64,000 nt of DNA from Armatimonas rosea (GTDB lineage Bacteria > Armatimonadota > Armatimonadia > Armatimonadales > Armatimonadaceae): positions 62,001 through 126,000 of the forward strand of contig NZ_JACHGW010000005.1 in NCBI RefSeq assembly GCF_014202505.1, given 5' to 3'. The notes under the pieces were generated by a model. It was not told the DNA's origin. It did no database searches and saw nothing but the letters and a program-made list of their open reading frames with translations. How positions within the stretch are numbered: position 1 is the first letter of the stretch; every line of letters starts with the position of its first letter. This document shows positions 1-64,000 of this stretch, in pieces. A program made the translations under genes and the position numbers.

Positions 1-51
1 GGCGAGGAAGGCATCCACCGAGGCATCACTGACTTTTGTTTTGAGTTCCAT
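1..51 (-). CDS. DUF1801-type protein, 5' fragment (cut by window edge)
   Basis: Only the first 17 codons are in the window, read leftwards from an ATG at 49-51. The peptide begins MELKTKVSDASVDAFLA, which resembles the N-terminus of small DUF1801/YdhG-like proteins (usually a Lys/Thr-rich start, then 'ASVxAFL'). The function of that family is not established. It is divergent from the oxygenase gene at 103 with about 50 bp between them. The assignment rests on a very short stretch. Confidence 0.45.
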   Translation of the reverse strand, partial: MELKTKVSDASVDAFLA

Positions 52-91
52 ATCCTCGGTACTCTGGGGGGCCTGCCAGACCCGGAAAGGG

Positions 92-97
92 TAAAAT
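92..97 (+). promoter_or_regulatory. -10 box immediately before the start codon (leaderless type)
   Basis: TAAAAT ends 5 nt before the ATG at 103. Transcription from a normal +1 would begin at or next to the A of the ATG. No Shine-Dalgarno is seen. One of seven such arrangements in the window. Confidence 0.5.
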
Positions 98-102
98 GTG
101 CT

Positions 103-696
103 ATGCCGTACTTTGTTCAGGGGCTCGCGCCCGATATCTTTACCATTCCTGAGCTACTCACCCCCGACGAATGCCAGGCGCTGATTCAAAAAGGCGAGTC
201 TCTCGGCTTTGAGTTGGCGACGATTAACACATCGGCTGGGCATATAAAAGCAACGGAAATACGCAACAATGACCGGGCCATCTGGGATGATCCTCACTAT
301 GCCGCCACAATTTGGGAGCGCGTTAACAGCCTGATTCCCGAAGGTCCGGAAGGCCAAACGCCGATTGGCCTCAACGAGCGCTGGCGTTTTTATCGTTATG
401 AGCCGGGTCAGCAGTTCAAGCGGCATCATGATGGTTCTTTAGCACTTCCACCGCGTGTGGTCGAGGGGATTTCACTTCCTCTTGGACGCTCCTTCACTAC
501 CCTGATGATCTATCTTAGTGATGGTTGTGAAGGCGGTGAGACAGCATTTTATGATGACTGGCTGCGGCCTTTGCTCAAGGTCCGTCCCGAAACAGGAATG
601 GCGCTCTGCTTCGCCCACCAGATTCTCCACGAAGGCTGCACGGTGGTCTCTGGGCAGAAGTACGTGCTGCGTACGGACATTATGTACAAGCCATAG
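103..696 (+). CDS. 2OG-Fe(II) oxygenase (prolyl 4-hydroxylase-like)
   Basis: 197 aa, soluble, no signal peptide. The C-terminal half has the double-stranded beta-helix signature: HHDG (about residues 108-111) supplies the HxD iron ligands, HEG near residue 177 the distal His, and an Arg about ten residues later (VLRTDIMY) would bind 2-oxoglutarate. The spacing between them (strand motif TTLMIYLSDGCEGGETAFY) is typical of the P4H/SM-20 group, which hydroxylates prolines or other side chains. The substrate cannot be told from sequence. Start chosen at the ATG just after a TAAAAT box. The next gene follows after 18 bp. Confidence 0.85.
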   Translation: MPYFVQGLAPDIFTIPELLTPDECQALIQKGESLGFELATINTSAGHIKATEIRNNDRAIWDDPHYAATIWERVNSLIPEGPEGQTPIGLNERWRFYRYEPGQQFKRHHDGSLALPPRVVEGISLPLGRSFTTLMIYLSDGCEGGETAFYDDWLRPLLKVRPETGMALCFAHQILHEGCTVVSGQKYVLRTDIMYKP

Positions 697-702
697 ACAG
701 GG

Positions 703-708
703 TAGAAT
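703..708 (+). promoter_or_regulatory. -10 box immediately before the start codon (leaderless type)
   Basis: TAGAAT ends 6 nt before the ATG at 715, just after the stop of the oxygenase gene. No ribosome-binding site is visible between them. Confidence 0.45.
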
Positions 709-714
709 CCCACC

Positions 715-1107
715 ATGCCGTTTTTTCAGAGCCCTAAACCGACCGAGGTTGGCCCGAAGCATCCCCTCCGCAAGCCGCTTCTGGACGCCCTCCGCCCCCG
801 AATCGAAGGCGATCTCAAGCAGCCCGTGCTCTTTCGGGTGACAAAGCTGCACGTCTTGGGGGACTTTGCCTTCGTGGTCTGTGAGCCGCGGACACCGGCG
901 GACAAGCCCATTGATTTCAAGAAGACGCACTACAAATCCGAGATCGACCAGCAGGTCTTTGATGGCGCAACGACCTACGCGCTCCTCAAGAAAATAGGCG
1001 GCAAGTGGAAGGCGGTGGAGCACGTGATCGGCCCGACCGATGTTGCATGGTCAAACTGGGCGGGGCCGCCCCACAACGCGCCCAAAGCGCTCTTGGGTTT
1101 GCCCTAG
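715..1107 (+). CDS. hypothetical protein, small NTF2-like candidate
   Basis: 130 aa, no signal peptide or membrane segment. After a basic N-terminus it has a region reading LRPRIEGDLKQPVLFRV, then LHVLGDFAFVVCEP, and later YALLKKIGGKWKAVEHVIG. The pattern 'gdfAfv...tyaLLkkigGkWkvv' is like that of small secreted or cytosolic proteins with an NTF2-like fold, but no family is certain. It lies just downstream of the oxygenase on the same strand and is followed by a palindromic intergenic repeat. Confidence 0.5.
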   Translation: MPFFQSPKPTEVGPKHPLRKPLLDALRPRIEGDLKQPVLFRVTKLHVLGDFAFVVCEPRTPADKPIDFKKTHYKSEIDQQVFDGATTYALLKKIGGKWKAVEHVIGPTDVAWSNWAGPPHNAPKALLGLP

Positions 1108-1130
1108 CCGTTGCCGGGCAATAAATTACC

Positions 1131-1236
1131 CGGCACAGAAGGGGAGCGTCCCGAGGACGCGCAGAGAGCTGGTGTTTGTGCGCCCACGGGGCGCTCCCTG
1201 CCTTCTGCCGGGGATTTCAACCCCCGGCATCCCCCT
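1131..1236. repeat. dispersed palindromic repeat, family C, copy 1
   Basis: Intergenic element between the convergent genes ending at 1107 and 1239. It holds the core gagcgtcccgaggacgcg (1144-1161) and, at the other end, a block close to ggggatttcaaccccc. The same two blocks, in varying order and orientation, recur at 61598-61690 and 62330-62385, always between genes. The paired GC-rich arms could fold into a hairpin serving both converging genes. Confidence 0.6.
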
Positions 1237-1238
1237 GG

Positions 1239-2240
1239 CTACCCCCCAATCAGAACCTTGGCGAAGGGAGCGCGCTGGATCAGGTAAACCGAGAGGGTGC
1301 TCAGGCCAAGCAGGAGCGTAACCGTGACGGGGACCCCAATGGCGGGGCCGTGCCAGCGGTTGCTGATCCCGGAGCGGGCGAGCTCTTCGAGCAAGAAGGG
1401 GTGGAGCAGGTAGATCCCCATCGAGAGCTGGGCAAGCAGGGTGATGTTCTTGGGCTCGCGGCGTACCCACTCGCGCAGGCAGACAAAGACCCCGAGGCTC
1501 TCTAGGATCACGGCGGGGGAGAAGTGACCGTTGATCACATAGTTGAACTGGTCCTTGGGCTGGACATTGGCCGCGCCCGCCCACTCGCCAAAGGTGACAT
1601 AGGCCGCCCCAAGAATCCAGCCGAGCAGGCCCAGCAGCGGGGTGAGCGGGTCGCCCGTGCGCCGCTTGAGCGAGAATCCCAGCAGGTAGTAGCCGATATA
1701 CGGGACAAAGAGCGTCCACGCCGTGCGATCCTCGGCCTTGGAGCGCCAGAAGACTGTCGCGGCGGCCACCGTGAGAGCCAGCGCCCCGAGCCACCACCGC
1801 TCCCGGTCCCCGAGGAAGCGGATCAGGGCACGCAGGGGGGGAGTGAGCAGATACAGCCCGGCGACAATGAAGAGAAAGTAGAGGTGGTAGTAGGGGCGGC
1901 CCTGTCGCAGAAAGCTCCAGCTGGTGGGCGTCATGCCGTTGGGGTTGCTCCAGGAGAGGTAGAAGTAGCACCAGAAGAGCAGCGGAACCCCAACTCGGAA
2001 GAAGCGCTTGCGGGCGAAGGCGAGCGGTGTCTCGACCCGGTCGGGGTTGAGCAGGAGCGCCCCGGAGAGCATGACAAAGACCGGCACGGCCCACTGCGAC
2101 AGCGACGAGAGGACATTGCAGACCCACCAGCCCACCGTGTCTTCGTCCAGGGGCGGGCGCCGGCCAAAGCCGCAGACATGGATCAGCAGAACCGCCAGCA
2201 GGCCACAGACCCGGACCGTGTCACCGTAGGCCAGCCGCAT
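1239..2240 (-). CDS. acyltransferase 3 family membrane protein
   Basis: 333 aa with about ten hydrophobic segments across the whole length. The first segment has the family's R...LLAVLLIHVCGF pattern with the catalytic-type His, matching OafA/YrhL-like O-acyltransferases that move acetyl or other acyl groups onto sugars in the inner membrane. It starts 1 bp after the rmlC stop, so it is the last gene of an rmlA-rmlC-acyltransferase operon. A role in acylating a surface glycan or its sugar precursor is inferred from that context. Confidence 0.85.
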   Translation of the reverse strand: MRLAYGDTVRVCGLLAVLLIHVCGFGRRPPLDEDTVGWWVCNVLSSLSQWAVPVFVMLSGALLLNPDRVETPLAFARKRFFRVGVPLLFWCYFYLSWSNPNGMTPTSWSFLRQGRPYYHLYFLFIVAGLYLLTPPLRALIRFLGDRERWWLGALALTVAAATVFWRSKAEDRTAWTLFVPYIGYYLLGFSLKRRTGDPLTPLLGLLGWILGAAYVTFGEWAGAANVQPKDQFNYVINGHFSPAVILESLGVFVCLREWVRREPKNITLLAQLSMGIYLLHPFLLEELARSGISNRWHGPAIGVPVTVTLLLGLSTLSVYLIQRAPFAKVLIGG

Positions 2241-2241
2241 A

Positions 2242-2796
2242 CTAGCCGGGGATCATCTCCCAGAAGTCGGCCCCGAGGATATCCCAGGGAAGCCGGCGCT
2301 CATCCGGGTCATCGAGGCTGAAGTGCTGGTTGACAAAGTACAGGATGGTTGCGTTCTGGGTGCCGATATTGGCTCCGCCGTGGGCGACGCCGCGGGGAAT
2401 GTAGACCAGCTGTGCACGTCCCCCGCCCAGCACCAGCCGCATCGAGACCCCACAGGTCGGGGAGTCCTTGCGGCAGTCGAGGAGCCCGACAAGGAGGCGG
2501 TCGGTGGGGGGGACAAACCAGACATCTTCCTGGTTGTAGTGCAGGTGAAATGCCTTGATCGAGCCGGGAAGCACGAGCGAGTACGACGACTGCCGCACCT
2601 GGAACTCGGGGATGGCGAGCAGGTGGCCGGTCTCGTCGAAGCGCACCAGCTCCGCAAAGCTCCCGCCATCGTCGATCATCAGGTTCAGGGGGATCACCTT
2701 GACTCCCTCAATCGGGGTCTTGCGGGTGTACTCTTGGGTGGTCAGCGCGGCGGCGTACTCCGGCGCGAGCGAGTCGGGTTTCAGGGATTCAGGCAT
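2242..2796 (-). CDS. rmlC: dTDP-4-dehydrorhamnose 3,5-epimerase-like protein (RmlC family)
   Basis: 184 aa cupin-fold protein. Seen: FHLHYNQEDVW (the family's catalytic His region), DCRKDSPT, IPRGVAHGGAN and a terminal PDERRLPWD, all in the order expected of RmlC. The enzyme epimerises C3 and C5 of dTDP-4-keto-6-deoxyglucose on the way to dTDP-L-rhamnose; divergent relatives act on other keto sugars, and this copy differs enough from textbook RmlC that the exact product is open. It lies 7 bp after rmlA, but rmlB and rmlD are not in this window. Confidence 0.8.
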   Translation of the reverse strand: MPESLKPDSLAPEYAAALTTQEYTRKTPIEGVKVIPLNLMIDDGGSFAELVRFDETGHLLAIPEFQVRQSSYSLVLPGSIKAFHLHYNQEDVWFVPPTDRLLVGLLDCRKDSPTCGVSMRLVLGGGRAQLVYIPRGVAHGGANIGTQNATILYFVNQHFSLDDPDERRLPWDILGADFWEMIPG

Positions 2797-2803
2797 AGGT
2801 GTG

Positions 2804-3667
2804 CTATTTTACCAGTCGGCGCAGGTAGGTGGCGTACTCGGTCTTGCCCAGCTTGGCCGCACGGGCGAGGACATCGTCGGGGCTGATCCAGCCCGAGAGA
2901 TAGGCGATCTCCTCCAGGCACGCGATCTTGAGGTCCTGGCGGTGCTCGATGGCGGCGACAAAGTTGCTGGCCTCTAGAAGGGAGTCGTGCGTCCCCGTGT
3001 CCAGCCAGGCCGTCCCGCGCCCGAAGAGCTCGGCATGGAGCTGGCCTTGCTCCAGATAGACCCGGTTGACATCGGTGATCTCCAGCTCGCCGCGGGGGGA
3101 GGGCTTGATATTCTTGGCGATCTCGGTGATCTGGCTATCGTAGAAGTACAACCCCACCACGGCGTAGCTGGACTTGGGCGCGGCGGGCTTCTCCTCGATC
3201 GAGATCACCTTTCCCGTGCCGTCGAACTCCATCACGCCGTAGCGCTCCGGGTCCTTGACATGGTAGCCAAAGACAGTCGCGCCGTCGGTGCGCTGCGCCG
3301 CGCCGCGTAGCTGCTCGGGGAGGCCGTGGCCGTAGAAGATATTGTCTCCCAGCACCAGCGCCGTCGGGCCGCCGCCGACGAACTCTTCCGCGATATGAAA
3401 CGCCTGCGCCAGTCCCTCGGGGCGGGGCTGCACCGCGTACTGCATCGAGATACCGTAGGCGCTCCCATCGCCGAGCAAGCGCTCAAAGAGGGGCAGGTCC
3501 TCGGGCGTGGAGATCAGACAGACATCCCGAATCCCGGCGAGCATCAGCGTGCTCAGTGGGTAGTAGACCATCGGCTTGTCGTAGATGGGCATGAGCTGCT
3601 TGGAGACAGCCAGGGTCATGGGATAGAGACGGGTGCCACTGCCGCCTGCGAGAACAATACCTTTCAT
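2804..3667 (-). CDS. rmlA: glucose-1-phosphate thymidylyltransferase
   Basis: 287 aa, the usual RmlA length. It begins [16 protein letters not shown], the nucleotide-binding loop, followed by [29 protein letters not shown] and the [17 protein letters not shown] motifs of the enzyme that joins dTTP and glucose-1-phosphate to give dTDP-glucose. An upstream in-frame ATG exists, but the chosen start fits the family and a TATAAT ends 7 nt upstream of it. First gene of the rmlA-rmlC-acyltransferase operon. Confidence 0.95.
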
Positions 3668-3674
3668 CGGGGGC

Positions 3675-3680
3675 ATTATA
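3675..3680 (-). promoter_or_regulatory. -10 box immediately before the rmlA start (leaderless type)
   Basis: On the minus strand TATAAT is followed by 7 nt (gcccccg) and then the ATG of rmlA. No Shine-Dalgarno intervenes. Confidence 0.5.
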
Positions 3681-3844
3681 CCGTCAATGGGCAGGGGGCG
3701 GGAAATGGGGACGGAGCACGAAAGCCCCTCTCGTCTCTTGTGCAATCTGCATCATAGTCATATAGACCAACGAGCGGGGCTTCAGTGGTCTAGTTATTGG
3801 CAGGGTGCGCTTAAATCCCTACCCCCTCCGCATTAATTTCCCGT

Positions 3845-3850
3845 TATACT
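3845..3850 (+). promoter_or_regulatory. -10 box immediately before the start codon (leaderless type)
   Basis: TATACT ends 6 nt before the ATG at 3857. The 6-nt spacer (actagc) has no ribosome-binding site. No convincing -35 is seen. Confidence 0.5.
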
Positions 3851-3856
3851 ACTAGC

Positions 3857-4930
3857 ATGCGCACTATCTCCGCTGCCCTGTTCCGTGAGGTCGGGCGGCC
3901 TTTTGCTGTGGAGTCCGTTCAGCTCGCCGAGCCCAAGGCGGGTGAGGTCTTGGTGAAGATGCAGGCCGCTGGGGTCTGTCACTCAGACTGGCACCTGGTG
4001 ACTGGAGCGACCAAGGTCCCCGCACTGACGGTTCCTGGCCACGAGGGCGCGGGGATTGTCGAGGCGGTAGGGCCGGGCGTGAGCCAGGTGCGCGTGGGGG
4101 ACCTGGTCGCGCTGAACTGGGCACCGTACTGCGGCCTGTGCGAGTGCTGCCTCGATAGTCTCCCGGCGCTCTGCCAGGAGTACTTGAAGCAGAAGTGGGC
4201 GGGGACCCTGCTGGATGGCACGACTCGCCTCTCCCAAGACGGCGTCCCGGTCCACCACTTCACCGCCACGGCCTGCTTTGCCGAGTACACGGTCGTCCCC
4301 GAGTGCTGCGCTGTCCCGCTTCCCTCAGACATCCCGCCCGCCATCGCCGCCGTGCTCGGGTGTGCCGTGACAACCGGCGTCGGTGCCGTGCTCAACAAAG
4401 CCCGTGTCGCGCCCGGCGACTCCGTGGCGGTCTTTGGCTGCGGCGGCGTGGGCCTCTGCGCGATTCTGGGCGCGGCTGCGGCGGGCGCGGGCCGTATCGT
4501 CGCTGTCGATGTCTCTGAGGAAAAGCTCGCCTTCGCGCGCCTGCTCGGCGCGACCGAGACCAGCCTCTCCCCGACTCTCGAAAAGCGCGTGGATTATGCC
4601 TTTGAGTGTGTCGGGCTGCCCGAGCTCCAGCGCCACGCCTTCGACGCCACCAAGCCCGGTGGGATGACAGTCCTCGCGGGAATCACCCCCACAGACTCGC
4701 TCACCGCGCTCCCCGGCGCGGCCTGGACACGGCAAGAGAAGACCGTCGCCGGCACCTACTACGGCACCGCCCACCCCCGCCGGGACTTCCCCCGGTTCGC
4801 CGAGCTCTGGCGCCAGGGCCGCTTGCCGCTAGAGAAGCTCCTCACCCGCACCTATGAGCTTGGCCAGATCGAAACCGCCTACGCAGACTTGGTCGGTGGC
4901 GCGGTCGGTCGCGGTATGATTGTGTTCTAG
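3857..4930 (+). CDS. zinc-dependent alcohol dehydrogenase (MDR family)
   Basis: 357 aa, the normal length for this family. Catalytic zinc ligands: Cys in GVCHSDWH (about residue 37), GHEGAG (His about 59) and a later Cys near GCAVTTG. Structural zinc: four Cys spaced x2, x2, x7 in YCGLCECCLDSLPALC. The Rossmann glycine motif is VFGCGGVGLCAI. The pattern is that of class III/benzyl-alcohol-type dehydrogenases oxidising alcohols with NAD(P)+. The substrate is unknown. It is a single-gene unit followed by a MITE-like element 11 bp after its stop. Confidence 0.9.
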   Translation: MRTISAALFREVGRPFAVESVQLAEPKAGEVLVKMQAAGVCHSDWHLVTGATKVPALTVPGHEGAGIVEAVGPGVSQVRVGDLVALNWAPYCGLCECCLDSLPALCQEYLKQKWAGTLLDGTTRLSQDGVPVHHFTATACFAEYTVVPECCAVPLPSDIPPAIAAVLGCAVTTGVGAVLNKARVAPGDSVAVFGCGGVGLCAILGAAAAGAGRIVAVDVSEEKLAFARLLGATETSLSPTLEKRVDYAFECVGLPELQRHAFDATKPGGMTVLAGITPTDSLTALPGAAWTRQEKTVAGTYYGTAHPRRDFPRFAELWRQGRLPLEKLLTRTYELGQIETAYADLVGGAVGRGMIVF

Positions 4931-4941
4931 TGATCTACCTA

Positions 4942-5048
4942 GACCCTGTTGCCGAATTCCCGGAGAGGCTCAAAACGCCACAAAATTGCTACTGCGTCGA
5001 ACACTTCGTAGATGGAGCTAGGGGCGGTTTTTGAATTCGGCAACAGAG
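4942..5048. mobile_element. MITE-like element, 107 bp, with terminal inverted repeats and 8-bp target duplication
   Basis: Left end gaccctgttgccgaattc (4942-4959) and right end gaattcggcaacagag (5033-5048) are inverted copies that differ at one base in the shared part. The octamer tctaccta stands directly outside both ends (4934-4941 and 5049-5056), as expected of a target-site duplication. The interior is about 70 bp and has no room for a transposase, so it would have to be moved in trans by an insertion sequence with the same ends. No such element is in this window. Confidence 0.75.
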
Positions 5049-5105
5049 TCTACCTATGTATAGGGATTGTATTTTATAACTGAAGACTGGAGGCAATATT
5101 TGATA

Positions 5106-5984
5106 ATGGACGATGGACTAAGACGTGCTGCTGTGACGGGCTGTGACAAGAAATATATTGAGGGAGCTAAGACATTACTTGCGAGTATTGAAAAACATCA
5201 GCCTGATGTGAAACGTTATTGCTTGACAATAAGTGAAGATTATGAAGAAGTAAAGCAGGGTATAGGAAGCCTTGCTGAAGTGCATGCTGTTCCTAGATCG
5301 ATAAAAGTTGTTAGTTCTGATTTGCAACCTGCCGTGCTTAGACTGTTTATGCCTTGCTTGCCGGTTGATATTGCTGTATGGTTTGATTGTGATGTTATTA
5401 TGTGCTCTACTTCTCCAGAGTTGTGGTCTGTAAACCCTGGTGAAGTTTTGGCAGTGCTAGATACTGCGTATTCAAGAGATTGCTGGATTGAGGATTCATT
5501 AAAAAAATTTTACCGGGCTCAATATCCTGATTTAATTGATAAGCGAGGGTTTAATTCGGGGGTTTTTGCAATCCGATGCTCCGAATGGTTAGATCTCCCT
5601 GAACGTTATGAACAGGAATTTGAAATGGGAAAGTATCCTACCCATCCTCGTATATTTGATCAGCCAATGCTTAATGGATTAATGGCATCAAAAGTTCGTT
5701 ATCTGCCGTTTAAGTTTAATGCACATAACTTATTTGATCACAAGATTCCTAAAGATGTAAGGGTAATTCATTATACTGGTCGTAAAAAGCCTTGGGGTGT
5801 GAATTTCTCGAAATGTGAACCTTCATATTATTATTGGTTAAAGTTTGGGCTTTGTGAAAGGAATGAGATGGTTTTGCTCTTGGTTTATATTAAAATATTG
5901 TTGCGCGCTCCGATACGCCTTCTGTTTATGTTTTTGAAAAACAGGCAGAGTTTTTTTAATTATATTGGTGACGAGAATAAGTAA
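5106..5984 (+). CDS. glycosyltransferase family 8-like
   Basis: 292 aa. It opens with AAVTGCDKKYIEGAKTLL, has a DxD-type metal site in VWFDCDVIM (about residues 96-104), then FNSGVFAIRC, DQPMLNGLM and a late HYTGRKKPW, the order found in GT8 retaining glycosyltransferases that use UDP-sugars. The reading frame is visibly AT-rich compared with its neighbours and uses AT-ending codons freely, so it was probably acquired by transfer. It sits between a MITE-like element and an insertion sequence. The ATG at 5106 is preferred to an upstream TTG at 5067. Confidence 0.8.
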   Translation: MDDGLRRAAVTGCDKKYIEGAKTLLASIEKHQPDVKRYCLTISEDYEEVKQGIGSLAEVHAVPRSIKVVSSDLQPAVLRLFMPCLPVDIAVWFDCDVIMCSTSPELWSVNPGEVLAVLDTAYSRDCWIEDSLKKFYRAQYPDLIDKRGFNSGVFAIRCSEWLDLPERYEQEFEMGKYPTHPRIFDQPMLNGLMASKVRYLPFKFNAHNLFDHKIPKDVRVIHYTGRKKPWGVNFSKCEPSYYYWLKFGLCERNEMVLLLVYIKILLRAPIRLLFMFLKNRQSFFNYIGDENK

Positions 5985-6020
5985 GTCGTTGGAGAGTATT
6001 GGGACTATGTACGGTGAAGC

Positions 6021-6927
6021 TAGCTCTTAACCATTGGTGCGCATCTCGCTGTTGAGATTTGCTGATATTTCTTGAGTCAAGTGACTTGCGATAGGATGGG
6101 TTGTCTACACTCTTCCTGGAGCAAATCACTTGACCCTCACTGATTTTATCGCCACTTTGTTCTTTCATGTTGACGAAGCCATGACCGACGTACCCAAAGA
6201 TCCAAGGTCACAACTTTGGCCAAGTGAACTCGTTACCATCGGTGTCCTCTACGTACTCAAGGCACAGAGCCAGCGACGCTTTTGGCAGTGGCTCGAGGCA
6301 AACTACCTTCACCTATTTCCAGCTCTGCCAGAGCGCTCCCGCCTGTTCCGACTGATGCGAAACCATCAAGATTGGGCAGATCGTTTCTTGTCTGACCCCG
6401 GTATGCTCCTGGTAAGCGACAGTTTGGGCGTTGAACTGATTCATCCTCGCCGACAGGGGCGAAGTGAGAAGCAAGTTGGTGAAAAAGGCAAGTCCAATGG
6501 TCAATGGTACGTGGGAGTGAAGTTCTGCCCTCTGCTCAACTTTGATGGTCGCATCTGCGATTGGGATGCGGAAGGAGCCAGCCTTTACGATGGTGATTTT
6601 CAATGGATGCTCTCGGATCATCCCAACGAGCCTAAACTTGTAGATAATGGCTTCCATAAAGCTGCCAAACGTGGCGGCGATTGTGAGAATCTGATCGTGG
6701 CAACTACCGAATGATCGCCGAGACGCTCTTTTCGGGTTGGGTTCGCGTTTTGGGGATGAAGTCGATCACGGAGCGTGGCTGGTCAGGTATCGAGAGCCAT
6801 TTTGCTTTTGCTTGTGCTGCCTGGAATTTGGTGACGGATATGGCCACTACCTTATTTGGCGGTGACAAAAAGAGCATGAGTACGGCTTGGGTGCCGATTT
6901 GAAATAGCACCAATGGTTCTTACAGCT
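6021..6927 (+). mobile_element. insertion sequence, about 0.9 kb, transposase frameshifted
   Basis: Inverted ends share aaccattggtgc (left 6029-6040; right, inverted, 6907-6918), with looser similarity for a few bases outside. Between them lies one transposase gene split over two frames (6130-6902). No clear target duplication is visible, so the outer limits are approximate. The element lies between the AT-rich GT8 gene and a decayed formylglycine-enzyme gene and marks an accessory patch. Confidence 0.7.
6130..6902 (+). pseudogene. IS transposase (DDE type), frameshifted
   Basis: The first part (6130-6714) reads through a typical N-terminal helical region (DVPKDPRSQLWPSELVTIGV) and a first acidic motif in VSDSLGVELIHP. 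The second part (in frame with 6711-6902) reads RGNYRMIAETLFSGW... then ERGWSGIESHFAFACAAWNL, the normal C-terminal end of IS4/IS5/IS982-type transposases. The homology passes from the first frame to the other at about 6684-6700, where the first frame ends in non-homologous residues. No A- or T-run slippery site is seen, so a simple indel is likelier than programmed frameshifting. Confidence 0.75.
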
Positions 6928-7050
6928 CATCCTGACTTGCTAGGACCCCTTGGGCTCTAGAGATGGGAAGTAAAGTCGTCGCGATCCGTCCTGCATTGGT
7001 CCTGGTCAAAAACACGACGAGGTGATATGTGAAAATCGGGGATATCGTCG

Positions 7051-7578
7051 CATCCCATTAACCTCTATCAGTTTGCGGGTCGGGGAATTACCAAGCAAGC
7101 ACAGCGGGCGACGTGGCGGGAAGCAATCCTATACGGTAATCGGCTGAGTAAGCGCAGAAAACTCCCTCTCGCCTAGGACGAAGGCACAGGTCTCCTGAGG
7201 GACAGACGCGGCGTGCGGCTTCCGACTGCCGAGGAGTGGGAGTACGTGGCAAAGGGCTGGAGTGAGGGAAAGACAGGTAGCTATATCAAAACTCTGGAGG
7301 CGACCTACGCATTCTGTGACGTGGACCGCGAGCAGTACTTCCACGGAGTCTCTGAGCTAGCGAGGCTTGAGGTCAATCCTATCGGGCTGTACGGGATGCT
7401 GGGAAATGCCCACGAGTGGTGCAGTGAGCGCAACACCCTCTGCCACTGGGACGACTACTTTGCCAACTACGACAATGCGATCTACTATCAAGTCAAGACA
7501 AGCACGGCTCCGGAGACGGATCGGTATGGGTTTCGGGTTGTTCTCAGCTCAGGGTGCGAGCTAGGTCGAACGCCTTGA
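7051..7578 (+). pseudogene. formylglycine-generating enzyme-like (SUMF1/FGE) remnant
   Basis: In one frame the remains read ATWREAILYGNRLSKRR, a TAG at 7174-7176, then RLPTAEEWEYVAKG, GLYGMLGNAHEWCS and YGFRVV. These are successive landmarks of the FGE-sulfatase fold (normally 'vsWydAi.ycN.LSe', 'RLPTEAEWEYAARGG', 'GLYDMLGNvwEWc', 'GFRvv'). The N-terminal part is missing, there is an in-frame stop, and the Gly-Gly-Ser-Trp segment between EWC and GFR is gone. The 3' end overlaps the neighbouring minus-strand gene by 35 bp. A relic left beside the insertion sequence. Confidence 0.75.
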
Positions 7579-7918
7579 CAAGTGTTTTGGGGGCCTGGAT
7601 GCGCCAGGCATCCTCGATCAGCTCCGCAAGCTCAACGGTGTCGAGGGCGGGCAGGCGCACGAGAATCGCAGGAAAGCCGCGGTAGTGGTCGTCGGTGAAG
7701 AACTTGGTGGGATCGGCGGCGATGAGGGCCTGCTTTTCATCCTCGTTGGCAACCCGGATCGCTAGGACATCGTCGTGGAGCGTGCGGCCTTTCTGCCCCG
7801 GCACCTTCTCGGCGTAGTACCAGCAGAAGCCTTTTTGGCGCACCCGAAAGCCCGTGTCCTCGTGGACGGTCTCTGGGAACGAGAGCGCAATGCGCTCGAC
7901 ATCGTCTGTGTTGGTCAT
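7544..7918 (-). CDS. MmcQ/YjbR family protein
   Basis: 124 aa, soluble. Begins MTNTDDVERIALSFPETVHE and ends with AELIEDAWRIQAPKTLV; the series ALSFPET..., DVLAIRV, ADPTKFFTDDHYRGFPAILVRLP is typical of the small YjbR-fold (CyaY-like) proteins annotated as putative DNA-binding MmcQ family. Their biochemical role is not settled. A longer start at 7969 is possible, but the chosen ATG at 7918 matches the family. Divergent from the secreted protein at 7970. Confidence 0.8.
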   Translation of the reverse strand: MTNTDDVERIALSFPETVHEDTGFRVRQKGFCWYYAEKVPGQKGRTLHDDVLAIRVANEDEKQALIAADPTKFFTDDHYRGFPAILVRLPALDTVELAELIEDAWRIQAPKTLVKAFDLARTLS

Positions 7919-7969
7919 TCTTAATTTCCTGGGACGCAGGGTACCATAGGGGTCGTTAAGGAGTTCCAA

Positions 7970-8515
7970 ATGAAGATCGTTGCCTCTCTCCTGCTGGCGT
8001 GTCTGACCGCCACTCCGACCCTTGCTCAGAAACCCGAGCGTCCCTTCCGTGTTTTTGTTGGCGTCCTTGATGTCCTTAAAGTGGGGACGGGCCCTGTTCT
8101 GGGCCGCGATACCTACTCCCAGTATGGTTTGAGCTATGACCTAAAGACAGCCAGCATGGGAAGTAAGACCGTGAGCTACGGCCTCTTCTACGACTACGCC
8201 ACGGGCAAGGATACCGGAACGTGGAAGTCCTACGGCTACGATGTTTTTATTCGGGGCGGGGGTGTCCAGGCGCGGGTAACTCTTTCGGATGCTAGCGGAG
8301 CCGGGCAGCCGTCGCTGGGGCTGGGAATCGGAAGCTACGGCGTGGGCTCTGTCACCGGCGATGGTCGTGGCCCCTTCGGAGTGAGTACGGCTACAGACGT
8401 GGGAGCCAAGCTGACGCTGGGCTACGAGCTAAAATCGGGAGTCCTGGCAGAGGTCGGGTATCTGCGTTTGGGAACTCGTGACCTCCTCCAGTACCGCGTT
8501 GGCTACCGCTTCTAG
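7970..8515 (+). CDS. small secreted, probably outer-membrane beta-barrel protein
   Basis: 181 aa. A clear signal peptide (MKIVASLLLACLTATPTLAQ) is followed by alternating polar and hydrophobic strands rich in Gly and Tyr, for example SYGLFYDYATG, VLAEVGYLRLG and a last strand LLQYRVGYRF ending in Phe. A C-terminal Phe is the usual assembly signal of outer-membrane barrels. No family is recognised. A ribosome-binding site aaggag lies 7-12 nt before the ATG. The product should be exported; the barrel is inferred from the strand pattern. Confidence 0.65.
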   Translation: MKIVASLLLACLTATPTLAQKPERPFRVFVGVLDVLKVGTGPVLGRDTYSQYGLSYDLKTASMGSKTVSYGLFYDYATGKDTGTWKSYGYDVFIRGGGVQARVTLSDASGAGQPSLGLGIGSYGVGSVTGDGRGPFGVSTATDVGAKLTLGYELKSGVLAEVGYLRLGTRDLLQYRVGYRF

Positions 8516-8523
8516 CGCCGCAC

Positions 8524-9969
8524 TCAGTCCCTACGGAGAAAGTCGATAAAGCCCGTCTCCGGGTCGGCCTTGATGAGCTTGACAGAGACCCGGTCACCGA
8601 CATCGACACCGTGCTCGTTGCGCGTGACACGGCCCTCGATGGGGGGATCGAGCAGGCGGGCGTAGACTTTCCCGTTCTTCACTCCCGTAATCGTGGCGTC
8701 GAAGATCTCGCCCAGGCGTGGCTGCAAGAAAAGTGCGGCGGCGGTCTTGCGCAGGCGGCGCTCCACTTTATCGGCCATGCTCGCGCGCTCGGTGCAGTGG
8801 GCGGCGAGCGCTTCGAGCTGGTCGGGTGTGTAGGGCGCGGGGGTGCTGTGGAGCACCGACTTGATCAGCCGCTGCACGACAATATCGACGTAGCGCCGGT
8901 TGGGAGCGGTTGAGTGCGTGTACCCGCCCACCGCAAGGCCGAAGTGCCCCTCGCTCTGGAGGCCGGCCTTGACCAGTGCGTACTCACCCGGCCCAAGTAG
9001 CTTCACGATAGTCAGGGAGAGCTCGGGAAACTTCTCCGGGTCGGCGGCGCGGCGGCGCTCTAGAAACGCGGAGAGGGCACGCGGGTCGGGGAGCTCCGGG
9101 AGGGCTTCATTGACTGTTTTTGCCACCTCGACGATCCGGTCCCAGCGCCGGGGGGCACGGACGATGCGCTGGATCGATGCCCGCCCGCTCTCGTGCAAAA
9201 TCTCCGCCACGGCGGTGTTCACCGCGACCATGAAGCTCTCGATGAGGAGCCGTGCGCGGTTTTTGTGGACGGTCTTCATCCCCACGACTTTCCCATTCTC
9301 GGTGATGGGCTGGGTCTCGACACTCTCAAAGTTCAGCGCACCTTGCTTCTCCCGCAGGGCCAAAAAACGGTCCAGGGTCTCGTCCTGAAGGCGTAGCTGC
9401 TCCTCCAAGCCGGGCACCGCCGCGACCTCGTCGGGGACCTCCGCATTGCCCTCCAGCCAGGGACCGATCCGCTCATAGGCCAGCTTGGCGTAGTTGCGCA
9501 CCAGCGCTGGAGCCGCGCTGCGCTCCTGAAGTGTCCCATCCGGGTTGACCCGCAGGCTCACGACCATCGCCACCCGGTCTTGGTCGGCAAGAAGCGAGGT
9601 TGTCGCGGTGGAGAGCGCCTCGGGGAGCATGGGGAAGACATGGCCGGGGGTGTACAAGCTACTCGTGTTCTGCGCGGCGTGCTGGTCGATCACACCGCCC
9701 TGGGGAACCCGCCAGTCCACCTCCGCGATCCCAACACGCAATAAAATATCGCCGTCGGGCAGGCGCTCGGCCACCTCGATCTGGTCCAGATCGCGCGACT
9801 CCGCGTTGTCCACCGACGACCAGAGCAGGTGGCGCAGGTCAGGCAGGTCCGTAGGCAGAGGGACGCGCTCCTGTGCCGCTTCCTCGACTGCAAGGGGGAA
9901 GGTGGGGACGAATCCGGCGTCACGGAGGGCTCTCTCAGCAACGGCGACCAGATCAGGCGACTTGAACAT
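8524..9969 (-). CDS. RNB-domain exoribonuclease (RNase II/R family)
   Basis: 481 aa. The RNB core is recognisable from DLDQIEVAERLPDGDILLRV (the conserved acidic cluster), through LRVNPDGTL and TPGHVFPMLP, to GGYTHSTAPNRRYVDIVVQ, the equivalent of the family's YtHfTSPiRRY motif. An S1-like RNA-binding domain ends the protein (ATITGVKNGKVYARLL ... FIDFL). No N-terminal cold-shock domains, so it is shorter than RNase R. It would degrade RNA 3' to 5' in the cytoplasm. Start taken at 9969 because a TAAAAT ends 5 nt upstream. Confidence 0.9.
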   Translation of the reverse strand: MFKSPDLVAVAERALRDAGFVPTFPLAVEEAAQERVPLPTDLPDLRHLLWSSVDNAESRDLDQIEVAERLPDGDILLRVGIAEVDWRVPQGGVIDQHAAQNTSSLYTPGHVFPMLPEALSTATTSLLADQDRVAMVVSLRVNPDGTLQERSAAPALVRNYAKLAYERIGPWLEGNAEVPDEVAAVPGLEEQLRLQDETLDRFLALREKQGALNFESVETQPITENGKVVGMKTVHKNRARLLIESFMVAVNTAVAEILHESGRASIQRIVRAPRRWDRIVEVAKTVNEALPELPDPRALSAFLERRRAADPEKFPELSLTIVKLLGPGEYALVKAGLQSEGHFGLAVGGYTHSTAPNRRYVDIVVQRLIKSVLHSTPAPYTPDQLEALAAHCTERASMADKVERRLRKTAAALFLQPRLGEIFDATITGVKNGKVYARLLDPPIEGRVTRNEHGVDVGDRVSVKLIKADPETGFIDFLRRD

Positions 9970-9974
9970 GGCGT

Positions 9975-9980
9975 ATTTTA
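9975..9980 (-). promoter_or_regulatory. -10 box immediately before the RNB gene start (leaderless type)
   Basis: On the minus strand TAAAAT is followed by acgcc and then ATG. The gap is 5 nt and there is no Shine-Dalgarno. Confidence 0.5.
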
Positions 9981-10088
9981 CATCCCCCACGGCGACAGCG
10001 CCGTGACCCCTTCGCTTTTTTGCTCCTTCGTCGCCACAAAGGGGTTTGGGAGGAAGATCAAGCCCCTGAGCCGAAACCTGAGCGTGCC

Positions 10089-10823
10089 ATGCCAAAACCA
10101 CTGCTCCGCGCCCACGCGCACAACGACTACGCCCACCCGCGTCCGCTGCTCGATGCGCTCGACCAAGGGTTTTGCAGTGTCGAGGCCGATATCTACCTAG
10201 AAGGGGGCAAGCTCCTGGTCGGCCACGACAAGAAAGACCTCCGTCCCGAGCGAACCCTCACCGCGCTCTACTTGGAGCCACTCTGGCAGCGCGTGCGGGC
10301 AAACCACGGCCAGCTCTACCCCGAGCCCGCCCCCGCCACACTTCTTGTGGACATCAAGACCGATGGCGCACGGGTCTACGCCGCCCTCAAAGACGTGCTG
10401 CGGCCCTACGCCCCGATGCTCACGCGCTTCGAGAGTGGGCAGATCAAGCGTCGCGCCCTCACCGTGATCCTCTCCGGGGACCGCCCTCGTGACGTTCTCG
10501 CCGCCGAGCCCAATCGCCTCGCCGCCCTCGATGGCCGCCCCGAGGACCTCGGCAAGAACCTGCCGGTCTCCCTCATTCCCCTCATCAGCGAGAGCTGGTT
10601 TACCCTCTTCAAGTGGTACGGCTCCGGCCTCATGACCCGCGCGGATCGCGAGAAACTCTCTGGCTTGGTCGAGCAAACCCACGCCGAGGGCCGCACCATC
10701 CGCTTCTGGGCCGCCCCAGACACCCCCGCCGGCTGGCAGGTCTGCTGGAACGCGGGCGTCGACTACCTCAACACCGACAAGCTCCCCGAGCTTGCCGCGT
10801 TTATCAAAGCGAAAAATAACTAG
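10089..10823 (+). CDS. GDPD/PI-PLC-like phosphodiesterase domain protein (AIM6-like)
   Basis: 244 aa. The N-terminus HAHNDYAHPRPLLDALDQGF, then SVEADIYLEGGKLLVGHD and LLVDIKTD, gives the His...His, E-x-D and metal-binding pattern of TIM-barrel phosphodiesterases related to glycerophosphodiester phosphodiesterase and to yeast Aim6. The C-terminus (RFWAAPDTPAGWQVCWNAGVDYLNTD) is the usual closing of this group. No signal peptide. A hydrolytic role on a glycerophospho- or inositol-type ester is inferred. Divergent from the RNB gene. A repeat of family B follows the stop at once. Confidence 0.75.
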   Translation: MPKPLLRAHAHNDYAHPRPLLDALDQGFCSVEADIYLEGGKLLVGHDKKDLRPERTLTALYLEPLWQRVRANHGQLYPEPAPATLLVDIKTDGARVYAALKDVLRPYAPMLTRFESGQIKRRALTVILSGDRPRDVLAAEPNRLAALDGRPEDLGKNLPVSLIPLISESWFTLFKWYGSGLMTRADREKLSGLVEQTHAEGRTIRFWAAPDTPAGWQVCWNAGVDYLNTDKLPELAAFIKAKNN

Positions 10824-10890
10824 GTCGCGGAGCGACATCGTGGCGCTTGCGCCTAGAGCGAAGCGAGCCGCCCTCGTTCATGAGGGCGGA
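10824..10890. repeat. dispersed repeat, family B, copy 1
   Basis: Contains gtcgcggagcgac and then tggcgcttgcgcct, beginning directly after the stop of the preceding gene; both blocks recur in the same order at 25218-25253, upstream of pyrC. The short copy also carries its own inverted pair (ccgccctcgtt/atgagggcgg, 10868-10889). Confidence 0.55.
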
Positions 10891-10928
10891 TAGAGGAAGC
10901 CACTAAAGTTTTGCCGAATCTGCCTGCG

Positions 10929-11642
10929 ATGACAGACGATCTTCTCTTGACCGGGCGCGTGGCGCTCATTGCGGGTGGGGCGGGCAGTATTGGGCAGGCG
11001 GTGGCGGCGCGGCTCTCGGTGTTTGGGGCGACCGTGGTGACCGCCGACCGACCCGGCTCCATTGCGGACCTCCAGACCGACCTGCGCGATGCCAGCGCGG
11101 CGGATGCGCTGGTGGCGCAGGTGCTCCAGCTCCATGGGCGGCTGGATATCCTCGTGAACTGCCAGGGAATCACCGGGGCGAGTGTCCCGCTCTGGGAGCA
11201 GACCGACGAGAACTGGGACGCGGTGCTGGATATCTGCCTGACCAGTGTCTTTCGGCTCTGTAGGGCGGCGATCCGGCCCATGCGGGAGGCGCAGCGCGGC
11301 GCGATTGTCTCGATTGCGTCGGTGGCGGGTAAAGAGGGCAACCCCAACCTCACGGCCTACTCGACCGCCAAGGCGGGTGTGATCGGATTCACAAAGGCGG
11401 TCGGCAAGGAAGTTGCAAAAGAGGGGATTCGGGTCAACTGTGTCGCCCCCGCGCAGATCGCCACCCCGATGCTGGAGCAGATGACTCCCGAGGTGGTGGG
11501 GACACTGCTCTCCAAGATTCCGATGGGGCGGCCGGGGACGATCGAAGAGGTGGCGAGCGTGGTGCACTTTCTCTGCTCCGATGCCGCAAGCTTTGTGACC
11601 GCTCAGTGCTACGATATCTCTGGTGGGCGCTGTACGTATTGA
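10929..11642 (+). CDS. short-chain dehydrogenase/reductase (FabG-like)
   Basis: 237 aa. Cofactor motif IAGGAGSIGQAV, the NxAG position as LVNCQGITG, the catalytic Ser in SIASVAG, and the YxxxK pair in LTAYSTAKAGV; a typical C-terminal end (FVTAQCYDISGG). This is a classical SDR oxidising or reducing a carbonyl/alcohol with NAD(P)H. It leads a unit with the tandem epimerase and the large glycoside hydrolase, so a sugar or sugar-acid substrate is more likely than a fatty acid. The ATG at 10929 is preferred to a TTG six codons earlier. Confidence 0.85.
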   Translation: MTDDLLLTGRVALIAGGAGSIGQAVAARLSVFGATVVTADRPGSIADLQTDLRDASAADALVAQVLQLHGRLDILVNCQGITGASVPLWEQTDENWDAVLDICLTSVFRLCRAAIRPMREAQRGAIVSIASVAGKEGNPNLTAYSTAKAGVIGFTKAVGKEVAKEGIRVNCVAPAQIATPMLEQMTPEVVGTLLSKIPMGRPGTIEEVASVVHFLCSDAASFVTAQCYDISGGRCTY

Positions 11643-11649
11643 TAATGCT

Positions 11650-12951
11650 ATGAGTAAGACAATCTTTTTCGATGGAGATCCCCGAGACGGTGCCGCGGTC
11701 GCGTCCGCGATTGTTGGGGCTGAGACCGTGGTCTATGCGCCGCCGCTGGCCTATGTCCCACGCCGAACCGAGGACTTCGACCGCGCGACCCGTGGGATGT
11801 ATGTCCTAGCGACCGAGGCGGCGAAGGCAGGCGTGAAGCATATCGTCCTGCGCTCGACCCTAGACTTTTTTAGCCGTCTCCCGCAGAACTGGCACCTGGG
11901 CACCAACTGGCGCCCGCGTCCCTCACCGGAGCTGGAGCAGCTGGGACCGTACCTGATGGAGCTCTCGCTGCAGGAAGTGGCGCGGGCGACCGGGCTCCAC
12001 GTGACAGTGCTACGGCTGGGGGAGCAGGTGCAGGAGCGCGACGCCCTGGAGCAGGCGCTGGCCGAGCCGAGTGTTCCCTGGCGCGTGCGGCACCTGGGCG
12101 AGTGCACGACGCGGCCGGTGAGCGACAACGGCAAGCACTGGCGCGAGGTGCTCGGGCCGGTCGCGCCGGTGGCATCGCGGCCCATTGAGAAAGTGGTCGT
12201 GCTGGGCGCGGGCGGGCCAATCGGGCGCGTGGTTGCCGATAGCCTGATGGAGCGCTACACCCTGCGCCTGGCGGACCTGCACTCTCTGGTGGATGCCAAG
12301 GAGCAGTCGCCGGGGGCACCGGTGGCACGTCCCGTCTCACTCCCCCACGAGGATGCCTATGTCGATGTGCGCGACCTCGGCTCGGTGCTGGCAGCGTGCA
12401 AGGGCTGCGATGCGATCATCAACCTCACCGTGGTGCGCACTGATCCCACGGAGGCGTTTTTGGTGAACGCGCTAGGTGCCTACAATGTCGGGCGGGCGGC
12501 GGCCCAGCTGGGGATTCGCCGCGTGGTGCAGACAGGGCCGCAGCTCATCACGCTCCATGGCGAGAGTGATTTTCTGCACGACTACCACCTGGCCTGCGAT
12601 GCTCCCACGCGTCCCGGACGCCACCTTTACGGCCACAGCAAGTTCCTGGGCAACGAGGCGCTGCGGGTCCTGGCCGAGTGGCACGATCTGGAGGTCCCCA
12701 ACGTGATGTTCAATGGCTTCGCCCAGCCCGATGCGGTGAGCGAGCACGGGAGCGCGGCGATGATGACGAGCTGGCAAGATGCGGCGCGGGTGATTAAATG
12801 CGCCCTTGAGGTGCCGTCGCTGCCCAGCCCCTACGAAGAGTTCCACTGTGTCGCGGACTTCCCCCACGGCCAGTGTCGCACGGACAAAGCGGAGCGGCTC
12901 CTGGGCTGGCGGCCGCAAGACAGCCTGGAAGGGCTCTGGCGCAAGCCGTGA
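11650..12951 (+). CDS. NAD(P)-dependent epimerase/dehydratase with two Rossmann-like halves
   Basis: 433 aa. The C-terminal half (from about residue 180) is a regular extended SDR: VVLGAGGPIGRVVADSLM, then DVRDLGSVLAACKGCDAIINL, and YGHSKFLGNEALRV carrying the YxxxK pair. The first half looks like a second, degenerate copy: AAVASAIVGAETVVYAPPLAY, HIVLRSTLDFF, VARATGLHVTVLRLGE, without a glycine motif. So the protein is a fusion or duplication, perhaps with only one active site. It is 7 bp after the SDR gene and overlaps the glycoside hydrolase start by 4 bp. Confidence 0.75.
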   Translation: MSKTIFFDGDPRDGAAVASAIVGAETVVYAPPLAYVPRRTEDFDRATRGMYVLATEAAKAGVKHIVLRSTLDFFSRLPQNWHLGTNWRPRPSPELEQLGPYLMELSLQEVARATGLHVTVLRLGEQVQERDALEQALAEPSVPWRVRHLGECTTRPVSDNGKHWREVLGPVAPVASRPIEKVVVLGAGGPIGRVVADSLMERYTLRLADLHSLVDAKEQSPGAPVARPVSLPHEDAYVDVRDLGSVLAACKGCDAIINLTVVRTDPTEAFLVNALGAYNVGRAAAQLGIRRVVQTGPQLITLHGESDFLHDYHLACDAPTRPGRHLYGHSKFLGNEALRVLAEWHDLEVPNVMFNGFAQPDAVSEHGSAAMMTSWQDAARVIKCALEVPSLPSPYEEFHCVADFPHGQCRTDKAERLLGWRPQDSLEGLWRKP

Positions 12952-15900
12952 CCACCGACGAGCTCTTTGCGCAGTTTCAAAACCCCGGCGCGGCGTGGCG
13001 GGGGAAGCCGTTCTGGGCCTGGAACGGGCGGCTCGATAAGGCGGAGCTGATCCGCCAGGTCCACGTGATGAAGGAGATGGGCCTGGGGGGCTTCTTCATG
13101 CACTCGCGCGTGGGACTCGCTACCGAATATCTGGGCGACGACTGGTTCGAGTGCATCAACGCCTGCGCCGACGAAGCCGAGAAGCTGGGCATGGAGGCGT
13201 GGCTCTACGACGAAGACCGATGGCCGTCGGGGAGCGCGGGTGGGCTGGTGACGCAGAACCCCGAGTTTCGCATGCGCTTCCTGCGCTGCACGGTCGTCCC
13301 CGAGAGCGAGTGGGCATGGCACGAGGGCATCTTGGCCGCCTTTGCCTGCGAGCTGGCCGCCGATGGCCTGAGCTACCACAGCCTGCGCCGGGTCGCGCCG
13401 GGCAGTGCGGTCCCGCCGGGCTTCTCCGTGCTGGAGTTCACGGTCGAGGAGATGGCGAGCTCGAATTTCTACAACGGCTACACCTACCTCGACACCATGA
13501 ACCGCGCCGCCACCGAGGCGTTCTTGCAGTCCACGCACGAAAAATATGTCGAGAGGTGCGGTGACCGGCTCGGCAAGTCCATCAAGGGAATCTTCACCGA
13601 CGAGCCCCACCGCGGCTCGCTCATGACCAGCTTTGGGCAGGGCCTAGGCAGTAGCGAGTGGATCGTCCCGTGGACCCCCAAGATGCCCGAGCACTGGGAA
13701 GCAACCTACGGCGACGACCTCCTCGCGCACCTGCCGGAGATTTTCTTATTTCCCGACGGCCAGACCGTCCACCCGACCAAGTGGTGCTATGTCGAGCTTT
13801 GCTTGTCTCTCTTTATCGAGAACTTCTGCAAGCCGCTGGACGCCTGGTGCCGCGCGCACAACCTTATCCTCACTGGCCACTTCCTCCACGAGGACAACCT
13901 GACAGCGCAAGTGGCGATGAACGGCTCGATGATGCGCTGCTACGAGCACATGGAGTACCCCGGCATGGACCTGCTGACCGAGGGCAACAAGGCCTTCTGG
14001 GTCGCCAAGCAGCTCCAGAGTGTCGGGCGGCAGCTGGGCAAGCCCTGGCTGATGAGCGAGCTCTACGGCTGTACCGGCTGGCAGATGGGCCTCGAAGGAC
14101 ACAAAAATGTCGGGGACTGGCAGGCGCTCTTTGGTGTGAACTTGCGCTGTCACCATCTCTCCTGGTACACGATGGAGGGCGAGGCCAAGCGCGACTACCC
14201 CGCCAGCATCCTGCACCAGAGCGCCTGGTGGAAGGACTACAGCGCCGTCGAGACCTACTTCGCCCGCCTCGGCCAGCTGCTCTCCCAAGGCGAGCCCGTC
14301 TGCGATGTGCTCGTGATCCATCCCGTCGAGAGCGTCTGGGCGCAGCTCCACCCCGGCTGGTGCAACGGCCTCGGCCCCAAAGCCGAGTCGATCAAGAAGC
14401 TAGAGACCCAGTTCGCCGAGCTCTTCCACTGGCTCCAAGGCGCTCAAATCGACTTCGACTACGGCGACGAAGGCATCCTCGCCGAGCACGCAAGAGTAGA
14501 CGGCAACGCTTTCGTCGTCGACCAGATGCGCTACAAAACCATCGTCATCGGCGGCTGCACCACGATCCGCTCCAGCACGCTGAGGCTATTGGAAGCGTTT
14601 ACCGAAGCGGGGGGAACCCTACTTTGGGTTGGGGACAAACCCCAGTTTGTGGACGCACTCCCTGCATCGCTGCCCGAAATGCCCGGTGAGTCTCAGTGTT
14701 TGGCCGGTGTCGAAGCGATCATTGAAGCGCTGTCCGCCGCGGCGTATGACCGTAGAGAGACGAGTCGTGGGTGTGGGGTTGGGCCGGACTTTATCGACAA
14801 TCCGGTCTACTGCCAGCTACGTAAGCTCTCTGATGGGAGCGTGATTCTGGTGGGCCTGAACACAGATCGAGACTTGCCTAGAGACATAGGTTATATAGCG
14901 GTAGATGGTTTTGGAGAGATGGCAAGTGTCGAGCAGTGGGATAGCTTGACAGCAGTCCGAAGCGCCGTCGAGTGGGAACAAGTACCCGATGCCCAAACCA
15001 ACGAGCCTTGCCAAGTAATCTATGTAAAGACGGTGCCGCCCGGTGGCCAAGTTGTCTTCGTCCTCTCGCCCTCGCAAACAGCCAGACCAGATTCTTTGCC
15101 TGCGGAGGCAATCGAGACAAGCACTGAGCTGCCTGGTCCCTTTGCCTACTCTCTCGACGAGCCCAACGCACTGGTTCTTGATACTGCGACCTGGGAGTTG
15201 ACTCCTGTCGACCCCCTAACCCCCGTCCGACGGGGGGACAATGCGGAAGAAATCCTCAAGATCGACCAGGCCGTGCGGCGGCACTTTGGGCTGGAGGTGC
15301 GCGGTGGGGAGATGGTGCAGCCTTGGTACGCTGAGAAGTTCCACGGCGAGCCGCCCGTGCTGGGAAATCTCACGCTCCGGTTCACCTTTGAGGTCGAGGC
15401 ACTGCCTGAGGGACCTCTCGCACTCGCTATTGAACGCCCCGAATGCGCTGTTATCACAGTCAATGACACCAACATCCCTTCCCAAGTGCCTGAGGGAGCG
15501 TCCTTGGTCACTGATTTCTGGGTCGATGCCTGCTTCAAGCTTCTTCCGGTGCCTGAGGGAGCGCTCAAAGTCGGTGAGAATGTCGTCACGCTGACCACCA
15601 GCTTCCGCCGAGACTCTGATCTCGAAGCTTGTTTCCTCCTTGGAGCCTTCGGGGTACGCCTCGATGGGCCTAAACGGACGATTATCCCGCTCCCAGAGAC
15701 ACTCTCTGTTGGGGATGTGTGTGAGCAAGGCTTGCCGTTCTACACGGGGGGCGTGACGTATAAGCTACCTCCCCCGGCCTCGCACGACTCGGCCACCTCC
15801 TCCGGCTTCGCGAAGGGGGGCGTTTTGGAGCTTCCCGAGGTCGGGGGGGCGTGCGTCCGCGTGAATGGCCAGACGATCCCCTGGCCCCCATACACCACAA

Positions 15901-16154
15901 CCCTCCCCCCCTTCGCAGCGAGGAACGAGCGAGAGCCGGAGGGGGTGGCGAGCCCTAGCGAGCCGGGGGAGGCAAACAATATGGTAGCCGTCACCGTCGT
16001 GCTAACCCGCCGCAACGTCTTTGGGCCGCTCCATCTCGTCCCCAAGCAGCAAACCGCCTACGGGCCGGGGCACTGGGTGACAGGCGGCGATCACTGGAGC
16101 GACCACTACCAGCTCTACCCCTCCGGCCTGCTCGCTCCGCCCCGCCTTCGCTAG
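12948..16154 (+). CDS. large glycoside hydrolase (GH106-like, putative alpha-L-rhamnosidase relative)
   Basis: 1068 aa. Starts at a GTG overlapping the previous stop (GTGA). The N-terminal catalytic region has PFWAWNGRLDKAELIRQV, MGLGGFFMHSRVGL, LGMEAWLYDEDRWPSG, GIFTDEPHRG (a likely acid), GHFLHEDNL and LMSELYGCTGWQM, a set found in the GH106-like family of TIM-barrel hydrolases. The C-terminal part holds beta-rich, sugar-binding-like regions. No signal peptide is seen at the chosen start. Two stretches (around 15209-15243 and 15766-15974) are dispersed repeats read in frame and give low-complexity peptide. The gene follows two oxidoreductases, so glycan breakdown and remodelling of the freed sugar is a reasonable inference. 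Confidence 0.75.
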   Translation: MTTDELFAQFQNPGAAWRGKPFWAWNGRLDKAELIRQVHVMKEMGLGGFFMHSRVGLATEYLGDDWFECINACADEAEKLGMEAWLYDEDRWPSGSAGGLVTQNPEFRMRFLRCTVVPESEWAWHEGILAAFACELAADGLSYHSLRRVAPGSAVPPGFSVLEFTVEEMASSNFYNGYTYLDTMNRAATEAFLQSTHEKYVERCGDRLGKSIKGIFTDEPHRGSLMTSFGQGLGSSEWIVPWTPKMPEHWEATYGDDLLAHLPEIFLFPDGQTVHPTKWCYVELCLSLFIENFCKPLDAWCRAHNLILTGHFLHEDNLTAQVAMNGSMMRCYEHMEYPGMDLLTEGNKAFWVAKQLQSVGRQLGKPWLMSELYGCTGWQMGLEGHKNVGDWQALFGVNLRCHHLSWYTMEGEAKRDYPASILHQSAWWKDYSAVETYFARLGQLLSQGEPVCDVLVIHPVESVWAQLHPGWCNGLGPKAESIKKLETQFAELFHWLQGAQIDFDYGDEGILAEHARVDGNAFVVDQMRYKTIVIGGCTTIRSSTLRLLEAFTEAGGTLLWVGDKPQFVDALPASLPEMPGESQCLAGVEAIIEALSAAAYDRRETSRGCGVGPDFIDNPVYCQLRKLSDGSVILVGLNTDRDLPRDIGYIAVDGFGEMASVEQWDSLTAVRSAVEWEQVPDAQTNEPCQVIYVKTVPPGGQVVFVLSPSQTARPDSLPAEAIETSTELPGPFAYSLDEPNALVLDTATWELTPVDPLTPVRRGDNAEEILKIDQAVRRHFGLEVRGGEMVQPWYAEKFHGEPPVLGNLTLRFTFEVEALPEGPLALAIERPECAVITVNDTNIPSQVPEGASLVTDFWVDACFKLLPVPEGALKVGENVVTLTTSFRRDSDLEACFLLGAFGVRLDGPKRTIIPLPETLSVGDVCEQGLPFYTGGVTYKLPPPASHDSATSSGFAKGGVLELPEVGGACVRVNGQTIPWPPYTTTLPPFAARNEREPEGVASPSEPGEANNMVAVTVVLTRRNVFGPLHLVPKQQTAYGPGHWVTGGDHWSDHYQLYPSGLLAPPRLR
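15209..15243. repeat. dispersed repeat, family A, half copy inside the glycoside hydrolase gene
   Basis: The block ccccctaacccccgt (15212-15226), then acggggggacaat, matches the left half of the full copy at 30882-30964. It is read in frame as DPLTPVRRGDN, closely like [11 protein letters not shown] at the end of the EamA gene, which shows the peptide comes from the repeat and not from protein homology. Confidence 0.7.
15766..15974. repeat. inverted repeat pair, family D, inside the glycoside hydrolase gene
   Basis: The left arm (15766-15820) and right arm (15911-15974) are imperfect inverted copies of a unit reading ctcccccggc, tcgc, ggccacc-ctccggct. They flank about 90 bp of ordinary sequence. 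Both arms are translated without a stop, giving LPPPASHDSATSSGF and EREPEGVASPSEPGE in the protein. The arrangement resembles paired REP/BIME elements but lies in coding sequence. Confidence 0.55.
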
Positions 16155-16162
16155 AGAGAGCC

Positions 16163-16822
16163 ATGTCCCAGCGCCAACAGCTTCTCAACCTCTCCCTGCA
16201 AGACGAGCTCGCCCCCGTGCAGCAGAAGCTCACGCGCTGTGAGACGATTCTCCTTCGGGTGCTGATCGTAAAGGGGGTGCTCCTCGTGGGGGGGAGCCTC
16301 CTTCTCGCTCTCACACCGGGCATGCCTATCCCCCAGAAGTTTTTCTACATTCAAAACATCCTAGGACTTCTCTTTCTGATAGCGATTGTCGCTGGGTTTG
16401 GGCACACGATCATGTCCAGCCTAGCCAAGACACTGCTTCTGACGATAACCGAGCGCCGGAGTGAGGTGGGGACAGAGCAGGTGAGCTGGCTATTGGAGAT
16501 TCTGATTGCGACCCAGTACCTCGGGGGGCTGGACGACCGCAGGATCAGGGCGAAGAAACAGCTGGAGGCGACTCTCTTGGAGCTGCTTCCCAAGCTCAAT
16601 GAAGCCCAGTGCCGTGCGCTGACCAAGGCCCCGTGCGGCTACCTCCGTGGCTGGGTCAAGAACGGGCACCGAGGGCAGCAAGTAGCGGCGCTCCTGGTGC
16701 TGGCGAGCGCCCACGACACCAAGACCATCAAGCACGCGCAGGGGCTCCTCCAAGGCAGCGCCGACGCCGACCCCCATGTCCGCGAGGCCGCACGCGAGTT
16801 TCTCTTGGTGGTGGGAGAGTAG
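16163..16822 (+). CDS. membrane protein, first of three tandem paralogues
   Basis: 219 aa. Two hydrophobic segments near residues 33-52 and 62-86, then a soluble C-terminal region with AQCRALTKAPCGYLRGWV, AALLVLASAHDTKTIKHA and a final DPHVREAAREFLL. The last part looks like a HEAT-type repeat pair. The next two genes share the same plan and the same C-terminal signature (L-x-R-x-x-V, LLVL, VREAA). No known family is recognised. An anchored scaffold in the cytoplasmic membrane is the most one can infer. It starts 8 bp after the glycoside hydrolase stop. Confidence 0.7.
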   Translation: MSQRQQLLNLSLQDELAPVQQKLTRCETILLRVLIVKGVLLVGGSLLLALTPGMPIPQKFFYIQNILGLLFLIAIVAGFGHTIMSSLAKTLLLTITERRSEVGTEQVSWLLEILIATQYLGGLDDRRIRAKKQLEATLLELLPKLNEAQCRALTKAPCGYLRGWVKNGHRGQQVAALLVLASAHDTKTIKHAQGLLQGSADADPHVREAAREFLLVVGE

Positions 16823-16826
16823 CCCT

Positions 16827-17444
16827 ATGCCAGCGCAGCGCCTCCAGCCGGAACCCTTTCAATGGGAGACTGCCCTAGACGAGATCGAGACACAAGCGCG
16901 CGGCTACCTGCGCCGGAAGCGGCTTACCCTGATCCTCGGCCCGCTCGCGGGCATCGTCTTCTTTGCTCTGTTCTGGTGGGGAGGCCCCTGGACCCTACGC
17001 GTGTTCTTTCTCTCGTTTTCCTTCGGCCTAATGATGCTCTTTCTCTGGGGCCTGCTGATGCCGGTCGCGCTCCGAAACAAGCTGGTGGACGCCGTAGAGC
17101 AGGAGCCCAACACCGACGATATCCCCTTTGCGTTGCGGCTCTTGGCCCTCCTGCTGCTCCTGGGAATCCACCAGGGGGCGGAGCAGCTCCAAAAGCAGAC
17201 CATTGCAAGGCTGGCCCTGCTGAGTCCCACGCAATTGGCGACATTGCAGGAGCCCGAGCGTGCGCTGCTGCGGCGCTGGGTGGAGCGCGGCGGCACCGAC
17301 GAAAAGATCCGGGCGCTTCTGGTGCTCACCACACTGGGCGACCACGCGACCAAGCCACTCGCACAGCATCTACAGCACCACCCTGATGAGCGCGTTCGTG
17401 AGGCGGCGCTGGATTTTCTCCGCCAAGGAAGCAGTCTTTTATGA
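16827..17444 (+). CDS. membrane protein, second of three tandem paralogues
   Basis: 205 aa. Two hydrophobic segments at about residues 33-50 and 54-78, then PTQLATLQEPERALLRRWV, IRALLVLTTLGDHATKPLA and DERVREAALDFL, matching its neighbours at the same places. The ATG at 16827 is chosen; it follows the first paralogue by 4 bp, and the third starts before this one ends (ATGA). Function unknown. The C-terminal part is like a short HEAT repeat. Confidence 0.7.
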   Translation: MPAQRLQPEPFQWETALDEIETQARGYLRRKRLTLILGPLAGIVFFALFWWGGPWTLRVFFLSFSFGLMMLFLWGLLMPVALRNKLVDAVEQEPNTDDIPFALRLLALLLLLGIHQGAEQLQKQTIARLALLSPTQLATLQEPERALLRRWVERGGTDEKIRALLVLTTLGDHATKPLAQHLQHHPDERVREAALDFLRQGSSLL

Positions 17445-18151
17445 GCCAGCGCCAGCGGGAGCTCATTAGCACCGACGCCCTGATCCGCACCCTCGCCGAG
17501 GAGCCACTGAGCCAGCACCCCACCCTGATCGAGCGAACGCGGCACCTTCCGTTGGAGCTACTCATCCCGCGCATCCTCGAAAAAACCACGGAAAGCTGGC
17601 ACGCAACAAAGCGCAGGACGATCCCGTTCTTCCTCCTGGGAACCGCAGGACTGCTCGGGTTTGCAAAACTGGCCCCCACGGGCTGGTCCTTTATCGGAAC
17701 CCTGGGATTCCTGATCTTTTTGTTCTGGCTGGTGGGGCAGTTGCGGACGCTACCCGGTGAGGAGAACGCCCTGCTCGTGCTGGCCGAGCGCCGCGCGGAG
17801 CTAGGGCAGGACGAGGTCTCTCTGGTGCTGGCTCGGCTCCAATCCGCCCACTCGGTGACCGGTAAAGAGGCGATTGAAGCGGTCCAAGCACTTCGTCAGT
17901 GGCTGATGGCGATCCTCCCGCGGCTGACCGAGGCGCAGTGCCAAGCGCTCACCGAGCCGGAGCGGGAGTTCTTGCGTGGCATGGTTCGGCGCGGTGGCCC
18001 GGAGGAGCGAGTGGCAGGGCTCCTCGTGCTGGCGACGGCGCGTGATGCGGGCATTCTTCCGCTCGCCAAGCTCCTCGCTATCGACGCTCCCGATACCGAC
18101 GAGCGAGTTCGGGAGGCGGCGCAGGAGGTGCTTAGGACGCTGTGGGGCTAG
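17441..18151 (+). CDS. membrane protein, third of three tandem paralogues
   Basis: 236 aa. Two hydrophobic segments near residues 65-82 and 86-105, then EAQCQALTEPEREFLRGMV, VAGLLVLATARDAGILPLA and TDERVREAAQEVLR. It begins MSQRQRELIS, close to the first paralogue's MSQRQQLLNL. The 3' end overlaps the convergent rsmA gene by 20 bp, unusual for this window. Together the three look like a tandem expansion. Their role is unknown. Confidence 0.7.
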   Translation: MSQRQRELISTDALIRTLAEEPLSQHPTLIERTRHLPLELLIPRILEKTTESWHATKRRTIPFFLLGTAGLLGFAKLAPTGWSFIGTLGFLIFLFWLVGQLRTLPGEENALLVLAERRAELGQDEVSLVLARLQSAHSVTGKEAIEAVQALRQWLMAILPRLTEAQCQALTEPEREFLRGMVRRGGPEERVAGLLVLATARDAGILPLAKLLAIDAPDTDERVREAAQEVLRTLWG

Positions 18152-18974
18152 CCAGCGCCCGAGCCAGCGCGGCGATCTCTTCTAGGTGTAGGGTCTCCGC
18201 GCGGCGCTGGGGATCGACCCCGGTTGCCTCCAAGGCGGCGAGGATCTGGTCGCGGGGGCGGTCCATCCCATGTGAGAGCGCCCCGAGCAGGACTTTTCGA
18301 CGCTGGCCAAAGGCGGCACGGCTCACCGCAAAGAACGCCTCGGGGGAGGGGACATCCACGGGCGGCTGTGCGTGGGGGACCAGGTGCAGGATCGCGGAGT
18401 CCACTTTCGGCGGGGGGAAAAACGCCCCACGTGGGACGAGTGCCGGGACATGGACCGCCGCATAGAACTGCATAAACACCGAGAGCGAGCCGTAGGCATC
18501 GGAGTCAGGGGCGGCCTTTGCCCGGTCCGCGACCTCTTTCTGCACCAGCAGGGTGATTGAGGCAAACGGCGGGCGCTGCTCCAGCATCCGAACGAGGAGG
18601 GGCGACGTGATGTTGTAGGGGATATTGGCCACCACCTTGGTCGCGCCCAGCGTGCTCCAGTCGTACTTGAGGGCATCGGCCTCGATCAGGCGCCAGTTGC
18701 TGAACTCCGCCATCACCTCGGCGAGCACGGGCGGCAGGTTCCGATCGAGCTCGATGGAGACCACCGCGCCGGCCCGTGCCGCCAGCTCACGGGTGAGCAC
18801 ACCCGCGCCGGGGCCGATCTCCAGCACGGTATCGTCGTGGGTGAGCGCGGCGGCAGCGACAATCTTCTCCAAGTGGTTGCGGTCCACCAGGAAGTGCTGC
18901 CCAAAGCGCCGGGAGAGCTGAAGGCCATGCCGCTCCAGCAGCGCCTTCAGCTCCGAGGGACGTGTTAATTCCAT
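18132..18974 (-). CDS. rsmA: 16S rRNA (adenine1518-N6/adenine1519-N6)-dimethyltransferase
   Basis: 280 aa. Family marks are clear: RFGQHFLVDRNHLEKIV near the start, the SAM site VLEIGPGAGVLTREL, VVSIELDRNL and the catalytic NIPYN in VVANIPYNITSPLL. The C-terminal domain runs through PKVDSAILHL and AFGQRRKVLLGAL. KsgA/RsmA dimethylates two adjacent adenines near the 3' end of 16S rRNA during 30S assembly. Its 3' end overlaps the third membrane paralogue by 20 bp. A partial repeat of family A lies between its start and the next minus-strand gene's end. Confidence 0.95.
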   Translation of the reverse strand: MELTRPSELKALLERHGLQLSRRFGQHFLVDRNHLEKIVAAAALTHDDTVLEIGPGAGVLTRELAARAGAVVSIELDRNLPPVLAEVMAEFSNWRLIEADALKYDWSTLGATKVVANIPYNITSPLLVRMLEQRPPFASITLLVQKEVADRAKAAPDSDAYGSLSVFMQFYAAVHVPALVPRGAFFPPPKVDSAILHLVPHAQPPVDVPSPEAFFAVSRAAFGQRRKVLLGALSHGMDRPRDQILAALEATGVDPQRRAETLHLEEIAALARALASPTAS

Positions 18975-18977
18975 TTA

Positions 18978-19009
18978 GTTCCCCCGCCGGGCGGAGGCTA
19001 GGGGGTAGG
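18978..19009. repeat. dispersed repeat, family A, right-half copy
   Basis: The stretch cccccgccgggcggaggcta, then gggggtagg, matches the right half of the full copy at 30882-30964 (cccccgccgggcgggggatggggggtagg) in the same orientation. It lies between rsmA and the gene at 19010. Confidence 0.65.
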
Positions 19010-19894
19010 TCATAGCAAGCTATCTGGCGCGGGCTTGCGCGGCGCGGGGCGTGCAGGCGGACGGGCGGCACCGCGCGGTGGCGGCGGCGGGGCGTCCTCA
19101 TCGGCGAAGGGATCGTCGAGGTCGTCGAGCTCCTCATCGCCGCCGGGGTCTGCGTTGGGGCGCTCTGGCTCACGTACCCGCTGGATGGGGGCGTTGGCGG
19201 GAACCTGACGTGCCTGGGGAGGGGGCGGCATGTCCGCAGGCGCAGGTCGCGGTGTGGGCCGTGGTGGGAGCGACGACGCCGGGCGCAGAGGCAGATCCCC
19301 TAGGCCCTCGGGCTGGGGTTGTGGCGGACGCGTTTGCTGGGGAGGGGGAGCGGGGCGCGGCGCGGGCGCTGCCGCACGGGGAGCTGGCGCGAGCTCTTCG
19401 TCATCGTCGAAGGGCGGCGGTGGCTCATCGCGCATCGGCATGGGCGCGGGGCGTGGGGGCGCAGCTTGTGGGACGGGCGCAACGCGCTGCGGCGGACCGT
19501 AGCTACTCGGACCGGGAGGGGGCGGTGCCATACGCGGCCCCGCGGCGGCTCCTCCGCGGCGGGGGCCACCTTCTTCAAGCTCGGGCGCGAACTGGGCACC
19601 GTAGCCACACATCGCCAGCGCTCGTCCGACACTGCCGGTCTCTGCCTTCTCAATGTAGTCGCCAAAGCCCTTGACATCTTCCTTCTTGGTGGCGGTGGCG
19701 ATCAGGCGCCCCTCTTCATTAAAGATCGTCGCGCGGAAGACCGCATACTGTTTTTCGTGGTTGATCTCGACGGCATCGGTGACGATCCCCCAGTCGGGGT
19801 GATCGGCGCGAAACCAGATCAGGCGGGCAGAGACAGGGAGGTACTCACGGCCTCCCTGAACTTTAATGACATAGCGCTTGGGGTCAAAAGACAT
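19010..19894 (-). CDS. possible ssDNA-annealing-type (Rad52/Erf-like) protein with long Pro-rich tail
   Basis: 294 aa. The first 110 residues are compact: VIKVQGGREYLPVSARLIWF, HEKQYAVFRATIFNEEGRLI, then DYIEKAETGSVGRALAMCGYG. The last motif (EKAETxavGRALamlGyG) is shared by phage-type single-strand annealing proteins of the Erf/Sak groups, so a DNA-annealing role is possible but unproven. The remaining 180 residues are Pro, Arg, Ala and acidic clusters without structure. Start chosen at the ATG at 19894, preceded by a purine-rich site (cagga). It follows rsmA on the minus strand. Confidence 0.55.
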   Translation of the reverse strand: MSFDPKRYVIKVQGGREYLPVSARLIWFRADHPDWGIVTDAVEINHEKQYAVFRATIFNEEGRLIATATKKEDVKGFGDYIEKAETGSVGRALAMCGYGAQFAPELEEGGPRRGGAAAGPRMAPPPPGPSSYGPPQRVAPVPQAAPPRPAPMPMRDEPPPPFDDDEELAPAPRAAAPAPRPAPPPQQTRPPQPQPEGLGDLPLRPASSLPPRPTPRPAPADMPPPPQARQVPANAPIQRVREPERPNADPGGDEELDDLDDPFADEDAPPPPPRGAARPPARPAPRKPAPDSLL

Positions 19895-20025
19895 AGTTCC
19901 TGTACTCGATTCTAAGGGTTCCACGCCGGGGGGAGGCGTTCCTTCTTTCCCCGGTATTTTAGGGGTTTTTGTCAGGCTGATGTTATGAATAACTATTAGA
20001 GAATGTTTATATTGTTAAGCCTAAC
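19895..20025. other. intergenic stretch upstream of the DUF348-3D gene
   Basis: About 130 bp between the divergent gene starting at 19894 and the promoter at 20026. No gene is seen. On the minus side TAGAAT (19909-19914) is a possible -10 for the neighbour. The rest is AT-rich. Confidence 0.4.
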
Positions 20026-20054
20026 TTGACATTAATAACGGTCAGGGTTATACT
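20026..20054 (+). promoter_or_regulatory. near-consensus sigma70 promoter
   Basis: TTGACA (20026-20031), 17-bp spacer, TATACT (20049-20054). Transcription should start near 20061, leaving about 150 nt of leader before the ATG at 20210. It is one of the two strongest promoter-like sites of the window. Confidence 0.75.
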
Positions 20055-20060
20055 CTACCG

Positions 20061-20200
20061 GTTTTGGAAAAACCGGAAACGGTATTTTCAATGCCCACCA
20101 CGTCGGCAATCGTGCCGATTGGCGGACCCAAATTGGCGTTCGTCTCTGACTGCGGAGGGTGGCCTACTGACTTTTGTGCCAGGCTATCCCCACCGAGAAA
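20061..20200 (+). promoter_or_regulatory. structured 5' leader, possible riboswitch
   Basis: The leader can form ccggttttggaaaaaccgg (20058-20076), tcggcaatcgtgccga (20103-20118) and a longer pairing around ggtggcc...ggctatcc. The piece ggcggacccaaattgg is like part of ydaO-type c-di-AMP sensors, which often precede DUF348/3D or Rpf-like wall genes, but the conserved late motif (gtcagctaacc) is absent. So a structured RNA is likely; its class is not settled. Confidence 0.35.
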
Positions 20201-20209
20201 GGAGGCATC

Positions 20210-20899
20210 ATGCCCTTCACAACCTATACGCGCACTGCAATCGCTACCCTGGCCGCTCTGACCAGTGTGGTCGCCTTTGCACAGTCGGGCGCAAACAAGC
20301 TGCACACCGTCGTTTTGTCGGTACAGGGGGAGAGCCACGTGCTCCGAACCACCGCCAAGACCATTGGTGCGCTGCTCCAGGAACAGAATGTGGCGCTCAC
20401 CGAGCAGCTACAGCTCTCTGCTCCTCTCACCACTCCCATCACCGAGGGAATGCAGGTCTCTCTGGAGGCAAAAGCCTCTTCTGAGCCGAAAGCAGCCCCG
20501 GCAGTGGCCTCTCCTAAACCGCCTGCGCCCACGAAGGCCGCGGCACCCACGAAAGAGGCAGCGCGCGGGACACTCAGCTCCCGTGGTGTTCTGGGAAATC
20601 TCTCTCGCTACGAAGGTAAGCGTGTTCTCACCCTGACTGCCACAGGCTACGGCCCCGGCGAGAACGGTCGGTGGGGGAACCGTACCACGATGGGCACTCG
20701 TGTTCGCTACGGCGTTGTCGCAGTCGATCCCCGTGTCATCAAGCTCGGCACTCGGCTCTATGTCGAGGGATACGGCGAGTGCGTCGCCGAAGACACCGGC
20801 GGTGCCATCAAAGGAATGCGCATCGACCTTGCCTTCAACTCGGATAGCGTGGCCAACCAGTACGGCCGCAAGCGTGTCCGGGTCGTGATCCTGGACTAA
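20210..20899 (+). CDS. secreted DUF348-3D domain protein (cell-wall lytic enzyme-like)
   Basis: 229 aa. A signal-peptide-like start (RTAIATLAALTSVVAFAQ) is followed by a DUF348 region (VVLSVQGESHVLRTTAKTIG ... EGMQVSLEA), a Pro/Ala/Lys linker, and a 3D domain with TATGYGPGENGRWG, the aspartates VAVDPRVIKLG and AEDTGGAIKGMRIDLAF. DUF348 plus 3D is the architecture of YabE/YocH-type and resuscitation-promoting-factor-like proteins that act on peptidoglycan; the 3D domain shares the MltA barrel. The ATG at 20210 is preceded by aaaggagg. A strong promoter and a long leader suggest regulated expression. Confidence 0.85.
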   Translation: MPFTTYTRTAIATLAALTSVVAFAQSGANKLHTVVLSVQGESHVLRTTAKTIGALLQEQNVALTEQLQLSAPLTTPITEGMQVSLEAKASSEPKAAPAVASPKPPAPTKAAAPTKEAARGTLSSRGVLGNLSRYEGKRVLTLTATGYGPGENGRWGNRTTMGTRVRYGVVAVDPRVIKLGTRLYVEGYGECVAEDTGGAIKGMRIDLAFNSDSVANQYGRKRVRVVILD

Positions 20900-20921
20900 G
20901 TCCACAGAGCAGCCCACGGGA

Positions 20922-21215
20922 ATGGACGAATTTGAAGCGATCTATGCGCTGGTTCGGACCATCCCCGCGGGCTGTGTTTTAAGCTACGGTGAGGTAGGAG
21001 ATCGGGTAGGGGCACGACCTCGAACGGTCGGGAGGGCGATGGCGCACTCTGCCGAAGAAGATCAGGTGCCTTGGCACCGTGTGGTCGGAAGCGATGGCAC
21101 CCTCCGGGTCGCACGCCACTCTCCCGTCCTTGCCGCTGAGCAGCGCCGACGCCTCGAAAAAGAGGGGATTGTCTTCGATTCCCGAGGGCGCGTTCCGATT
21201 TCCTTCTTCTGGTGA
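20922..21215 (+). CDS. alkyltransferase-like protein (ATL)
   Basis: 97 aa, matching the C-terminal domain of O6-alkylguanine-DNA alkyltransferase: IPAGCVLSYGEVGDRVG, ARTVGRAMAH-like helix and VPWHRVVGSDG. In true MGMT the motif is PCHRV; here Trp replaces the acceptor Cys (PWHRV), the mark of ATL proteins, which bind alkylated guanine and hand it to nucleotide-excision repair instead of repairing it. Starts 22 bp after the 3D-domain gene, on the same strand. Confidence 0.9.
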   Translation: MDEFEAIYALVRTIPAGCVLSYGEVGDRVGARPRTVGRAMAHSAEEDQVPWHRVVGSDGTLRVARHSPVLAAEQRRRLEKEGIVFDSRGRVPISFFW

Positions 21216-21274
21216 GAAAACCCGCAATTGTGCGGCAATTTCTATGCCACAAGAGCATTCTGTGAAAAAATGCG

Positions 21275-21280
21275 TATAAT
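21275..21280 (+). promoter_or_regulatory. -10 box TATAAT upstream of the TPR gene
   Basis: TATAAT, in the context gcgtataatgcg, lies 17 nt before the TTG start at 21298. A similar gtataatgc appears at 22164-22172 before the next gene. No good -35 is seen for either. Confidence 0.4.
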
Positions 21281-21297
21281 GCGATTCAGGAACGACG

Positions 21298-22107
21298 TTG
21301 GCAGGCAAGGCTACAGCACTAATCTCCGATACAGACTCTCTCCCGCTCCCCTCCGATGAGTGGCGCTGGCTGCATCAAGCCGATGCGCTGGCGGCATCCG
21401 GAAGAGTGGAGGAGGCGGTCGCCCAGCTTCGCACTTTAGTGCATGCCCTCCCCGACTCCACACGCGGCTACCTCCGACTCGCAACCCTCTTACGGCAGCG
21501 ACGACGTGCCGGTGAGGCGCGGGAGATCCTCGAGACCGCCGTCGCCCACGTCCCCGATTGTCCTGTCTCCCGCGAGGCACTGGCGGATATCTGTGTCGAG
21601 ATTGGGCGCTTCGACGATGTGATCCAGCACGGGAAGATGCTCCTGCAGCTCCAGCCCCGCTCGATCCATGCCCGCGACCTGCTCTCCACTGCCTACCTGC
21701 ACCGAGGACAGTACGAGCGCGCCCTGCGCCTCACCGATGAGATGGTCCGCCTCGATCCCTTCGATAGTGCCCATCACTTTAAGCGCGGGGTGATCCTCCA
21801 GCAGCTAGGGCTTCTTTCACCGTCGTGCGAGGCCTTTGCACGCACTCTCGAGCTCAACCCCGACGACGAGCTACGGGAGGCTTGTCAGATGGCCATTGAT
21901 CTCCTGGAGCGCTACCAGATCCGTCAGCTCTTGACCTTGGCCTCCGAAGACGTGCTCTTCCACCTGCATCTCTTGCGGGAGCCACAGGCACAGGTACAGG
22001 CGCGGGGCTTCCACCTCTCCGAGACCGCCGTTGCTGTGCTGGTTGCGCAGCTGGCGCACCTAACACCAGACTATCAGCCGGGCTGGCGGCACTACCGGTG
22101 CCACTAG
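21298..22107 (+). CDS. tetratricopeptide-repeat protein
   Basis: 269 aa from a TTG start. Several TPR units follow one another: WLHQADALAASGRVEEAVAQ, YLRLATLLRQRRRAGEAREIL, EALADICVEIGRFDDVIQHG, ARDLLSTAYLHRGQYERALR and FKRGVILQQLGLLSPSCEAF. The helix-pair pattern is clear; TPRs mediate protein contacts. No signal peptide and no other domain, so the partner is unknown. Preceded by a TATAAT box. Confidence 0.8.
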   Translation: MAGKATALISDTDSLPLPSDEWRWLHQADALAASGRVEEAVAQLRTLVHALPDSTRGYLRLATLLRQRRRAGEAREILETAVAHVPDCPVSREALADICVEIGRFDDVIQHGKMLLQLQPRSIHARDLLSTAYLHRGQYERALRLTDEMVRLDPFDSAHHFKRGVILQQLGLLSPSCEAFARTLELNPDDELREACQMAIDLLERYQIRQLLTLASEDVLFHLHLLREPQAQVQARGFHLSETAVAVLVAQLAHLTPDYQPGWRHYRCH

Positions 22108-22164
22108 GACAGCGCCAAAACCAGGGTGTCGGAAAACACACCCCCAATCGCGGCAGAGTTGCCG

Positions 22165-22170
22165 TATAAT
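22165..22170 (+). promoter_or_regulatory. -10 box TATAAT upstream of the DUF3592-like gene
   Basis: TATAAT at 22165-22170, about 60 nt before the ATG at 22233. The leader carries gtgaggatttattcgcc, a weak ribosome-binding site. Confidence 0.4.
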
Positions 22171-22232
22171 GCACCGCAAAATATACTCGCTCTTCTAAGC
22201 GACTTTATTGCCTTCGTGAGGATTTATTCGCC

Positions 22233-22928
22233 ATGTCCATGAACGTGAACGTCGATGATGCCTGGTCTCCTGAACCAGAGCTCCTGGAAGCCGCCCCCCG
22301 ACGGATCGTGTCGTTTGACGATGTCCCAGATCGGAACCGTCCCAATGTCCTGGTGATGGGGGGAATCTCTGGCCTGCTTTTGGTAGGAGGGTTTGCGCTC
22401 TTTGGGATCGCGATCACCAAACATAGCTTCAATGCCGTTATGGGGCTTCCCCTGGTGCTGGCTGGGGTTGCGGGGCTGGTCTACTTCCCCTTGCGTCTCC
22501 GACAGCACCTCTCCCGCGCCGAGCACCTGCTCACCAATGGCGCTCCGGTGATGGCGCGAATTCTCTCCGCGGATAACCTCAACGGCGATACCTACGCCCG
22601 AAGTGTCAAGTACCAGGTCTCGCTCCCCGGGGGCGACCTGGATCACCGCGAGGTCAATGTCGATGACCGGGTCTTGCCCAAGCGGATTCCGTCGAACACC
22701 ACGGCGCTGATGGACCTGAGCTCGGGCGATGTCGAGCTCTATATCGCACTCCCGTTTCGGGCGGTGCTCAAGTCCGCTCCCCGTGTCACGACCACCGCGA
22801 CTACCCAGGAGCCCGCTCGCCCCGTGCCCTCGGAGATGGGGACGATCGCGGTCTCCGATGCGCCCGAGATCAAGCGGGAGAAGCCCAAGGACGAGACCCC
22901 GCAGCCCAAGCGCGAGACCTTCGAGTAA
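22233..22928 (+). CDS. membrane protein, DUF3592-like
   Basis: 231 aa. Two adjacent hydrophobic segments at about residues 39-63 and 68-87 form a hairpin. They are followed by a soluble domain (SRAEHLLTNGAPVMARILSA, YARSVKYQVSLPGG, REVNVDDRVLP) with the usual DUF3592 style of a small beta domain reading 'G..v.A.I...'. The last 45 residues are rich in Pro, Lys and Glu and probably unstructured. Function unknown. Just upstream of the PyrR-controlled operon but not part of it. Confidence 0.65.
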   Translation: MSMNVNVDDAWSPEPELLEAAPRRIVSFDDVPDRNRPNVLVMGGISGLLLVGGFALFGIAITKHSFNAVMGLPLVLAGVAGLVYFPLRLRQHLSRAEHLLTNGAPVMARILSADNLNGDTYARSVKYQVSLPGGDLDHREVNVDDRVLPKRIPSNTTALMDLSSGDVELYIALPFRAVLKSAPRVTTTATTQEPARPVPSEMGTIAVSDAPEIKREKPKDETPQPKRETFE

Positions 22929-22931
22929 GAG

Positions 22932-22960
22932 TTGCATGCCGGGGTTGGGCATGCTACACT
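22932..22960 (+). promoter_or_regulatory. promoter of the pyr operon
   Basis: TTGCAT (22932-22937), 17-bp spacer, TACACT (22955-22960). Transcription would start at about 22967, some 170 nt before pyrR, leaving room for the attenuation leader that follows. Confidence 0.6.
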
Positions 22961-22990
22961 GACAATAGACAACTGCAAAGTCCCTTGTGA

Positions 22991-23674
<684 letters not shown>

Positions 23675-23675
<1 letters not shown>

Positions 23676-24598
23676 TGAACCTAGCCGGACGTGATCTACT
23701 GGGCCTGGAAGGGCTCGAAAAAGAAGCCATCGAGACGATCTTAGACAACGCGACAACCTTCTCTGAGGTCCTACGCCGCGATGTGAAGAAGGTCCCAACC
23801 CTGCGCGGCAAGTCGGTGATCACGATGTTCTTCGAGAACTCCACGCGCACCCGCTCCAGCTTCGAGGCGGCGGGCAAGTACATGAGCGCCGATGTGATCA
23901 ATATCAGCGGCAGTGCATCGAGCGCCAGCAAGGGCGAGAGCCTCCGCGACACGTTCCTGACCCTCCAAGCGCTCACGGCAGACCTAGTCATCATGCGCAC
24001 CCCGTTTAGCGGCGCGTGCCACCAGGCCGCCGAGTGGGTGGACATTCCCGTGGTCAACGCCGGCGATGGCATGCACGAGCACCCCACCCAGGGCCTGCTC
24101 GATGCCCTCACCATCCGCGATGCCAAGGGCAGTATCGAGGGCCTTAAAGTCGCCATTGTCGGGGATGTGCTACACTCGCGGGTCGCGCGGAGCAATATCT
24201 GGGGGCTCAACACGCTCGGTGCCGATGTCCACCTGGTCGGCCCCAAGACCCTCCTGCCCACCGATGCCGACAAGCTCCCCGTGACCGTCCACACCAACCT
24301 AGAAGAGGGCCTGGAGAACGCCGATGTCGTGATGGTGCTACGCCTCCAGCTAGAGCGCATGGCAAAAGCGCTCTTCCCGACCCCGCGTGAGTACTGCAAC
24401 CTCTTTGGCGTGAGCAAGAAAGCCCTCCGCGCCGCCAAGCCCGATGCGATCGTGATGCACCCAGGCCCCATGAACCGTGGCCTTGAGATCTCCGGCGATG
24501 TCCCGGACCTACCGAGCGCGGTGATCGAGAAGCAAGTCACCAATGGAGTCGCCACCAGAATGGCCGTCCTCTATCTCCTCTTGGGAGCGGAAGGGTGA
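23675..24598 (+). CDS. pyrB: aspartate carbamoyltransferase catalytic subunit
   Basis: 307 aa, standard length. Carbamoyl-phosphate site FFENSTRTRSSFEAAGKYM (STRTR), INISGSASSASKGESLRDT, VVNAGDGMHEHPTQGLLD and aspartate site MVLRLQLERM are all in place. It joins carbamoyl phosphate and aspartate to carbamoyl aspartate, step two of UMP synthesis, in the cytoplasm. Overlaps pyrR by one base and the next small ORF by four (GTGA). Confidence 0.97.
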
Positions 24599-24885
24599 GT
24601 AGCTTATCCCGTCAGAATCCCCCCGATCAGAACGGGGGAACTGGAGAGCCTTTGGCTGCGAAGGCCGTGCCGGCCATGGTCTTACCTTTTGAGGGGCGCT
24701 TCTGCAAGAGCTGTTTTCCGAGCGGGAAAATGGTGCTATCTCGGTGTGAGGACTGCGGACATCTCTGTGCGGTTATCCATGATGGCTGGGGGAAGCCAGA
24801 GAAGCTTGTTTGTGGTCATACGATAGTCTCTGAGATTATTCGATGGCCTTGTCTAAACTGTGGTTCAAAGGATAGGTTGCAATGA
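24595..24885 (+). CDS. small zinc-ribbon protein between pyrB and pyrC
   Basis: 96 aa from a GTG overlapping the pyrB stop. Four cysteine pairs or near pairs are seen: FCKSCF, RCEDCG, VCGH and PCLNCG, suggesting two small zinc knuckles. The first 30 residues are unstructured. No family is recognised. Lower GC than its neighbours from about 24720 on. Position in the operon might mean co-regulation, but it is not a known pyrimidine gene. Confidence 0.6.
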   Translation: MSSLSRQNPPDQNGGTGEPLAAKAVPAMVLPFEGRFCKSCFPSGKMVLSRCEDCGHLCAVIHDGWGKPEKLVCGHTIVSEIIRWPCLNCGSKDRLQ

Positions 24886-24888
24886 GTC

Positions 24889-25212
24889 ATGGGCCGGACA
24901 CTTCTCGAAGATATGCTCTATATGGCAGGATATCTTTTCCTGTTGGCTATGCTGGCTCTACTTCTCCTGATTCCTTCAGCTTGGTGTGTTGGTACTCTTG
25001 CATCCAGGTACTGGCCTGTATCAGTAGCGCCACTGCTCACCTTCACGTTTATCCTTTGTGCCTGGGGAAGTTTTCGAATCTCACTGCGAGTAGAGAAAGC
25101 TCTTGTGAAGCGTGGGGGAAATGCGGTCAATATGCTGGGGCAACTTGGCTGTCTACTTTTTCTTTTTCTGACGTTGCTTCCTATTGTCTTGCATTTTCTG
25201 GCAAAACGATAA
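24889..25212 (+). CDS. small integral membrane protein
   Basis: 107 aa, mostly hydrophobic: segments around residues 10-32 (MAGYLFLLAMLALLLLIPSA), 42-62 and 83-103. No domain is recognised. It is chosen over an overlapping reading frame starting at 24882 because this frame gives clean membrane helices while the other gives a disordered peptide. With its zinc-ribbon neighbour it forms a two-gene insert in the pyr operon, less GC-rich than the rest. Confidence 0.55.
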   Translation: MGRTLLEDMLYMAGYLFLLAMLALLLLIPSAWCVGTLASRYWPVSVAPLLTFTFILCAWGSFRISLRVEKALVKRGGNAVNMLGQLGCLLFLFLTLLPIVLHFLAKR

Positions 25213-25217
25213 CGGCA

Positions 25218-25253
25218 GTCGCGGAGCGATTTTTTGGCGCTTGCGCCTCTAGA
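25218..25253. repeat. dispersed repeat, family B, copy 2
   Basis: gtcgcggagcgat, then tggcgcttgcgcctctaga, the same blocks in the same order as at 10824-10859. It lies between the small membrane protein and pyrC, ending about 30 bp before the pyrC start. Confidence 0.55.
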
Positions 25254-25282
25254 CGCCGATTTCAATCGGTGGGATCAAAACT

Positions 25283-26554
25283 ATGATTTTACGAAACGGA
25301 CGAGTGATTGACCCCTCAAGTGGGATCGATGGAATCGGCGATCTGCGGATCGAAGACGGCAGGATCGCGGAGGTGAGGCTGGGTGGGGGAATCCCCACCG
25401 ATGGTCACTTCGAGCGCGACTGCACCGGGAAAGTGATCTGCCCCGGGCTGATCGACATCCACGTGCACCTGCGCGAGCCCGGCCAGGAGTACAAAGAGGA
25501 CCTCGCCTCGGGGCTGGGGAGCGCGGCGGCGGGGGGCTTTACGACGGTCGCTTGCATGCCCAACACCACCCCCGTGATCGACTCCGCTCCCATTGTCCGA
25601 GACCTGATCGCACGGGCCAAGCTGGAGAAGGGGGCGCGCATCCAGGTGATTGGGGCGCTCTCCAAGGGGATGAAGAACACCGAGCTAGCCGAGATGGGGG
25701 ACCTCAAGGCCGCCGGCGCGATCGCGGTCTCCGACGATGCCTACCAAGTACAGGACGCGGGCTTTATGCGCAAGGCGATGGAGTACGCCGCGATGCTCGA
25801 CCTGCCGGTGCTGGCCCACTGCGAGAACACCAGCCTCTCCGATGGCGGGGTGATGAACGAGGGCTACACGGCCAGTGTCCTGGGTCTAAAAGGGCTGCCG
25901 CGCGAGGCCTACGAGATGGACGTCATGCGCAATGGCCTGCTGGCGATGATGACCGGCTGCCACCTGCATGTCCTTCATGTCTCCACGGCGCGGGAGGTCG
26001 AGATCATCCGTTTCCTAAAGTCCCTGGGCGCGCCGGTCACCGCCGAGACCGGGCCGCACTACTGGTGCCTGACCGATGAGGCCTGCAAGGGCTACAACAC
26101 CAACGCCAAGATGAACCCGCCCCTGCGCACCCAGACCGACTGTGAGGCGATGATTGTCGGGCTCAAAGATGGGACGCTGGACTGTATCGCCACGGACCAC
26201 GCGCCGCACGCCGCCTACGAGAAGGCGCAGGAGTTCCCGCTCGCTCCGTTTGGAATCCATGGCCTGGAGACCAGCCTCGCACTGGGGATTACCTACCTGG
26301 TCAAGCCCAATCACCTCTCGCTGGCCGCGCTGATCGGGCAGATGAGCACCGCGCCGGCCCGGATTCTCGGGCTGCCCGGAGGGACTCTGGAGCCCGATAG
26401 TGTCGCCGATATCACGGTCTTCGACCCCGATGCGGAGTGGGTGGTGGAGCCCGAGGCATTTGTGAGCAAGGGCAAGAACACGCCCTTTGGCGGCTGGAAG
26501 CTGACGGGCAAGCCGGTGATGACAATCGTGGGGGGAGAGGTGGTCTTTTCGTGA
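25283..26554 (+). CDS. pyrC: dihydroorotase
   Basis: 423 aa, class I type. The zinc site HVHLREPGQEYKEDL near residues 60-74, ACMPNTTPV, CENTSL, HVLHVSTAREV and a late CIATDHAPHA with the catalytic Asp are all present. It closes carbamoyl aspartate to dihydroorotate, step three of UMP synthesis. It begins 70 bp after the small membrane gene, with a family B repeat in that gap, and its stop overlaps the carA start (GTGA). Confidence 0.97.
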   Translation: MILRNGRVIDPSSGIDGIGDLRIEDGRIAEVRLGGGIPTDGHFERDCTGKVICPGLIDIHVHLREPGQEYKEDLASGLGSAAAGGFTTVACMPNTTPVIDSAPIVRDLIARAKLEKGARIQVIGALSKGMKNTELAEMGDLKAAGAIAVSDDAYQVQDAGFMRKAMEYAAMLDLPVLAHCENTSLSDGGVMNEGYTASVLGLKGLPREAYEMDVMRNGLLAMMTGCHLHVLHVSTAREVEIIRFLKSLGAPVTAETGPHYWCLTDEACKGYNTNAKMNPPLRTQTDCEAMIVGLKDGTLDCIATDHAPHAAYEKAQEFPLAPFGIHGLETSLALGITYLVKPNHLSLAALIGQMSTAPARILGLPGGTLEPDSVADITVFDPDAEWVVEPEAFVSKGKNTPFGGWKLTGKPVMTIVGGEVVFS

Positions 26555-27642
26555 AAGCAATTCTAGCACTGTCGGATGGGACGGTTTTTGAGGGCGAGTC
26601 GTTTGGGGCGACCGGACGCGCGAGCGGCGAGGTGGTCTTCAACACCGGGATGACCGGCTACCAGGAGGTCCTCACCGACCCCAGCTACGCCGGGCAGCTC
26701 GTCACCCTGACCTACCCGCTGATCGGCAACTACGGCATCACCCCCGAGGACTTTGAGAGCCGAAAGGTCCAAGTCGCAGGCTTTGTGGTGCGGGAGCTGG
26801 CCGATACCTACTCCAACTGGCGCGCCACCGAGTCGCTAGATAGCTACCTGAAGCGGGCGGGCGTGCTCGGGATTACGGGAATCGACACCCGCACCCTCAC
26901 CCGGCGCATCCGCCACGAGGGGGTGATGATGGGCGCGCTCAGCACGGAAGAGACCGGTGAGGAGCTTCTGGCACGCCTACAGTCCGCGACAGATAAATAC
27001 GATGCGATCGACTGGGTCAAGACCGTCACGACCCCCGAGCCCTACGTCTGGGGCCCCGACGAGAGCGAGGCCAAGTTCCGAGTGAGCGTGCTGGACTGTG
27101 GCATCAAGTTCAATATCCTGCGCGAGCTGGCCAAGCTGGGGATTCGCACCCAGGTCTTTCCCGCCACCGCCACGGCGGATCAGATGCTCGCCAGCAACCC
27201 CGATGGGATCTTCCTCTCGCCTGGCCCCGGCGATCCGGCGCTGCTGGGCTACGCGGTCGAGACGGTCCAGAAACTAGTCGCCACGGAGAAGCCGGTGATG
27301 GGAATCTGCCTGGGCAACCAGCTCCTGGGCTGCGCCTTTGGCGGAAGCACCTTCAAGCTCCCCTTCGGCCACCGCGGTGCCAACCACCCGGTCAAGGACC
27401 TGCCCACAGGACGGGTCGTGATCACGTCGCAGAACCACGGCTACGCCCTCGATCCCAACACCCTCCCCGCGGACCAGCTCGAAGTCAGCCAGATCAACCT
27501 CAACGATGGAACCGTGGAGGGGCTGACCCATAAGAGCCTTCCCGTCTTCTCGATCCAGTACCACCCCGAGGCCTCCCCCGGCCCGATGGACTCCCGCTTC
27601 TACTTCGAGCGCTTCCTGAAGCTCATGGAGGCGCGCGCGTGA
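26551..27642 (+). CDS. carA: carbamoyl-phosphate synthase small (glutaminase) subunit
   Basis: 363 aa from a GTG on the pyrC stop. The N-terminal CarA domain reads LALSDGTVFEGESFGATG and GEVVFNTGMTGYQEVLTDPS; the glutaminase has the nucleophile Cys in MGICLGNQLLG and the His-Glu pair in YHPEASPGP. It frees ammonia from glutamine for CarB. In this operon carA is separated from carB by three unrelated genes. The following gene starts on its last bases (GTGA). Confidence 0.96.
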   Translation: MKAILALSDGTVFEGESFGATGRASGEVVFNTGMTGYQEVLTDPSYAGQLVTLTYPLIGNYGITPEDFESRKVQVAGFVVRELADTYSNWRATESLDSYLKRAGVLGITGIDTRTLTRRIRHEGVMMGALSTEETGEELLARLQSATDKYDAIDWVKTVTTPEPYVWGPDESEAKFRVSVLDCGIKFNILRELAKLGIRTQVFPATATADQMLASNPDGIFLSPGPGDPALLGYAVETVQKLVATEKPVMGICLGNQLLGCAFGGSTFKLPFGHRGANHPVKDLPTGRVVITSQNHGYALDPNTLPADQLEVSQINLNDGTVEGLTHKSLPVFSIQYHPEASPGPMDSRFYFERFLKLMEARA

Positions 27643-28373
27643 CCGACGCGCAGCGAGTGGCCTTCGACGAGCAGGGCTATCTGTCCCTGCCCGGAGCCCT
27701 CGTGGGCGCGGCACTCGCGCAGGTCCAGGAGGCAGCCGCACAGGCGGAAGCACTCTGGAGCGCCGACACAAGCCGCCTTGGCGCACGCTCGGCGGCCTTG
27801 GACCAAGTCCAGGCCCCGATTGAGTACGACGACCGCTTGCTGGAGCTGCTCTGGCACCCCACGGTCTTCCCCGTGGTCCGTGCGCTCCTGGGCGACGATG
27901 TTGCGATGATCGACAACGATCTGTTTCTCACGCCGCCCCGCACACCCCAGACCCACGCGGGCTGGCACCACGATGTCGGGATGCAGGGCATCTACCACCC
28001 CAAGTCACTCTTGATGGTGAAGGTCTTCTACCTCTTGACCGATGTGGACGAGACCAGGGGACCCACCATGGTTGTGCCGGGCTCACAGCGCTGGGAGGAG
28101 TCGCCGCAGTCTGTGGAGAGTGCGGTCGCAATGACCGGCAAGGCGGGCGATGCCTATCTCTTTAACTGCCGCATCTACCACTGCGCCGCCAACAACGACT
28201 CCGACCACTGGCGCCGTGTTCTGATCTACAACTACGGTCACTTCTGGATGAAGCCTTGGCAGGGCTACGAGCCCAGTGCCCGCCTTCTGGCCGCCGCACA
28301 CGCCTCGGGCGATCCCGTCCGCAAGCAGCTCCTGGGGATCGGGGATGCCTACGGACAGAGACTGGCGGCATGA
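27639..28373 (+). CDS. phytanoyl-CoA dioxygenase (PhyH) family protein
   Basis: 244 aa. The iron ligands His-x-Asp are in AGWHHDVGMQG, the distal His in CRIYHCAANN, and the 2-oxoglutarate Arg in WRRVLIYNYG. The order and spacing are those of PhyH-type non-haem iron oxygenases, a broad family acting on small molecules in secondary metabolism, lipid and sugar modification. The substrate is unknown. It is translationally coupled to carA (GTGA) and to the glycosyltransferase that follows (ATGA), so it is transcribed with the pyr genes. Confidence 0.85.
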   Translation: MTDAQRVAFDEQGYLSLPGALVGAALAQVQEAAAQAEALWSADTSRLGARSAALDQVQAPIEYDDRLLELLWHPTVFPVVRALLGDDVAMIDNDLFLTPPRTPQTHAGWHHDVGMQGIYHPKSLLMVKVFYLLTDVDETRGPTMVVPGSQRWEESPQSVESAVAMTGKAGDAYLFNCRIYHCAANNDSDHWRRVLIYNYGHFWMKPWQGYEPSARLLAAAHASGDPVRKQLLGIGDAYGQRLAA

Positions 28374-29989
28374 GAGTGCGCCTCGGTGTGGCTCTGCTCG
28401 TTGTCTTTCTCTTGGTCTCACGCCTGCTCTGGCTGGAGGCCGACCCCTGGCCACGCCTCGACTGGAGCTCCGGGATCTGGACCGACGAGGGCTTCTATAC
28501 CTACAACGCCCGCAATGCGGTCTTGTTTGGCGCGGCGCGCTTAGACGGCTTTAACAATGCGAACCTCATGCCCTTGCTGGACCTCGCCCAGCGTTTGGTC
28601 TTCGGGACGTTTGGGGTGCACTTGGTCGCTGCGCGGAGCCTCTCGGTGGTGGCATCGCTCCTGGCGCTGTTGTTCTTCGGCGATGCGCTCCGGCGGGGCT
28701 TCGGCGAGAAAACCGCGCTCACCGGGCTGGCGCTGCTGGGCACCGATGTCTTTTTCTGGGGCTACAGCCGCCTCGCCCTGATGGAGCTTCCCGCCACTCT
28801 GGTCCACTGCGCGGCGTTCTGGTGCCTCTCCCTCGGGAGTGCGGGGGGCTTGTTTGCCGCGGGGCTCCTCGCGGCTGCAACCCTTGCCTTCAAGGCGACC
28901 TATGCGATCTTCTTGCCCGTGCCGCTCCTCGCCATTGGCTGGGCGCGCCGAAAGCAGGTGCTTCCCTATGCCACGGGAGCGCTGGTGGGGCTCGCGCTCT
29001 ACGGGGCGCTCTGGGGGATTCCGCACCGTGCGGAGATCGCGCACATGACCAACTTCTACCGGACGCGCCAGTCCCAGCCGCGCTCGGTGGCCGAGGCGGG
29101 GCGCTGCGTCAGCTACGCGCTCTTTGGCTCGCAGCGCAACGCCAAGCGCTACATGGTGCACTGCCTGGAGACCCAGGCCCCTGTGGTTACGACGGTCGGG
29201 CTTGTCGGGCTCTTTGGCCTGGGCTGGCGGCGACGGCGGCGTGATCTGCTCTGGCGTGTCTTGGTGGTCTGGGCTGCCCTAGGGATCGGCTCGCTGGCAC
29301 TGACCCGCTACATCCCCACCCGCTATCTCCTGCTCTTTCTCCCCGCTCTGGTGGGACTGGCTGCTGTCACCCTGGGGCGGCTGCCTGCCCTCTGGCGACT
29401 CTGGCGCCTACGCCCGCGCCGACGGCTTCTCGGGCTGGGCATCCCGCTCTTCTTCCTCCTCGACCATCTCCTTGCCTCGGTTCTGACGCCTAGCGTTGGG
29501 GCAGGTGCCGCGGAGTGGCTGGCGGCCGGTGCCTCTCTGGCACTGGTTGCCTTTGTCACCGTGCGCTGTCTCTGGCAGTCGGAGCTCAGTACGAGGACTG
29601 CCCCAGTCTTGGTAGCACTGGCCCTAATGCTCAATGTCGGCTTTGTCCTCCACTGGGCCGCAACCCGCACCTACACGCTCCGTGATACCAGCCGCACCCT
29701 CGGGAAGCTGCTCCCCCCCAGCGCCGTGGTTATCGGCGAGGCCGCGCCGCTCTGCCTGGAGAACCGCTTGCGGGGAATTCCTGTGTTCTATCCTGGTCTC
29801 GCCAACGACAAGAGCCCCCTCCAGACCTTCCAGCCGCAGTATCTCATGGTCACGCGGGTCGCGGCACGGCTACGCTACTGGAACAAGAACGCTCCTCAGG
29901 TGCTCACCCCCGCCAATGAGCTCGTCAGCTTCCCCCTAGGAGTCGAGCGCCTGGTTCTCTACAAAATCCCCCCGGAGGCGCTGCCATGA
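28370..29989 (+). CDS. membrane glycosyltransferase (GT39/ArnT-like, GT-C fold)
   Basis: 539 aa. A first membrane helix (LGVALLVVFLLVSRLLWL) leads to a periplasmic loop with the acidic motif GIWTDEGFYTYNARNAV, as in GT39/ArnT enzymes that use lipid-linked sugars; about ten more hydrophobic segments follow. The acceptor cannot be predicted. The start is the ATG on the stop of the PhyH gene. It is coupled to the EamA gene that follows (ATGA). Confidence 0.75.
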   Translation: MRVRLGVALLVVFLLVSRLLWLEADPWPRLDWSSGIWTDEGFYTYNARNAVLFGAARLDGFNNANLMPLLDLAQRLVFGTFGVHLVAARSLSVVASLLALLFFGDALRRGFGEKTALTGLALLGTDVFFWGYSRLALMELPATLVHCAAFWCLSLGSAGGLFAAGLLAAATLAFKATYAIFLPVPLLAIGWARRKQVLPYATGALVGLALYGALWGIPHRAEIAHMTNFYRTRQSQPRSVAEAGRCVSYALFGSQRNAKRYMVHCLETQAPVVTTVGLVGLFGLGWRRRRRDLLWRVLVVWAALGIGSLALTRYIPTRYLLLFLPALVGLAAVTLGRLPALWRLWRLRPRRRLLGLGIPLFFLLDHLLASVLTPSVGAGAAEWLAAGASLALVAFVTVRCLWQSELSTRTAPVLVALALMLNVGFVLHWAATRTYTLRDTSRTLGKLLPPSAVVIGEAAPLCLENRLRGIPVFYPGLANDKSPLQTFQPQYLMVTRVAARLRYWNKNAPQVLTPANELVSFPLGVERLVLYKIPPEALP

Positions 29990-30963
29990 GCCGACGGCTC
30001 GCGTGGGGGATTGTGGTCCTCTGCATTGCGATCTGGGGAGTCAATGCGACGGCGCTTAAGGTGGCGATGCGCCCCGGCAGTGGGGAGGCGTTCGACCCGA
30101 TCTTCCTCTCGGGGCTCCGCTTTCTCTTTGTTGCGCCGCTACTTGCGCTGGGCCTGTTCTGGCAGGACCGCGCCCTGCTGCGCTTCACCCGGCGTGAGCT
30201 CACGATGTACGCCTGCTTTGGGCTCTCGTCGATTGTTGTCGGGGAGATTATCCAGGCGCTCGCCGTGCGGTATACATCGGTGGCGAACCTGACCCTGCTC
30301 TCGCACGGGACGATCCCGCTCTCCACGGCGCTCTGGGCACGCGGCCTCTACGGGGAGCCCTTTGGCAAGAAGGCCTTGCTCGGGGCGGGGATCGCGCTGA
30401 TCGGAGTCGCCCTGGTCGCGACCCACGCGCCGGGCGGCCTGCGCTTTGGTGGCGAGACCTGGCGCGGCGACTCGCTGGCGCTCCTGCGCGCGGCCCTGCA
30501 CGGTGGCTTCCTGACGCTCCTGGGCAGGCAGCTCCAGACCACCCCCGCGCTCAAGGTGACTCTGGGCAATGTCGGCTTTGGAGCGCTCTGGAGCCTGCCC
30601 TATGTCCTCTGGCGCGGAGCTCACTTCGACTTTGGCGCGGTCGCGCCGCTCACCTGGCTGGCTGTCTTCTGGACCGCTGTCCCTACCACGCTCTTTGGCT
30701 TTGTCGCCTGGAACGCCGCGGTGGGCACGGTCGGGACGGTCGCCGCGACCAGCGCCATGTACGCCCTGCCCTTTGCCGCCGCACTGGGCGCGTTTGCCCT
30801 GATTCATGAGCCCATCACCCTCTGGCACGTCCTAGGGGGCGGATTGATTCTCACCGGGATAGTATTGACAAGGAAACGAGCCAACCCCCTAACCCCCGTG
30901 CAACGGGGGGACAATAAGGAATTGTCCTTGTATCCCCCCCGCCGGGCGGGGGATGGGGGGTAG
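29986..30963 (+). CDS. EamA-family (DMT) transporter
   Basis: 325 aa with about ten hydrophobic segments in two five-helix halves; [10 protein letters not shown]..., [15 protein letters not shown] and a second-half echo [20 protein letters not shown] show the internal duplication of the drug/metabolite transporter family. Substrate unknown. The last 25 residues ([12 protein letters not shown] and a Pro/Arg/Gly tail) are not protein homology: they are a family A repeat that has entered the 3' end of the gene and been read through. Coupled to the glycosyltransferase before it. Confidence 0.8.
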
Positions 30964-30964
30964 G
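30882..30964. repeat. dispersed palindromic repeat, family A, full copy
   Basis: It reads ccaaccccctaacccccgt, acggggggacaataagg, attgtccttg, then cccccgccgggcggg and ggatggggggtagg: nested inverted pairs. The left half recurs at 15209-15243, the right half at 18978-19009. This copy forms the tail of the EamA gene and supplies the aggag that serves as the carB ribosome-binding site (30962-30966). Confidence 0.7.
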
Positions 30965-30973
30965 AGAAAAATT

Positions 30974-32647
30974 ATGCCAAAAGATCCAGCAATTAAGAAA
31001 GTAATGGTGATCGGCTCCGGGCCGATCGTGATCGGTCAGGCCGCGGAGTTCGACTACGCCGGGGCGCAGGCGTGCCGGGCGCTACGGGAAGAGGGGTGCT
31101 ATGTCATCCTCGTGAACTCCAACCCCGCGACCATCATGACCGATGTGGAGATGGCCGACCGGGTCTATATCGAGCCGCTGACCCCGGAGTTTCTGCGCAA
31201 GATTATCGAGCGCGAGCGCCCCGATGGCCTTGTCCCCACACTGGGAGGGCAGACCGGCCTGAACTTGGCGGCGAAGCTCTCCAGCCTGGGAATCCTCGAC
31301 GAGTTCAATGTCAAGCTCCTGGGCACGTCGCTGCGCTCGATTCAGATGGCCGAGGACCGCGAGGAGTTCCGTGCGCTCATGCGGCGGATCGGGGAGCCGG
31401 TGCCCGAGAGCTGGATTATCGAGTCCGACGAGGCGCTGGTGGAGCTCTCCAAGCAGGAGGGCTTGCCCTGGCCGCTGATCATCCGCCCCGCCTACACGCT
31501 CGGGGGCTCTGGCGGAGGGATCGCCCCGACTGTCGAGGACTTGCTGGAGATCGCGCGTCGGGGGATGCGCCTCTCGCCGGTCAACCAGGTGATGGTGGAG
31601 CGCTACCTCAACGGCTGGAAAGAGATCGAGTACGAGGTCATGCGCGATGCCAACGACACGTGTATCACGATCTGTAACATGGAGAACCTGGACCCGATGG
31701 GGGTCCATACCGGCGACTCGATCGTGGTCGCGCCCAGCCAGACTCTCTCGGACAAGGAGTACCAGATGCTCCGCACCGCCAGCCTCAAGATCATCCGCGC
31801 GCTGGGGATCGAGGGCGGCTGTAATGTCCAGATGTCGCTCGATCCTAAGAGCTTTGACTACTACATCATCGAGGTCAACCCCCGTGTCTCACGCTCGTCG
31901 GCGCTGGCGAGCAAGGCGACCGGCTACCCGATCGCCCGCACCGCCGCCAAGATCGCCATTGGGCTCCACTTGGACGAGATCGAGAACAAAGTGACCGGCA
32001 AGACCCTGGCCTGCTTCGAGCCCGCGCTGGACTACTGTGTCTGCAAGATTCCCCGCTGGCCCTTCGATAAGTTCGTGAGCGCGGACCGGCGCATCACCAC
32101 CCAGATGAAGGCGACCGGCGAGGTGATGGCGCTGGACCGAACCTTTGAGAGCGCCCTGATGAAGGCCGTGCGGAGCCTAGAGATCGGGGTGCACAGCCTC
32201 CGCTACCGGCACGCCTCGGGCTGGAGCGAGATGCAGCTGGAGAACCTCCTGCGTGTCGCCACCGACGAGCGCCTCTTTGCGATCGCGGAGGCGTTCCGGC
32301 GTGGGATGCTGGTGGAGGAGATCGCGAATCTGGCCCACTACGACCCGTGGTTTTTGGTGAAGATCAAGAACCTGGTGGACATGGAGCGCACCCTGGAGCA
32401 AGCGGGCACGGGCCTCGACGACACGCTCCTCTCCGAGGCCAAGTCCCTCGGCTTCCCGGACAAGACCATCGCCGAGCTCACGGGGCTCAAGGAGCTGGAC
32501 ATTCGCAACCGCCGCAAGGCCGCTGGGATCGTCCCTACCTTCAAGATTGTCGATACCTGCGCCGCAGAGTTCGAGGCCAAGACCCCGTACTTCTACTCCT
32601 GCTACGAGCCGCTCCACACGGGTGTCTCCGGCGGTCAAGACGGGTAG
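30974..32647 (+). CDS. carB: carbamoyl-phosphate synthase large subunit, N-terminal half (split CarB)
   Basis: 557 aa against about 1070 for an intact CarB. It begins [20 protein letters not shown] and covers the first ATP-grasp (carboxyphosphate) domain ([49 protein letters not shown]) and the oligomerisation domain. It then stops just after the motif TPYFYSCYE, exactly where the second (carbamate) half normally begins, with 12 extra residues. No second half follows: the next gene is on the other strand. A split carB is known in some archaea and bacteria, so this can still be functional if the other half is elsewhere. Confidence 0.9.
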
Positions 32648-32649
32648 GC

Positions 32650-34014
32650 TTAAGCGGCGCGGCGCTCGTGTATGGGGAGCGACTGGTAGCTGCAGACGCG
32701 GTCACGGGTCTTCTTGGCCTGGTAGAGCGCGACATCGGCGGCAGTGGTGAGCTCTGCCACACGGGTCATGCTGGGGCTCTTCTCCGCAACACCAATACTG
32801 ACGGTCACGGCGCGGTGCTTCCAGGGCGCGGCCTGGATGCCCGCCCGGAGCCGCTCGGCGATCCGCACGGCCTCGTCTTCGTGGGTGTGGGGCATGAGGA
32901 TCATAAACTCCTCGCCCCCGTGGCGCGCGGCGATATCGGCGGTTCGGAGGGTGTGCTGGAGGAGGGTGCCGATGGTCTCCAGGACCGCATCGCCCGATGC
33001 CGCGCCAAAGCTCTCGTTGTAGGCTCGGAAGTAGTCGATATCTAGGATCAGGATGCTGAGAGGCTGGTTGTAGCGTAGGGCACGTGCCCACTCGCTGGCC
33101 ATGTGCTCGTCTAGGGAGCGCCGGTTGTGGAGCTTGGTGAGGGAATCTCGGGTGGCAGTGGTGCTGAGCTGTCCCTGGAGGGTCGTGAGCTGCGTGGTGA
33201 GATCCTCAAGCTTATCGTTGGCCATCTCAAGCTGCTGGCTGGTTTTGAGGTTCTTTTGAACGATGACCGTGAGCTGGGACTCTTGCTGGCGGAGCAGGTA
33301 GAACAGCTGTAGGGTTAGCCCCATCAGCACAAAGGTACCCGCAACTCCTGTCAGCAGAAGGAGAGAGGCCTCGTTGTTGTCGCGCTTGGCATCGTTTTCC
33401 AGCGCATGCACCAGCTTGTCCATGGCATCGCGAAGGCTCAGGGTCGTGCTTAGCGTGAGGGAGCGGTTAAGGGCATCGTGGTAGTAGGTGCTCCAGACGC
33501 GCTCGGAGGTCTGTACGGCCTGAGGGGAGTAGATCTGAATCGTCTTGCGGAGCTCTGCCATCTGGGCCAGCTGCTGGCGTACGTCGCCGTAGGCCTGCTG
33601 GGAGTAGCTGATGTGGGTGCGCAAGACCAGCATCTCCAGGTGTCCGGCCTGTCGCAGGCTCGCTAGGGCCTTGGTACTCACTTGCGCTTGCTGGCGGGCA
33701 AAGAGCATGGCGCTACAGGGAATGGAGAATAGCAGGGTCAGGATCGAGAGCAGGAGGGGGAAGCTGCGCGCGGTAGAGGTCGATGGCAGCGAGAGAAAGC
33801 GACTGTAGAAGGCGAGGGCGACAGGGAGCAGGTCGAGAAGCCACAGCCACGGTGTGGTTCGCTGCGCCTCCCAGAGGCCATTGGGCAGGGACAGGCCGTT
33901 TTGAAGCGCTACCATTAGGCTGGCAAAAACAGGCACAAAGATGCCCCCGAGCAGTAGAATACGCCCGATCAAGGTCGCGGGATGAATTTTTGCTTCAGAT
34001 ACGCCACGTCTCAT
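32650..34014 (-). CDS. membrane-bound GGDEF diguanylate cyclase
   Basis: 454 aa. Three hydrophobic segments in the first 90 residues, an extracytoplasmic-type loop of about 130 residues, another segment near 235-255, a coiled coil (QESQLTVIVQKNLKTSQQLE) and a complete GGDEF domain: DSLTKLHNRRSLDEHMASEW, LDIDYFRAYNESFGAASGDA and RHGGEEFMILMPH. The GGEEF site is intact and the inhibitory-site RxxD (RTAD) stands five residues before it. So an active c-di-GMP synthase with feedback control is expected. Its stop is 2 bp from that of carB; the genes converge. Start placed at 34014. Confidence 0.9.
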   Translation of the reverse strand: MRRGVSEAKIHPATLIGRILLLGGIFVPVFASLMVALQNGLSLPNGLWEAQRTTPWLWLLDLLPVALAFYSRFLSLPSTSTARSFPLLLSILTLLFSIPCSAMLFARQQAQVSTKALASLRQAGHLEMLVLRTHISYSQQAYGDVRQQLAQMAELRKTIQIYSPQAVQTSERVWSTYYHDALNRSLTLSTTLSLRDAMDKLVHALENDAKRDNNEASLLLLTGVAGTFVLMGLTLQLFYLLRQQESQLTVIVQKNLKTSQQLEMANDKLEDLTTQLTTLQGQLSTTATRDSLTKLHNRRSLDEHMASEWARALRYNQPLSILILDIDYFRAYNESFGAASGDAVLETIGTLLQHTLRTADIAARHGGEEFMILMPHTHEDEAVRIAERLRAGIQAAPWKHRAVTVSIGVAEKSPSMTRVAELTTAADVALYQAKKTRDRVCSYQSLPIHERRAA

Positions 34015-34084
34015 GGTATTGAAATTATGGTGAATAATGCTAGGTTTTGCAGGGGGAACCCCCCGAGAGAGAGAAATCTGACAC

Positions 34085-34996
34085 ATGGCGACAATTTTAC
34101 TGCGGCGTCTGCAGCCGTCGGAGTGGCAGTGGGAGGCGCAGCTGATTGCCTACTCGACCAATGCTTGGTACCAGGCCAGTGGGAAGCCCGCGATCTTCTC
34201 GGGGGATCCGACACACTGCCAGATCTTTTGTCAGGTCTATGAGGCGCTCGATCCGGGGTGCTGCATCGTGGCGGAAGACACGGAGATCGGGGCCTTGGTC
34301 GGCTCGTGCTTCTACCACCCGCGTCCGAGCCATATCTCGGTGGGGATTGTCAACACCCATCCCGGCTACTTTGGTCATGGGATCGCCCGGCAGATGCTTG
34401 ATGAGGTGCTCCAGCTCGCCGAGGAGCAAGGCAAGCCGCTTCGCTTGGTATCCTCGGCGATGAACCTGGACTCCTTCTCGCTCTACACCCGCTCGGGGTT
34501 TGTCCCACGCCTGCTCTTTCAGGACATGCTCTTGCCCGATACCAGCCGTCTTCCCGCCCCCGATCCCCGCGTTCGCCCCATCACGCCCGCCGATGTGCCC
34601 GCCCTCGTGGCGCTGGAGCAAGAGCTGGTTGGGATCGACCGGAGCAAAGACTTTGCCTACTTTACCGAGAATACCCTAGGAATCTGGAGTGGCTCGCTCT
34701 GGGAAGAGGCGGGCAAGGTAGAGGGCTTTCTCTTTGCGGTGGCGCACCCGGCGAGCAACATGCTTGGCCCTGGCGTGGCGCGCAACGACACGGTCGCGGC
34801 GGCCTTGCTGGCTCAGGAGCGGCTCAAGCACCCAGGCAACCCTGTGTTTCTCGTGCCCGCAAGCGCGGAGGGGCTGATCCAGACACTCTACCGCTGGGGT
34901 GCGCGCAACTGTGAGCTCCACGTGGCTCAGGTCCGCGGTGCGTGGCAAGAGCCCAAGGGGATTGTCTTTCCGAGCTTCCTCCCTGAGTCGGGCTAG
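34085..34996 (+). CDS. GNAT acetyltransferase with two GNAT domains
   Basis: 303 aa. The first half has a GNAT core: GALVGSCFYHPRPSHISVGI, HPGYFGHGIARQMLDEVL (the acetyl-CoA pyrophosphate loop) and LVSSAMNLDSFSLYTRSGF. The second half (VRPITPADVPALVALEQELV, then VEGFLFAVAHP and GLIQTLYRWGA) is a weaker second GNAT-like domain, a common arrangement for paired acetyltransferases. Substrate unknown. Divergent from the GGDEF gene; its 3' end overlaps the rsmE stop by 4 bp. Confidence 0.75.
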   Translation: MATILLRRLQPSEWQWEAQLIAYSTNAWYQASGKPAIFSGDPTHCQIFCQVYEALDPGCCIVAEDTEIGALVGSCFYHPRPSHISVGIVNTHPGYFGHGIARQMLDEVLQLAEEQGKPLRLVSSAMNLDSFSLYTRSGFVPRLLFQDMLLPDTSRLPAPDPRVRPITPADVPALVALEQELVGIDRSKDFAYFTENTLGIWSGSLWEEAGKVEGFLFAVAHPASNMLGPGVARNDTVAAALLAQERLKHPGNPVFLVPASAEGLIQTLYRWGARNCELHVAQVRGAWQEPKGIVFPSFLPESG

Positions 34997-35691
34997 AGCA
35001 GCTTGGCGAGGGTAGCCAGTGCAGCTGTCTCGGTGCGTAGGGTGCGTGGTCCCAGCGAGACCGCCTGCGCTCCCACCGCCAGAATCTGCTTTTTCTCCGC
35101 TGCGGTGAAGCCACTCTCAGGCCCCACAAAGACAGACACCGTGTTACCTAGGTCGGGTGGAAGGTGCTGGCCACTCTCCTCGAGCAAGAGAGCCACGCCG
35201 ACAGCGTGAGCCAGGGCCTCGTCGAGACTACGGGTGTAGGTGACAGGGGGGAGGACACCCCGCCCCGACTGCTCCGCAGCGTTACGAATGAGCTCCTCCC
35301 AGCGTGCCACTTTCCGCTCGATCCGGTCGCGCTCCTCCAGCCGTGCCTGGGCTCTCTCGCTGGCGAAGAGCACAAAGCCAGCCGCCCCCAGCTCGGTGCC
35401 GTGCTGCAAGACCTGCTCGACCTTATCGCCTGTCTTGGGGAGCGCCTGAAAGACCGTCACCTGCCGCTCTGGCTCGGTAGTGACGGCTTGCCAAGCGCTG
35501 GTCAGGCGCGCCGAGACCCGCTTCTTCCCCAGTAGCTCCAAAGTCGCCATGGCCCAGCGATTCTGGCCATCGTGGAGACGGACTGGTTCGCCGGCTTGCA
35601 TCTTGAGGACATGGACAAGGTGGTGGGTCTTGTCCTCGGGGAGAAGCTGAAGCTCTCCAAGGGTGGGCTCGATAAAAAAACACTGGGGCAT
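34993..35691 (-). CDS. rsmE: 16S rRNA (uracil1498-N3)-methyltransferase
   Basis: 232 aa. An N-terminal PUA-like part (THHLVHVLKMQAGEPVRLHDG) and a C-terminal SPOUT knot with VFVGPESGFTAAEKKQI and VSLGPRTLRTETAALATL, exactly as in RsmE, which methylates U1498 of 16S rRNA using SAM. The ATG at 35691 is taken; seven extra codons upstream are possible. Convergent with the GNAT gene. Confidence 0.93.
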   Translation of the reverse strand: MPQCFFIEPTLGELQLLPEDKTHHLVHVLKMQAGEPVRLHDGQNRWAMATLELLGKKRVSARLTSAWQAVTTEPERQVTVFQALPKTGDKVEQVLQHGTELGAAGFVLFASERAQARLEERDRIERKVARWEELIRNAAEQSGRGVLPPVTYTRSLDEALAHAVGVALLLEESGQHLPPDLGNTVSVFVGPESGFTAAEKKQILAVGAQAVSLGPRTLRTETAALATLAKLL

Positions 35692-35785
35692 GGTGGCTCT
35701 TGCTGAAAACAATATTCTCTGGCACTATACCGCACGCGGACCTGACGAATGTTTTGCAAGCGGTGAGAGGGTATAGGAGGGAGCT

Positions 35786-38173
35786 ATGGAAGAGCAGCGG
35801 GAGAGTAAAGTGGCTGTGGTGGTAGTCCACGGAGTGGCATCGCAGATCGCGGGGCACAATCCCCGGGCGGTAACCAAGCTCCTACAAGGGATTACGTTCT
35901 ACGAGGAGGAGGGGACGGAGAGAAACGACTTCCCCCGTGCGGATCAGGTTATCACCAAGGTTCAGCGCAAGCGCTACAGTGGCTGGCTTGAAGAGACCTT
36001 CCAGATCGCAGCCCAGCCCGAGAACCGTGCCCTCCGCGATCCCGAGGGGGCTACGGAGGACCTGAAATTTACCCGCAAGCTCCTCGAGGGCTACATCCCT
36101 CCGTCCGTCGATGGCATCTACAATACGATCAAGTTTTGCGGAAAGCGTCTCTCCGGTGATCGCCGTGAGGGAAGTGGGGAGCTCCCTGTCGATGTATTTG
36201 AGGTCTACTGGAGCGATCTGTCGGCGGTGGGGACACAGCTTGCACGTATCTTTACGGGGCTCTACAGCCTCCTCTTTCACCTCACGGAGCTGGGGCGTCT
36301 TACCCTGGAGAGGTCTGAGGTCGCTCCCAAGGGCCTTGCCTTTCTCCATACAACAACAGGCTGGCTTCTGGGGCGTGTCTTACCCCTCCTCTTTTTGCCC
36401 ACGCTCTTCTTCTTGATGGGCCAGGTTCCCCTGGCATTTGAGCAGACGGCCCTTCGGATCTGTGTTGCCCTCCTGCCGGCACTCGGGATACTGGGGATGG
36501 CGATCGTTCGTGCCCAAAAGAAGAGTGATCTTGGGATTCTGCTCCTGGGAGCGGCGGCACTTGCGAGTGGACTGTTCCTCTTCCGATGGACAGCGAGTCC
36601 GCCCACGGCCTGGTACCAGCGTGCCAGCACTCTCCTGGTTGTGGAGTGGGGAGTGCTCTCCCTTGCGGTGATTGGGCTTCTGGTTGCACGGCTCCAGGCC
36701 TATGCTCCCTCCCTGACAACAATTATCAACCAAGCGTTCAGAGACGAGGCACGGGCTGTTCCCGCACAGACACGGGATATCCTGGCTCCCTTGGTTGTTG
36801 TGGCCCTCTGCGCCGTGACGGCCTCGGTGTTTCTCTTCCCGACACAACCGCGTCCGGTGCTCGCCGATCCCCCGACACTCTGGTTGATGAACCTTGCTTT
36901 GTTTTTCTACCGGGGCTGGCTTGTGGGGCTGGCTTTGGTTGGCAGCTTGGCTGTCACGAGCACGCTCTGGGCCATCGTCGGGCACCTGACGGCGTGGGCG
37001 ACTCCGAGGCGGAGCCAGGTCTGTGGAACCGCCGTTATCACGCTCTTGGTGCCCTTTTCGCTCTCTCTCTGGCTGGGCAATGGCTTCCTCGCTCTGGGAA
37101 ATAAGGTGATCTACCTCTGCTGCGAGCTCAACCTCCGCTCTGCGACTCTGCAAGCCCTGATGATGGGAAGAGACGACTCTCTTACCAAGCTGCGTATCCT
37201 CCAGAGATTTACGCGACAGCTTGATGTGGTCTTTGCTCCTCTGCCAAGCTGGTGCTACTACGCGGTGGGGGGGCTCGTGCTAGCGGTCATGAGTGCGGCG
37301 TTGGTGCTGCTGCCTTCGATCCTGCAGGAGGGAAAGAGCCCCCAGTCTGCGGTCACGAACCTAGATGCACGTGGGCACTGGCTCTCGCGTGGGTACAAGA
37401 TTCTCTGGGGAACGCTCGCGGTGCTGACTGCGTCCGCCATTGTCGATGGGGTGGCGAGTGCCTTTATGTTTGGGAGCAAGGCACAGCTGAATGCGACCAC
37501 CTCGGTGGTGGCAGTGAGCTCAACGGGAGCCCTGCTTCTCCTGGCACTGGTGTTTCAGGGGCAGCGCGTTGCCCAGGTGCTAGGAGCGACCGTGGGGGTG
37601 GGAATCGATGTCGACAACCACCTGCGGGAGCTGCCTGAAAAGGCAACACCACGTGCGCGCATCTTCAACCGCTATGTCTCGCTCCTACGCTACCTCGCCC
37701 ATGAAGACTACTCTCGCATTGTGATCGTTGCCCATAGCCAAGGGAGCGTGATCACGGCGGATCTGCTGCGCTATCTGGCGGCGGCTGACTTTGAGGGCTC
37801 TCACTCGGTGCTCAAGAGACTCCCTCCTATCTCACTATTCACCATGGGCTCACCGCTCCGGCAGCTCTACTACCTTCGGTTTCCGGACCTCTATGCCTGG
37901 GTTGTCGCACAGAATAACGGCCCCGATCCGTCGCAGCTTTTCAAGGTACAGACCTGGGTCAACGCCTACCGTAGCGGTGACTATGTGGGACGGCGGCTTC
38001 TCCAGGAAAATGGGGTGGGGGCACCCGACTGGACGACTACTCGGTTTGGCGAGGGAAACGAGGGGAACCGGGTCGAGTTTTGCATCGGTGAGGGAGCCCA
38101 CACCCACTACTGGGACTGGAGCGCTCCTGAGATCGCGCTGGAGCTGGATCGGCTGATCGCGGAGCAGGCCTAG
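35786..38173 (+). CDS. membrane-embedded alpha/beta hydrolase-like protein
   Basis: 795 aa. The first strand (VAVVVVHGVASQ) with an HG motif is at the very N-terminus; the nucleophile elbow VIVAHSQGSVITADLL (Ser about residue 650) comes near the C-terminus, followed by FTMGSPLRQLYYLRF and candidate acid and His (YRSGDYVGRR, GAHTHYW). Between these ends lie about 500 residues with some nine hydrophobic segments. This makes a lipase/esterase fold interrupted by a membrane domain. No named family is recognised. A phospholipid or sterol-type ester is possible. Ribosome-binding site ggagggag before the ATG. The 3' end overlaps holB by 4 bp. Confidence 0.65.
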   Translation: MEEQRESKVAVVVVHGVASQIAGHNPRAVTKLLQGITFYEEEGTERNDFPRADQVITKVQRKRYSGWLEETFQIAAQPENRALRDPEGATEDLKFTRKLLEGYIPPSVDGIYNTIKFCGKRLSGDRREGSGELPVDVFEVYWSDLSAVGTQLARIFTGLYSLLFHLTELGRLTLERSEVAPKGLAFLHTTTGWLLGRVLPLLFLPTLFFLMGQVPLAFEQTALRICVALLPALGILGMAIVRAQKKSDLGILLLGAAALASGLFLFRWTASPPTAWYQRASTLLVVEWGVLSLAVIGLLVARLQAYAPSLTTIINQAFRDEARAVPAQTRDILAPLVVVALCAVTASVFLFPTQPRPVLADPPTLWLMNLALFFYRGWLVGLALVGSLAVTSTLWAIVGHLTAWATPRRSQVCGTAVITLLVPFSLSLWLGNGFLALGNKVIYLCCELNLRSATLQALMMGRDDSLTKLRILQRFTRQLDVVFAPLPSWCYYAVGGLVLAVMSAALVLLPSILQEGKSPQSAVTNLDARGHWLSRGYKILWGTLAVLTASAIVDGVASAFMFGSKAQLNATTSVVAVSSTGALLLLALVFQGQRVAQVLGATVGVGIDVDNHLRELPEKATPRARIFNRYVSLLRYLAHEDYSRIVIVAHSQGSVITADLLRYLAAADFEGSHSVLKRLPPISLFTMGSPLRQLYYLRFPDLYAWVVAQNNGPDPSQLFKVQTWVNAYRSGDYVGRRLLQENGVGAPDWTTTRFGEGNEGNRVEFCIGEGAHTHYWDWSAPEIALELDRLIAEQA

Positions 38174-39189
38174 GGAGCCAGTTTCATGAGCAGGGCTTCA
38201 GTGGCCAGCTGCGCATTGGCGTTGCGTGCCAGGTGCCGACGGAACTGAAACAGAGTCTCAAGGCACTGGGCGAGCTGCTCGGGGCGGTACTTGGACGCGG
38301 CCTCACGCGCTTGGGTGCGGCGGTCTGTGTGAAGAATCGGGGCGTCTGGGCCACGAAGCGAGAGCTGTAAGAGATCCCCGTACCAGACTGCGAGCACATC
38401 AAGGGCTCGGCCCATGTCTCCGCGTGACGACTTCTCTTCAGTATCTTCTTCGCCTTTTTTTGCCTTGGGGGGAGCAGAGAGCTTGCGTAGGTCCTCGGCG
38501 AGGCGGAAAGCGGCAATGGAGGGGGAGAGGGCGATCCGATACGCGAGGTCAAGGAGCTGGCCACGCTGCTCTTGGAGCTCTCCTGTCTCGGCAAGACGGA
38601 GAGCACGGCCTGGGGCCCCCTCGGCATAGGCAGCAAGGGTCGCCGCATCAGGGATCCCCCGGTTGGTGAGGGCACGCTGAATCGTCTCACGGGGAACCGA
38701 CGAGAAGCGCACGACTTGGCAGCGCGAGAGGATAGTGGGCAGTACGCTGGTCACACTGGGTGCACAGAGGACGAACTGCACATAGGGGGGCGGTTCTTCC
38801 AGCGCCTTGAGGAGTGAGTTGGCCGACTCCTCATTAAAAGTCTCTGCACGCTCAAAGAGATAGACTCGGCGTGGGGCGTTGATGGGGGCAAAGCTTAGGT
38901 TTTCCAGAGCTCCGGGAGGATGCCCTGGTCGGCTCCAGAGCTGCCAGATGCGAGTAAGCTCTCCATCCGGCGCGACTCGCGTGAGATCAGGGTGCTGGTT
39001 CTCGGTGATGCGCTTGTTGTGCACAGGCGTGTTGCCAAAGAGAGCCTTGACAAAAGCGAGCGCTGTGGTTGTTTTGCCGACGCTATCGGGGCCGACAAAC
39101 AAGTAGGCTTGTGGAACAGCATCGCGCTCAAGAGCCGCTTTGAGGGTCGCAATCGCAGTCTCTTGGCCCAGAATCTCCGAGAATAGCAT
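38170..39189 (-). CDS. holB: DNA polymerase III delta' subunit
   Basis: 339 aa. AAA+ clamp-loader fold: MLFSEILGQETAIATLKAAL at the start, Walker A-type LFVGPDSVGKTTTALAF, RVYLFERAETFNEESANSLL and KALEEPPPYVQFVLCA, then TILSRCQVVRF, the delta' sensor region. The four-Cys zinc module seen in many delta' and tau proteins is missing here. It opens the beta clamp for loading at replication forks together with delta and gamma/tau. It ends convergent with the hydrolase gene. Confidence 0.88.
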   Translation of the reverse strand: MLFSEILGQETAIATLKAALERDAVPQAYLFVGPDSVGKTTTALAFVKALFGNTPVHNKRITENQHPDLTRVAPDGELTRIWQLWSRPGHPPGALENLSFAPINAPRRVYLFERAETFNEESANSLLKALEEPPPYVQFVLCAPSVTSVLPTILSRCQVVRFSSVPRETIQRALTNRGIPDAATLAAYAEGAPGRALRLAETGELQEQRGQLLDLAYRIALSPSIAAFRLAEDLRKLSAPPKAKKGEEDTEEKSSRGDMGRALDVLAVWYGDLLQLSLRGPDAPILHTDRRTQAREAASKYRPEQLAQCLETLFQFRRHLARNANAQLATEALLMKLAP

Positions 39190-39511
39190 CCTATCCTACG
39201 TTATACCCGATTCGGCTGAGCGAGGGAAGAAGAGAGGATTTTGGGAAGCCAAGTACCTGCGGGAGCGCCCGAAGCCCCGGTTAGGGAAGCGGCCTCTATT
39301 CTTTTATCACCTCCACCGATAATCTCATGGAAATCAGCTGGTGCCCGAAAACATAGGTAGCTACAGTAAAAAGAAAGTGTCTTGTGTACGCATTGCACGA
39401 TGATAGGGTTAGTCGCAAGTATATTGCAGTACCGAATGTTGATTGCTAAAAAAATAGCCTGAGAACCAGGTTGTTGCACCACAGGATGATCATGGTTTGT
39501 GGAGGACAAGT
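39190..39511. other. intergenic region before the exosortase/EPS locus
   Basis: 322 bp between the divergent holB and the epimerase gene. No ORF, tRNA or clear hairpin terminator is found. The sequence turns from GC-rich to AT-rich at about 39290, the border of the lower-GC locus. A ribosome-binding site ggagg is at 39501-39505. No promoter can be named with confidence. Confidence 0.4.
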
Positions 39512-40498
39512 ATGTTGCGAAAAGCGTTAGTAACAGGAGGAGGCGGGTTTATTGGGAGTCACCTTGTCGATCTTCTCCTGAAAGAAGGTTGGCACGTTCG
39601 TGTTCTCGATAACTTTAGCACAGGGACACTTGGGAATCTCTTTTGGTGCGCAGATCAGGTTGAGGTCGTTGAGGGGGATATCCGGAATAAAGAAATCTGC
39701 CAGACCGCATGTAGTGGAGTAGATACTGTCTTTCATCTGGCTGGTATGGCGTCCGTGGGAGACTCGATTGCGAATCCACTTTTAGCCCATGAAGTTAACC
39801 TGACGGGCACACTGAATATGTTACTTGCCGCACGTGATGCGAAGGCTCGTCGTTTTGTTTTCTCGTCGTCAACGTCTGTATATGGCAATGCTGAGACAGT
39901 GCCCACCAATGAGAATCAAAAAATTGCACCTCTCTCTCCCTATGCTTCGCAAAAAGCAACTGGTGAGTATTACTGTAGGAATTTTTATGATGTATTTGGT
40001 TTGGAGACTGTAATTCTTCGCTATTTTAATGTTTTTGGTCCGAGACAGAACGCAAATTCGGGTTATGCTGCTGCTATTCCGCGATTTGTTCAAGCTGCGA
40101 TTGACGATAGACAGCCTATTATTTTTGGAGACGGCTTGCAAACTCGTGACTTTGTCTATGCAGGGAACGTTGCATTTGCAAACCTGCGTGCTTCTCTGGC
40201 TGATGGGGTTGCAGGTCATTCTTTCAATATTGGAAGCGGAGATTCTATCTCACTTTTGGATCTACTGTCTGAGCTACGTCAAACAACCGGTGCACCGTTG
40301 GAGCCAGAGTTCCAGCCTGCTCGTCTTGGGGAAGTCCGTCACTCACGCGCCGACATCTCTAAGGCTATCGCTCTCCTTGGGTACGCACCCCATGTCCCCT
40401 TTGGGGAAGGGATACGACGTACGGTTGAAGAGGCGAAGGCTGATCGGACTGTCCCTGAAGCCAAGGTCGGCACCTACTCTCAAAGGGCTTCTGCATAA
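39512..40498 (+). CDS. NAD-dependent sugar epimerase (UDP-glucose 4-epimerase/WbpP-like)
   Basis: 328 aa extended SDR: ALVTGGGGFIGSHLVDLLL, DNFSTGTLGNL, VFSSSTSVYGNA with the active-site Ser-Ser-Thr, the YxxxK pair in SPYASQKATGEYYC, and the substrate region FGPRQNANSGYAAAIPRF. It is typical of NDP-sugar 4-epimerases/dehydratases of exopolysaccharide loci. Translation signals are good (ggagg 7 nt before ATG). First gene of the unit with exosortase, EpsI-like and glycosyltransferase. Confidence 0.85.
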   Translation: MLRKALVTGGGGFIGSHLVDLLLKEGWHVRVLDNFSTGTLGNLFWCADQVEVVEGDIRNKEICQTACSGVDTVFHLAGMASVGDSIANPLLAHEVNLTGTLNMLLAARDAKARRFVFSSSTSVYGNAETVPTNENQKIAPLSPYASQKATGEYYCRNFYDVFGLETVILRYFNVFGPRQNANSGYAAAIPRFVQAAIDDRQPIIFGDGLQTRDFVYAGNVAFANLRASLADGVAGHSFNIGSGDSISLLDLLSELRQTTGAPLEPEFQPARLGEVRHSRADISKAIALLGYAPHVPFGEGIRRTVEEAKADRTVPEAKVGTYSQRASA

Positions 40499-40501
40499 GT
40501 G

Positions 40502-41446
40502 ATGGAGAGCAAAAACACCACGTTGTCCGTTTCCTCACAGCGCATCTCCTTGCTGAGTGGGGGGATCATCTTCGTACTGGTGTTGTTGCTTGCCTTTAGT
40601 GCACTGGGTTTTCTTGTGACTGTCTGGCGAGAGGACCCTGGCCTCTCCCACGGGCCCATACTTTTTCTGATTACTGGTGGGCTTTTATGGATGAAGCGCA
40701 GTCAGTTACGTACTTGGGAGAGTGCTAATCCTCAAGGGTTAGTTTTGTTAGTCTTGGCATCCTTGCTTTTGGTTGGCTCTGTAGTTGCAGATATCGCCTT
40801 TCTACAGCCACTTTCTTTTTTTACTATATTGCTAAGTGGTATTTTGTTCCTGGGGGGACGTGAAGCGTTTCTACTCTGCCTAGGGCCTATTGGACTGCTT
40901 GGTTTTTCAATACCATGGCCAACAACTCTCGTATCTGCAATATCTTTCCCGTTACAACTGTTTAGCAGTGCGTATGCTGCATTATTCGCAGGCATGCTAG
41001 GTATGCCAATTCACAGAAATGGTGTTGAAATCTTTGTGACTTCCGAGTCGGGTGATAAGGTTATTTATTCGATAATTGTCGCGCAGAAATGTAGTGGCTT
41101 GACATCGCTGATGGTGTTACTTGCCTTCACCTATCTCATTGCCTACTTTACTCCTGTGCGATGGTGGGGGCGGTTGCTCATGATGAGTGCGGTGGCCCCG
41201 CTCGCCCTCTTTGGGAACGCTGTTCGTCTAACAATTATCTTACTCGTGGGAGGCCATTATGGAGCGAAGCCTGCCCAGTGGGTTCATGATAATGAGCAAC
41301 CTATCTTAATTTTTCTCTGTAGTTTTGGTCTGTTGGGACTTAGGGCACTTTTGATGCGTTGGATTCCGCTTGGGGACTCGACTGCAGGTATTGTGACCCC
41401 CGAACTTGATGAGACACCTGATAAGACAAGTGAGGCAGAGGTATGA
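40502..41446 (+). CDS. exosortase
   Basis: 314 aa, about eight hydrophobic segments. The three catalytic residues of the exosortase/archaeosortase family are all found: Cys in AQKCSGL (about residue 197), Arg in GNAVRLT (about 242) and His in WVHDNEQ (about 262); the N-terminal pattern PGLSHGPILFL is the usual one. It cleaves PEP-CTERM-type signals in the inner membrane and hands the protein on, often for glycosylation. A GTG three bases upstream is another possible start. Follows the epimerase at once; its last bases overlap the EpsI-like gene (ATGA). Confidence 0.9.
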   Translation: MESKNTTLSVSSQRISLLSGGIIFVLVLLLAFSALGFLVTVWREDPGLSHGPILFLITGGLLWMKRSQLRTWESANPQGLVLLVLASLLLVGSVVADIAFLQPLSFFTILLSGILFLGGREAFLLCLGPIGLLGFSIPWPTTLVSAISFPLQLFSSAYAALFAGMLGMPIHRNGVEIFVTSESGDKVIYSIIVAQKCSGLTSLMVLLAFTYLIAYFTPVRWWGRLLMMSAVAPLALFGNAVRLTIILLVGGHYGAKPAQWVHDNEQPILIFLCSFGLLGLRALLMRWIPLGDSTAGIVTPELDETPDKTSEAEV

Positions 41447-42081
41447 TTGCTCGTTACCGACTATTATATTTGATCTGCATCTTAGTCGTTACGGTAGTTG
41501 GTAGTTTTTATAGTCGTCGAGTTGAATCCATTGCATCGACAAAAGTCGACTACTTTCAAGATCTACCCCTCCAGTATCGAGATTGGTCGATAACTCCCAG
41601 TGTTATCTCGGAGTCCGATCGAACTGTGCTACGGCCTGATGCGGTTACCTTAAGGCGATATAGTTCCCCAAATGGAGAGATAGTAGATCTAGCTGTCATT
41701 GCTGGTCATCGAAAACAAACGGTTCATACACCCAGTTTTTGTATGGTGGGAGGAGGGTGGAACACTCTTACGGAAGACAGTATTACATTAACTATAGCCG
41801 GAAACAAAGTGCCAATGCGGCGCGCGTTGATGGAGAATGAAGGTCATAGAGCCATGATGACTTATTTCTTTACGGATGGTGCCCTGTGCCTAGAAAGTCT
41901 GCCAAAGTTCCAGTTTGAGTTATTCAAGCGCCGCTTGCGTGGTGTGATTTCACAGGGGGCTCTTGTTCGAGTTATCGTGCCTGTCTTGGGGGATACTGAG
42001 ACAGCGACCCATCTCTCTGACGATTTCGCAGTAAGTATAATGCCCGAACTGTTGGAGCAGCTTCGTCGACAAAATCGTTAG
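41443..42081 (+). CDS. EpsI-like exosortase-associated protein (DUF3485)
   Basis: 212 aa. One N-terminal membrane segment (LLYLICILVVTVVGSFY), then a periplasmic domain with the family motif HTPSFCMVGGGW (Cys about residue 100; usually H-x-P-x-x-C-x-x-x-x-G-W), MENEGHRAMMTYFF and a final predicted helix. Proteins of this type are encoded next to, or fused to, exosortases and are needed for exopolysaccharide production, but their exact activity is unknown. Coupled to the exosortase by a 4-bp overlap. Confidence 0.85.
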   Translation: MIARYRLLYLICILVVTVVGSFYSRRVESIASTKVDYFQDLPLQYRDWSITPSVISESDRTVLRPDAVTLRRYSSPNGEIVDLAVIAGHRKQTVHTPSFCMVGGGWNTLTEDSITLTIAGNKVPMRRALMENEGHRAMMTYFFTDGALCLESLPKFQFELFKRRLRGVISQGALVRVIVPVLGDTETATHLSDDFAVSIMPELLEQLRRQNR

Positions 42082-42188
42082 ATGGCTAATTGGAATGATA
42101 TCCCTAAGGAGCATCAAAGGATCTCAGTAGTCGTACTGCACAATTTTTGCCGATAGGCCATCTTACATTTTAGAGGAGTAGGGACCAC

Positions 42189-43964
42189 TTGGCTTTCAAT
42201 TTTAAATATAAGAAAAAAAAACGTTTATCTGATGATACGAATACGGTGCCAGTAGAGAGAATGGCTAGTGAGGCGTCTACTACACTAGCACCCAGTGAGA
42301 CCCTATTTCAGAGATTCTTGTTGATCGTTTTTCTATTAGGCCTCCCGATAGTTATATATGTTATATACTATAAGGCGATGTTTCCTGGTCTCGTAAATAG
42401 TGATGCACTCGATTATGCTCAGATTGCACGTAATCTAAGTAAAGGGAGAGGTTTTACTACTTATTTTTTGAGGCCGTTGGCATTAACTCATGGTGATAAC
42501 GTTTTTCGGCAGCCGGATCTTACACATGGTCCCCTTTTTCCTGTTGTCCTTGCTGTTGCATTTGTAGCTCGTGGTGCTACAGATGCTATTGTTGCTTATA
42601 TTTCAGGGGTTTTTTACTTGCTTACTGTGCCTGTTGTGTATTGGCTCGGTAGACGGATTTTTAGCTCTGTTGTGGGATTTATTGGTGCCTTGATTTTTAT
42701 GGCGAATCCATTGATACTACAATACTCAGTATCTGGGTTGCCAATTACCTTGCAGATATTTGTAGTTACCTGCTTATTGTTAGTTGTTTATAGTTTAGCC
42801 AGTAAGTCTCAAGGTGAGAATAGTTCGCCATTACCGCGGGGAGAGCTGGTATTGTGTGCGGGATTGGTTGGTGGGCTCTATCTCATCGATCCTGTTTTCT
42901 TATATGTTGTACCTGTAATCACGATTGCGGTCATGTCATTGACACGGGGGCGGTGGGGTAAGTCATTACCCTTGTATGGGGTAACCCTTTTAATCGTTAT
43001 CGTTCCTTGGATGATTCGTAATGGGCAACTAACGGGAAATCCCTTCTTTGGTCTGCGTAGTATGGAAGTATGGATGGGGACAAAGGACTACTATCCTGGA
43101 GCACTTGCCTATCGGACAATGCCGCAAGATCTGATACCTGGGGTTGGTTTGTATAAGGCGGTTGTGAGAAAAATCTTCTTAGGAGCGGGGGAAGTTGTGC
43201 AGGGGTTCCCCCAGGTGAGTGCTAGCTGGATGCTTGCATTCCTTTTGCCTAGTTTGCTTTTTCGTTTTCGGGATGGCGCGACCAATGTGGTTCGTCGTGT
43301 GATGATGTATTGCTTCTTGGGAATTCTGGTGGGAATGCTGCCTTTTGGGGTTGAATTACCGCTTTTTGCACCACTCATTCCAACGATGCTACTATTTGCC
43401 ATTGCCTATCTTCTTCAGTTGATAGAGCAATCGCGCGTGCCACGTTCCACGATTACCCTCGTTACGGTGCTTTTAACAGGAGCTGTTATCCTACCTCTTC
43501 TGCGAGATGTGTTCCTTCTTGATAAGCCGAAACTCGCAGGGGCCGTAAATTTTTCACGTTTTCTACAACAAAATGCCGATAAAGAAGATGTGGTATTGAC
43601 AGACCAACCTTGGCTTGTTTCTTGGTATGCGGATCGCCCCGCAATCTGGGCTCCGGCTGTCGATGGAAATATTAAGCTGTTCCGGAAACGATTTTCTGGG
43701 CTGCGCTGGCTTCTAGTAACAGATGAGGTGCGTAGCTTTTCCCCTGAATGGAGTCAGGTTTACACAGTCTTCTTTCAGTGGAATACAATCTATGGGCAGG
43801 CAAAAAATGCAGGGCGCCCTCTGCCAGCACCTCTGGTGGTACAAGGGGCTCCGTTCATTCTTGTTGATGCTCTGAATGGTTTTACCGTGTTAGCACCTGT
43901 GGCAGGAAGCCCGCCTGAGGTTATACTGGCTGTCTTGCCGAAAGGTGCTACGGGATCGAATTAG
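42189..43964 (+). CDS. GT39-like membrane glycosyltransferase
   Basis: 591 aa from a TTG with gaggag upstream; an ATG 24 codons later is possible. After a first helix (FLLIVFLLGLPIVIYVIYY) comes SDALDYAQIARNLSKGRGF, the acidic loop of GT39-type transferases that take sugars from polyprenyl carriers; about ten more hydrophobic segments follow. In this locus it could glycosylate the exosortase substrate or work on the polysaccharide. AT-richer than the flanking chromosome. Confidence 0.75.
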   Translation: MAFNFKYKKKKRLSDDTNTVPVERMASEASTTLAPSETLFQRFLLIVFLLGLPIVIYVIYYKAMFPGLVNSDALDYAQIARNLSKGRGFTTYFLRPLALTHGDNVFRQPDLTHGPLFPVVLAVAFVARGATDAIVAYISGVFYLLTVPVVYWLGRRIFSSVVGFIGALIFMANPLILQYSVSGLPITLQIFVVTCLLLVVYSLASKSQGENSSPLPRGELVLCAGLVGGLYLIDPVFLYVVPVITIAVMSLTRGRWGKSLPLYGVTLLIVIVPWMIRNGQLTGNPFFGLRSMEVWMGTKDYYPGALAYRTMPQDLIPGVGLYKAVVRKIFLGAGEVVQGFPQVSASWMLAFLLPSLLFRFRDGATNVVRRVMMYCFLGILVGMLPFGVELPLFAPLIPTMLLFAIAYLLQLIEQSRVPRSTITLVTVLLTGAVILPLLRDVFLLDKPKLAGAVNFSRFLQQNADKEDVVLTDQPWLVSWYADRPAIWAPAVDGNIKLFRKRFSGLRWLLVTDEVRSFSPEWSQVYTVFFQWNTIYGQAKNAGRPLPAPLVVQGAPFILVDALNGFTVLAPVAGSPPEVILAVLPKGATGSN

Positions 43965-43970
43965 GGGAAC

Positions 43971-43999
43971 TTCCAGCACGCAAGAATATGCTGTATAAT
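43971..43999 (+). promoter_or_regulatory. candidate promoter of the PEP-CTERM-like gene
   Basis: TTCCAG (43971-43976), 17-bp spacer, TATAAT (43994-43999). The -35 is weak. It would give a leader of about 85 nt before the ATG at 44090, so this gene may be made separately from the operon upstream. Confidence 0.45.
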
Positions 44000-44089
44000 T
44001 TGGATAGTTCTCAACGAGTTCACTGTAGTTACTTACCCAAAAGGGACGAGCTACAGATGATAATCCTCAAAAAGAAAGGAGGTGAAAAA

Positions 44090-44737
44090 ATGAAGAAAAA
44101 CATATTGACAGCCTTGTGTGGTATCGGTTTGCTGATGGTGGTAGCACCAGCACATGCCTATACCTACAACTTCAATGCGACACTTTCAAACGCTGGTTTG
44201 ATTCCTGGTAATCCTGGACCTCAAGGATGGAACGTCATCATGACGTCTGCTGATAATCAGAACTGGAATGTAACGATCCAGGCACTCGGAGGTGCAAACA
44301 CACCTCTTGACCCGGCGAATAACATCCAGTTCTTTTTCCTAAGAACTGGGGGGACGACCCTGGTTACGGGGTTTGACCCAACTGCGGGTTCTACCACTGC
44401 AGGCGGTGCTGGGAACGTCGCAGCTGTTTGGAGTCGTAATGGAGCAAACTTTAACCCTACCAACGCGACTACTGGCCTGTTGGTTGCTACGGGCCAGAAT
44501 CCAGCGGATTTTGGGTTAGGGCCATCTGGTTCCTACACGAGTAACGTATTTACTGGTAGTTTCGCTACAAATAACCCCTTTGCTCAACGCTTTGGTGTTA
44601 CGGTCAGTGGAATTGGTGGTTATACCTACACGTCTTCCCTGCAGTCAGTCGCACCTGAGATGCCTGGTGCAGCTTTGCTTCTGGTGGCTCTCCTGCCACT
44701 GGGGTTCGCTGTTCGCAAGCACATGGGTGTGGCTTAA
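44090..44737 (+). CDS. secreted PEP-CTERM-like exosortase substrate (PEM variant)
   Basis: 215 aa. Signal peptide KKNILTALCGIGLLMVVAPA; a mature region rich in Asn, Gly, Thr and Ser (beta-rich, many NG/NP turns, low charge); and at the C-terminus APEMPGAALLLVALLPLGFA followed by a short basic end VRKHMG. That tripartite tail (short motif, hydrophobic helix, Arg/Lys) is the exosortase sorting signal, with PEM in place of PEP. The mature sequence resembles no known family. Very strong ribosome-binding site (aaaggaggtg). It lies next to the only exosortase gene of the window. Confidence 0.8.
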   Translation: MKKNILTALCGIGLLMVVAPAHAYTYNFNATLSNAGLIPGNPGPQGWNVIMTSADNQNWNVTIQALGGANTPLDPANNIQFFFLRTGGTTLVTGFDPTAGSTTAGGAGNVAAVWSRNGANFNPTNATTGLLVATGQNPADFGLGPSGSYTSNVFTGSFATNNPFAQRFGVTVSGIGGYTYTSSLQSVAPEMPGAALLLVALLPLGFAVRKHMGVA

Positions 44738-44838
44738 GGACGCATGCATGGAAGGTCTACTTCCGGTGTGTGTGGTCGCTACAAAGTTTATGTGTTGTCT
44801 CCTTAGGGGGACAACGCCGACAACTTGAGGCAAAATTT

Positions 44839-44887
44839 AGAGGCATAGGCGAGTGCAGTTATGCAGTCAAATGTGCCTCTTTTTATT
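44839..44887 (+). terminator. intrinsic terminator after the PEP-CTERM-like gene
   Basis: Stem agaggca (44839-44845) with tgcctct (44874-44880), then ttttattt. The loop is long (28 nt) and can fold a second small hairpin. It closes the exosortase unit. Confidence 0.55.
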
Positions 44888-44949
44888 TAGGGATAGTCTC
44901 AAGGCAATTCTTGCTAAGATCGTGAAGACTTAGGCTCAACAGGGAAACT

Positions 44950-46032
44950 ATGGAAAAGACGAATCGCCCTACTCCGGCGAGAGGGCGGTGGACTTGGTTT
45001 CAGGTGATTATCCTAATAGCGACGGTGAGCTATACCATCCTTCTATTGTGTCTCATAAAGCTCATTAGGCAAGGTCCAGACTATAATCCTTTCACTTTTA
45101 TTAACCTCTATTTACCTCAAATATTTTGGGGGATACCCACTCTTCTTCTATTTCTCCTCCTTGTGCTTTCTTTCTCAGGGAAACGGCGCTGGTTGGCATT
45201 ACTACCCCTTTTTCCTCTCTTCCTCGTCCTTGGTCCTCTGATGGGCCTCTGTGGGTATCCGTGGACTAGGCCCGCCCATGCGGGTGAGCTAGGGAAGTCG
45301 GTCCGAATCATGACCTATAACATTGGTCAAGGGAGAGATGTCGATGGTGTGATTGGTGAGGTAGAGAGACAACACCCAGATGTTTTTATTGCTCAGGAAA
45401 TCACTGCTCCCTTTGAGCAAGTTTTTCGTGCTAAATATCCCAACTGGAGTATTCAAACTCGTGGGGAATTTCTTATCGCAACAGCTCTGCCGCTCTCGTC
45501 AGTGAACCGGACTGAGCTTCCTCCTTTGATTGATGATCCCTGGAAACACCCTGGCTATCTGCGTGGGATTGTCCGGTTTGGGCAACGAGACATTGCTATC
45601 TATAATACACACCTAAGCACACCACGTCCCGCACTAGAGGCCATTCGCTCTCGAGATCGCACTGGCATACATCAGATAGAATCAAATGCCAAGAGTCGGA
45701 TTGCGCAAGCGAAAGCACTTGCTCAGGCGTTGTCCAGAGAGTCACTCCCTGCGATTTTAGGAGGGGATTTTAATGCCCCCGAGTCTTCTGTTGCCTGTCA
45801 GCTCATCCGTGATGCAGCGTTCCGCGATGCCTTCTCTGAGGCAGGGCGTGGCTATGGCTACACTAGCGGCCACCGGCTCCGTTTTGGGATGTCCTTTGCT
45901 CGAATTGATCATGTCTATGTCTCGCACGAGTGGGCTGTTAAACAGTGTCATCCGGGGGGGAAACTTGCCTCGGATCACCGTCCTGTCGTGGCGGATCTCG
46001 TCCTGCCCGATAGAACTGCTGGGAACCATTGA
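44950..46032 (+). CDS. membrane-anchored endonuclease/exonuclease/phosphatase (EEP) family protein
   Basis: 360 aa. Three N-terminal hydrophobic segments (residues about 14-36, 47-75, 78-98), then an EEP domain: VRIMTYNIGQGRDVDGVIGE, DVFIAQEI, GGDFNAPESSV, FARIDHVYVSHEW and ASDHRPVVADLVL, giving Asn, Glu, Asp-Asn and Asp-His of the metal-dependent active site. It would hydrolyse a phosphodiester on the outer face of the membrane; the substrate (nucleic acid or phospholipid) is unknown. Same strand as, and between, the exosortase unit and the SLBB gene. Confidence 0.85.
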   Translation: MEKTNRPTPARGRWTWFQVIILIATVSYTILLLCLIKLIRQGPDYNPFTFINLYLPQIFWGIPTLLLFLLLVLSFSGKRRWLALLPLFPLFLVLGPLMGLCGYPWTRPAHAGELGKSVRIMTYNIGQGRDVDGVIGEVERQHPDVFIAQEITAPFEQVFRAKYPNWSIQTRGEFLIATALPLSSVNRTELPPLIDDPWKHPGYLRGIVRFGQRDIAIYNTHLSTPRPALEAIRSRDRTGIHQIESNAKSRIAQAKALAQALSRESLPAILGGDFNAPESSVACQLIRDAAFRDAFSEAGRGYGYTSGHRLRFGMSFARIDHVYVSHEWAVKQCHPGGKLASDHRPVVADLVLPDRTAGNH

Positions 46033-46092
46033 CCCAGGGTTGCACTATCCTCAACTCGCCTGCACCTTCCCTACGTGGAGTGTCGTTTAAAA

Positions 46093-47571
46093 ATGTTTCA
46101 AACAAGCCGTGTCCTGCCCCGTTTTTCGTTGATGACTGTCTCTTTGCTCGCCGTCGGTTGTCTGACAGTCTTGTTAGGGGGAGGGGCTGGTGGCGCTCTT
46201 GCTCAGACGACTCCTCCGGCACAGGGAGGGGGCGGTGTTGAGCCCTACAATGGTGCGATCCGAAAGAACGATGTGGTGAATGTCCAGATTGCAGGGGAGC
46301 CAACTCTCTCTGGGCTATTTCGGGTTGGGATGGATGATGCCATCACTCTGCCGCTTGTTGGCTCTCTGAAGGTTGCTGGCCTGCTTCCTACGGCAGCTGC
46401 AGATCTTATTGCAGGTCTCTACAAGAAAAAACAGCTCCTGGTTGATCCCCAGGTGGTTGTCAGTATTGTCGGGCGGCCGGAGAAGACGGTTTTTGTCTCT
46501 GGGGCTCTGGATCGTCAAGGTCGTGTGGTGATTAATGAAAAGACCCGTCTTGACGAGGTACTCGAGCCAGCGGGCGTGACCGCGAATGCCGATCTTAGTA
46601 AGGTGGTTATCACACGGGGCGAGACAAAGATCTCGGTTGATTATTTGGTCTACCGCTCGGGTAAAGACACACCCGACGGTAAAAACAACCCGATTCTTGA
46701 GGATGGAGACAAGATCTATATCCGTGCGCGGATTCAGCTCTCGGGCACCATCAAAATTGGTGGTGAGGTTCGAACACCGCAAACCACGGCACTAACCAAT
46801 GGACTGACCCTCTCCCAAGCGATTCAGCAGTCCGGGGGCGTGACGGAGTTTGCAGATCGCGATAAAGTGACTCTCTCGCGTGACGGAAAAGATATCATTG
46901 TTGCCTATAAAGCGATTCAAGAAGGCCAGACCAGCAAAGATATCCCACTCCAAGATAAAGATGAGATCTTTGTTCCGCGGCTAATGTTGGGGAGTGTTAA
47001 GGTCAATGGGGAAGTACGATCACCGCAAACGGCAGTTCTGACTAAGGGCATGACCCTGGCGCAGGCGATCCAGATGGCAGGAGGGGTGACCGAGTTCGCA
47101 GATCGTGATCGAGTTACGATCTCACGGGATGGTAAGGAGATTCTTGTCCCCTACAAAGCGATCCAGGAGGGCCAGACAAGCAAGGATCTCCCGTTACAGG
47201 ATAAAGACGAGATCTTTGTTCGTCGCCTAGAGAAGCCAAAGGTGTTTCACGTGACGGGTGGGGTCGTGCGAGCAAACACCTTCCCGATCAGTGACAATGT
47301 CACCCTTAGTGACGCGATCGCGATGTCTGGTGGGGTCCAGGATGGTGTTGATCTCAAGAAGATTAAGGTATTGCGCAAGACGGAAAAAGGCGAGATCGTT
47401 ACCAGGGTCTATAACTTGACACTTCCCGAAGACCTGGCAGCTCCCGTCCAAGCCGAAGACTCGATCTCTGTGCCTTACCCACCCATGAAAAAGCCGAAGC
47501 CAGATCTCTTCACGATCCTTGGAGCCTTGACAAGCATCGGTTTTCTCTACACGCAATTTAATCGACGTTAG
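46093..47571 (+). CDS. polysaccharide export protein with poly_export and SLBB domains
   Basis: 492 aa. A signal-peptide-like start (SLMTVSLLAVGCLTVLL), then a poly_export domain (NDVVNVQIAGEPTLSGLF, VGMDDAITLPLVGSLKVAGL) as in Wza-type outer-membrane export proteins. Next come three SLBB units starting near residues 219, 302 and 383; the first two are almost the same (GEVRTPQTTALTNG/GEVRSPQTAVLTKG ... KAIQEGQTSKD), 82 residues apart. A last hydrophobic segment (LFTILGALTSIGFLYTQF) may anchor it. It would form the periplasmic/outer part of an exopolysaccharide channel. Confidence 0.88.
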   Translation: MFQTSRVLPRFSLMTVSLLAVGCLTVLLGGGAGGALAQTTPPAQGGGGVEPYNGAIRKNDVVNVQIAGEPTLSGLFRVGMDDAITLPLVGSLKVAGLLPTAAADLIAGLYKKKQLLVDPQVVVSIVGRPEKTVFVSGALDRQGRVVINEKTRLDEVLEPAGVTANADLSKVVITRGETKISVDYLVYRSGKDTPDGKNNPILEDGDKIYIRARIQLSGTIKIGGEVRTPQTTALTNGLTLSQAIQQSGGVTEFADRDKVTLSRDGKDIIVAYKAIQEGQTSKDIPLQDKDEIFVPRLMLGSVKVNGEVRSPQTAVLTKGMTLAQAIQMAGGVTEFADRDRVTISRDGKEILVPYKAIQEGQTSKDLPLQDKDEIFVRRLEKPKVFHVTGGVVRANTFPISDNVTLSDAIAMSGGVQDGVDLKKIKVLRKTEKGEIVTRVYNLTLPEDLAAPVQAEDSISVPYPPMKKPKPDLFTILGALTSIGFLYTQFNRR

Positions 47572-47621
47572 TCTATTTAGTGCTAGTGGCTGAATAGGAG
47601 CGTTTAGCCGATAATGGGGAA

Positions 47622-49199
47622 GTGCAGCGCTCACTTCCCCTTCTGACCCTTCTGGCGACTCTTGGTCTCTATCTCGCCTTCCTCTTGCCTCGCTTGCTGT
47701 GGATCGATGAGACAGGGGTTTGGGTGGGCCAAGAGCACCTCTGGAGCGATTGGCCGTGGCACCTGGCGATGGCCCGCCAGCTCGCCGCAGGCATCTGGAC
47801 CCATCCGCTGATTGCAGGGGAGTCTCTACACTACCCTTTTGCCATGGCGCTCATCACCGCAGGGCTGCTCAAGCTAGGAGTGGGACTCACCGCGGCATTT
47901 CTCTTTCCCATCTTGCCTCTGTGGTTGTTGCTTTTAGTCGGTATGTACCGCTTTTGGACCCCCCTACTCAGCAAGCCCTGGTTGGCACTTCTACCAATCT
48001 TCTTGTTCTTTCTCGCGGCGGGCCCCGGTGGCCTCCGCTGGCTGCTGGATATCAAGACCCAAGGGCTTGGGGCACTACTAGCCCCACCACACGAGTATGG
48101 GCGTGCTTTGGAGGAGTGGGGCTATGAGTGGTATGCCGGAAACTTCCTCGTCGGGATGCTTCTGCCCCAGCGTGCTTTTCTCCCTGGGATGACCCTGACG
48201 ATCTGGCTACTCTGCGGTCTCCAAAGGGCAAGCTGTCGGCGTCAGTGGGGGCTGATCGGGCTTGGCGCAGGGCTCTTGCCGATTGTCCATGTCCATAGCC
48301 TGATTGCATTGATTGCGTTTGGTGCAGCATTGCTCTGGCCGCACCGTGCACGCTGGCGCGAGTGGGGGCTTGCGTTCCTGCCCGGCGCTGCACTTGCCAT
48401 TGTGCTTTACTTGATCTACTTGCGCCCCGAGAACCCCTACCCCCATTTTGTCAAGCTCCAGCTAGGCTTTGAGGCCAAGACCCCGCTCGATTGGTTTATG
48501 ATGTGGTGGCGCTTCTGGGGGATGGCCCTCCCGGTGACCTTCTGTGGGCTTTTCTTTTTGCCACGTGGCAGTTTGCGTGGGATTGTAGGGGCGGCAGCTG
48601 GGCTTTTCGTGCTCGCTAATGTCATTCTCTTCCAGCCCATAGCCTGGGATAACTCCAAGGTCTTTCTGTGGGCCTACTTTGGCTTCTCAGGGGCGATGGC
48701 CTGTCTCTTGGGGCACTTTGGGCAGCGTGGAGTAGGAGGGAAGGTGATTGCGAGTGTCCTGTGCTTCTCACTGACAATCACCGGGCTTGCAGAGCTGATT
48801 CGCCTCCAGCGCACGGATGTGAAGCCGTGTCAGGTGGTCTCACGGGACGATATGCTCCTTGCGGAGTCGCTTCGGGAGCAGACACCGGAGGGAGCGATCT
48901 TTCTCACGGGAATGGATATCGCCAACGCGCCACTCTGGGCGGGGAGGCCGATCTTTCTCGGCTTTGGTGGTTGGATGCCTAACTTCGGCTACGACCATCG
49001 CCAGCGGGAGACGGACCTCAAGAAGATGTTCTCAGGAGCCTCTGACGCACCCGAGCTGCTCAAGAAATGGCACATTGACTTTGTCTTTATCGGCCCGGGC
49101 GAGCGCTCCAGCTGGGGAGCTAACGAAGCCTGGTACGCAGCCCACTATCCGCTTCTCTGCAAGGTGGGGGATAAGAGCGTCTATCAGATCAAACGGTAA
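47622..49199 (+). CDS. polytopic membrane protein, GT-C-like
   Basis: 525 aa from a GTG. About twelve hydrophobic segments; a first helix LLTLLATLGLYLAFLLP, then WIDETGVWVGQEHLWSDWPW and HLAMARQLAAG, an acidic first loop as in GT-C sugar transferases of the GT39/GT83 type, and a final soluble domain (LAESLREQTPEGAIFLTG, FVFIGPGERSSWG). No named family is certain. It lies after the SLBB export gene, so a role in exopolysaccharide or glycoprotein assembly is plausible. Ends at a perfect hairpin shared with gnd. Confidence 0.6.
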   Translation: MQRSLPLLTLLATLGLYLAFLLPRLLWIDETGVWVGQEHLWSDWPWHLAMARQLAAGIWTHPLIAGESLHYPFAMALITAGLLKLGVGLTAAFLFPILPLWLLLLVGMYRFWTPLLSKPWLALLPIFLFFLAAGPGGLRWLLDIKTQGLGALLAPPHEYGRALEEWGYEWYAGNFLVGMLLPQRAFLPGMTLTIWLLCGLQRASCRRQWGLIGLGAGLLPIVHVHSLIALIAFGAALLWPHRARWREWGLAFLPGAALAIVLYLIYLRPENPYPHFVKLQLGFEAKTPLDWFMMWWRFWGMALPVTFCGLFFLPRGSLRGIVGAAAGLFVLANVILFQPIAWDNSKVFLWAYFGFSGAMACLLGHFGQRGVGGKVIASVLCFSLTITGLAELIRLQRTDVKPCQVVSRDDMLLAESLREQTPEGAIFLTGMDIANAPLWAGRPIFLGFGGWMPNFGYDHRQRETDLKKMFSGASDAPELLKKWHIDFVFIGPGERSSWGANEAWYAAHYPLLCKVGDKSVYQIKR

Positions 49200-49233
49200 C
49201 AGCCAGCGGGCAGACCATCTGCCCGCTGGCTGT
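49199..49233. terminator. bidirectional hairpin between convergent genes
   Basis: A perfect 16-bp stem acagccagcgggcaga/tctgcccgctggctgt (49199-49214, 49218-49233) with a 3-nt loop lies between the GT-C-like gene and gnd, which converge. There is no long T-run on either side, but its strength and place point to a shared terminator. Confidence 0.6.
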
Positions 49234-49239
49234 TGGAGG

Positions 49240-50655
49240 TTACGCGCCCCAGCTAGAGTGGAACGTGCCCTCGCGGTCGGTGCGCTCGTAGGTGTGGGCG
49301 CCGAAGAGGTCGCGCTGGGCTTGGATCAGGTTCGCTGGCAGGCTCGCGCGGCGGTAGCCGTCGTAGTAGGCCAGCGACGACGCAAACGCGGGGACGGGGA
49401 CGCCTAGCTTGACGGCCTCACCGACCACGCGGCGCCACGCGGCCTGGCGTGCGGCCAGCCCATCGCGGAAGTACGGGTCGAGCATGAGGTTGGCTAGCTC
49501 CGGGTTGTTGTCGTAGGCGTCCTTGATGCGGTTGAGGAACCGGGCGCGGATGATGCAGCCACCGCGCCAGATGGTTGCGATCTCGCCACGGTTGAGGCTC
49601 CAGCCAAACTCCGCCGCGGCAGCGTCCATGAGCTGGATACCCTGGGCGTAGGCGACGATCTTGGAGCAGTAGAGCGCATCACGAATGTCGTTGACAAAGG
49701 CCACTTTATCGCCCTCAAAGGCCACATCGACCGGCCCAGGGAGCTGAGTACTGGCGGCGACGCGCTCGTCTTTTAGGGCGGAGAGGCAGCGGGCAAAGAC
49801 GGCCTCGGTGATTCCGGTGACCGGGATGCCTAGGTCCAGCGCGTTCTGGCTGGTCCACTTGCCGGTACCCTTTTGGGCGGCCTTGTCCAGCACGAAGTCC
49901 ACCAGGTGGCCCTCGGTGAGCGTGTCCTTGGTCTGGAAGATCTGGGTCGTGATCTCGATCAGGAAGCTGTCCAGATCGCCCTCGTTCCACTCCCCAAAGG
50001 TCTTGGCGAGCTCATTGTTGCTGAGGCCGCAGACATTCTTGAGAAGATCGTACGCCTCGGCGATGAGCTGCATGTCGGCGTACTCGATCCCGTTGTGCAC
50101 CATCTTGACATAGTGGCCAGCACCATCGGCACCGATATACGCGACACAGGGCGTGCCATCGACCTTGGCGGAGATCGCCTCAAAGATCGGTGCAACCCGG
50201 TCATAGGCCTCACGCTGGCCACCGGGCATGATCGAGGGGCCGTTGAGCGCGCCCTCTTCGCCACCAGAGACCCCAACCCCAAGGAAGTTCAGGCCCTTGG
50301 CGGTGAGGTCTTTGTTTCGGCGCTGGGTGTCGGTGTAGAGCGAGTTGCCGCCGTCGATCAGCGTATCGCCGGGGGAGAGCAAGGGGACCAGCTCGTCGAT
50401 CACCGCGTCCACCGGGCCGCCTGCCTTGACCATGATCAGGATGGTGCGGGGCGCCTCCAGGGCATCGACAAGCTCCTTGAGGCTGTGTGCCCCAACAAAG
50501 GTCCCCTCGGTGCCAAAGTCGGCGATAAACTCATCGACCTTGCTAGCGGTGCGGTTGTGCACGGCGATCGGGAAGCCATTGTGGGCGACATTGCGGGCGA
50601 GGTTCTGGCCCATGACGGCGAGGCCGGTGAGGCCAAAGTGCGGTTTCTGACTCAA
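49240..50655 (-). CDS. gnd: 6-phosphogluconate dehydrogenase, decarboxylating
   Basis: 471 aa, normal length. The NADP site [18 protein letters not shown], the catalytic [19 protein letters not shown], and [20 protein letters not shown] with the active-site Lys, then a C-terminal domain ending in [20 protein letters not shown]. It oxidises 6-phosphogluconate to ribulose-5-phosphate and CO2 with NADP+ in the pentose-phosphate pathway. The start is a TTG with acggag before it. The minus-strand TAGAAT at 50691-50696 may be its -10. Confidence 0.95.
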
Positions 50656-50724
50656 AAGATTTTGCTCCGTGTAGAGAGATTCGCAGTCATTCTATCGCAC
50701 AGGGCGACGATGATAAACTGTCGC

Positions 50725-51324
50725 ATGAGAGCGCGCAAAAATAGGGAGTGGATGCAGTCTTGGCACAATCCTGAGGAGATGCGTCGCACTTTTCCGCTCT
50801 GGCCATTTTTAGGAGCTTGTTGGCTCCTCGCGTCTTTGGTGGATTTCTTTTTTCCGTTAGCGGACAGCGATAGTGGCTGGTTTCTCGGGATAGGGATCTT
50901 ACTATTTCTTGTCTGGTGGTTTCGTTTTTTCCGTGTGCTCAAGGGAGGCCGACGCTGTGGTTGGCTGGAGAGTCGCCGAGCATCTCGAGGATTGGGTAGA
51001 GAGGCTGCTCTTGTGATCCTGTGGTTTGGCATCTCTGCTCTCGATGCGACATTGGCCCTACGCTTTCGTCTTGCGCGCCCAGCGTTTGAAAGTGTGGTTG
51101 TCGGAAAAACTGTTCGCTGGGTACCTTGTTTTCGAGTGCAACAGACCTATCTAAAGGGGGGCTGCACGTTTGTGGTGACAGAGCAGAACACAAGGCGGGA
51201 GCAAGGGTTTGTTTTTTGTCCCACGGGTCAGCAGCCTGAGCGGCGGAAAGAGAGTGGCTCTACAAACTACCAACCCCTGGAGCACTCTTGGTTTCGGTAC
51301 GAGCATGTCTTAGGTGGGGATTGA
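50725..51324 (+). CDS. hypothetical membrane protein upstream of the ribosomal cluster
   Basis: 199 aa from the ATG at 50725; another ATG lies at 50710. Two close hydrophobic segments (residues about 26-42 and 48-66), a third near 94-112, then a soluble C-terminal part with two Cys (WVPCFRV, KGGCTFVV, FVFCPTG) and few charged clusters. No domain is recognised. An open frame continues far upstream across gnd but that is a shadow. Its stop overlaps the -35 of the rpsN promoter. Confidence 0.6.
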   Translation: MRARKNREWMQSWHNPEEMRRTFPLWPFLGACWLLASLVDFFFPLADSDSGWFLGIGILLFLVWWFRFFRVLKGGRRCGWLESRRASRGLGREAALVILWFGISALDATLALRFRLARPAFESVVVGKTVRWVPCFRVQQTYLKGGCTFVVTEQNTRREQGFVFCPTGQQPERRKESGSTNYQPLEHSWFRYEHVLGGD

Positions 51325-51348
51325 CATTCTCTTGATCCATGGTATACT
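51321..51348 (+). promoter_or_regulatory. promoter of the rpsN-rplO ribosomal operon
   Basis: TTGACA (51321-51326), 16-bp spacer, TATACT (51343-51348). Transcription would start near 51355 and leave about 110 nt of leader with two GC-rich hairpins (near 51394-51425 and 51430-51455) that could serve autoregulation by a ribosomal protein; this is not proven. Confidence 0.7.
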
Positions 51349-51467
51349 GCCCTCTTTGGTGGCTAGAGTATTTTAGCTACTACTATTTCCAAATGGCGGG
51401 GCCGCTTGAAAATGACCCCGCGCCAAAGCCTGGCGGTGCTCAACACCGTCGGGACCTGGAGAAAAAA

Positions 51468-51737
51468 ATGGCCCGAGAATCCTGGAAGACGCGTGAAGCG
51501 CGGCGCATCGCCACTGTGGCGAAGTATGCCGAGAAGCGCGCAGAACTAAAGAAGAAGGGCGACTACGAAGCGCTGGCACTCCTGCCCCGTGACGCGTCGC
51601 CGTGCCGTGTTAAGAATCGCTGCTCCATCACGGGGCGTGCTAGCGGTTACATGCGAAAGTTTGGTGTCAGCCGCCAGACCTTCCGTGAGCTGGCCCACCG
51701 TGGTCTCATCCCCGGCGTCCGCAAGGCGAGCTGGTAG
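51468..51737 (+). CDS. rpsN: 30S ribosomal protein S14 (uS14)
   Basis: 89 aa, the longer form without the zinc cysteines: [54 protein letters not shown] and a final IPGVRKASW. Start at the ATG after ggagaaaaaa; the open frame extends further upstream but without homology. It is the first gene of the cluster; L5 and L24, which usually precede it in the spc operon, are absent, and a promoter stands in their place. Confidence 0.95.
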
Positions 51738-51757
51738 AAAGTTAAGGAGCAACGACT

Positions 51758-52168
51758 ATGGTAATCTCCGATCCTATCGGCGACCTGCTGACCCGTATCC
51801 GCAACGCCCAGATGGCGAATCATGACTCCCTTGAGATGCCCTCCAGCAAGATCAAGCTCGAGATCCTTCGCATCCTGCAGGCAGAGGGCTTCATCACCAA
51901 GTATGAAGTGATCGAGGACACCCCTCAAAACCGCATCAAGGTTACTCTGAAGTACGCCACCGGTGTTGGTCAGAAGCGCTACCCGGTTATCCAGGGACTC
52001 AAGCGTGTGTCCAAGCCTGGTCTGCGTGTCTATGCCCCTGCCGATGAGATCCCCTCTGTCAAGCGTGGTCTTGGCGTGGCGATCTTGACCACCTCCCGTG
52101 GCATCGTGACCGGCAAGCAAGCCAAGAAACTGGGTGTCGGCGGCGAAGTCCTGGCCTTCATCTACTAA
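51758..52168 (+). CDS. rpsH: 30S ribosomal protein S8 (uS8)
   Basis: 136 aa. DPIGDLLTRIRNAQMANHDS at the start, IKLEILRILQAEGFI, and the C-terminal GLGVAILTTSRGIVTGKQAK with GGEVLAFIY, the rRNA-binding signature. It binds 16S rRNA helix 21 in the 30S platform and in E. coli also represses the spc mRNA. It follows rpsN after 20 bp (ggag before the ATG). Confidence 0.97.
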   Translation: MVISDPIGDLLTRIRNAQMANHDSLEMPSSKIKLEILRILQAEGFITKYEVIEDTPQNRIKVTLKYATGVGQKRYPVIQGLKRVSKPGLRVYAPADEIPSVKRGLGVAILTTSRGIVTGKQAKKLGVGGEVLAFIY

Positions 52169-52217
52169 GATCTGGTGATCGTGACTCTGGCTTCGTGCCG
52201 GAGGGAGTTAACCTGTA

Positions 52218-52796
52218 ATGTCCCGAATTGGAAAACAACCTATCGCGCTGCCTGCGGGCGTCACGGTAACAGCGGAGACCGATGGTCTCGTCACTGTTAC
52301 TGGCCCCAAGGGAACGCTCTCGCGCCGCGTCTCGCCGCGCATGGAAATTAAAGTCGAAGGCACCACGCTCTCTGTCGTGCGCCCCACCGACTCCGACGAC
52401 GACCGCGCTCAGCACGGGCTTGTCCGCACCCTAGTCAACAACATGGTGGTGGGCGTCTCTGCGGGCTACCAGAAGGTCCTCAACGTGACCGGTGTTGGTT
52501 ACCGCGCCACGATCGAGGGCGGCAACCTGGTTCTCAATGTCGGCTACTCGCACTCTGTGACCATCAACCCGCGCCCTGGGATTACCTTCAGCGCCGTGGT
52601 CGACCCGGCCACTCGTATGCCCGTGATCACCGTCGCGGGGATCGACAAGGAGATCGTCGGACAGCAGTCCGCCGAGGTCCGTAAGGTCCGCAAGCCGGAG
52701 CCGTACAAGGGCAAGGGTATCCGCTACAGCGATGAGATCGTCCGCCGCAAGGCTGGTAAGTCCGGTAAGGCCGGCAAGGGCGGTAAGAAGAAGTAA
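52218..52796 (+). CDS. rplF: 50S ribosomal protein L6 (uL6)
   Basis: 192 aa. SRIGKQPIALPAGVTV and the second-domain motif GVGYRATIEGGNLVLNVGYS, then KPEPYKGKGIRYSDEIVRRK, close to the consensus. A Lys/Gly-rich tail (KAGKSGKAGKGGKKK) is longer than usual. The protein sits near the sarcin-ricin loop. It follows rpsH after about 50 bp. Confidence 0.96.
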   Translation: MSRIGKQPIALPAGVTVTAETDGLVTVTGPKGTLSRRVSPRMEIKVEGTTLSVVRPTDSDDDRAQHGLVRTLVNNMVVGVSAGYQKVLNVTGVGYRATIEGGNLVLNVGYSHSVTINPRPGITFSAVVDPATRMPVITVAGIDKEIVGQQSAEVRKVRKPEPYKGKGIRYSDEIVRRKAGKSGKAGKGGKKK

Positions 52797-52847
52797 TTAC
52801 CCGGTAGGGGGGCGGGCGCTCCCGTCTCCTGCGGAAAGGCACTATAG

Positions 52848-53207
52848 ATGAGTTTGAATCGGAATGCGACGCGTCTCAAGCGTCACACGCGCATCCGCAA
52901 GCGGATGCACGGTGACTCTGAGCGCCCTCGGCTGAGCGTCTATCGCTCGCTGACAAATATCTATGCACAGATCATCAACGATGAAGAGGGCCGCACGCTC
53001 GTGGCCGCTTCGTCGCTGGACAAGGACCTGCGCGCTGCCAAAAACGGCGGCAATCTGGAAGGTGCGGAGGCGGTTGGGAAGCTGATCGCGGAGCGTGCTA
53101 AGGCGGCGGGTGTTACCAAGGTCGTGTTCGATCGTGGTGGCTATCTTTATCATGGGCGCATCAAGGCACTGGCCGATGCAGCACGTGAAGGCGGACTGGA
53201 GTTCTAA
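52848..53207 (+). CDS. rplR: 50S ribosomal protein L18 (uL18)
   Basis: 119 aa. A basic start ([20 protein letters not shown]), then [20 protein letters not shown]-like core and [20 protein letters not shown] near the end, the 5S rRNA-binding protein pattern. It helps bring 5S rRNA into the 50S subunit. It ends 3 bp before rpsE. Confidence 0.96.
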
Positions 53208-53210
53208 GGT

Positions 53211-53756
53211 ATGGCGCGAATCAATCCCGACACGCTCAACCTGGAGGAGCGCGTCGTTCGGACGAACAAAGTCCAGAAGACCAACAAGGGTGGTCGTACC
53301 ATGTCCTGGTCCATTCTGGTGGTCGTAGGCGATGGCAGTGGTCATGTCGGTGCTGGCATTGGCAAGGCTCGGGCGATCCCCGATGCCGTGCGCAAGGGCA
53401 CCGAGGATGCAAAGAAGAACCTGATCAAGGTTCCGATTGTCGATGGAACTATTCCCCACGAAGTGCTAGCCGTGCACGGTGCGTCTCAGGTTCTCCTGAA
53501 GCCGGCCGCAGCGGGTACGGGAGTGGTGGCCGGTGGCGCGGTGCGTGTGCTGCTTGAGGCAGCGGGCGTCCACGATGTCCTGGCCAAGTCCATCGGTTCC
53601 AACAACCCGGTTAACAATGCTTGGGCGACCATGAAGGCGTTCGCTGAGCTCAAGACCGTGGATGACTATGCCGCACTGCGTGGCAAGACGGCGGCGGAAG
53701 TGCGCCGTGGTAGCGCGCAGACTGAGGTGAAGGAGGAGAGCGGAGATGGCGCTTAA
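53211..53756 (+). CDS. rpsE: 30S ribosomal protein S5 (uS5)
   Basis: 181 aa. [20 protein letters not shown], then [20 protein letters not shown] (the S5 double-stranded RNA-binding motif) and the C-terminal [20 protein letters not shown] with [15 protein letters not shown] Glu-rich tail closes it. It acts in decoding accuracy. It overlaps rpmD by 11 bp. Confidence 0.96.
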
Positions 53757-53937
53757 GGTCACTCTCGTCAAGAGTCCTATCGGATTTGAGAAGTCACAGG
53801 GAGCAACGGCTCGGGCCATGGGCCTGACCCGCCTCGGCAAGACCGTCGAGCTTCCTGACAATGAGTCGGTCCAGGGCATGGTCTTTAAGATCCAGCACCT
53901 GGTCAAGGTCGAGCAGGCCGAGGAGGCAGCAAAGTGA
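53746..53937 (+). CDS. rpmD: 50S ribosomal protein L30 (uL30)
   Basis: 63 aa. [20 protein letters not shown], then LGLTRLGK-type motif (here [20 protein letters not shown]) and an ending [11 protein letters not shown], matching bacterial L30. It begins inside the end of rpsE and its stop overlaps the rplO start by 4 bp. Confidence 0.93.
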
Positions 53938-54404
53938 ATCTTTCCGACCTGTCCCCCGCAGGGGGCGCAACGCATCGTCGTAAACGAATCGGCCGTGGTG
54001 TCGGTTCGGGGCATGGTAAGACCAGTACCCACGGCCACAAGGGTGACAAGGCCCGTGGCACCGTGCGTCCCGGTTTTGAAGGAGGCCAGACGCCTCTGCA
54101 CCGCCGCTTGCCCAAGCAGCGCGGTCTTGGCGTGGGCTTAACGGCACGTGGGTTCAACACGGGCCGCTACAAGACCCACTACAATATCGTCAACCTGGGT
54201 GATCTCGCCGCTCGTTTCGAGGACGGCGCGACGGTCGATCCGGATACGGTTCTGGCGGCGGGTCTGACCCGTAGCAACGGCCTACCCCTGAAGGTGCTCA
54301 ACGATGGGACGCTCGACAAGAAGCTCAACATCCGTGCACACAAGTTCAGCGGCAACGCCCAAGCGGCCATCGAGGCTGCCGGCGGCACTGCTGAAGTTAT
54401 CTAA
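53934..54404 (+). CDS. rplO: 50S ribosomal protein L15 (uL15)
   Basis: 156 aa from a GTG overlapping the rpmD stop. LSPAGGATHRRKRIGRGVGS is the Gly/Arg-rich rRNA-binding start, followed by KTSTHGHKGDKARGTVRPGF and a C-terminal globular part ending in HKFSGNAQAAIEAAGGTAEV. It is the last gene before an intrinsic terminator (54431). Confidence 0.96.
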   Translation: MNLSDLSPAGGATHRRKRIGRGVGSGHGKTSTHGHKGDKARGTVRPGFEGGQTPLHRRLPKQRGLGVGLTARGFNTGRYKTHYNIVNLGDLAARFEDGATVDPDTVLAAGLTRSNGLPLKVLNDGTLDKKLNIRAHKFSGNAQAAIEAAGGTAEVI

Positions 54405-54430
54405 ATCTTCCCAATCACGGGAGCAATTTA

Positions 54431-54461
54431 CGAGGCCGGGAACTTTTCCTGGCCTCGTTTT
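54431..54461 (+). terminator. intrinsic terminator between rplO and secY
   Basis: Stem cgaggccggg/cctggcctcg (54431-54440, 54448-54457; one mismatch), 7-nt loop, then tttt. It stands in what is usually an uninterrupted operon. A -10 box for secY follows 2 nt later. Confidence 0.75.
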
Positions 54462-54463
54462 GA

Positions 54464-54469
54464 TACAAT
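54464..54469 (+). promoter_or_regulatory. -10 box immediately before the secY start (leaderless type)
   Basis: TACAAT ends 7 nt before the ATG at 54477, right after the rplO terminator. No Shine-Dalgarno is seen (agacatc). It would separate secY-adk expression from the ribosomal genes. Confidence 0.5.
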
Positions 54470-54476
54470 AGACATC

Positions 54477-55805
54477 ATGCTTGAAAAACTCGCGGCTGCA
54501 TGGGCGGTACCGGATATTCAGAAACGTCTGATCTTCGTCCTCAAAGCCTTTCTGGTCTACGTCATCGCGTCGCATATCCCAATGGCGGGCATCAACCACG
54601 ACGCCGTCAATAAGCTCGTCTCTCAGGGGCTCCTGAATGCCTACGATGTCTTCTCGGGAGGGGCACTGCGCCGCGTCTCGATCATCGGCCTCTCGCTCAT
54701 GCCCTACATCAATGCGTCGATTGTGATGCAGCTCCTGACGGTTGCGATCCCGCAGCTCCAGGCGATGTCCAAAGAGGGCGAGTCGGGTCGTCGGCAGATC
54801 AACAAGATTACTCGCTACGCCAGTATCGGGCTGGGTTTTGTGCAGGCTGCGGGCCTCTACAACATGTTCTCCAGCGGGGGGGCCATACAGAAGGGCTTCT
54901 TCCCGATGCTCATGATGATGGTGGTCATGACCTCTGGCACCATGTTCCTGCTCTGGCTGGGCGAGCAGCTCACCGAGAAAGGGATCGGCAACGGCACGAG
55001 CCTGATTATCTTTGTGGGCATCATGATCTCCATCCCCAACCAGATCCTCATGACCTTCAAGATGGTCCAAGAGGGCGCGGTCTCGATCTTTGGCGTGGTG
55101 GGGATGGCTATCCTCTTCCTAGCCTCGATTGTGGGCGTGATCTACATGACCCAGGGGACACGCCGCATTCCCGTTCTGAACATGCGCAAGGTGACCGCCG
55201 GTGGACGGATGACCTCCGCGGGCCAGTCGTACCTGCCGCTGAAAATCAACACGGCGGGGGTAATTCCGATTATCTTTGCGATGTCGATCCAGCTCTTCCC
55301 CCAGACCTTCCAGCAGTTCTTCCCGCGTGGTAAGAGTGCCTTCGGCGACTTCCTCTTCAACGCGACCCAGTGGCTCAACCCGGGGGCGAGTGTCTGGGCA
55401 TCGCTGATCTTTGCGGTCCTGGTGATGTTCTTCACCTACTTCTACACCGCGGTCCAGTACGATACCAACGATATTGCGGACAACCTCAAGAAGTACGGCT
55501 CCCTGATTCCCGGAGTGAAGCCCGGAAAGCCCACGGCGGAGTATCTCGATACGGTTCTGACCCGCATCACGCTGGCAGGGGCGATCTTCCTGGCAGCGAT
55601 CTCGCTCATCCAGTACTGGGCACCCACATGGACCGGTGTCAAGGCCGTCTCGATTGTTGGTGGCACCTCGCTACTGATCGTCGTTGGGGTGGCGCTGGAG
55701 ACCATGACCGCCATTGAGGCCCAGATGGCCATGCGCAACTACGAGGGCTTCATCAAGACCCGCCCAAGTGACAGCGACAACATGATGCGGGGGCGGATGC
55801 GATAG
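54477..55805 (+). CDS. secY: preprotein translocase subunit SecY
   Basis: 442 aa with ten hydrophobic segments. KRLIFVLKAFLVYVIASHIP, GGALRRVSIIGLSLMPYINA (with the plug region following), GEQLTEKGIGNGTSLIIFVG and the cytoplasmic loop GTRRIPVLNMRK and PGVKPGKPTAEYLDTVLTRI are the SecY hallmarks. It forms the protein-conducting channel of the inner membrane with SecE and SecG. A terminator and a new -10 box precede it; its stop overlaps the likely adk start. Confidence 0.97.
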   Translation: MLEKLAAAWAVPDIQKRLIFVLKAFLVYVIASHIPMAGINHDAVNKLVSQGLLNAYDVFSGGALRRVSIIGLSLMPYINASIVMQLLTVAIPQLQAMSKEGESGRRQINKITRYASIGLGFVQAAGLYNMFSSGGAIQKGFFPMLMMMVVMTSGTMFLLWLGEQLTEKGIGNGTSLIIFVGIMISIPNQILMTFKMVQEGAVSIFGVVGMAILFLASIVGVIYMTQGTRRIPVLNMRKVTAGGRMTSAGQSYLPLKINTAGVIPIIFAMSIQLFPQTFQQFFPRGKSAFGDFLFNATQWLNPGASVWASLIFAVLVMFFTYFYTAVQYDTNDIADNLKKYGSLIPGVKPGKPTAEYLDTVLTRITLAGAIFLAAISLIQYWAPTWTGVKAVSIVGGTSLLIVVGVALETMTAIEAQMAMRNYEGFIKTRPSDSDNMMRGRMR

Positions 55806-56458
55806 AGCCTCTCCGGCTGATACTGCTTGGCCCACCGGGGGTGGGCAAGGGAACCCAGGGGGCACGTCTGAGCCAAGCGCTCGGCGTGCCCTCGGTCTCG
55901 ACGGGGGCACTGCTCCGGTCGCTGATCGCGTCTGGGGAGGACACGCCGCTAGTGCGGGAGGCGCGCCAGATCCTGAGCGGTGCCTTTGTCTCGGATGACT
56001 TTGCCAATGCGCTCGCCTTCTCCGCGATCGAGGGGGAGGCGGGCTTTGTGCTGGATGGCTACCCGCGGAGCGTGGCGCAGGCAGAGGCACTGGAGCGCTT
56101 TCTGGCGGAGCGCGGTCAGGTGCTGGACTGCGTGCTCTTCTTCCAGCTGAGTGAGGCTGCCCTAGAGGCCCGAGTGCTCGGGCGGCGTGTCTGTGGTACG
56201 TGTGGGGCGACCTACCATATCGTGGTGGCTCCGCCATGTCAGGAGGGCCTCTGTGACCGCTGTGGGGGCGTGCTGGGGCTCCGTGTGGAAGACGATGCCC
56301 CACAGAAGCGTGCGCTGCGTCGTCAGCTCTACCAGGCCCAGACCGCGCCGCTGTGCGCGTTCTACCAGGAGCGTGGTGTGTTACGTGAGATCGAGGCGGA
56401 GGGAGATCCCGATGCCATCTTTAAGAAAGTTTGCGAAAGTCTACCGCGTTTGATATAA
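55802..56458 (+). CDS. adk: adenylate kinase with a non-canonical start codon
   Basis: 218 aa if read from ATA at 55802. The P-loop LILLGPPGVGKGTQ lies between residues 7 and 20, and no ATG, GTG or TTG occurs before it in the frame, which opens after a TGA at 55769. The GTG at 55841 would begin in the middle of the P-loop (VGKGTQ). Candidates are ATA at 55802, overlapping the secY stop as ATAG, or CTG at 55817/55823. The rest is normal: VSTGALLRSLI, DGYPRSVAQAEALE, and a zinc-type LID with CGTCGATYH and CDRCGG. It interconverts AMP, ADP and ATP. Confidence 0.85.
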   Translation: MEPLRLILLGPPGVGKGTQGARLSQALGVPSVSTGALLRSLIASGEDTPLVREARQILSGAFVSDDFANALAFSAIEGEAGFVLDGYPRSVAQAEALERFLAERGQVLDCVLFFQLSEAALEARVLGRRVCGTCGATYHIVVAPPCQEGLCDRCGGVLGLRVEDDAPQKRALRRQLYQAQTAPLCAFYQERGVLREIEAEGDPDAIFKKVCESLPRLI

Positions 56459-56459
56459 T
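56431..56459 (+). promoter_or_regulatory. promoter of infA inside the end of adk
   Basis: TTGCGA (56431-56436), 17-bp spacer, TATAAT (56454-56459), overlapping the adk stop. Transcription would start near 56466, giving a leader of about 70 nt before infA. Confidence 0.65.
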
Positions 56460-56536
56460 CGGCGATTGTGTGCCACAGGTCTAAATGCCCTGTTGCGCAT
56501 AAACAAGCGCGGTTTGACGAGAAAAGAAAGAACGCT

Positions 56537-56899
56537 ATGGCAGGAAGAAGTGGTGGCTATCGGCCTGGCGGACGGCCAGGTGGGGGAAGACCCGGTGGCG
56601 GTCGGCCCGGTGGTGGTGGACGCTCCGGTGGGGGTGGACGCTCCGGTGGTGGAGGCAACTCTACACCGCCGTCGGACGAGCCAGAGAAGGAGCAGGGCAT
56701 CGAGGTTCAGGGGACGATCGTTGAGAATCTTCCGAACACGATGTTCAAGGTCAAGCTAGAGAGTGGGCACGAGGTGCTCGCGCATATCTCCGGCAAGATC
56801 CGCATGCACTACATTAAGATTCTGCCTGGTGATCGGGTTCTCGTTGAGCTCTCGCCGTATGATCTCACACGAGGTCGGATTCTCTATCGCTACCGATAG
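56537..56899 (+). CDS. infA: translation initiation factor IF-1 with Gly/Arg-rich N-terminal extension
   Basis: 120 aa instead of about 72. Residues from about 57 on are an ordinary IF-1 OB fold: [67 protein letters not shown]. Before it come about 50 residues of GGRPGGG and RSGGGG repeats and a short acidic part (SDEPEKEQ). This is like the RGG boxes of RNA-binding proteins. The ATG at 56537 is chosen because it is the first after the promoter with a purine-rich site (aagaaag). IF-1 covers the ribosomal A site during initiation. map, which often lies between adk and infA, is absent. Confidence 0.93.
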
Positions 56900-56914
56900 G
56901 GAGGCAAGAAAAAT

Positions 56915-57031
56915 ATGAAAGTTCGAGCATCTGTTAAGCCCATCTGCAACAACTGCAAGGTCATCAAGCGAGAAGGCGTCCTGCGCGTCATCTGCAAGAA
57001 GAACCCGAAGCATAAGCAGCGTCAGGGCTAA
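56915..57031 (+). CDS. rpmJ: 50S ribosomal protein L36 (bL36)
   Basis: 38 aa: [20 protein letters not shown], then the rest with Cys and His spaced C-x2-C-x12-C-x4-H, the zinc-binding form. It lies 15 bp after infA with ggaggcaag before the ATG, and 27 bp before rpsM. Its usual place after infA supports the call. Confidence 0.97.
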
Positions 57032-57058
57032 TTGTAAGTTTTTGAGGAGTAGAAGTCC

Positions 57059-57433
57059 GTGGCACGTATTGCTGGTGTAGACCTGCCCCGCGACAAGAGC
57101 GTGGAATACGCTTTGCCTGATATCTTTGGAGTTGGACTGGCCGGTGGCCGTGTGATTCTGGAGCAGGCGAAGATCGATCCTCGCAAAAAAGTTGCGGAAT
57201 TGACGGAGACGGAAGTCTCCACCCTGCGCGACATTATTGAAAAAGAATGGCGCGTTGAGGGAGACCTGCGACGACAGATCGCGATGAATATTCGTCGTCT
57301 GCAGGAGATTCAGTGCTATCGCGGCCTGCGGCATCGCCGAGGGCTTCCCGTTCGCGGGCAGCGCACCTCGACCAATGCTCGTACCCGCAAGGGACCGAAG
57401 CGCACAGTGGGCGCTAAGAAGAAGAAGAAGTAG
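57059..57433 (+). CDS. rpsM: 30S ribosomal protein S13 (uS13)
   Basis: 124 aa from a [43 protein letters not shown] and the C-terminal [20 protein letters not shown] with [14 protein letters not shown] agree with S13, which contacts the P-site tRNA and helix 38 of the 50S. It follows rpmJ and precedes rpsK by 5 bp. Confidence 0.97.
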
Positions 57434-57438
57434 GTTCT

Positions 57439-57843
57439 ATGGCACGAAAAGTAACTGCTGCTCAGGCGGCGCGCAACAAGCCCAAGGTTCGCAAGAACAT
57501 TGCGGTGGGTGTGGCGCACATCCAGAGCACCTTCAACAACACGATTATCACGCTCACCGATACCAAGGGAGAGGCGATCTCCTGGGCCTCTGCGGGCCAG
57601 GTTGGTTTCAAGGGCACCAAGAAGGGCACCCCCTTTGCCGCACAGCTGGCTGCTGAGAGCGCCGCTCGCAAGGCAATGGAGCATGGCCTCAAGCGGGTCG
57701 ATGTGCATGTCAAGGGGCCGGGTTCCGGTCGTGAGACCGCCATCCGTGCGCTGGGACAGGTTGGCCTTGAGGTTAGCATGATCAAGGACGTCACCCCGTT
57801 GCCGCACAACGGCTGCCGCGCCCCCAAACGTCGCCGAGTCTGA
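57439..57843 (+). CDS. rpsK: 30S ribosomal protein S11 (uS11)
   Basis: 134 aa. [20 protein letters not shown]-type start (here [15 protein letters not shown]), [40 protein letters not shown] and the ending [18 protein letters not shown]. It sits on the 30S platform by the E site. 67 bp follow before rpsD. Confidence 0.97.
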
Positions 57844-57910
57844 GTCGGGCTCTGGTCTGCAGAGCCTACTTGTAAACCTATGCGGAAGCGCATAGGGACG
57901 AAGAGGAAAA

Positions 57911-58558
57911 ATGTCAAAATCGTCACCGAACTCCGTCAGTGGGGATACCCGCTGTCGAAAGTGTCGTCGCGCTGGAGAGAAGCTTTATCTCAAGGGTGCA
58001 CGATGCTACTCCAAGAAATGTGCGATCGAGCGCCGCAACTACGCGCCCGGTCAGCATGGCCCCAATGCCCGTCCTGCCAAGCCTACGGACTATGGTAAGC
58101 AGCTTCGTGAGAAGCAGAAGATGCGCCAGATGTACCGCGTCTTGGAAGGGCCTTTCCGTGCCTATGTCGCAGAGGCATCCCGTCGCCGCGGCGTTACGGG
58201 CGAGAATCTCCTTCAGCTCTTGGAGATGCGCCTTGACAATGTGGTCTTCCGCCTTGGGTTCTCCACTAGCCGTGCTCAGGCCCGTCAGCTGGTCAGCCAC
58301 GGACACCTGCTGGTCAATGGCAAGCCGGTGGATATCCCCTCGTACCAGGTTCGCCCTGGCGACACAATCACCATCGCCGAAGGCTCCCGCCGCATGAGCG
58401 TCATCCAAGATGCTCTCTCGGGCGTCGGCTCTCGAATCCCTACCTGGCTCTCTCTCGATGCCCACCAGTTCACCGGGAAAATCGTCGCGGCTCCCCGTCG
58501 TGATGAAGTGGATTCGCAGGTTCAAGAGCAGGTTATCATCGAGTTCTACTCCCGCTAG
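57911..58558 (+). CDS. rpsD: 30S ribosomal protein S4 (uS4), zinc form
   Basis: 215 aa. Near the start four cysteines (CRKC, ARC, KKC within residues 15-37) form a zinc site of the C+ type, followed by RRNYAPGQHGPNARPAKPTD, REKQKMRQMYRVLEGPF and the S4 RNA-binding domain (RLDNVVFRLGFSTSRAQARQ). It nucleates 30S assembly. 18 bp before rpoA. Confidence 0.97.
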   Translation: MSKSSPNSVSGDTRCRKCRRAGEKLYLKGARCYSKKCAIERRNYAPGQHGPNARPAKPTDYGKQLREKQKMRQMYRVLEGPFRAYVAEASRRRGVTGENLLQLLEMRLDNVVFRLGFSTSRAQARQLVSHGHLLVNGKPVDIPSYQVRPGDTITIAEGSRRMSVIQDALSGVGSRIPTWLSLDAHQFTGKIVAAPRRDEVDSQVQEQVIIEFYSR

Positions 58559-58576
58559 TTCTCAGGAGGAGACACT

Positions 58577-59590
58577 ATGGCAATTCAGGAGACAGTTGTA
58601 CCCCGTATCGAAACACTGGAGCAGTCTGGGCTGTTTGGCAAGTTTGTTGTCGAGCCGCTGGAGCCTGGCTACGGTGTGACTCTGGGCAACTCGCTTCGCC
58701 GCGTCTTGCTGTCCTCCATCATCGGTGCCGCCATTACGTCGGTGCGGATCGAAGGAGTCCAGCATGAGTTCCAGACCATCCCCGGGCTGAAAGAAGATGC
58801 TACCGAGCTCTTCCTCAACCTGAAGGAGCTGGCCGTCAAGATCCTAGACGATAGCGAGGAAGACGATGAGCTTTCCAGCGCAGCGCGGGTGATTCGAGTC
58901 GATGCTCGAGGTTCTGGCCGTATCACGGGAGCAGATGTCGTCTGCCCGCCCGATGTTGAGGTCGTCAATCCTGAGTGTTACTTGGCGACGATCTCAGATG
59001 AGACTGCGAGCCTGTATATCGAGATGAAGGTAGAGCGAGGGCGTGGCTATGTCATGCCCGATAAGGGAACCAAGACCACCGATATTATCGGTGAGATCCC
59101 CGTCCCTGCCGCCTATGGCCCGGTTCGTAAGGTCAACTACACCGTGGATCCCACCCGTGTGGGCAACCGCAATGACTACGAGCGTCTGACCCTGGAGATC
59201 ACGACCAACGGCACTACCGAGCCTGGTCAAGCCCTCTCGCAGGCAGCCCAGATGCTCTCGGAGTACTTCCAGCGGTTTGTCGATCACAAGGGCGGTCCGA
59301 TGCGCTCCTCGTTCATTATCCCGGTGGGGGGCAGTCTGGGTGCCAATGGCACGCCCGATACCCGCATCGAGGAGCTGGACTTCTCTGTCCGTACGTACAA
59401 CTGTCTGAAGAAGGCGACTGTGCTGACGGTGGGAGAGCTGGCGCAGATGAGCGAAGTGGACCTGATGAACATCCGCAACTTTGGAAAGAAGTCTCTGACC
59501 GAAGTGAAGGAAAAACTCAATACCATGGGCTTGACGCTCAAGGACTCGGACGGCTATTTCCCGGGCGAGGACGACGACGACGAGGATTAA
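58577..59590 (+). CDS. rpoA: DNA-directed RNA polymerase alpha subunit
   Basis: 337 aa. N-terminal assembly domain: FVVEPLEPGYGVTLGNSLRR, LLSSIIGAAITSVRIEGVQH and GRGYVMPDKG; after a flexible region the C-terminal domain EELDFSVRTYNCLKKATVLT, MNIRNFGKKSLTEVKEKL that binds UP elements and regulators. An acidic tail (EDDDDED) ends it. ggagg precedes the ATG. Confidence 0.98.
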   Translation: MAIQETVVPRIETLEQSGLFGKFVVEPLEPGYGVTLGNSLRRVLLSSIIGAAITSVRIEGVQHEFQTIPGLKEDATELFLNLKELAVKILDDSEEDDELSSAARVIRVDARGSGRITGADVVCPPDVEVVNPECYLATISDETASLYIEMKVERGRGYVMPDKGTKTTDIIGEIPVPAAYGPVRKVNYTVDPTRVGNRNDYERLTLEITTNGTTEPGQALSQAAQMLSEYFQRFVDHKGGPMRSSFIIPVGGSLGANGTPDTRIEELDFSVRTYNCLKKATVLTVGELAQMSEVDLMNIRNFGKKSLTEVKEKLNTMGLTLKDSDGYFPGEDDDDED

Positions 59591-59602
59591 GGAAGTTAGA
59601 GA

Positions 59603-59974
59603 ATGCGACACCGTATAGGTGGGCGACAGTTTGGCCTCGCTTCGGACGCGCGTATCGCGCTTTTGAAGGGCCTTCTGCGCTCCATGATTATCTACAAGAA
59701 GATTGAGACCACCGAGGCACGCGCCAAGGAGATCCAGCCCATGGTTGAGAAGCTGGTGACCCGTGCCAAGGACGATAGCGTGCACTCGCGCCGTATCGCC
59801 CGCGCCGCTATCGGGGGTAAGAGCGCCAGCGACGAGGATATCGTCAAGGAGCTCTTCACGGTCATTGCCCCGAACTTCAAGGATCGGCCCGGCGGCTACA
59901 CCCGCATGGCTCACAAGAGCGTTCGGCGCGGCGATGGGGCACCCGTCGTGGTGCTGGAGTTCGTCAACGACTAA
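59603..59974 (+). CDS. rplQ: 50S ribosomal protein L17 (bL17)
   Basis: 123 aa, starting MRHRIGGRQFGLASDARIAL-like (H-R-x-x-x-R-x-x-G-L; here RQFGLASDARIALLKGLLRS), ETTEARAKEIQPMVEKLVTR, and ending in RPGGYTRMAHKSVRRGDGAP, all typical of L17. It lies at the exit-tunnel side of the 50S. It follows rpoA after 12 bp. Confidence 0.97.
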   Translation: MRHRIGGRQFGLASDARIALLKGLLRSMIIYKKIETTEARAKEIQPMVEKLVTRAKDDSVHSRRIARAAIGGKSASDEDIVKELFTVIAPNFKDRPGGYTRMAHKSVRRGDGAPVVVLEFVND

Positions 59975-59992
59975 GGTGGTTTGACGTAGCTA

Positions 59993-60754
59993 ATGGGCCG
60001 TGTTCGCCTGACTCTTGAGTACGATGGAACCGACTTTGCCGGTTTTCAGCTCCAGCGAGGCGAGCGCACGGTTCAGGGAGAGCTGGAGGCGGCTCTGACC
60101 CAGATGACCGGTGTGGAGACTATCCGGGTGTTTGGGGCAGGCCGCACCGATGCAGGGGTCCACGCGTTGGGGCAGGTTGCCCACTTCGATGTGGACTGGA
60201 AAATTTCAGAAGAGAAGCTGGTTCCGGCACTGACTGCCTATCTTCCGCCCGATATTAGCGTGCGGAGGGCGGAGTATGTGGAGCAAGAGTTTCATGCTCG
60301 CTTCAGTGCCACAAGTCGGACCTACCGGTACGCGATCCTCAATCGCCCGCAGCCTTCGGCGCTACTGACACGCTATGTCTGGCATGTCACCCGGCCGCTG
60401 AAGGTGGAGCGAATGCAGGAGGCAGGGAAGGTTCTGTGCGGGACGCATGACTTTGCGACGTTTGGGCAACCAGACACGCGAGGCAAGAGTACGATTCGCT
60501 TTGTCGAGAGGATCGTCGTGCGACCGTGGGGACCGTGCCTGCTGGTCACCGTGCGAGGGAATGCCTTTCTGCGCCAGATGGTGCGCAGCTTGGTAGGAAC
60601 TCTGGTGAGAGCGGGGCAGGAGAGGCTGAGTGTGGACGAGGTCTCGGAGCTTCTGAGAGTCTGTGATCGGCGGGCTTGTCCTCCGATCGCCCCCGCAAGA
60701 GGGCTCTGTCTGGTACGCGTTAGCTACGACGGCCAGCGAATAGGAATAAATTAA
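59993..60754 (+). CDS. truA: tRNA pseudouridine(38-40) synthase
   Basis: 253 aa. LTLEYDGTDFAGFQLQRGER at the start, the catalytic Asp in GAGRTDAGVHALGQVAHF, FSATSRTYRYAILNRPQPSA, and the ending FLRQMVRSLVGTLVRAGQER. TruA converts U38-40 of tRNA anticodon arms into pseudouridine. It stands in its common place between rplQ and rplM, 1 bp before the latter. Confidence 0.96.
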   Translation: MGRVRLTLEYDGTDFAGFQLQRGERTVQGELEAALTQMTGVETIRVFGAGRTDAGVHALGQVAHFDVDWKISEEKLVPALTAYLPPDISVRRAEYVEQEFHARFSATSRTYRYAILNRPQPSALLTRYVWHVTRPLKVERMQEAGKVLCGTHDFATFGQPDTRGKSTIRFVERIVVRPWGPCLLVTVRGNAFLRQMVRSLVGTLVRAGQERLSVDEVSELLRVCDRRACPPIAPARGLCLVRVSYDGQRIGIN

Positions 60755-60755
60755 A

Positions 60756-61196
60756 ATGAAGACTTATTCAGTAAAAGCGGACGATATCCAGCGCGACTGG
60801 ATCGTCCTAGATGCCACCGGCGTGCCGATTGGGCGTCTGGCTGCAGAGGCGGCGAAGATTCTACGCGGTAAGACCAAGGCGATCTTCTCCCCGCACCTCG
60901 ACTGCGGCGATCATGTGATCATCATCAATGCCGCGCGAGCGATCCTCACCGGCAACAACAAGGCCGATGAGCCGATCTACCGGCACACGCTCTACCCGGG
61001 TGGCCTCAAGCAGGTTCCCCGTGGCGAGCTCCTGGAGAAGCGCCCCGACTACGCCGTGCTGCGGACGGTCAAGGGTATGCTTCCCCACAACCGCCTGGGA
61101 GCCCAGATGCTCACCAAGCTGCGCGTCTATGCCGGTGACACCCACCCGCATGAGGCTCAGATCAAGGGCGCGGCCAAAGCAAAGGCAGAAGGTTAA
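60756..61196 (+). CDS. rplM: 50S ribosomal protein L13 (uL13)
   Basis: 146 aa. KTYSVKADDIQRDWIVLDAT, GVPIGRLAAEAAKILRGKTK, HVIIINAARAILTGNNKAD and the ending VKGMLPHNRLGAQMLTKLRV are standard L13. It helps early 50S assembly. It follows truA directly and is paired, as usual, with rpsI. Confidence 0.97.
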   Translation: MKTYSVKADDIQRDWIVLDATGVPIGRLAAEAAKILRGKTKAIFSPHLDCGDHVIIINAARAILTGNNKADEPIYRHTLYPGGLKQVPRGELLEKRPDYAVLRTVKGMLPHNRLGAQMLTKLRVYAGDTHPHEAQIKGAAKAKAEG

Positions 61197-61199
61197 ACC

Positions 61200-61592
61200 A
61201 TGGCAGAGACTCGAGTGTATGCAACCGGTAAGCGCAAGTGCGCTATCGCCCGCGTCTGGCTTGCGCCCGGCGATGGGACGATCACGATCAATGGCAAGAC
61301 GGTGATGGAGTACTTCTGCCGCCGCACGCTGGAGGCGCTGATCCAGCAGCCGTTCGCTGCCACCCGCAGCGAGGGCCGCTACAGCATCTTCGCCAAGACC
61401 AAGGGCGGGGGAATCTCCGGCCAGGCCGGCGCTCTGCGCCACGGCATCAGCAAGGCGCTTGTCGAGGCCGATCCCGACCTGCGCACCGTGTTGCGCCGCA
61501 ATGGCTTCCTGACCCGCGACCCGCGTGTCAAGGAATCCAAGAAGTACGGCCGCAAGCGCGCCCGTCGCGGATTCCAGTTCAGCAAGCGTTAA
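61200..61592 (+). CDS. rpsI: 30S ribosomal protein S9 (uS9)
   Basis: 130 aa. [20 protein letters not shown], a core [20 protein letters not shown]-like stretch (here [20 protein letters not shown]) and the C-terminal [20 protein letters not shown] with QFSKR that reaches the P-site tRNA. Last gene of the cluster; a terminator formed by a family C repeat follows. Confidence 0.97.
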
Positions 61593-61597
61593 GCTGG

Positions 61598-61690
61598 CAC
61601 GCCAGGGATTGAAATCCCCGGCACCCGAAAAGAGCGTCCCGAGGACGCGCCCGACCTCTGTGTTGGGTGCACCCTCGGGGCGTTTTTGTG
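61598..61690. repeat. dispersed palindromic repeat, family C, copy 2
   Basis: Blocks ccagggattgaaatccccgg (61602-61621) and gagcgtcccgaggacgcg (61632-61649) are shared with 1131-1236 and, inverted, with 62330-62385. In this copy the second block also makes the left arm of the rpsI terminator. Confidence 0.6.
61634..61687 (+). terminator. intrinsic terminator after rpsI, within a family C repeat
   Basis: Stem gcgtcccgagg (61634-61644) with cctcggggcg (61673-61682), then ttttt (61683-61687). The loop is about 28 nt. The repeat therefore supplies the end of the ribosomal transcript. Confidence 0.7.
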
Positions 61691-61712
61691 TTTGGGGTAA
61701 ACTTCGGTTACT

Positions 61713-62318
61713 ATGTCTGATCGAATTGTCGCGCTGGCGACGGAGCTACGAACACGGCTGATCTCTGCACACCCTCCGTTGGAGAAGCGCCTCCGACCGG
61801 GGCTTGCGCCCGAGCAATCCCGCGAGCTCGCCGCGAGCTATGACGTGACCCTCACCGACGAAGCGGTTGCCTATTTCTCCGTGCTCAATGGCTTTGATAA
61901 CCCTCACGCACAACCACAGTCGGAGCTGCACATCGTCGGGATGCGCTGGCTGGACTCGCTGGAAGAGGCGCTGAAGCACTACCAGAGATTCTGGGAGTTT
62001 GACGAAACCGATGCCGATATGTATCCCGAGTTTTGGGAGACGGACCCCACGCCGACTCCCCCCTTACGCTTCATCGGGGAGGACTCCGTGTACTTCTACG
62101 CGCTGGACCTGCGAGGAGAGGGGCGACCGGTCTGGAGCATGGATCGGGAGCTGGGGATGTCGGTTTCGTTCTTGAGCCTGGAGGCAATGTTGGCAACACT
62201 CAATGCTTGGCTCGCCGCAGGAGTCCTGATCTTTCGTGACGGCGAGTGGAGCGAGACAAGCCGTGAGCAGGCTCGAAAAATTGCAACCGACCTCAGCCCC
62301 GGCGTTGACCACTGGTAA
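61713..62318 (+). CDS. SMI1/KNR4 (SUKH) family protein
   Basis: 201 aa. LAASYDVTLTDEAVAYFSVL and NGFDNPHAQPQSELHIVG in the first half, then SLEEALKHYQRFWEF and FIGEDSVYFYALDLRGEG, are typical of SMI1/KNR4 proteins (initial helix, 'yF...NG', and a late 'G.e....al'). Many such proteins are immunity partners of polymorphic toxins; others are regulatory. No toxin gene is adjacent. Here it stands alone between two family C repeats. Confidence 0.75.
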   Translation: MSDRIVALATELRTRLISAHPPLEKRLRPGLAPEQSRELAASYDVTLTDEAVAYFSVLNGFDNPHAQPQSELHIVGMRWLDSLEEALKHYQRFWEFDETDADMYPEFWETDPTPTPPLRFIGEDSVYFYALDLRGEGRPVWSMDRELGMSVSFLSLEAMLATLNAWLAAGVLIFRDGEWSETSREQARKIATDLSPGVDHW

Positions 62319-62329
62319 CCATAGCTCCC

Positions 62330-62385
62330 TGCGTCCTCGGGACGCTCCCAAAATCGGAGGCGGGGCTTTCAATCCCCGCCTTAGG
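62330..62385. repeat. dispersed palindromic repeat, family C, copy 3 (inverted)
   Basis: gcgtcctcgggacgctcc (62330-62347) and ggggctttcaatccccgcc (62363-62381) are the two blocks of family C in the opposite order and strand. It lies between the convergent SMI1/KNR4 and Uma2 genes and reaches into the Uma2 stop. Confidence 0.6.
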
Positions 62386-62947
62386 GAAGCAAGTCGGCGA
62401 CAGCGACGGGGCTATTGGGAGCGCTGAGGGGAGCAATGTTGCCAGTGGCGGCGATCACCTGGGTCTGTGTCCAGATGCCGTTTTGCGGGTGGCGGTGAAC
62501 CTCTAGCTGGCGGTCGCGCAGGTTGACAATCCAGTACTCAGTGATCCCTGCTGTCGCGTAAAGAGCGCTTTTGGCGTTGCGGTCGTCGCTGAGGGTGGAG
62601 TCGCTGACCTCGACGAGGAGCAAGACATCATCGGGGCCGGGATGACGGCTTGCATAGAGCCGAGGAGAACCCTGCGCCACGACAATATCTGGCTGTGGCT
62701 GGCTATTGCTGCTGGTCAGAACAATGGGGTTCTCGGTGCGAAGGTGGCAGTCTATCCCTGTAAAGGCGCGGTTGAGGGCAACATGGCTCAGAGGAATCGT
62801 AGACGAGTGGGGGGGATCGGGTGGCTTTTGTTCAAATATATCTCCGTCGAGGAGCTCCAGGCGCTCGTCTTCGCGGAACAGACCCAGGCGGATGGCGCAC
62901 TGGAACTCCTCCACGCTCCAGCGGCGGCGGGCGAAAGCGGCACTCAT
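62381..62947 (-). CDS. Uma2 family (DUF820) restriction-endonuclease-fold protein
   Basis: 188 aa. WSVEEFQCAIRLGLFREDER, LELLDGDIFEQKPPDPPHS, the PD-(D/E)xK core QPQPDIVVAQG ... DVLLLVEVSDSTL (Asp and Glu-x-Ser/Asp), and YWIVNLRDRQLEVHR near the end. DUF820 proteins are abundant in cyanobacteria and Armatimonadota-like genomes; they are probably nucleases, of unknown role. The start at 62947 is supported by a TAAAAT ending 6 nt upstream. Confidence 0.85.
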   Translation of the reverse strand: MSAAFARRRWSVEEFQCAIRLGLFREDERLELLDGDIFEQKPPDPPHSSTIPLSHVALNRAFTGIDCHLRTENPIVLTSSNSQPQPDIVVAQGSPRLYASRHPGPDDVLLLVEVSDSTLSDDRNAKSALYATAGITEYWIVNLRDRQLEVHRHPQNGIWTQTQVIAATGNIAPLSAPNSPVAVADLLP

Positions 62948-63494
62948 GGGGGTATTTTATCAGGCATCAGAAAGTCGAGAGTGGCGTGTGGCAGCATTTA
63001 CAAACTTGGATTGGCGACGATTGGACACCCGCGCGGTTGTTGAGGCGGGGGGCCTTGCAACGATCACGAAGGCGCAGTGGGAGCGCTGTGTGTTTGAGCT
63101 GTTGGAGGAAGATTATGAGGTAGTTACGCTGGACTGCGGGGGGGATATCGATACGATGGCTCGCAATTTTGGGGTTTTGTGGCAGTGGGAAACGCTGTTT
63201 GGCTATACCGTGCAGAGAATGAACCTTGATGCAATACGCGATGGCTTGCTTGAGTCATGGCCCACGAAGGCTGGGCGGCTTGTGTTGGTGCTGGTAAACG
63301 CAGAGCGCATCTGGAAAGAGAGCCGTCGAGAGTTTCTCTATTTCCTAGATTTTGCTCGAGAAAAGAGTCGATGGGAGCTTGCTCTGGGAACCCGCTTCTT
63401 TACCCTTCTCGTGGTCGAAGCGGAAAAAGGGGTTATACCAGCACAAGGCTATTGTGGGTTTTCCTCGACACATTTCTTTCCCAATCAGAAGTAA
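62946..63494 (+). CDS. barstar-like (barnase-inhibitor family) protein
   Basis: 182 aa if started at the ATG at 62946; a GTG at 62988 is an alternative. TITKAQWERCVFELLEEDYE, VVTLDCGGDIDTMARNFG, then WQWETLFGYTVQRMNLDAIR with DGLLESWP is the barstar pattern ('f..yyG.NldAl.D.L'), and RLVLVLVNAERIW follows. Such proteins inhibit ribonucleases or serve as immunity factors. The ATG at 62946 overlaps the Uma2 ATG on the other strand (shared catg), so the true start may be the GTG. Confidence 0.75.
   Translation: MGVFYQASESREWRVAAFTNLDWRRLDTRAVVEAGGLATITKAQWERCVFELLEEDYEVVTLDCGGDIDTMARNFGVLWQWETLFGYTVQRMNLDAIRDGLLESWPTKAGRLVLVLVNAERIWKESRREFLYFLDFAREKSRWELALGTRFFTLLVVEAEKGVIPAQGYCGFSSTHFFPNQK
62954..62959 (-). 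promoter_or_regulatory. -10 box immediately before the Uma2 start (leaderless type)
   Basis: On the minus strand TAAAAT is followed by accccc and then the ATG at 62947. The gap is 6 nt and there is no Shine-Dalgarno. Confidence 0.5.
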
Positions 63495-63572
63495 AGTAAC
63501 AATAGTGGGAGGGTACCCGGTGGGCCGCTTTAGCCACCCGAATTTATGCGCCCGAAACCGAAACGCCGCCCA

Positions 63573-64000
63573 TCACCACAGCCGCCAGTTGCCCGTCATC
63601 AGGACATAGGCCCCCAGCGCCGCGTTGGTCACCCCGTGCGCAACGACACAGGCAAGGAGCGACTTTGTGATCCGCAGGAGCCCTGCCATCAGTGCGGCGT
63701 AGCCCAGGGCTGCCAGCCACTCGGGGTGCGCGACTCCAAACATCCCCGCAACCATCGCCGCCGCGGGGAGCGAGAAGGCCGTGAGCGGGAGCTCGCTCCA
63801 CTTCTCCTGGTTGGTGCAGTAGCGCAGCAAGAACGAGCGCCAGAAAACCTCTTCCAGCACCGGAACCAGCAGCGCCAGCCCGATAAAGCGCATGGTGAGA
63901 AAGACGGTGCGTAGCGTGGGGTCGGGGATGGCCTCAAACGGGTTATAGGCAGTGCGCTTCCCGAGGGCGAGGCCCGCCGGTTGGATGCGCTCCAGCACCA
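63573..64000 (-). CDS. CPBP/CAAX-type membrane protease, exosortase-associated subtype (5' end beyond window)
   Basis: At least 142 codons; the gene continues past the right edge. LVPVLEEVFWRSFLLRYC carries the E-E-x-x-x-W-R motif of CPBP (type II CAAX) proteases, GVAHPEWLAAL and VVAHGVTNAALG the two His motifs, and the end YVLMTGNWRLW matches the subtype named CAAX prenyl protease-related protein that occurs with PEP-CTERM/exosortase systems. Several hydrophobic segments. It may process something in the exosortase pathway encoded at 39-45 kb; this link is inferred from subtype only. Confidence 0.8.
   Translation of the reverse strand, partial: VLERIQPAGLALGKRTAYNPFEAIPDPTLRTVFLTMRFIGLALLVPVLEEVFWRSFLLRYCTNQEKWSELPLTAFSLPAAAMVAGMFGVAHPEWLAALGYAALMAGLLRITKSLLACVVAHGVTNAALGAYVLMTGNWRLW

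Follow-up and report, generated by a model that had tools for sequence, protein, structure and literature searches.

An exosortase locus of Armatimonas rosea (Armatimonadota; genome of 6.33 Mb) lies in a 64,000-nucleotide stretch of DNA, referred to here as the window. Judged from sequence, the locus probably represents an acquired exosortase of an unnamed subtype with its own sorting signal, PE[LM]PG, and the tag would have spread from a founder target encoded beside the enzyme. The pairing of enzyme and signal is suggested by their distribution among genomes and by gene adjacency. In the original prediction, the enzyme was regarded as a dedicated exosortase with a single substrate. This view was rejected because the search for similar tails recommended there revealed eight further PE[LM]PG proteins on four contigs, so that nine are encoded in the genome.

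Organization of the Locus

The gene order originally proposed, namely epimerase, exosortase, EpsI-like protein, GT39 enzyme (PMT_2) and secreted protein, agrees with the features in Table 1, as does the SLBB export protein expected after the substrate gene. All reading frames of the locus are intact, and the start of the EpsI-like gene overlaps the end of the exosortase gene by 4 bases. The top NCBIfam match of the epimerase is a UDP-sugar C4-epimerase, with a score under that model's cut-off, and a 49% identical homologue occurs in the corresponding locus of genome G062. The locus lies in the interval between holB and gnd (38170-50655 in the window). The low-GC block noted earlier is also present: the GC content is 42-53% at 39-47 kb versus about 60-65% across most of the window, and GC3 is 0.40-0.47 in the five locus genes versus 0.66-0.84 in four flanking genes. 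The PF03372 protein is encoded in this block as well and might belong to the exosortase system.

Table 1. Features of the exosortase locus and the genes downstream of it (window coordinates).
Feature	Position	Strand	Basis
NAD-dependent nucleotide-sugar epimerase/dehydratase (SDR); opens putative operon	39512..40498	+	PF01370, E 4.7e-59
Exosortase, subtype without assigned Xrt letter	40499..41446	+	PF09721, 148.5 bits
EpsI-like exosortase-associated protein	41443..42081	+	TIGR02914, 79.9 bits (cut-off 42.8); PF11984
GT39/PMT-like membrane glycosyltransferase	42189..43964	+	PF13231 (PMT_2), 28.3 bits (cut-off 26.1)
Secreted protein, 215 aa, founder-like target, tail APEMPG-helix-RKHMGVA	44090..44737	+	Sequence
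Sorting tail: APEMPG, hydrophobic helix, basic end	44650..44734	+	Alignment with own-genome tails and two orthologous-locus tails
Membrane endonuclease/exonuclease/phosphatase-family protein, within low-GC block	44950..46032	+	PF03372, E 7.5e-15
SLBB/Poly_export outer-membrane polysaccharide export protein	46075..47571	+	PF02563 and four SLBB stretches
Multi-spanning membrane protein (earlier label: GT-C)	47622..49199	+	No Pfam or NCBIfam match

The secreted protein ends in the predicted PEM-type tail, APEMPGAALLLVALLPLGFAVRKHMGVA, whose motif, APEMPG, indeed departs from PEP. Sequence inspection favors a start at ATG 44090, preceded by AAAGGAGG, in place of 43988; the resulting 215 aa include the signal peptide. 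The mature part had been described as matching no known family, and it gave no Pfam or NCBIfam match over cut-off. No clear relatives emerged at E <= 0.01, where 3 of 121 genomes gave a match: its own genome and two others with E-values of 0.002 and 0.008. The fold predicted without an alignment is poor (mean pLDDT 43.3), and in this low-confidence model the tail helix occupies residues 193-212.

Family and Subtype of the Exosortase

The window enzyme scores far above the family cut-offs of PF09721 (25.7 bits) and TIGR04178 (60.7 versus 23). The Cys-Arg-His set reported as intact corresponds to Cys198 (codon 41090), Arg243 (41225) and His263 (41285), which we take to be the proposed exosortase active site; all three are invariant in the four homologues aligned. 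The suggested comparison with known subtypes assigned no Xrt letter. In the NCBIfam scan, no named subtype was reached: the top model, XrtA, gave 109.4 against a cut-off of 208, the XrtW, V, D, B, C and T models all remained under theirs, and the broader TIGR02602 gave 100.7 against 105.55. None of the three homologues tested reached an Xrt cut-off. A sequence search of solved structures with the exosortase profile found no resemblance.

Two Classes of Sorting Tails

The nine PE[LM]PG tails are recovered by the tail profile search at E <= 2.8e-12, and the next match in the same genome has an E-value of 5.9e-4. All nine consist of the motif, a hydrophobic helix and a basic end, and the proteins carry an N-terminal signal peptide as judged by hydrophobicity and inspection. 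The motif of the eight remote proteins is TPELPG. Two of these proteins are weak matches in the substrate search (E 0.03 and 1.6). The pattern CCNGARNTNCCNGG has 80 matches in the genome versus 34 in a reversed control. Thirty of the 80 were read as loci, and none has a helix tail; nine others are the PE[LM]PG tails, and the remaining 41 were covered by whole-genome tail profiles rather than by individual reading.

The same genome contains a large canonical class. Many PEP-CTERM proteins, together with a second exosortase better suited to the PEM signal, had been named as evidence against the original prediction; the former are present (53 PF07589 matches over cut-off), and none of the four other exosortases, of five in the genome, was seen to fit better. 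The two classes are separate. None of the nine PE[LM]PG tails is among the 66 PF07589 matches at E <= 10, and an NCBIfam scan of eleven PE[LM]PG proteins (the nine, and one each from G062 and G124) yielded no PEP-CTERM model match. The models PF07589 and TIGR02595, with their near-invariant Pro-Glu-Pro, thus do not describe these tails, whereas the PEP-tailed paralogue L014 scores 29.3 bits with TIGR02595 (cut-off 16).

It could be argued that PE[LM]PG is a tolerated variant, both tails being handled by the C11-type exosortase and the window locus serving its neighbor or an exopolysaccharide only. The C11-type enzyme is the one common to the family, eight of the nine PE[LM]PG genes are distant from the window exosortase, and their tags are found on the same kinds of protein as PEP tags. 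However, the two tail classes cluster apart, and this separation extends to the helix (LLPALLPV versus LALLALG). Two C11 exosortases have orthologues (89% and 44-45% identical) in genome G001, of the same genus, which also gives 18 PF07589 matches, yet the tail profile search found no PExPG tail in it; the search with the window exosortase gave nothing better than E 3.1e-21 there. A tolerated variant is therefore rather unlikely, and a signal of its own for the window enzyme is the preferred reading. Other exosortases of the genome could nevertheless process PE[LM]PG tails too.

Distribution across the Phylum

In a search of 291 genomes from the phylum, only four had a match to the window exosortase at E <= 1e-50: the genome studied here (G000), G062, G124 and G034. 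The orthologues in G062 and G124, which belong to another family, are about 51% identical to the window enzyme, and each adjoins one APELPG protein, the single PE[LM]PG protein detected in that genome. The canonical tails read in these two genomes are all VPEP. Confirmed PE[LM]PG tails were found in only three of the 291 genomes, each with a window-type exosortase and an adjacent target; when 58 match loci were read, the full tail of PE[LM]PG, helix and basic end occurred only in G000, G062 and G124. With the profile of the eight remote tails, the G062 and G124 tails (1.6e-3 and 7.4e-3) rank among background matches, from which they are distinguished solely by the PE[LM]PG letters and their position. 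The PEM/PEL signal tracks the window exosortase clade across genomes. Since G062 and G124 belong to one genus and their exosortases are 94% identical, this co-occurrence amounts to two lineages and one exception.

The exception is G034. It has two exosortases of the window clade, one possibly degenerate, and the searches found neither a PE[LM]PG tail in the genome nor a target near the two exosortase loci; on its contig C679, an SLBB gene adjoins the exosortase. G034 is nested within the clade, whose SH-aLRT support of 93 is below the 95 mark.

These data also bear on a narrower form of the one-substrate idea, in which the neighboring PEM protein is the sole target of the window enzyme and the eight TPELPG proteins are served by another enzyme. 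The adjacent protein does differ from the eight in having PEM instead of PEL, its helix resembles theirs less (27.7 bits with the eight-tail profile versus 61-85 for the eight themselves), and G062 and G124 each have a single target beside the enzyme. However, the targets beside the orthologous enzymes carry APELPG rather than PEM, which associates the clade with PEL as well, and across 291 genomes no tail outside the training set matches the eight better than the window tail does (E 1.9e-5). Such a division of labor is very unlikely.

The arrangement of exosortase and adjacent target, kept in two families, likewise opposes the notion of a locus mainly for an exopolysaccharide or S-layer glycan, with an idle or decaying exosortase and a tail that is a plain membrane anchor. 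The epimerase, GT39 and SLBB export genes and the low GC would suit that role, but every frame is intact and the Cys, Arg and His residues are kept in divergent homologues, which makes it highly improbable.

The GT39 gene was considered as a determinant of the signal and rejected. It has matches at E <= 1e-15 in 83 of 291 genomes, many beside exosortases, and it is not tied to non-PEP tails as such, because in G026 and G100 the order exosortase, EpsI, GT39, target leads to targets with IPEPAS tails. Loci of other families were also inspected for targets between the GT39 and exosortase genes; in 19 of 21 loci this gap held a zinc-ribbon membrane protein instead, and no zinc-ribbon frame was found there in L250 and L258. 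These loci resemble the window locus in having GT39 beside an exosortase and EpsI, but their exosortase belongs to another clade and no adjacent target was seen. Some genomes of the families concerned have TPEL[PS] tails.

Tag Exchange and Proposed Mechanism

Two PELPG proteins have PEP-tailed paralogues in the same genome, with identities, for the mature parts, of 52.6% over 215 aa and 51.0% over 257 aa. The tail DNA of five PELPG genes is 84-88% identical to that of one of them, while their flanks are not alike; the tag therefore moves like a cassette.

In the proposed mechanism, an exosortase would have been acquired, probably horizontally, along with EpsI, enzymes of sugar metabolism and a single founder target. 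The signal peptide would bring targets into the periplasm, and the tail helix would keep them in the inner membrane. The exosortase would read [AT]PE[LM]PG followed by the hydrophobic helix and basic end, not PEP, and its cysteine would cut at or near PE[LM]PG, presumably with assistance from EpsI. The GT39 enzyme is a candidate for target glycosylation or acceptor synthesis, and the cut protein may be passed to the surface or to an exopolysaccharide-linked destination. The tag would then have been copied to eight further proteins, some related to ordinary PEP-tailed ones. In consequence, one cell seems to run two parallel sorting codes, PEP on about fifty proteins and PELPG/PEMPG on nine.

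Relation to Known Systems and Implications

The locus shares with the PEP-CTERM/exosortase (EpsH) system the PF09721 enzyme, the EpsI neighbor, the tripartite tail, many targets per genome and nearby polysaccharide genes (PMC1569441). It differs in that the motif is PE[LM]PG, missed by PF07589 and TIGR02595, and in that a second tail class stands alongside the canonical one in the same genome. The NCBIfam models named XrtC/VPDSG-CTERM and XrtD/VPLPA-CTERM likewise link one exosortase subtype to one variant signal, but the window enzyme and three homologues lie under the Xrt cut-offs, and no model matched the PE[LM]PG tail. The assignment of many tails to one enzyme is also known from GlyGly-CTERM and rhombosortase, an unrelated enzyme; in rhombosortase genomes with a sole target, that target tends to adjoin the enzyme (PMC3237569). 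The present genome has eight remote targets in addition to the adjacent one, a combination not seen in multi-target rhombosortase genomes apart from two noted cases (PMC3237569). The locus has the appearance of an intermediate between a dedicated pair of enzyme and single target, the state seen in its relatives, and a many-target system.

In the open-licence literature, no paper joining PELPG, PEMPG or PExPG with an exosortase was found, and a search for Armatimonad and exosortase gave nothing on topic, judged by title. To our knowledge, target discrimination by exosortases has been little tested. In this one genome, related proteins bear tails of two discrete classes, and a distinct exosortase accompanies one of the classes, so that specificity could be tested by tail swapping. 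Because the PE[LM]PG class escapes PF07589 and TIGR02595, such surface proteins would stay unannotated. As a tentative generalization, the residues after Pro-Glu may act as an address code in Armatimonadota, with exosortase clades reading PEP, PE[LM]PG or PEL[PS]-type signals in one cell. An acquired enzyme with one founder target might then recruit resident surface proteins by tag-cassette swap and so direct them to a different glycan or a different place on the surface.

Organization of the exosortase locus

The original prediction described an epimerase, an exosortase, an EpsI protein, a GT39 enzyme and a secreted protein within a low-GC block, and both statements hold. All five genes are present with clear family matches, tightly spaced and in one direction, and GC content is 42-53% over 39-47 kb, compared with about 60-65% for the bulk of the window. 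Also within this block are genes for an endonuclease/phosphatase-family protein and an SLBB export protein. A consensus promoter scan was uninformative, giving 10 sites with 8.6 expected. The locus is real, and comparison of its exosortase with the NCBIfam 20.0 subtypes found none that fits, leaving the subtype unnamed in that collection. Another low-GC spot, at 5067-6714 (38.6% at 5-6 kb), carries glycosyltransferase-like and transposase-like frames, as judged by eye.

Genes of the exosortase locus, PE[LM]PG-tailed proteins of the same genome (C, contig) and loci (L) with a zinc-ribbon protein between GT39 and exosortase
Feature	Position	Remark
Epimerase	window, 39512-40498	same orientation as other four; clear family match
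Exosortase	window, 40499-41446	same orientation as other four; clear family match
EpsI	window, 41443-42081	same orientation as other four; clear family match
GT39	window, 42189-43964	same orientation as other four; clear family match
Secreted protein, PE[LM]PG tail	window, 44090-44737	same orientation as other four; start picked by ribosome-binding site; tail by profile A3
PE[LM]PG tail protein	C5:37483-38160	profile A3
PE[LM]PG tail protein	C5:38960-39517	profile A3
PE[LM]PG tail protein	C3:310032-310622	profile A3
PE[LM]PG tail protein	C3:313339-314205	profile A3
PE[LM]PG tail protein	C3:314388-315128	profile A3
PE[LM]PG tail protein	C3:353693-354694	profile A3
PE[LM]PG tail protein	C4:606526-607299	profile A3
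PE[LM]PG tail protein	C2:1464347-1464955	profile A3
Gap zinc-ribbon protein	L235-L241, L243, L245, L246, L248, L252-L255, L257, L259, L263, L121	

A variant signal on nine proteins

The A. rosea genome (19 contigs, 6.33 Mb), in which the window is C5:62001-126000, is rich in PEP-CTERM proteins, a finding that the original prediction had named, together with a second, better-fitting exosortase, as counting against it: PF07589 gives 53 matches over cut-off and 66 at E <= 10. The window tail is absent from these 66 places; consequently, the PE[LM]PG class is invisible to PF07589. The tails read in this survey were PEP except the window tail, that of genome G062, a TPELPP at L070 and one L002 frame without a PEP-type tail. 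Tails of the variant class were found by a peptide-derived DNA pattern and then by tail profile A3, which scores nine at 49.7-70.7 bits and the next match of this genome at 23.1. The predicted departure from PEP is thereby borne out, and the predicted restriction to one substrate is not: the signal is common to nine proteins, eight besides the window one. An N-terminal hydrophobic segment was read from the sequence in all nine. Their mature parts are diverse, including discoidin-like (PF00754, one of two over cut-off), fibro-slime/PA14 and NHL/Vgb propeller types, weak carbohydrate-binding matches and, in several, no match.

Canonical tails follow the pattern PEPGT-LALLALG-RRR; tails of the other class carry [AT]PE[LM]PG, with PALLPV in the helix in 8/9. 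Two PELPG proteins have PEP-tailed paralogues within the genome. One, at C3:313339-314205, shares 52.6% identity over 215 aa with the L073 protein (C1, tail match 871562). The other, at C3:353693-354694, shares 51.0% over 257 aa with the L014 protein (C3, tail match 73472), and 43% with a PEP-tailed protein from G001, a genome of the same genus. This comparison covered 91 PEP-tailed frames of the two genomes, including duplicates from overlapping loci. In ungapped alignment to one PELPG gene, four others show 84-88% identity over their last 105 bases and 23-45% in the flanks (55 bases before, 100 after). A sixth near-identical tail, at C3:314388-315128, gives 44% because its end is extended and partly repeated, so the ungapped count fails there. 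The two C5 PELPG genes are, by eye, alike past the stop codon too. Judged from these alignments, the PELPG tag behaves like a cassette. At C5:33681-39517 (L107), tail-bearing secreted proteins with very similar signal peptides form a run of PEPGT-type or TPELPG neighbours.

Association with the exosortase clade

Matches to the window exosortase at E <= 1e-50 occur in 4/291 phylum genomes: A. rosea, G124, G062 and G034, which form a clade with SH-aLRT 93, short of the 95 mark. G062 and G124 belong to one genus of another family, and their exosortases are 94% identical. In both, one APELPG protein directly precedes the exosortase, followed by EpsI and an epimerase. Every canonical tail read in these two genomes is VPEP (8 from 9 PF07589 matches in G062, 7 from 8 in G124, the remaining match of each yielding no tail under the filter). 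The adjoining APELPG protein of G062 (L111:11473-12255) contains FCADI and LQIAIW motifs; in that of G124 (L125:180-968), a match to the thioester domain PF08341 stays below threshold (E 0.0087).

To avoid circularity, profile A4 was built from the eight remote tails only. Run against the 291 genomes, it ranks the window tail, next to the exosortase, first among matches outside the training set (E 1.9e-5), with G062 (E 1.6e-3) and G124 (7.4e-3) lying within background. Among 58 match loci read from profiles A3 and A4, a reading confined to matches listed with a locus and so excluding many of the weakest, PE[LM]PG with a helix and basic end occurs only in A. rosea, G062 and G124. G001 has 18 PF07589 matches, no PExPG tail at E <= 0.1 (profile A3) and nothing better than E 3.1e-21 to the window exosortase. 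It carries orthologues (89% and 44-45%) of two of the three A. rosea exosortases on C11. These three exosortase-family genes lie within about 6 kb (C11:15218-21394; L109, L110), one fused to EpsI; judged by eye, the genes around them are EpsI-like and lipoprotein-like.

G034 stands against the association. It has two genes of the clade and a GT39 about 39% identical, and in this 85% complete assembly of about 690 contigs no PE[LM]PG tail and no PF07589 match at E <= 0.01 were found. Because G034 nests inside the clade, the PExPG label needs two changes on the tree. One of its two genes, a 274-aa frame (L114:10124-10948, contig C679) with GT39 and SLBB genes as neighbours, combines the latter half of an exosortase with the final part of EpsI and is perhaps decayed or misassembled. 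Taken together, we infer that the window exosortase is a candidate reader of the PE[LM]PG signal.

Related loci in the phylum

Genes similar to the window GT39 occur in 83/291 genomes (E <= 1e-15). A double zinc-ribbon membrane protein of about 185-230 aa is conserved between GT39 and exosortase in 19/21 gaps read. G026 and G100 show the order exosortase-EpsI-GT39-target with IPEPAS tails, as in the window; therefore, the PE[LM]PG class is not alone in having a linked target downstream of GT39. Tails of the form [ST]PEL[PS] occur in G041, G095, G112, G264, G265 and G280, and the families of these genomes (f11, f21, f29) carry GT39-zinc-ribbon exosortases, a separate 20-row clade in the tree; together, this may point to a third code. 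In these six genomes, the non-PEP form [ST]PEL[PS][PS]-helix-RRR was seen at L264, L266, L220, L290, L198, L275 and L200, in families with a GT39-zinc-ribbon-exosortase-EpsI locus. The nearest GT39 relative (43%; L229, G133:C233) comes after a protein with a VPEGKS tail, with a second, TPEWNS-tailed protein 2.3 kb on; no exosortase was found on this 17 kb contig.

Mechanism and origin

In exosortase systems (PMC1569441, PMC3237569), a target protein is exported, anchored through the helix of its tail and processed at the motif. For rhombosortases, PMC3237569 places enzyme and target adjacent in one-target systems and apart in many-target systems. A. rosea combines an adjacent founder-like target with eight remote ones. 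The window exosortase matches G062 at E 2.7e-74, vs E 8.9e-28 at best in the 18 further genomes searched from its own genus, family and order. Acquisition of the window locus is a reading drawn from GC content and absence from relatives only. The coexistence of adjacent and remote targets fits a one-target enzyme-target pair that would have been acquired and later expanded to more targets.
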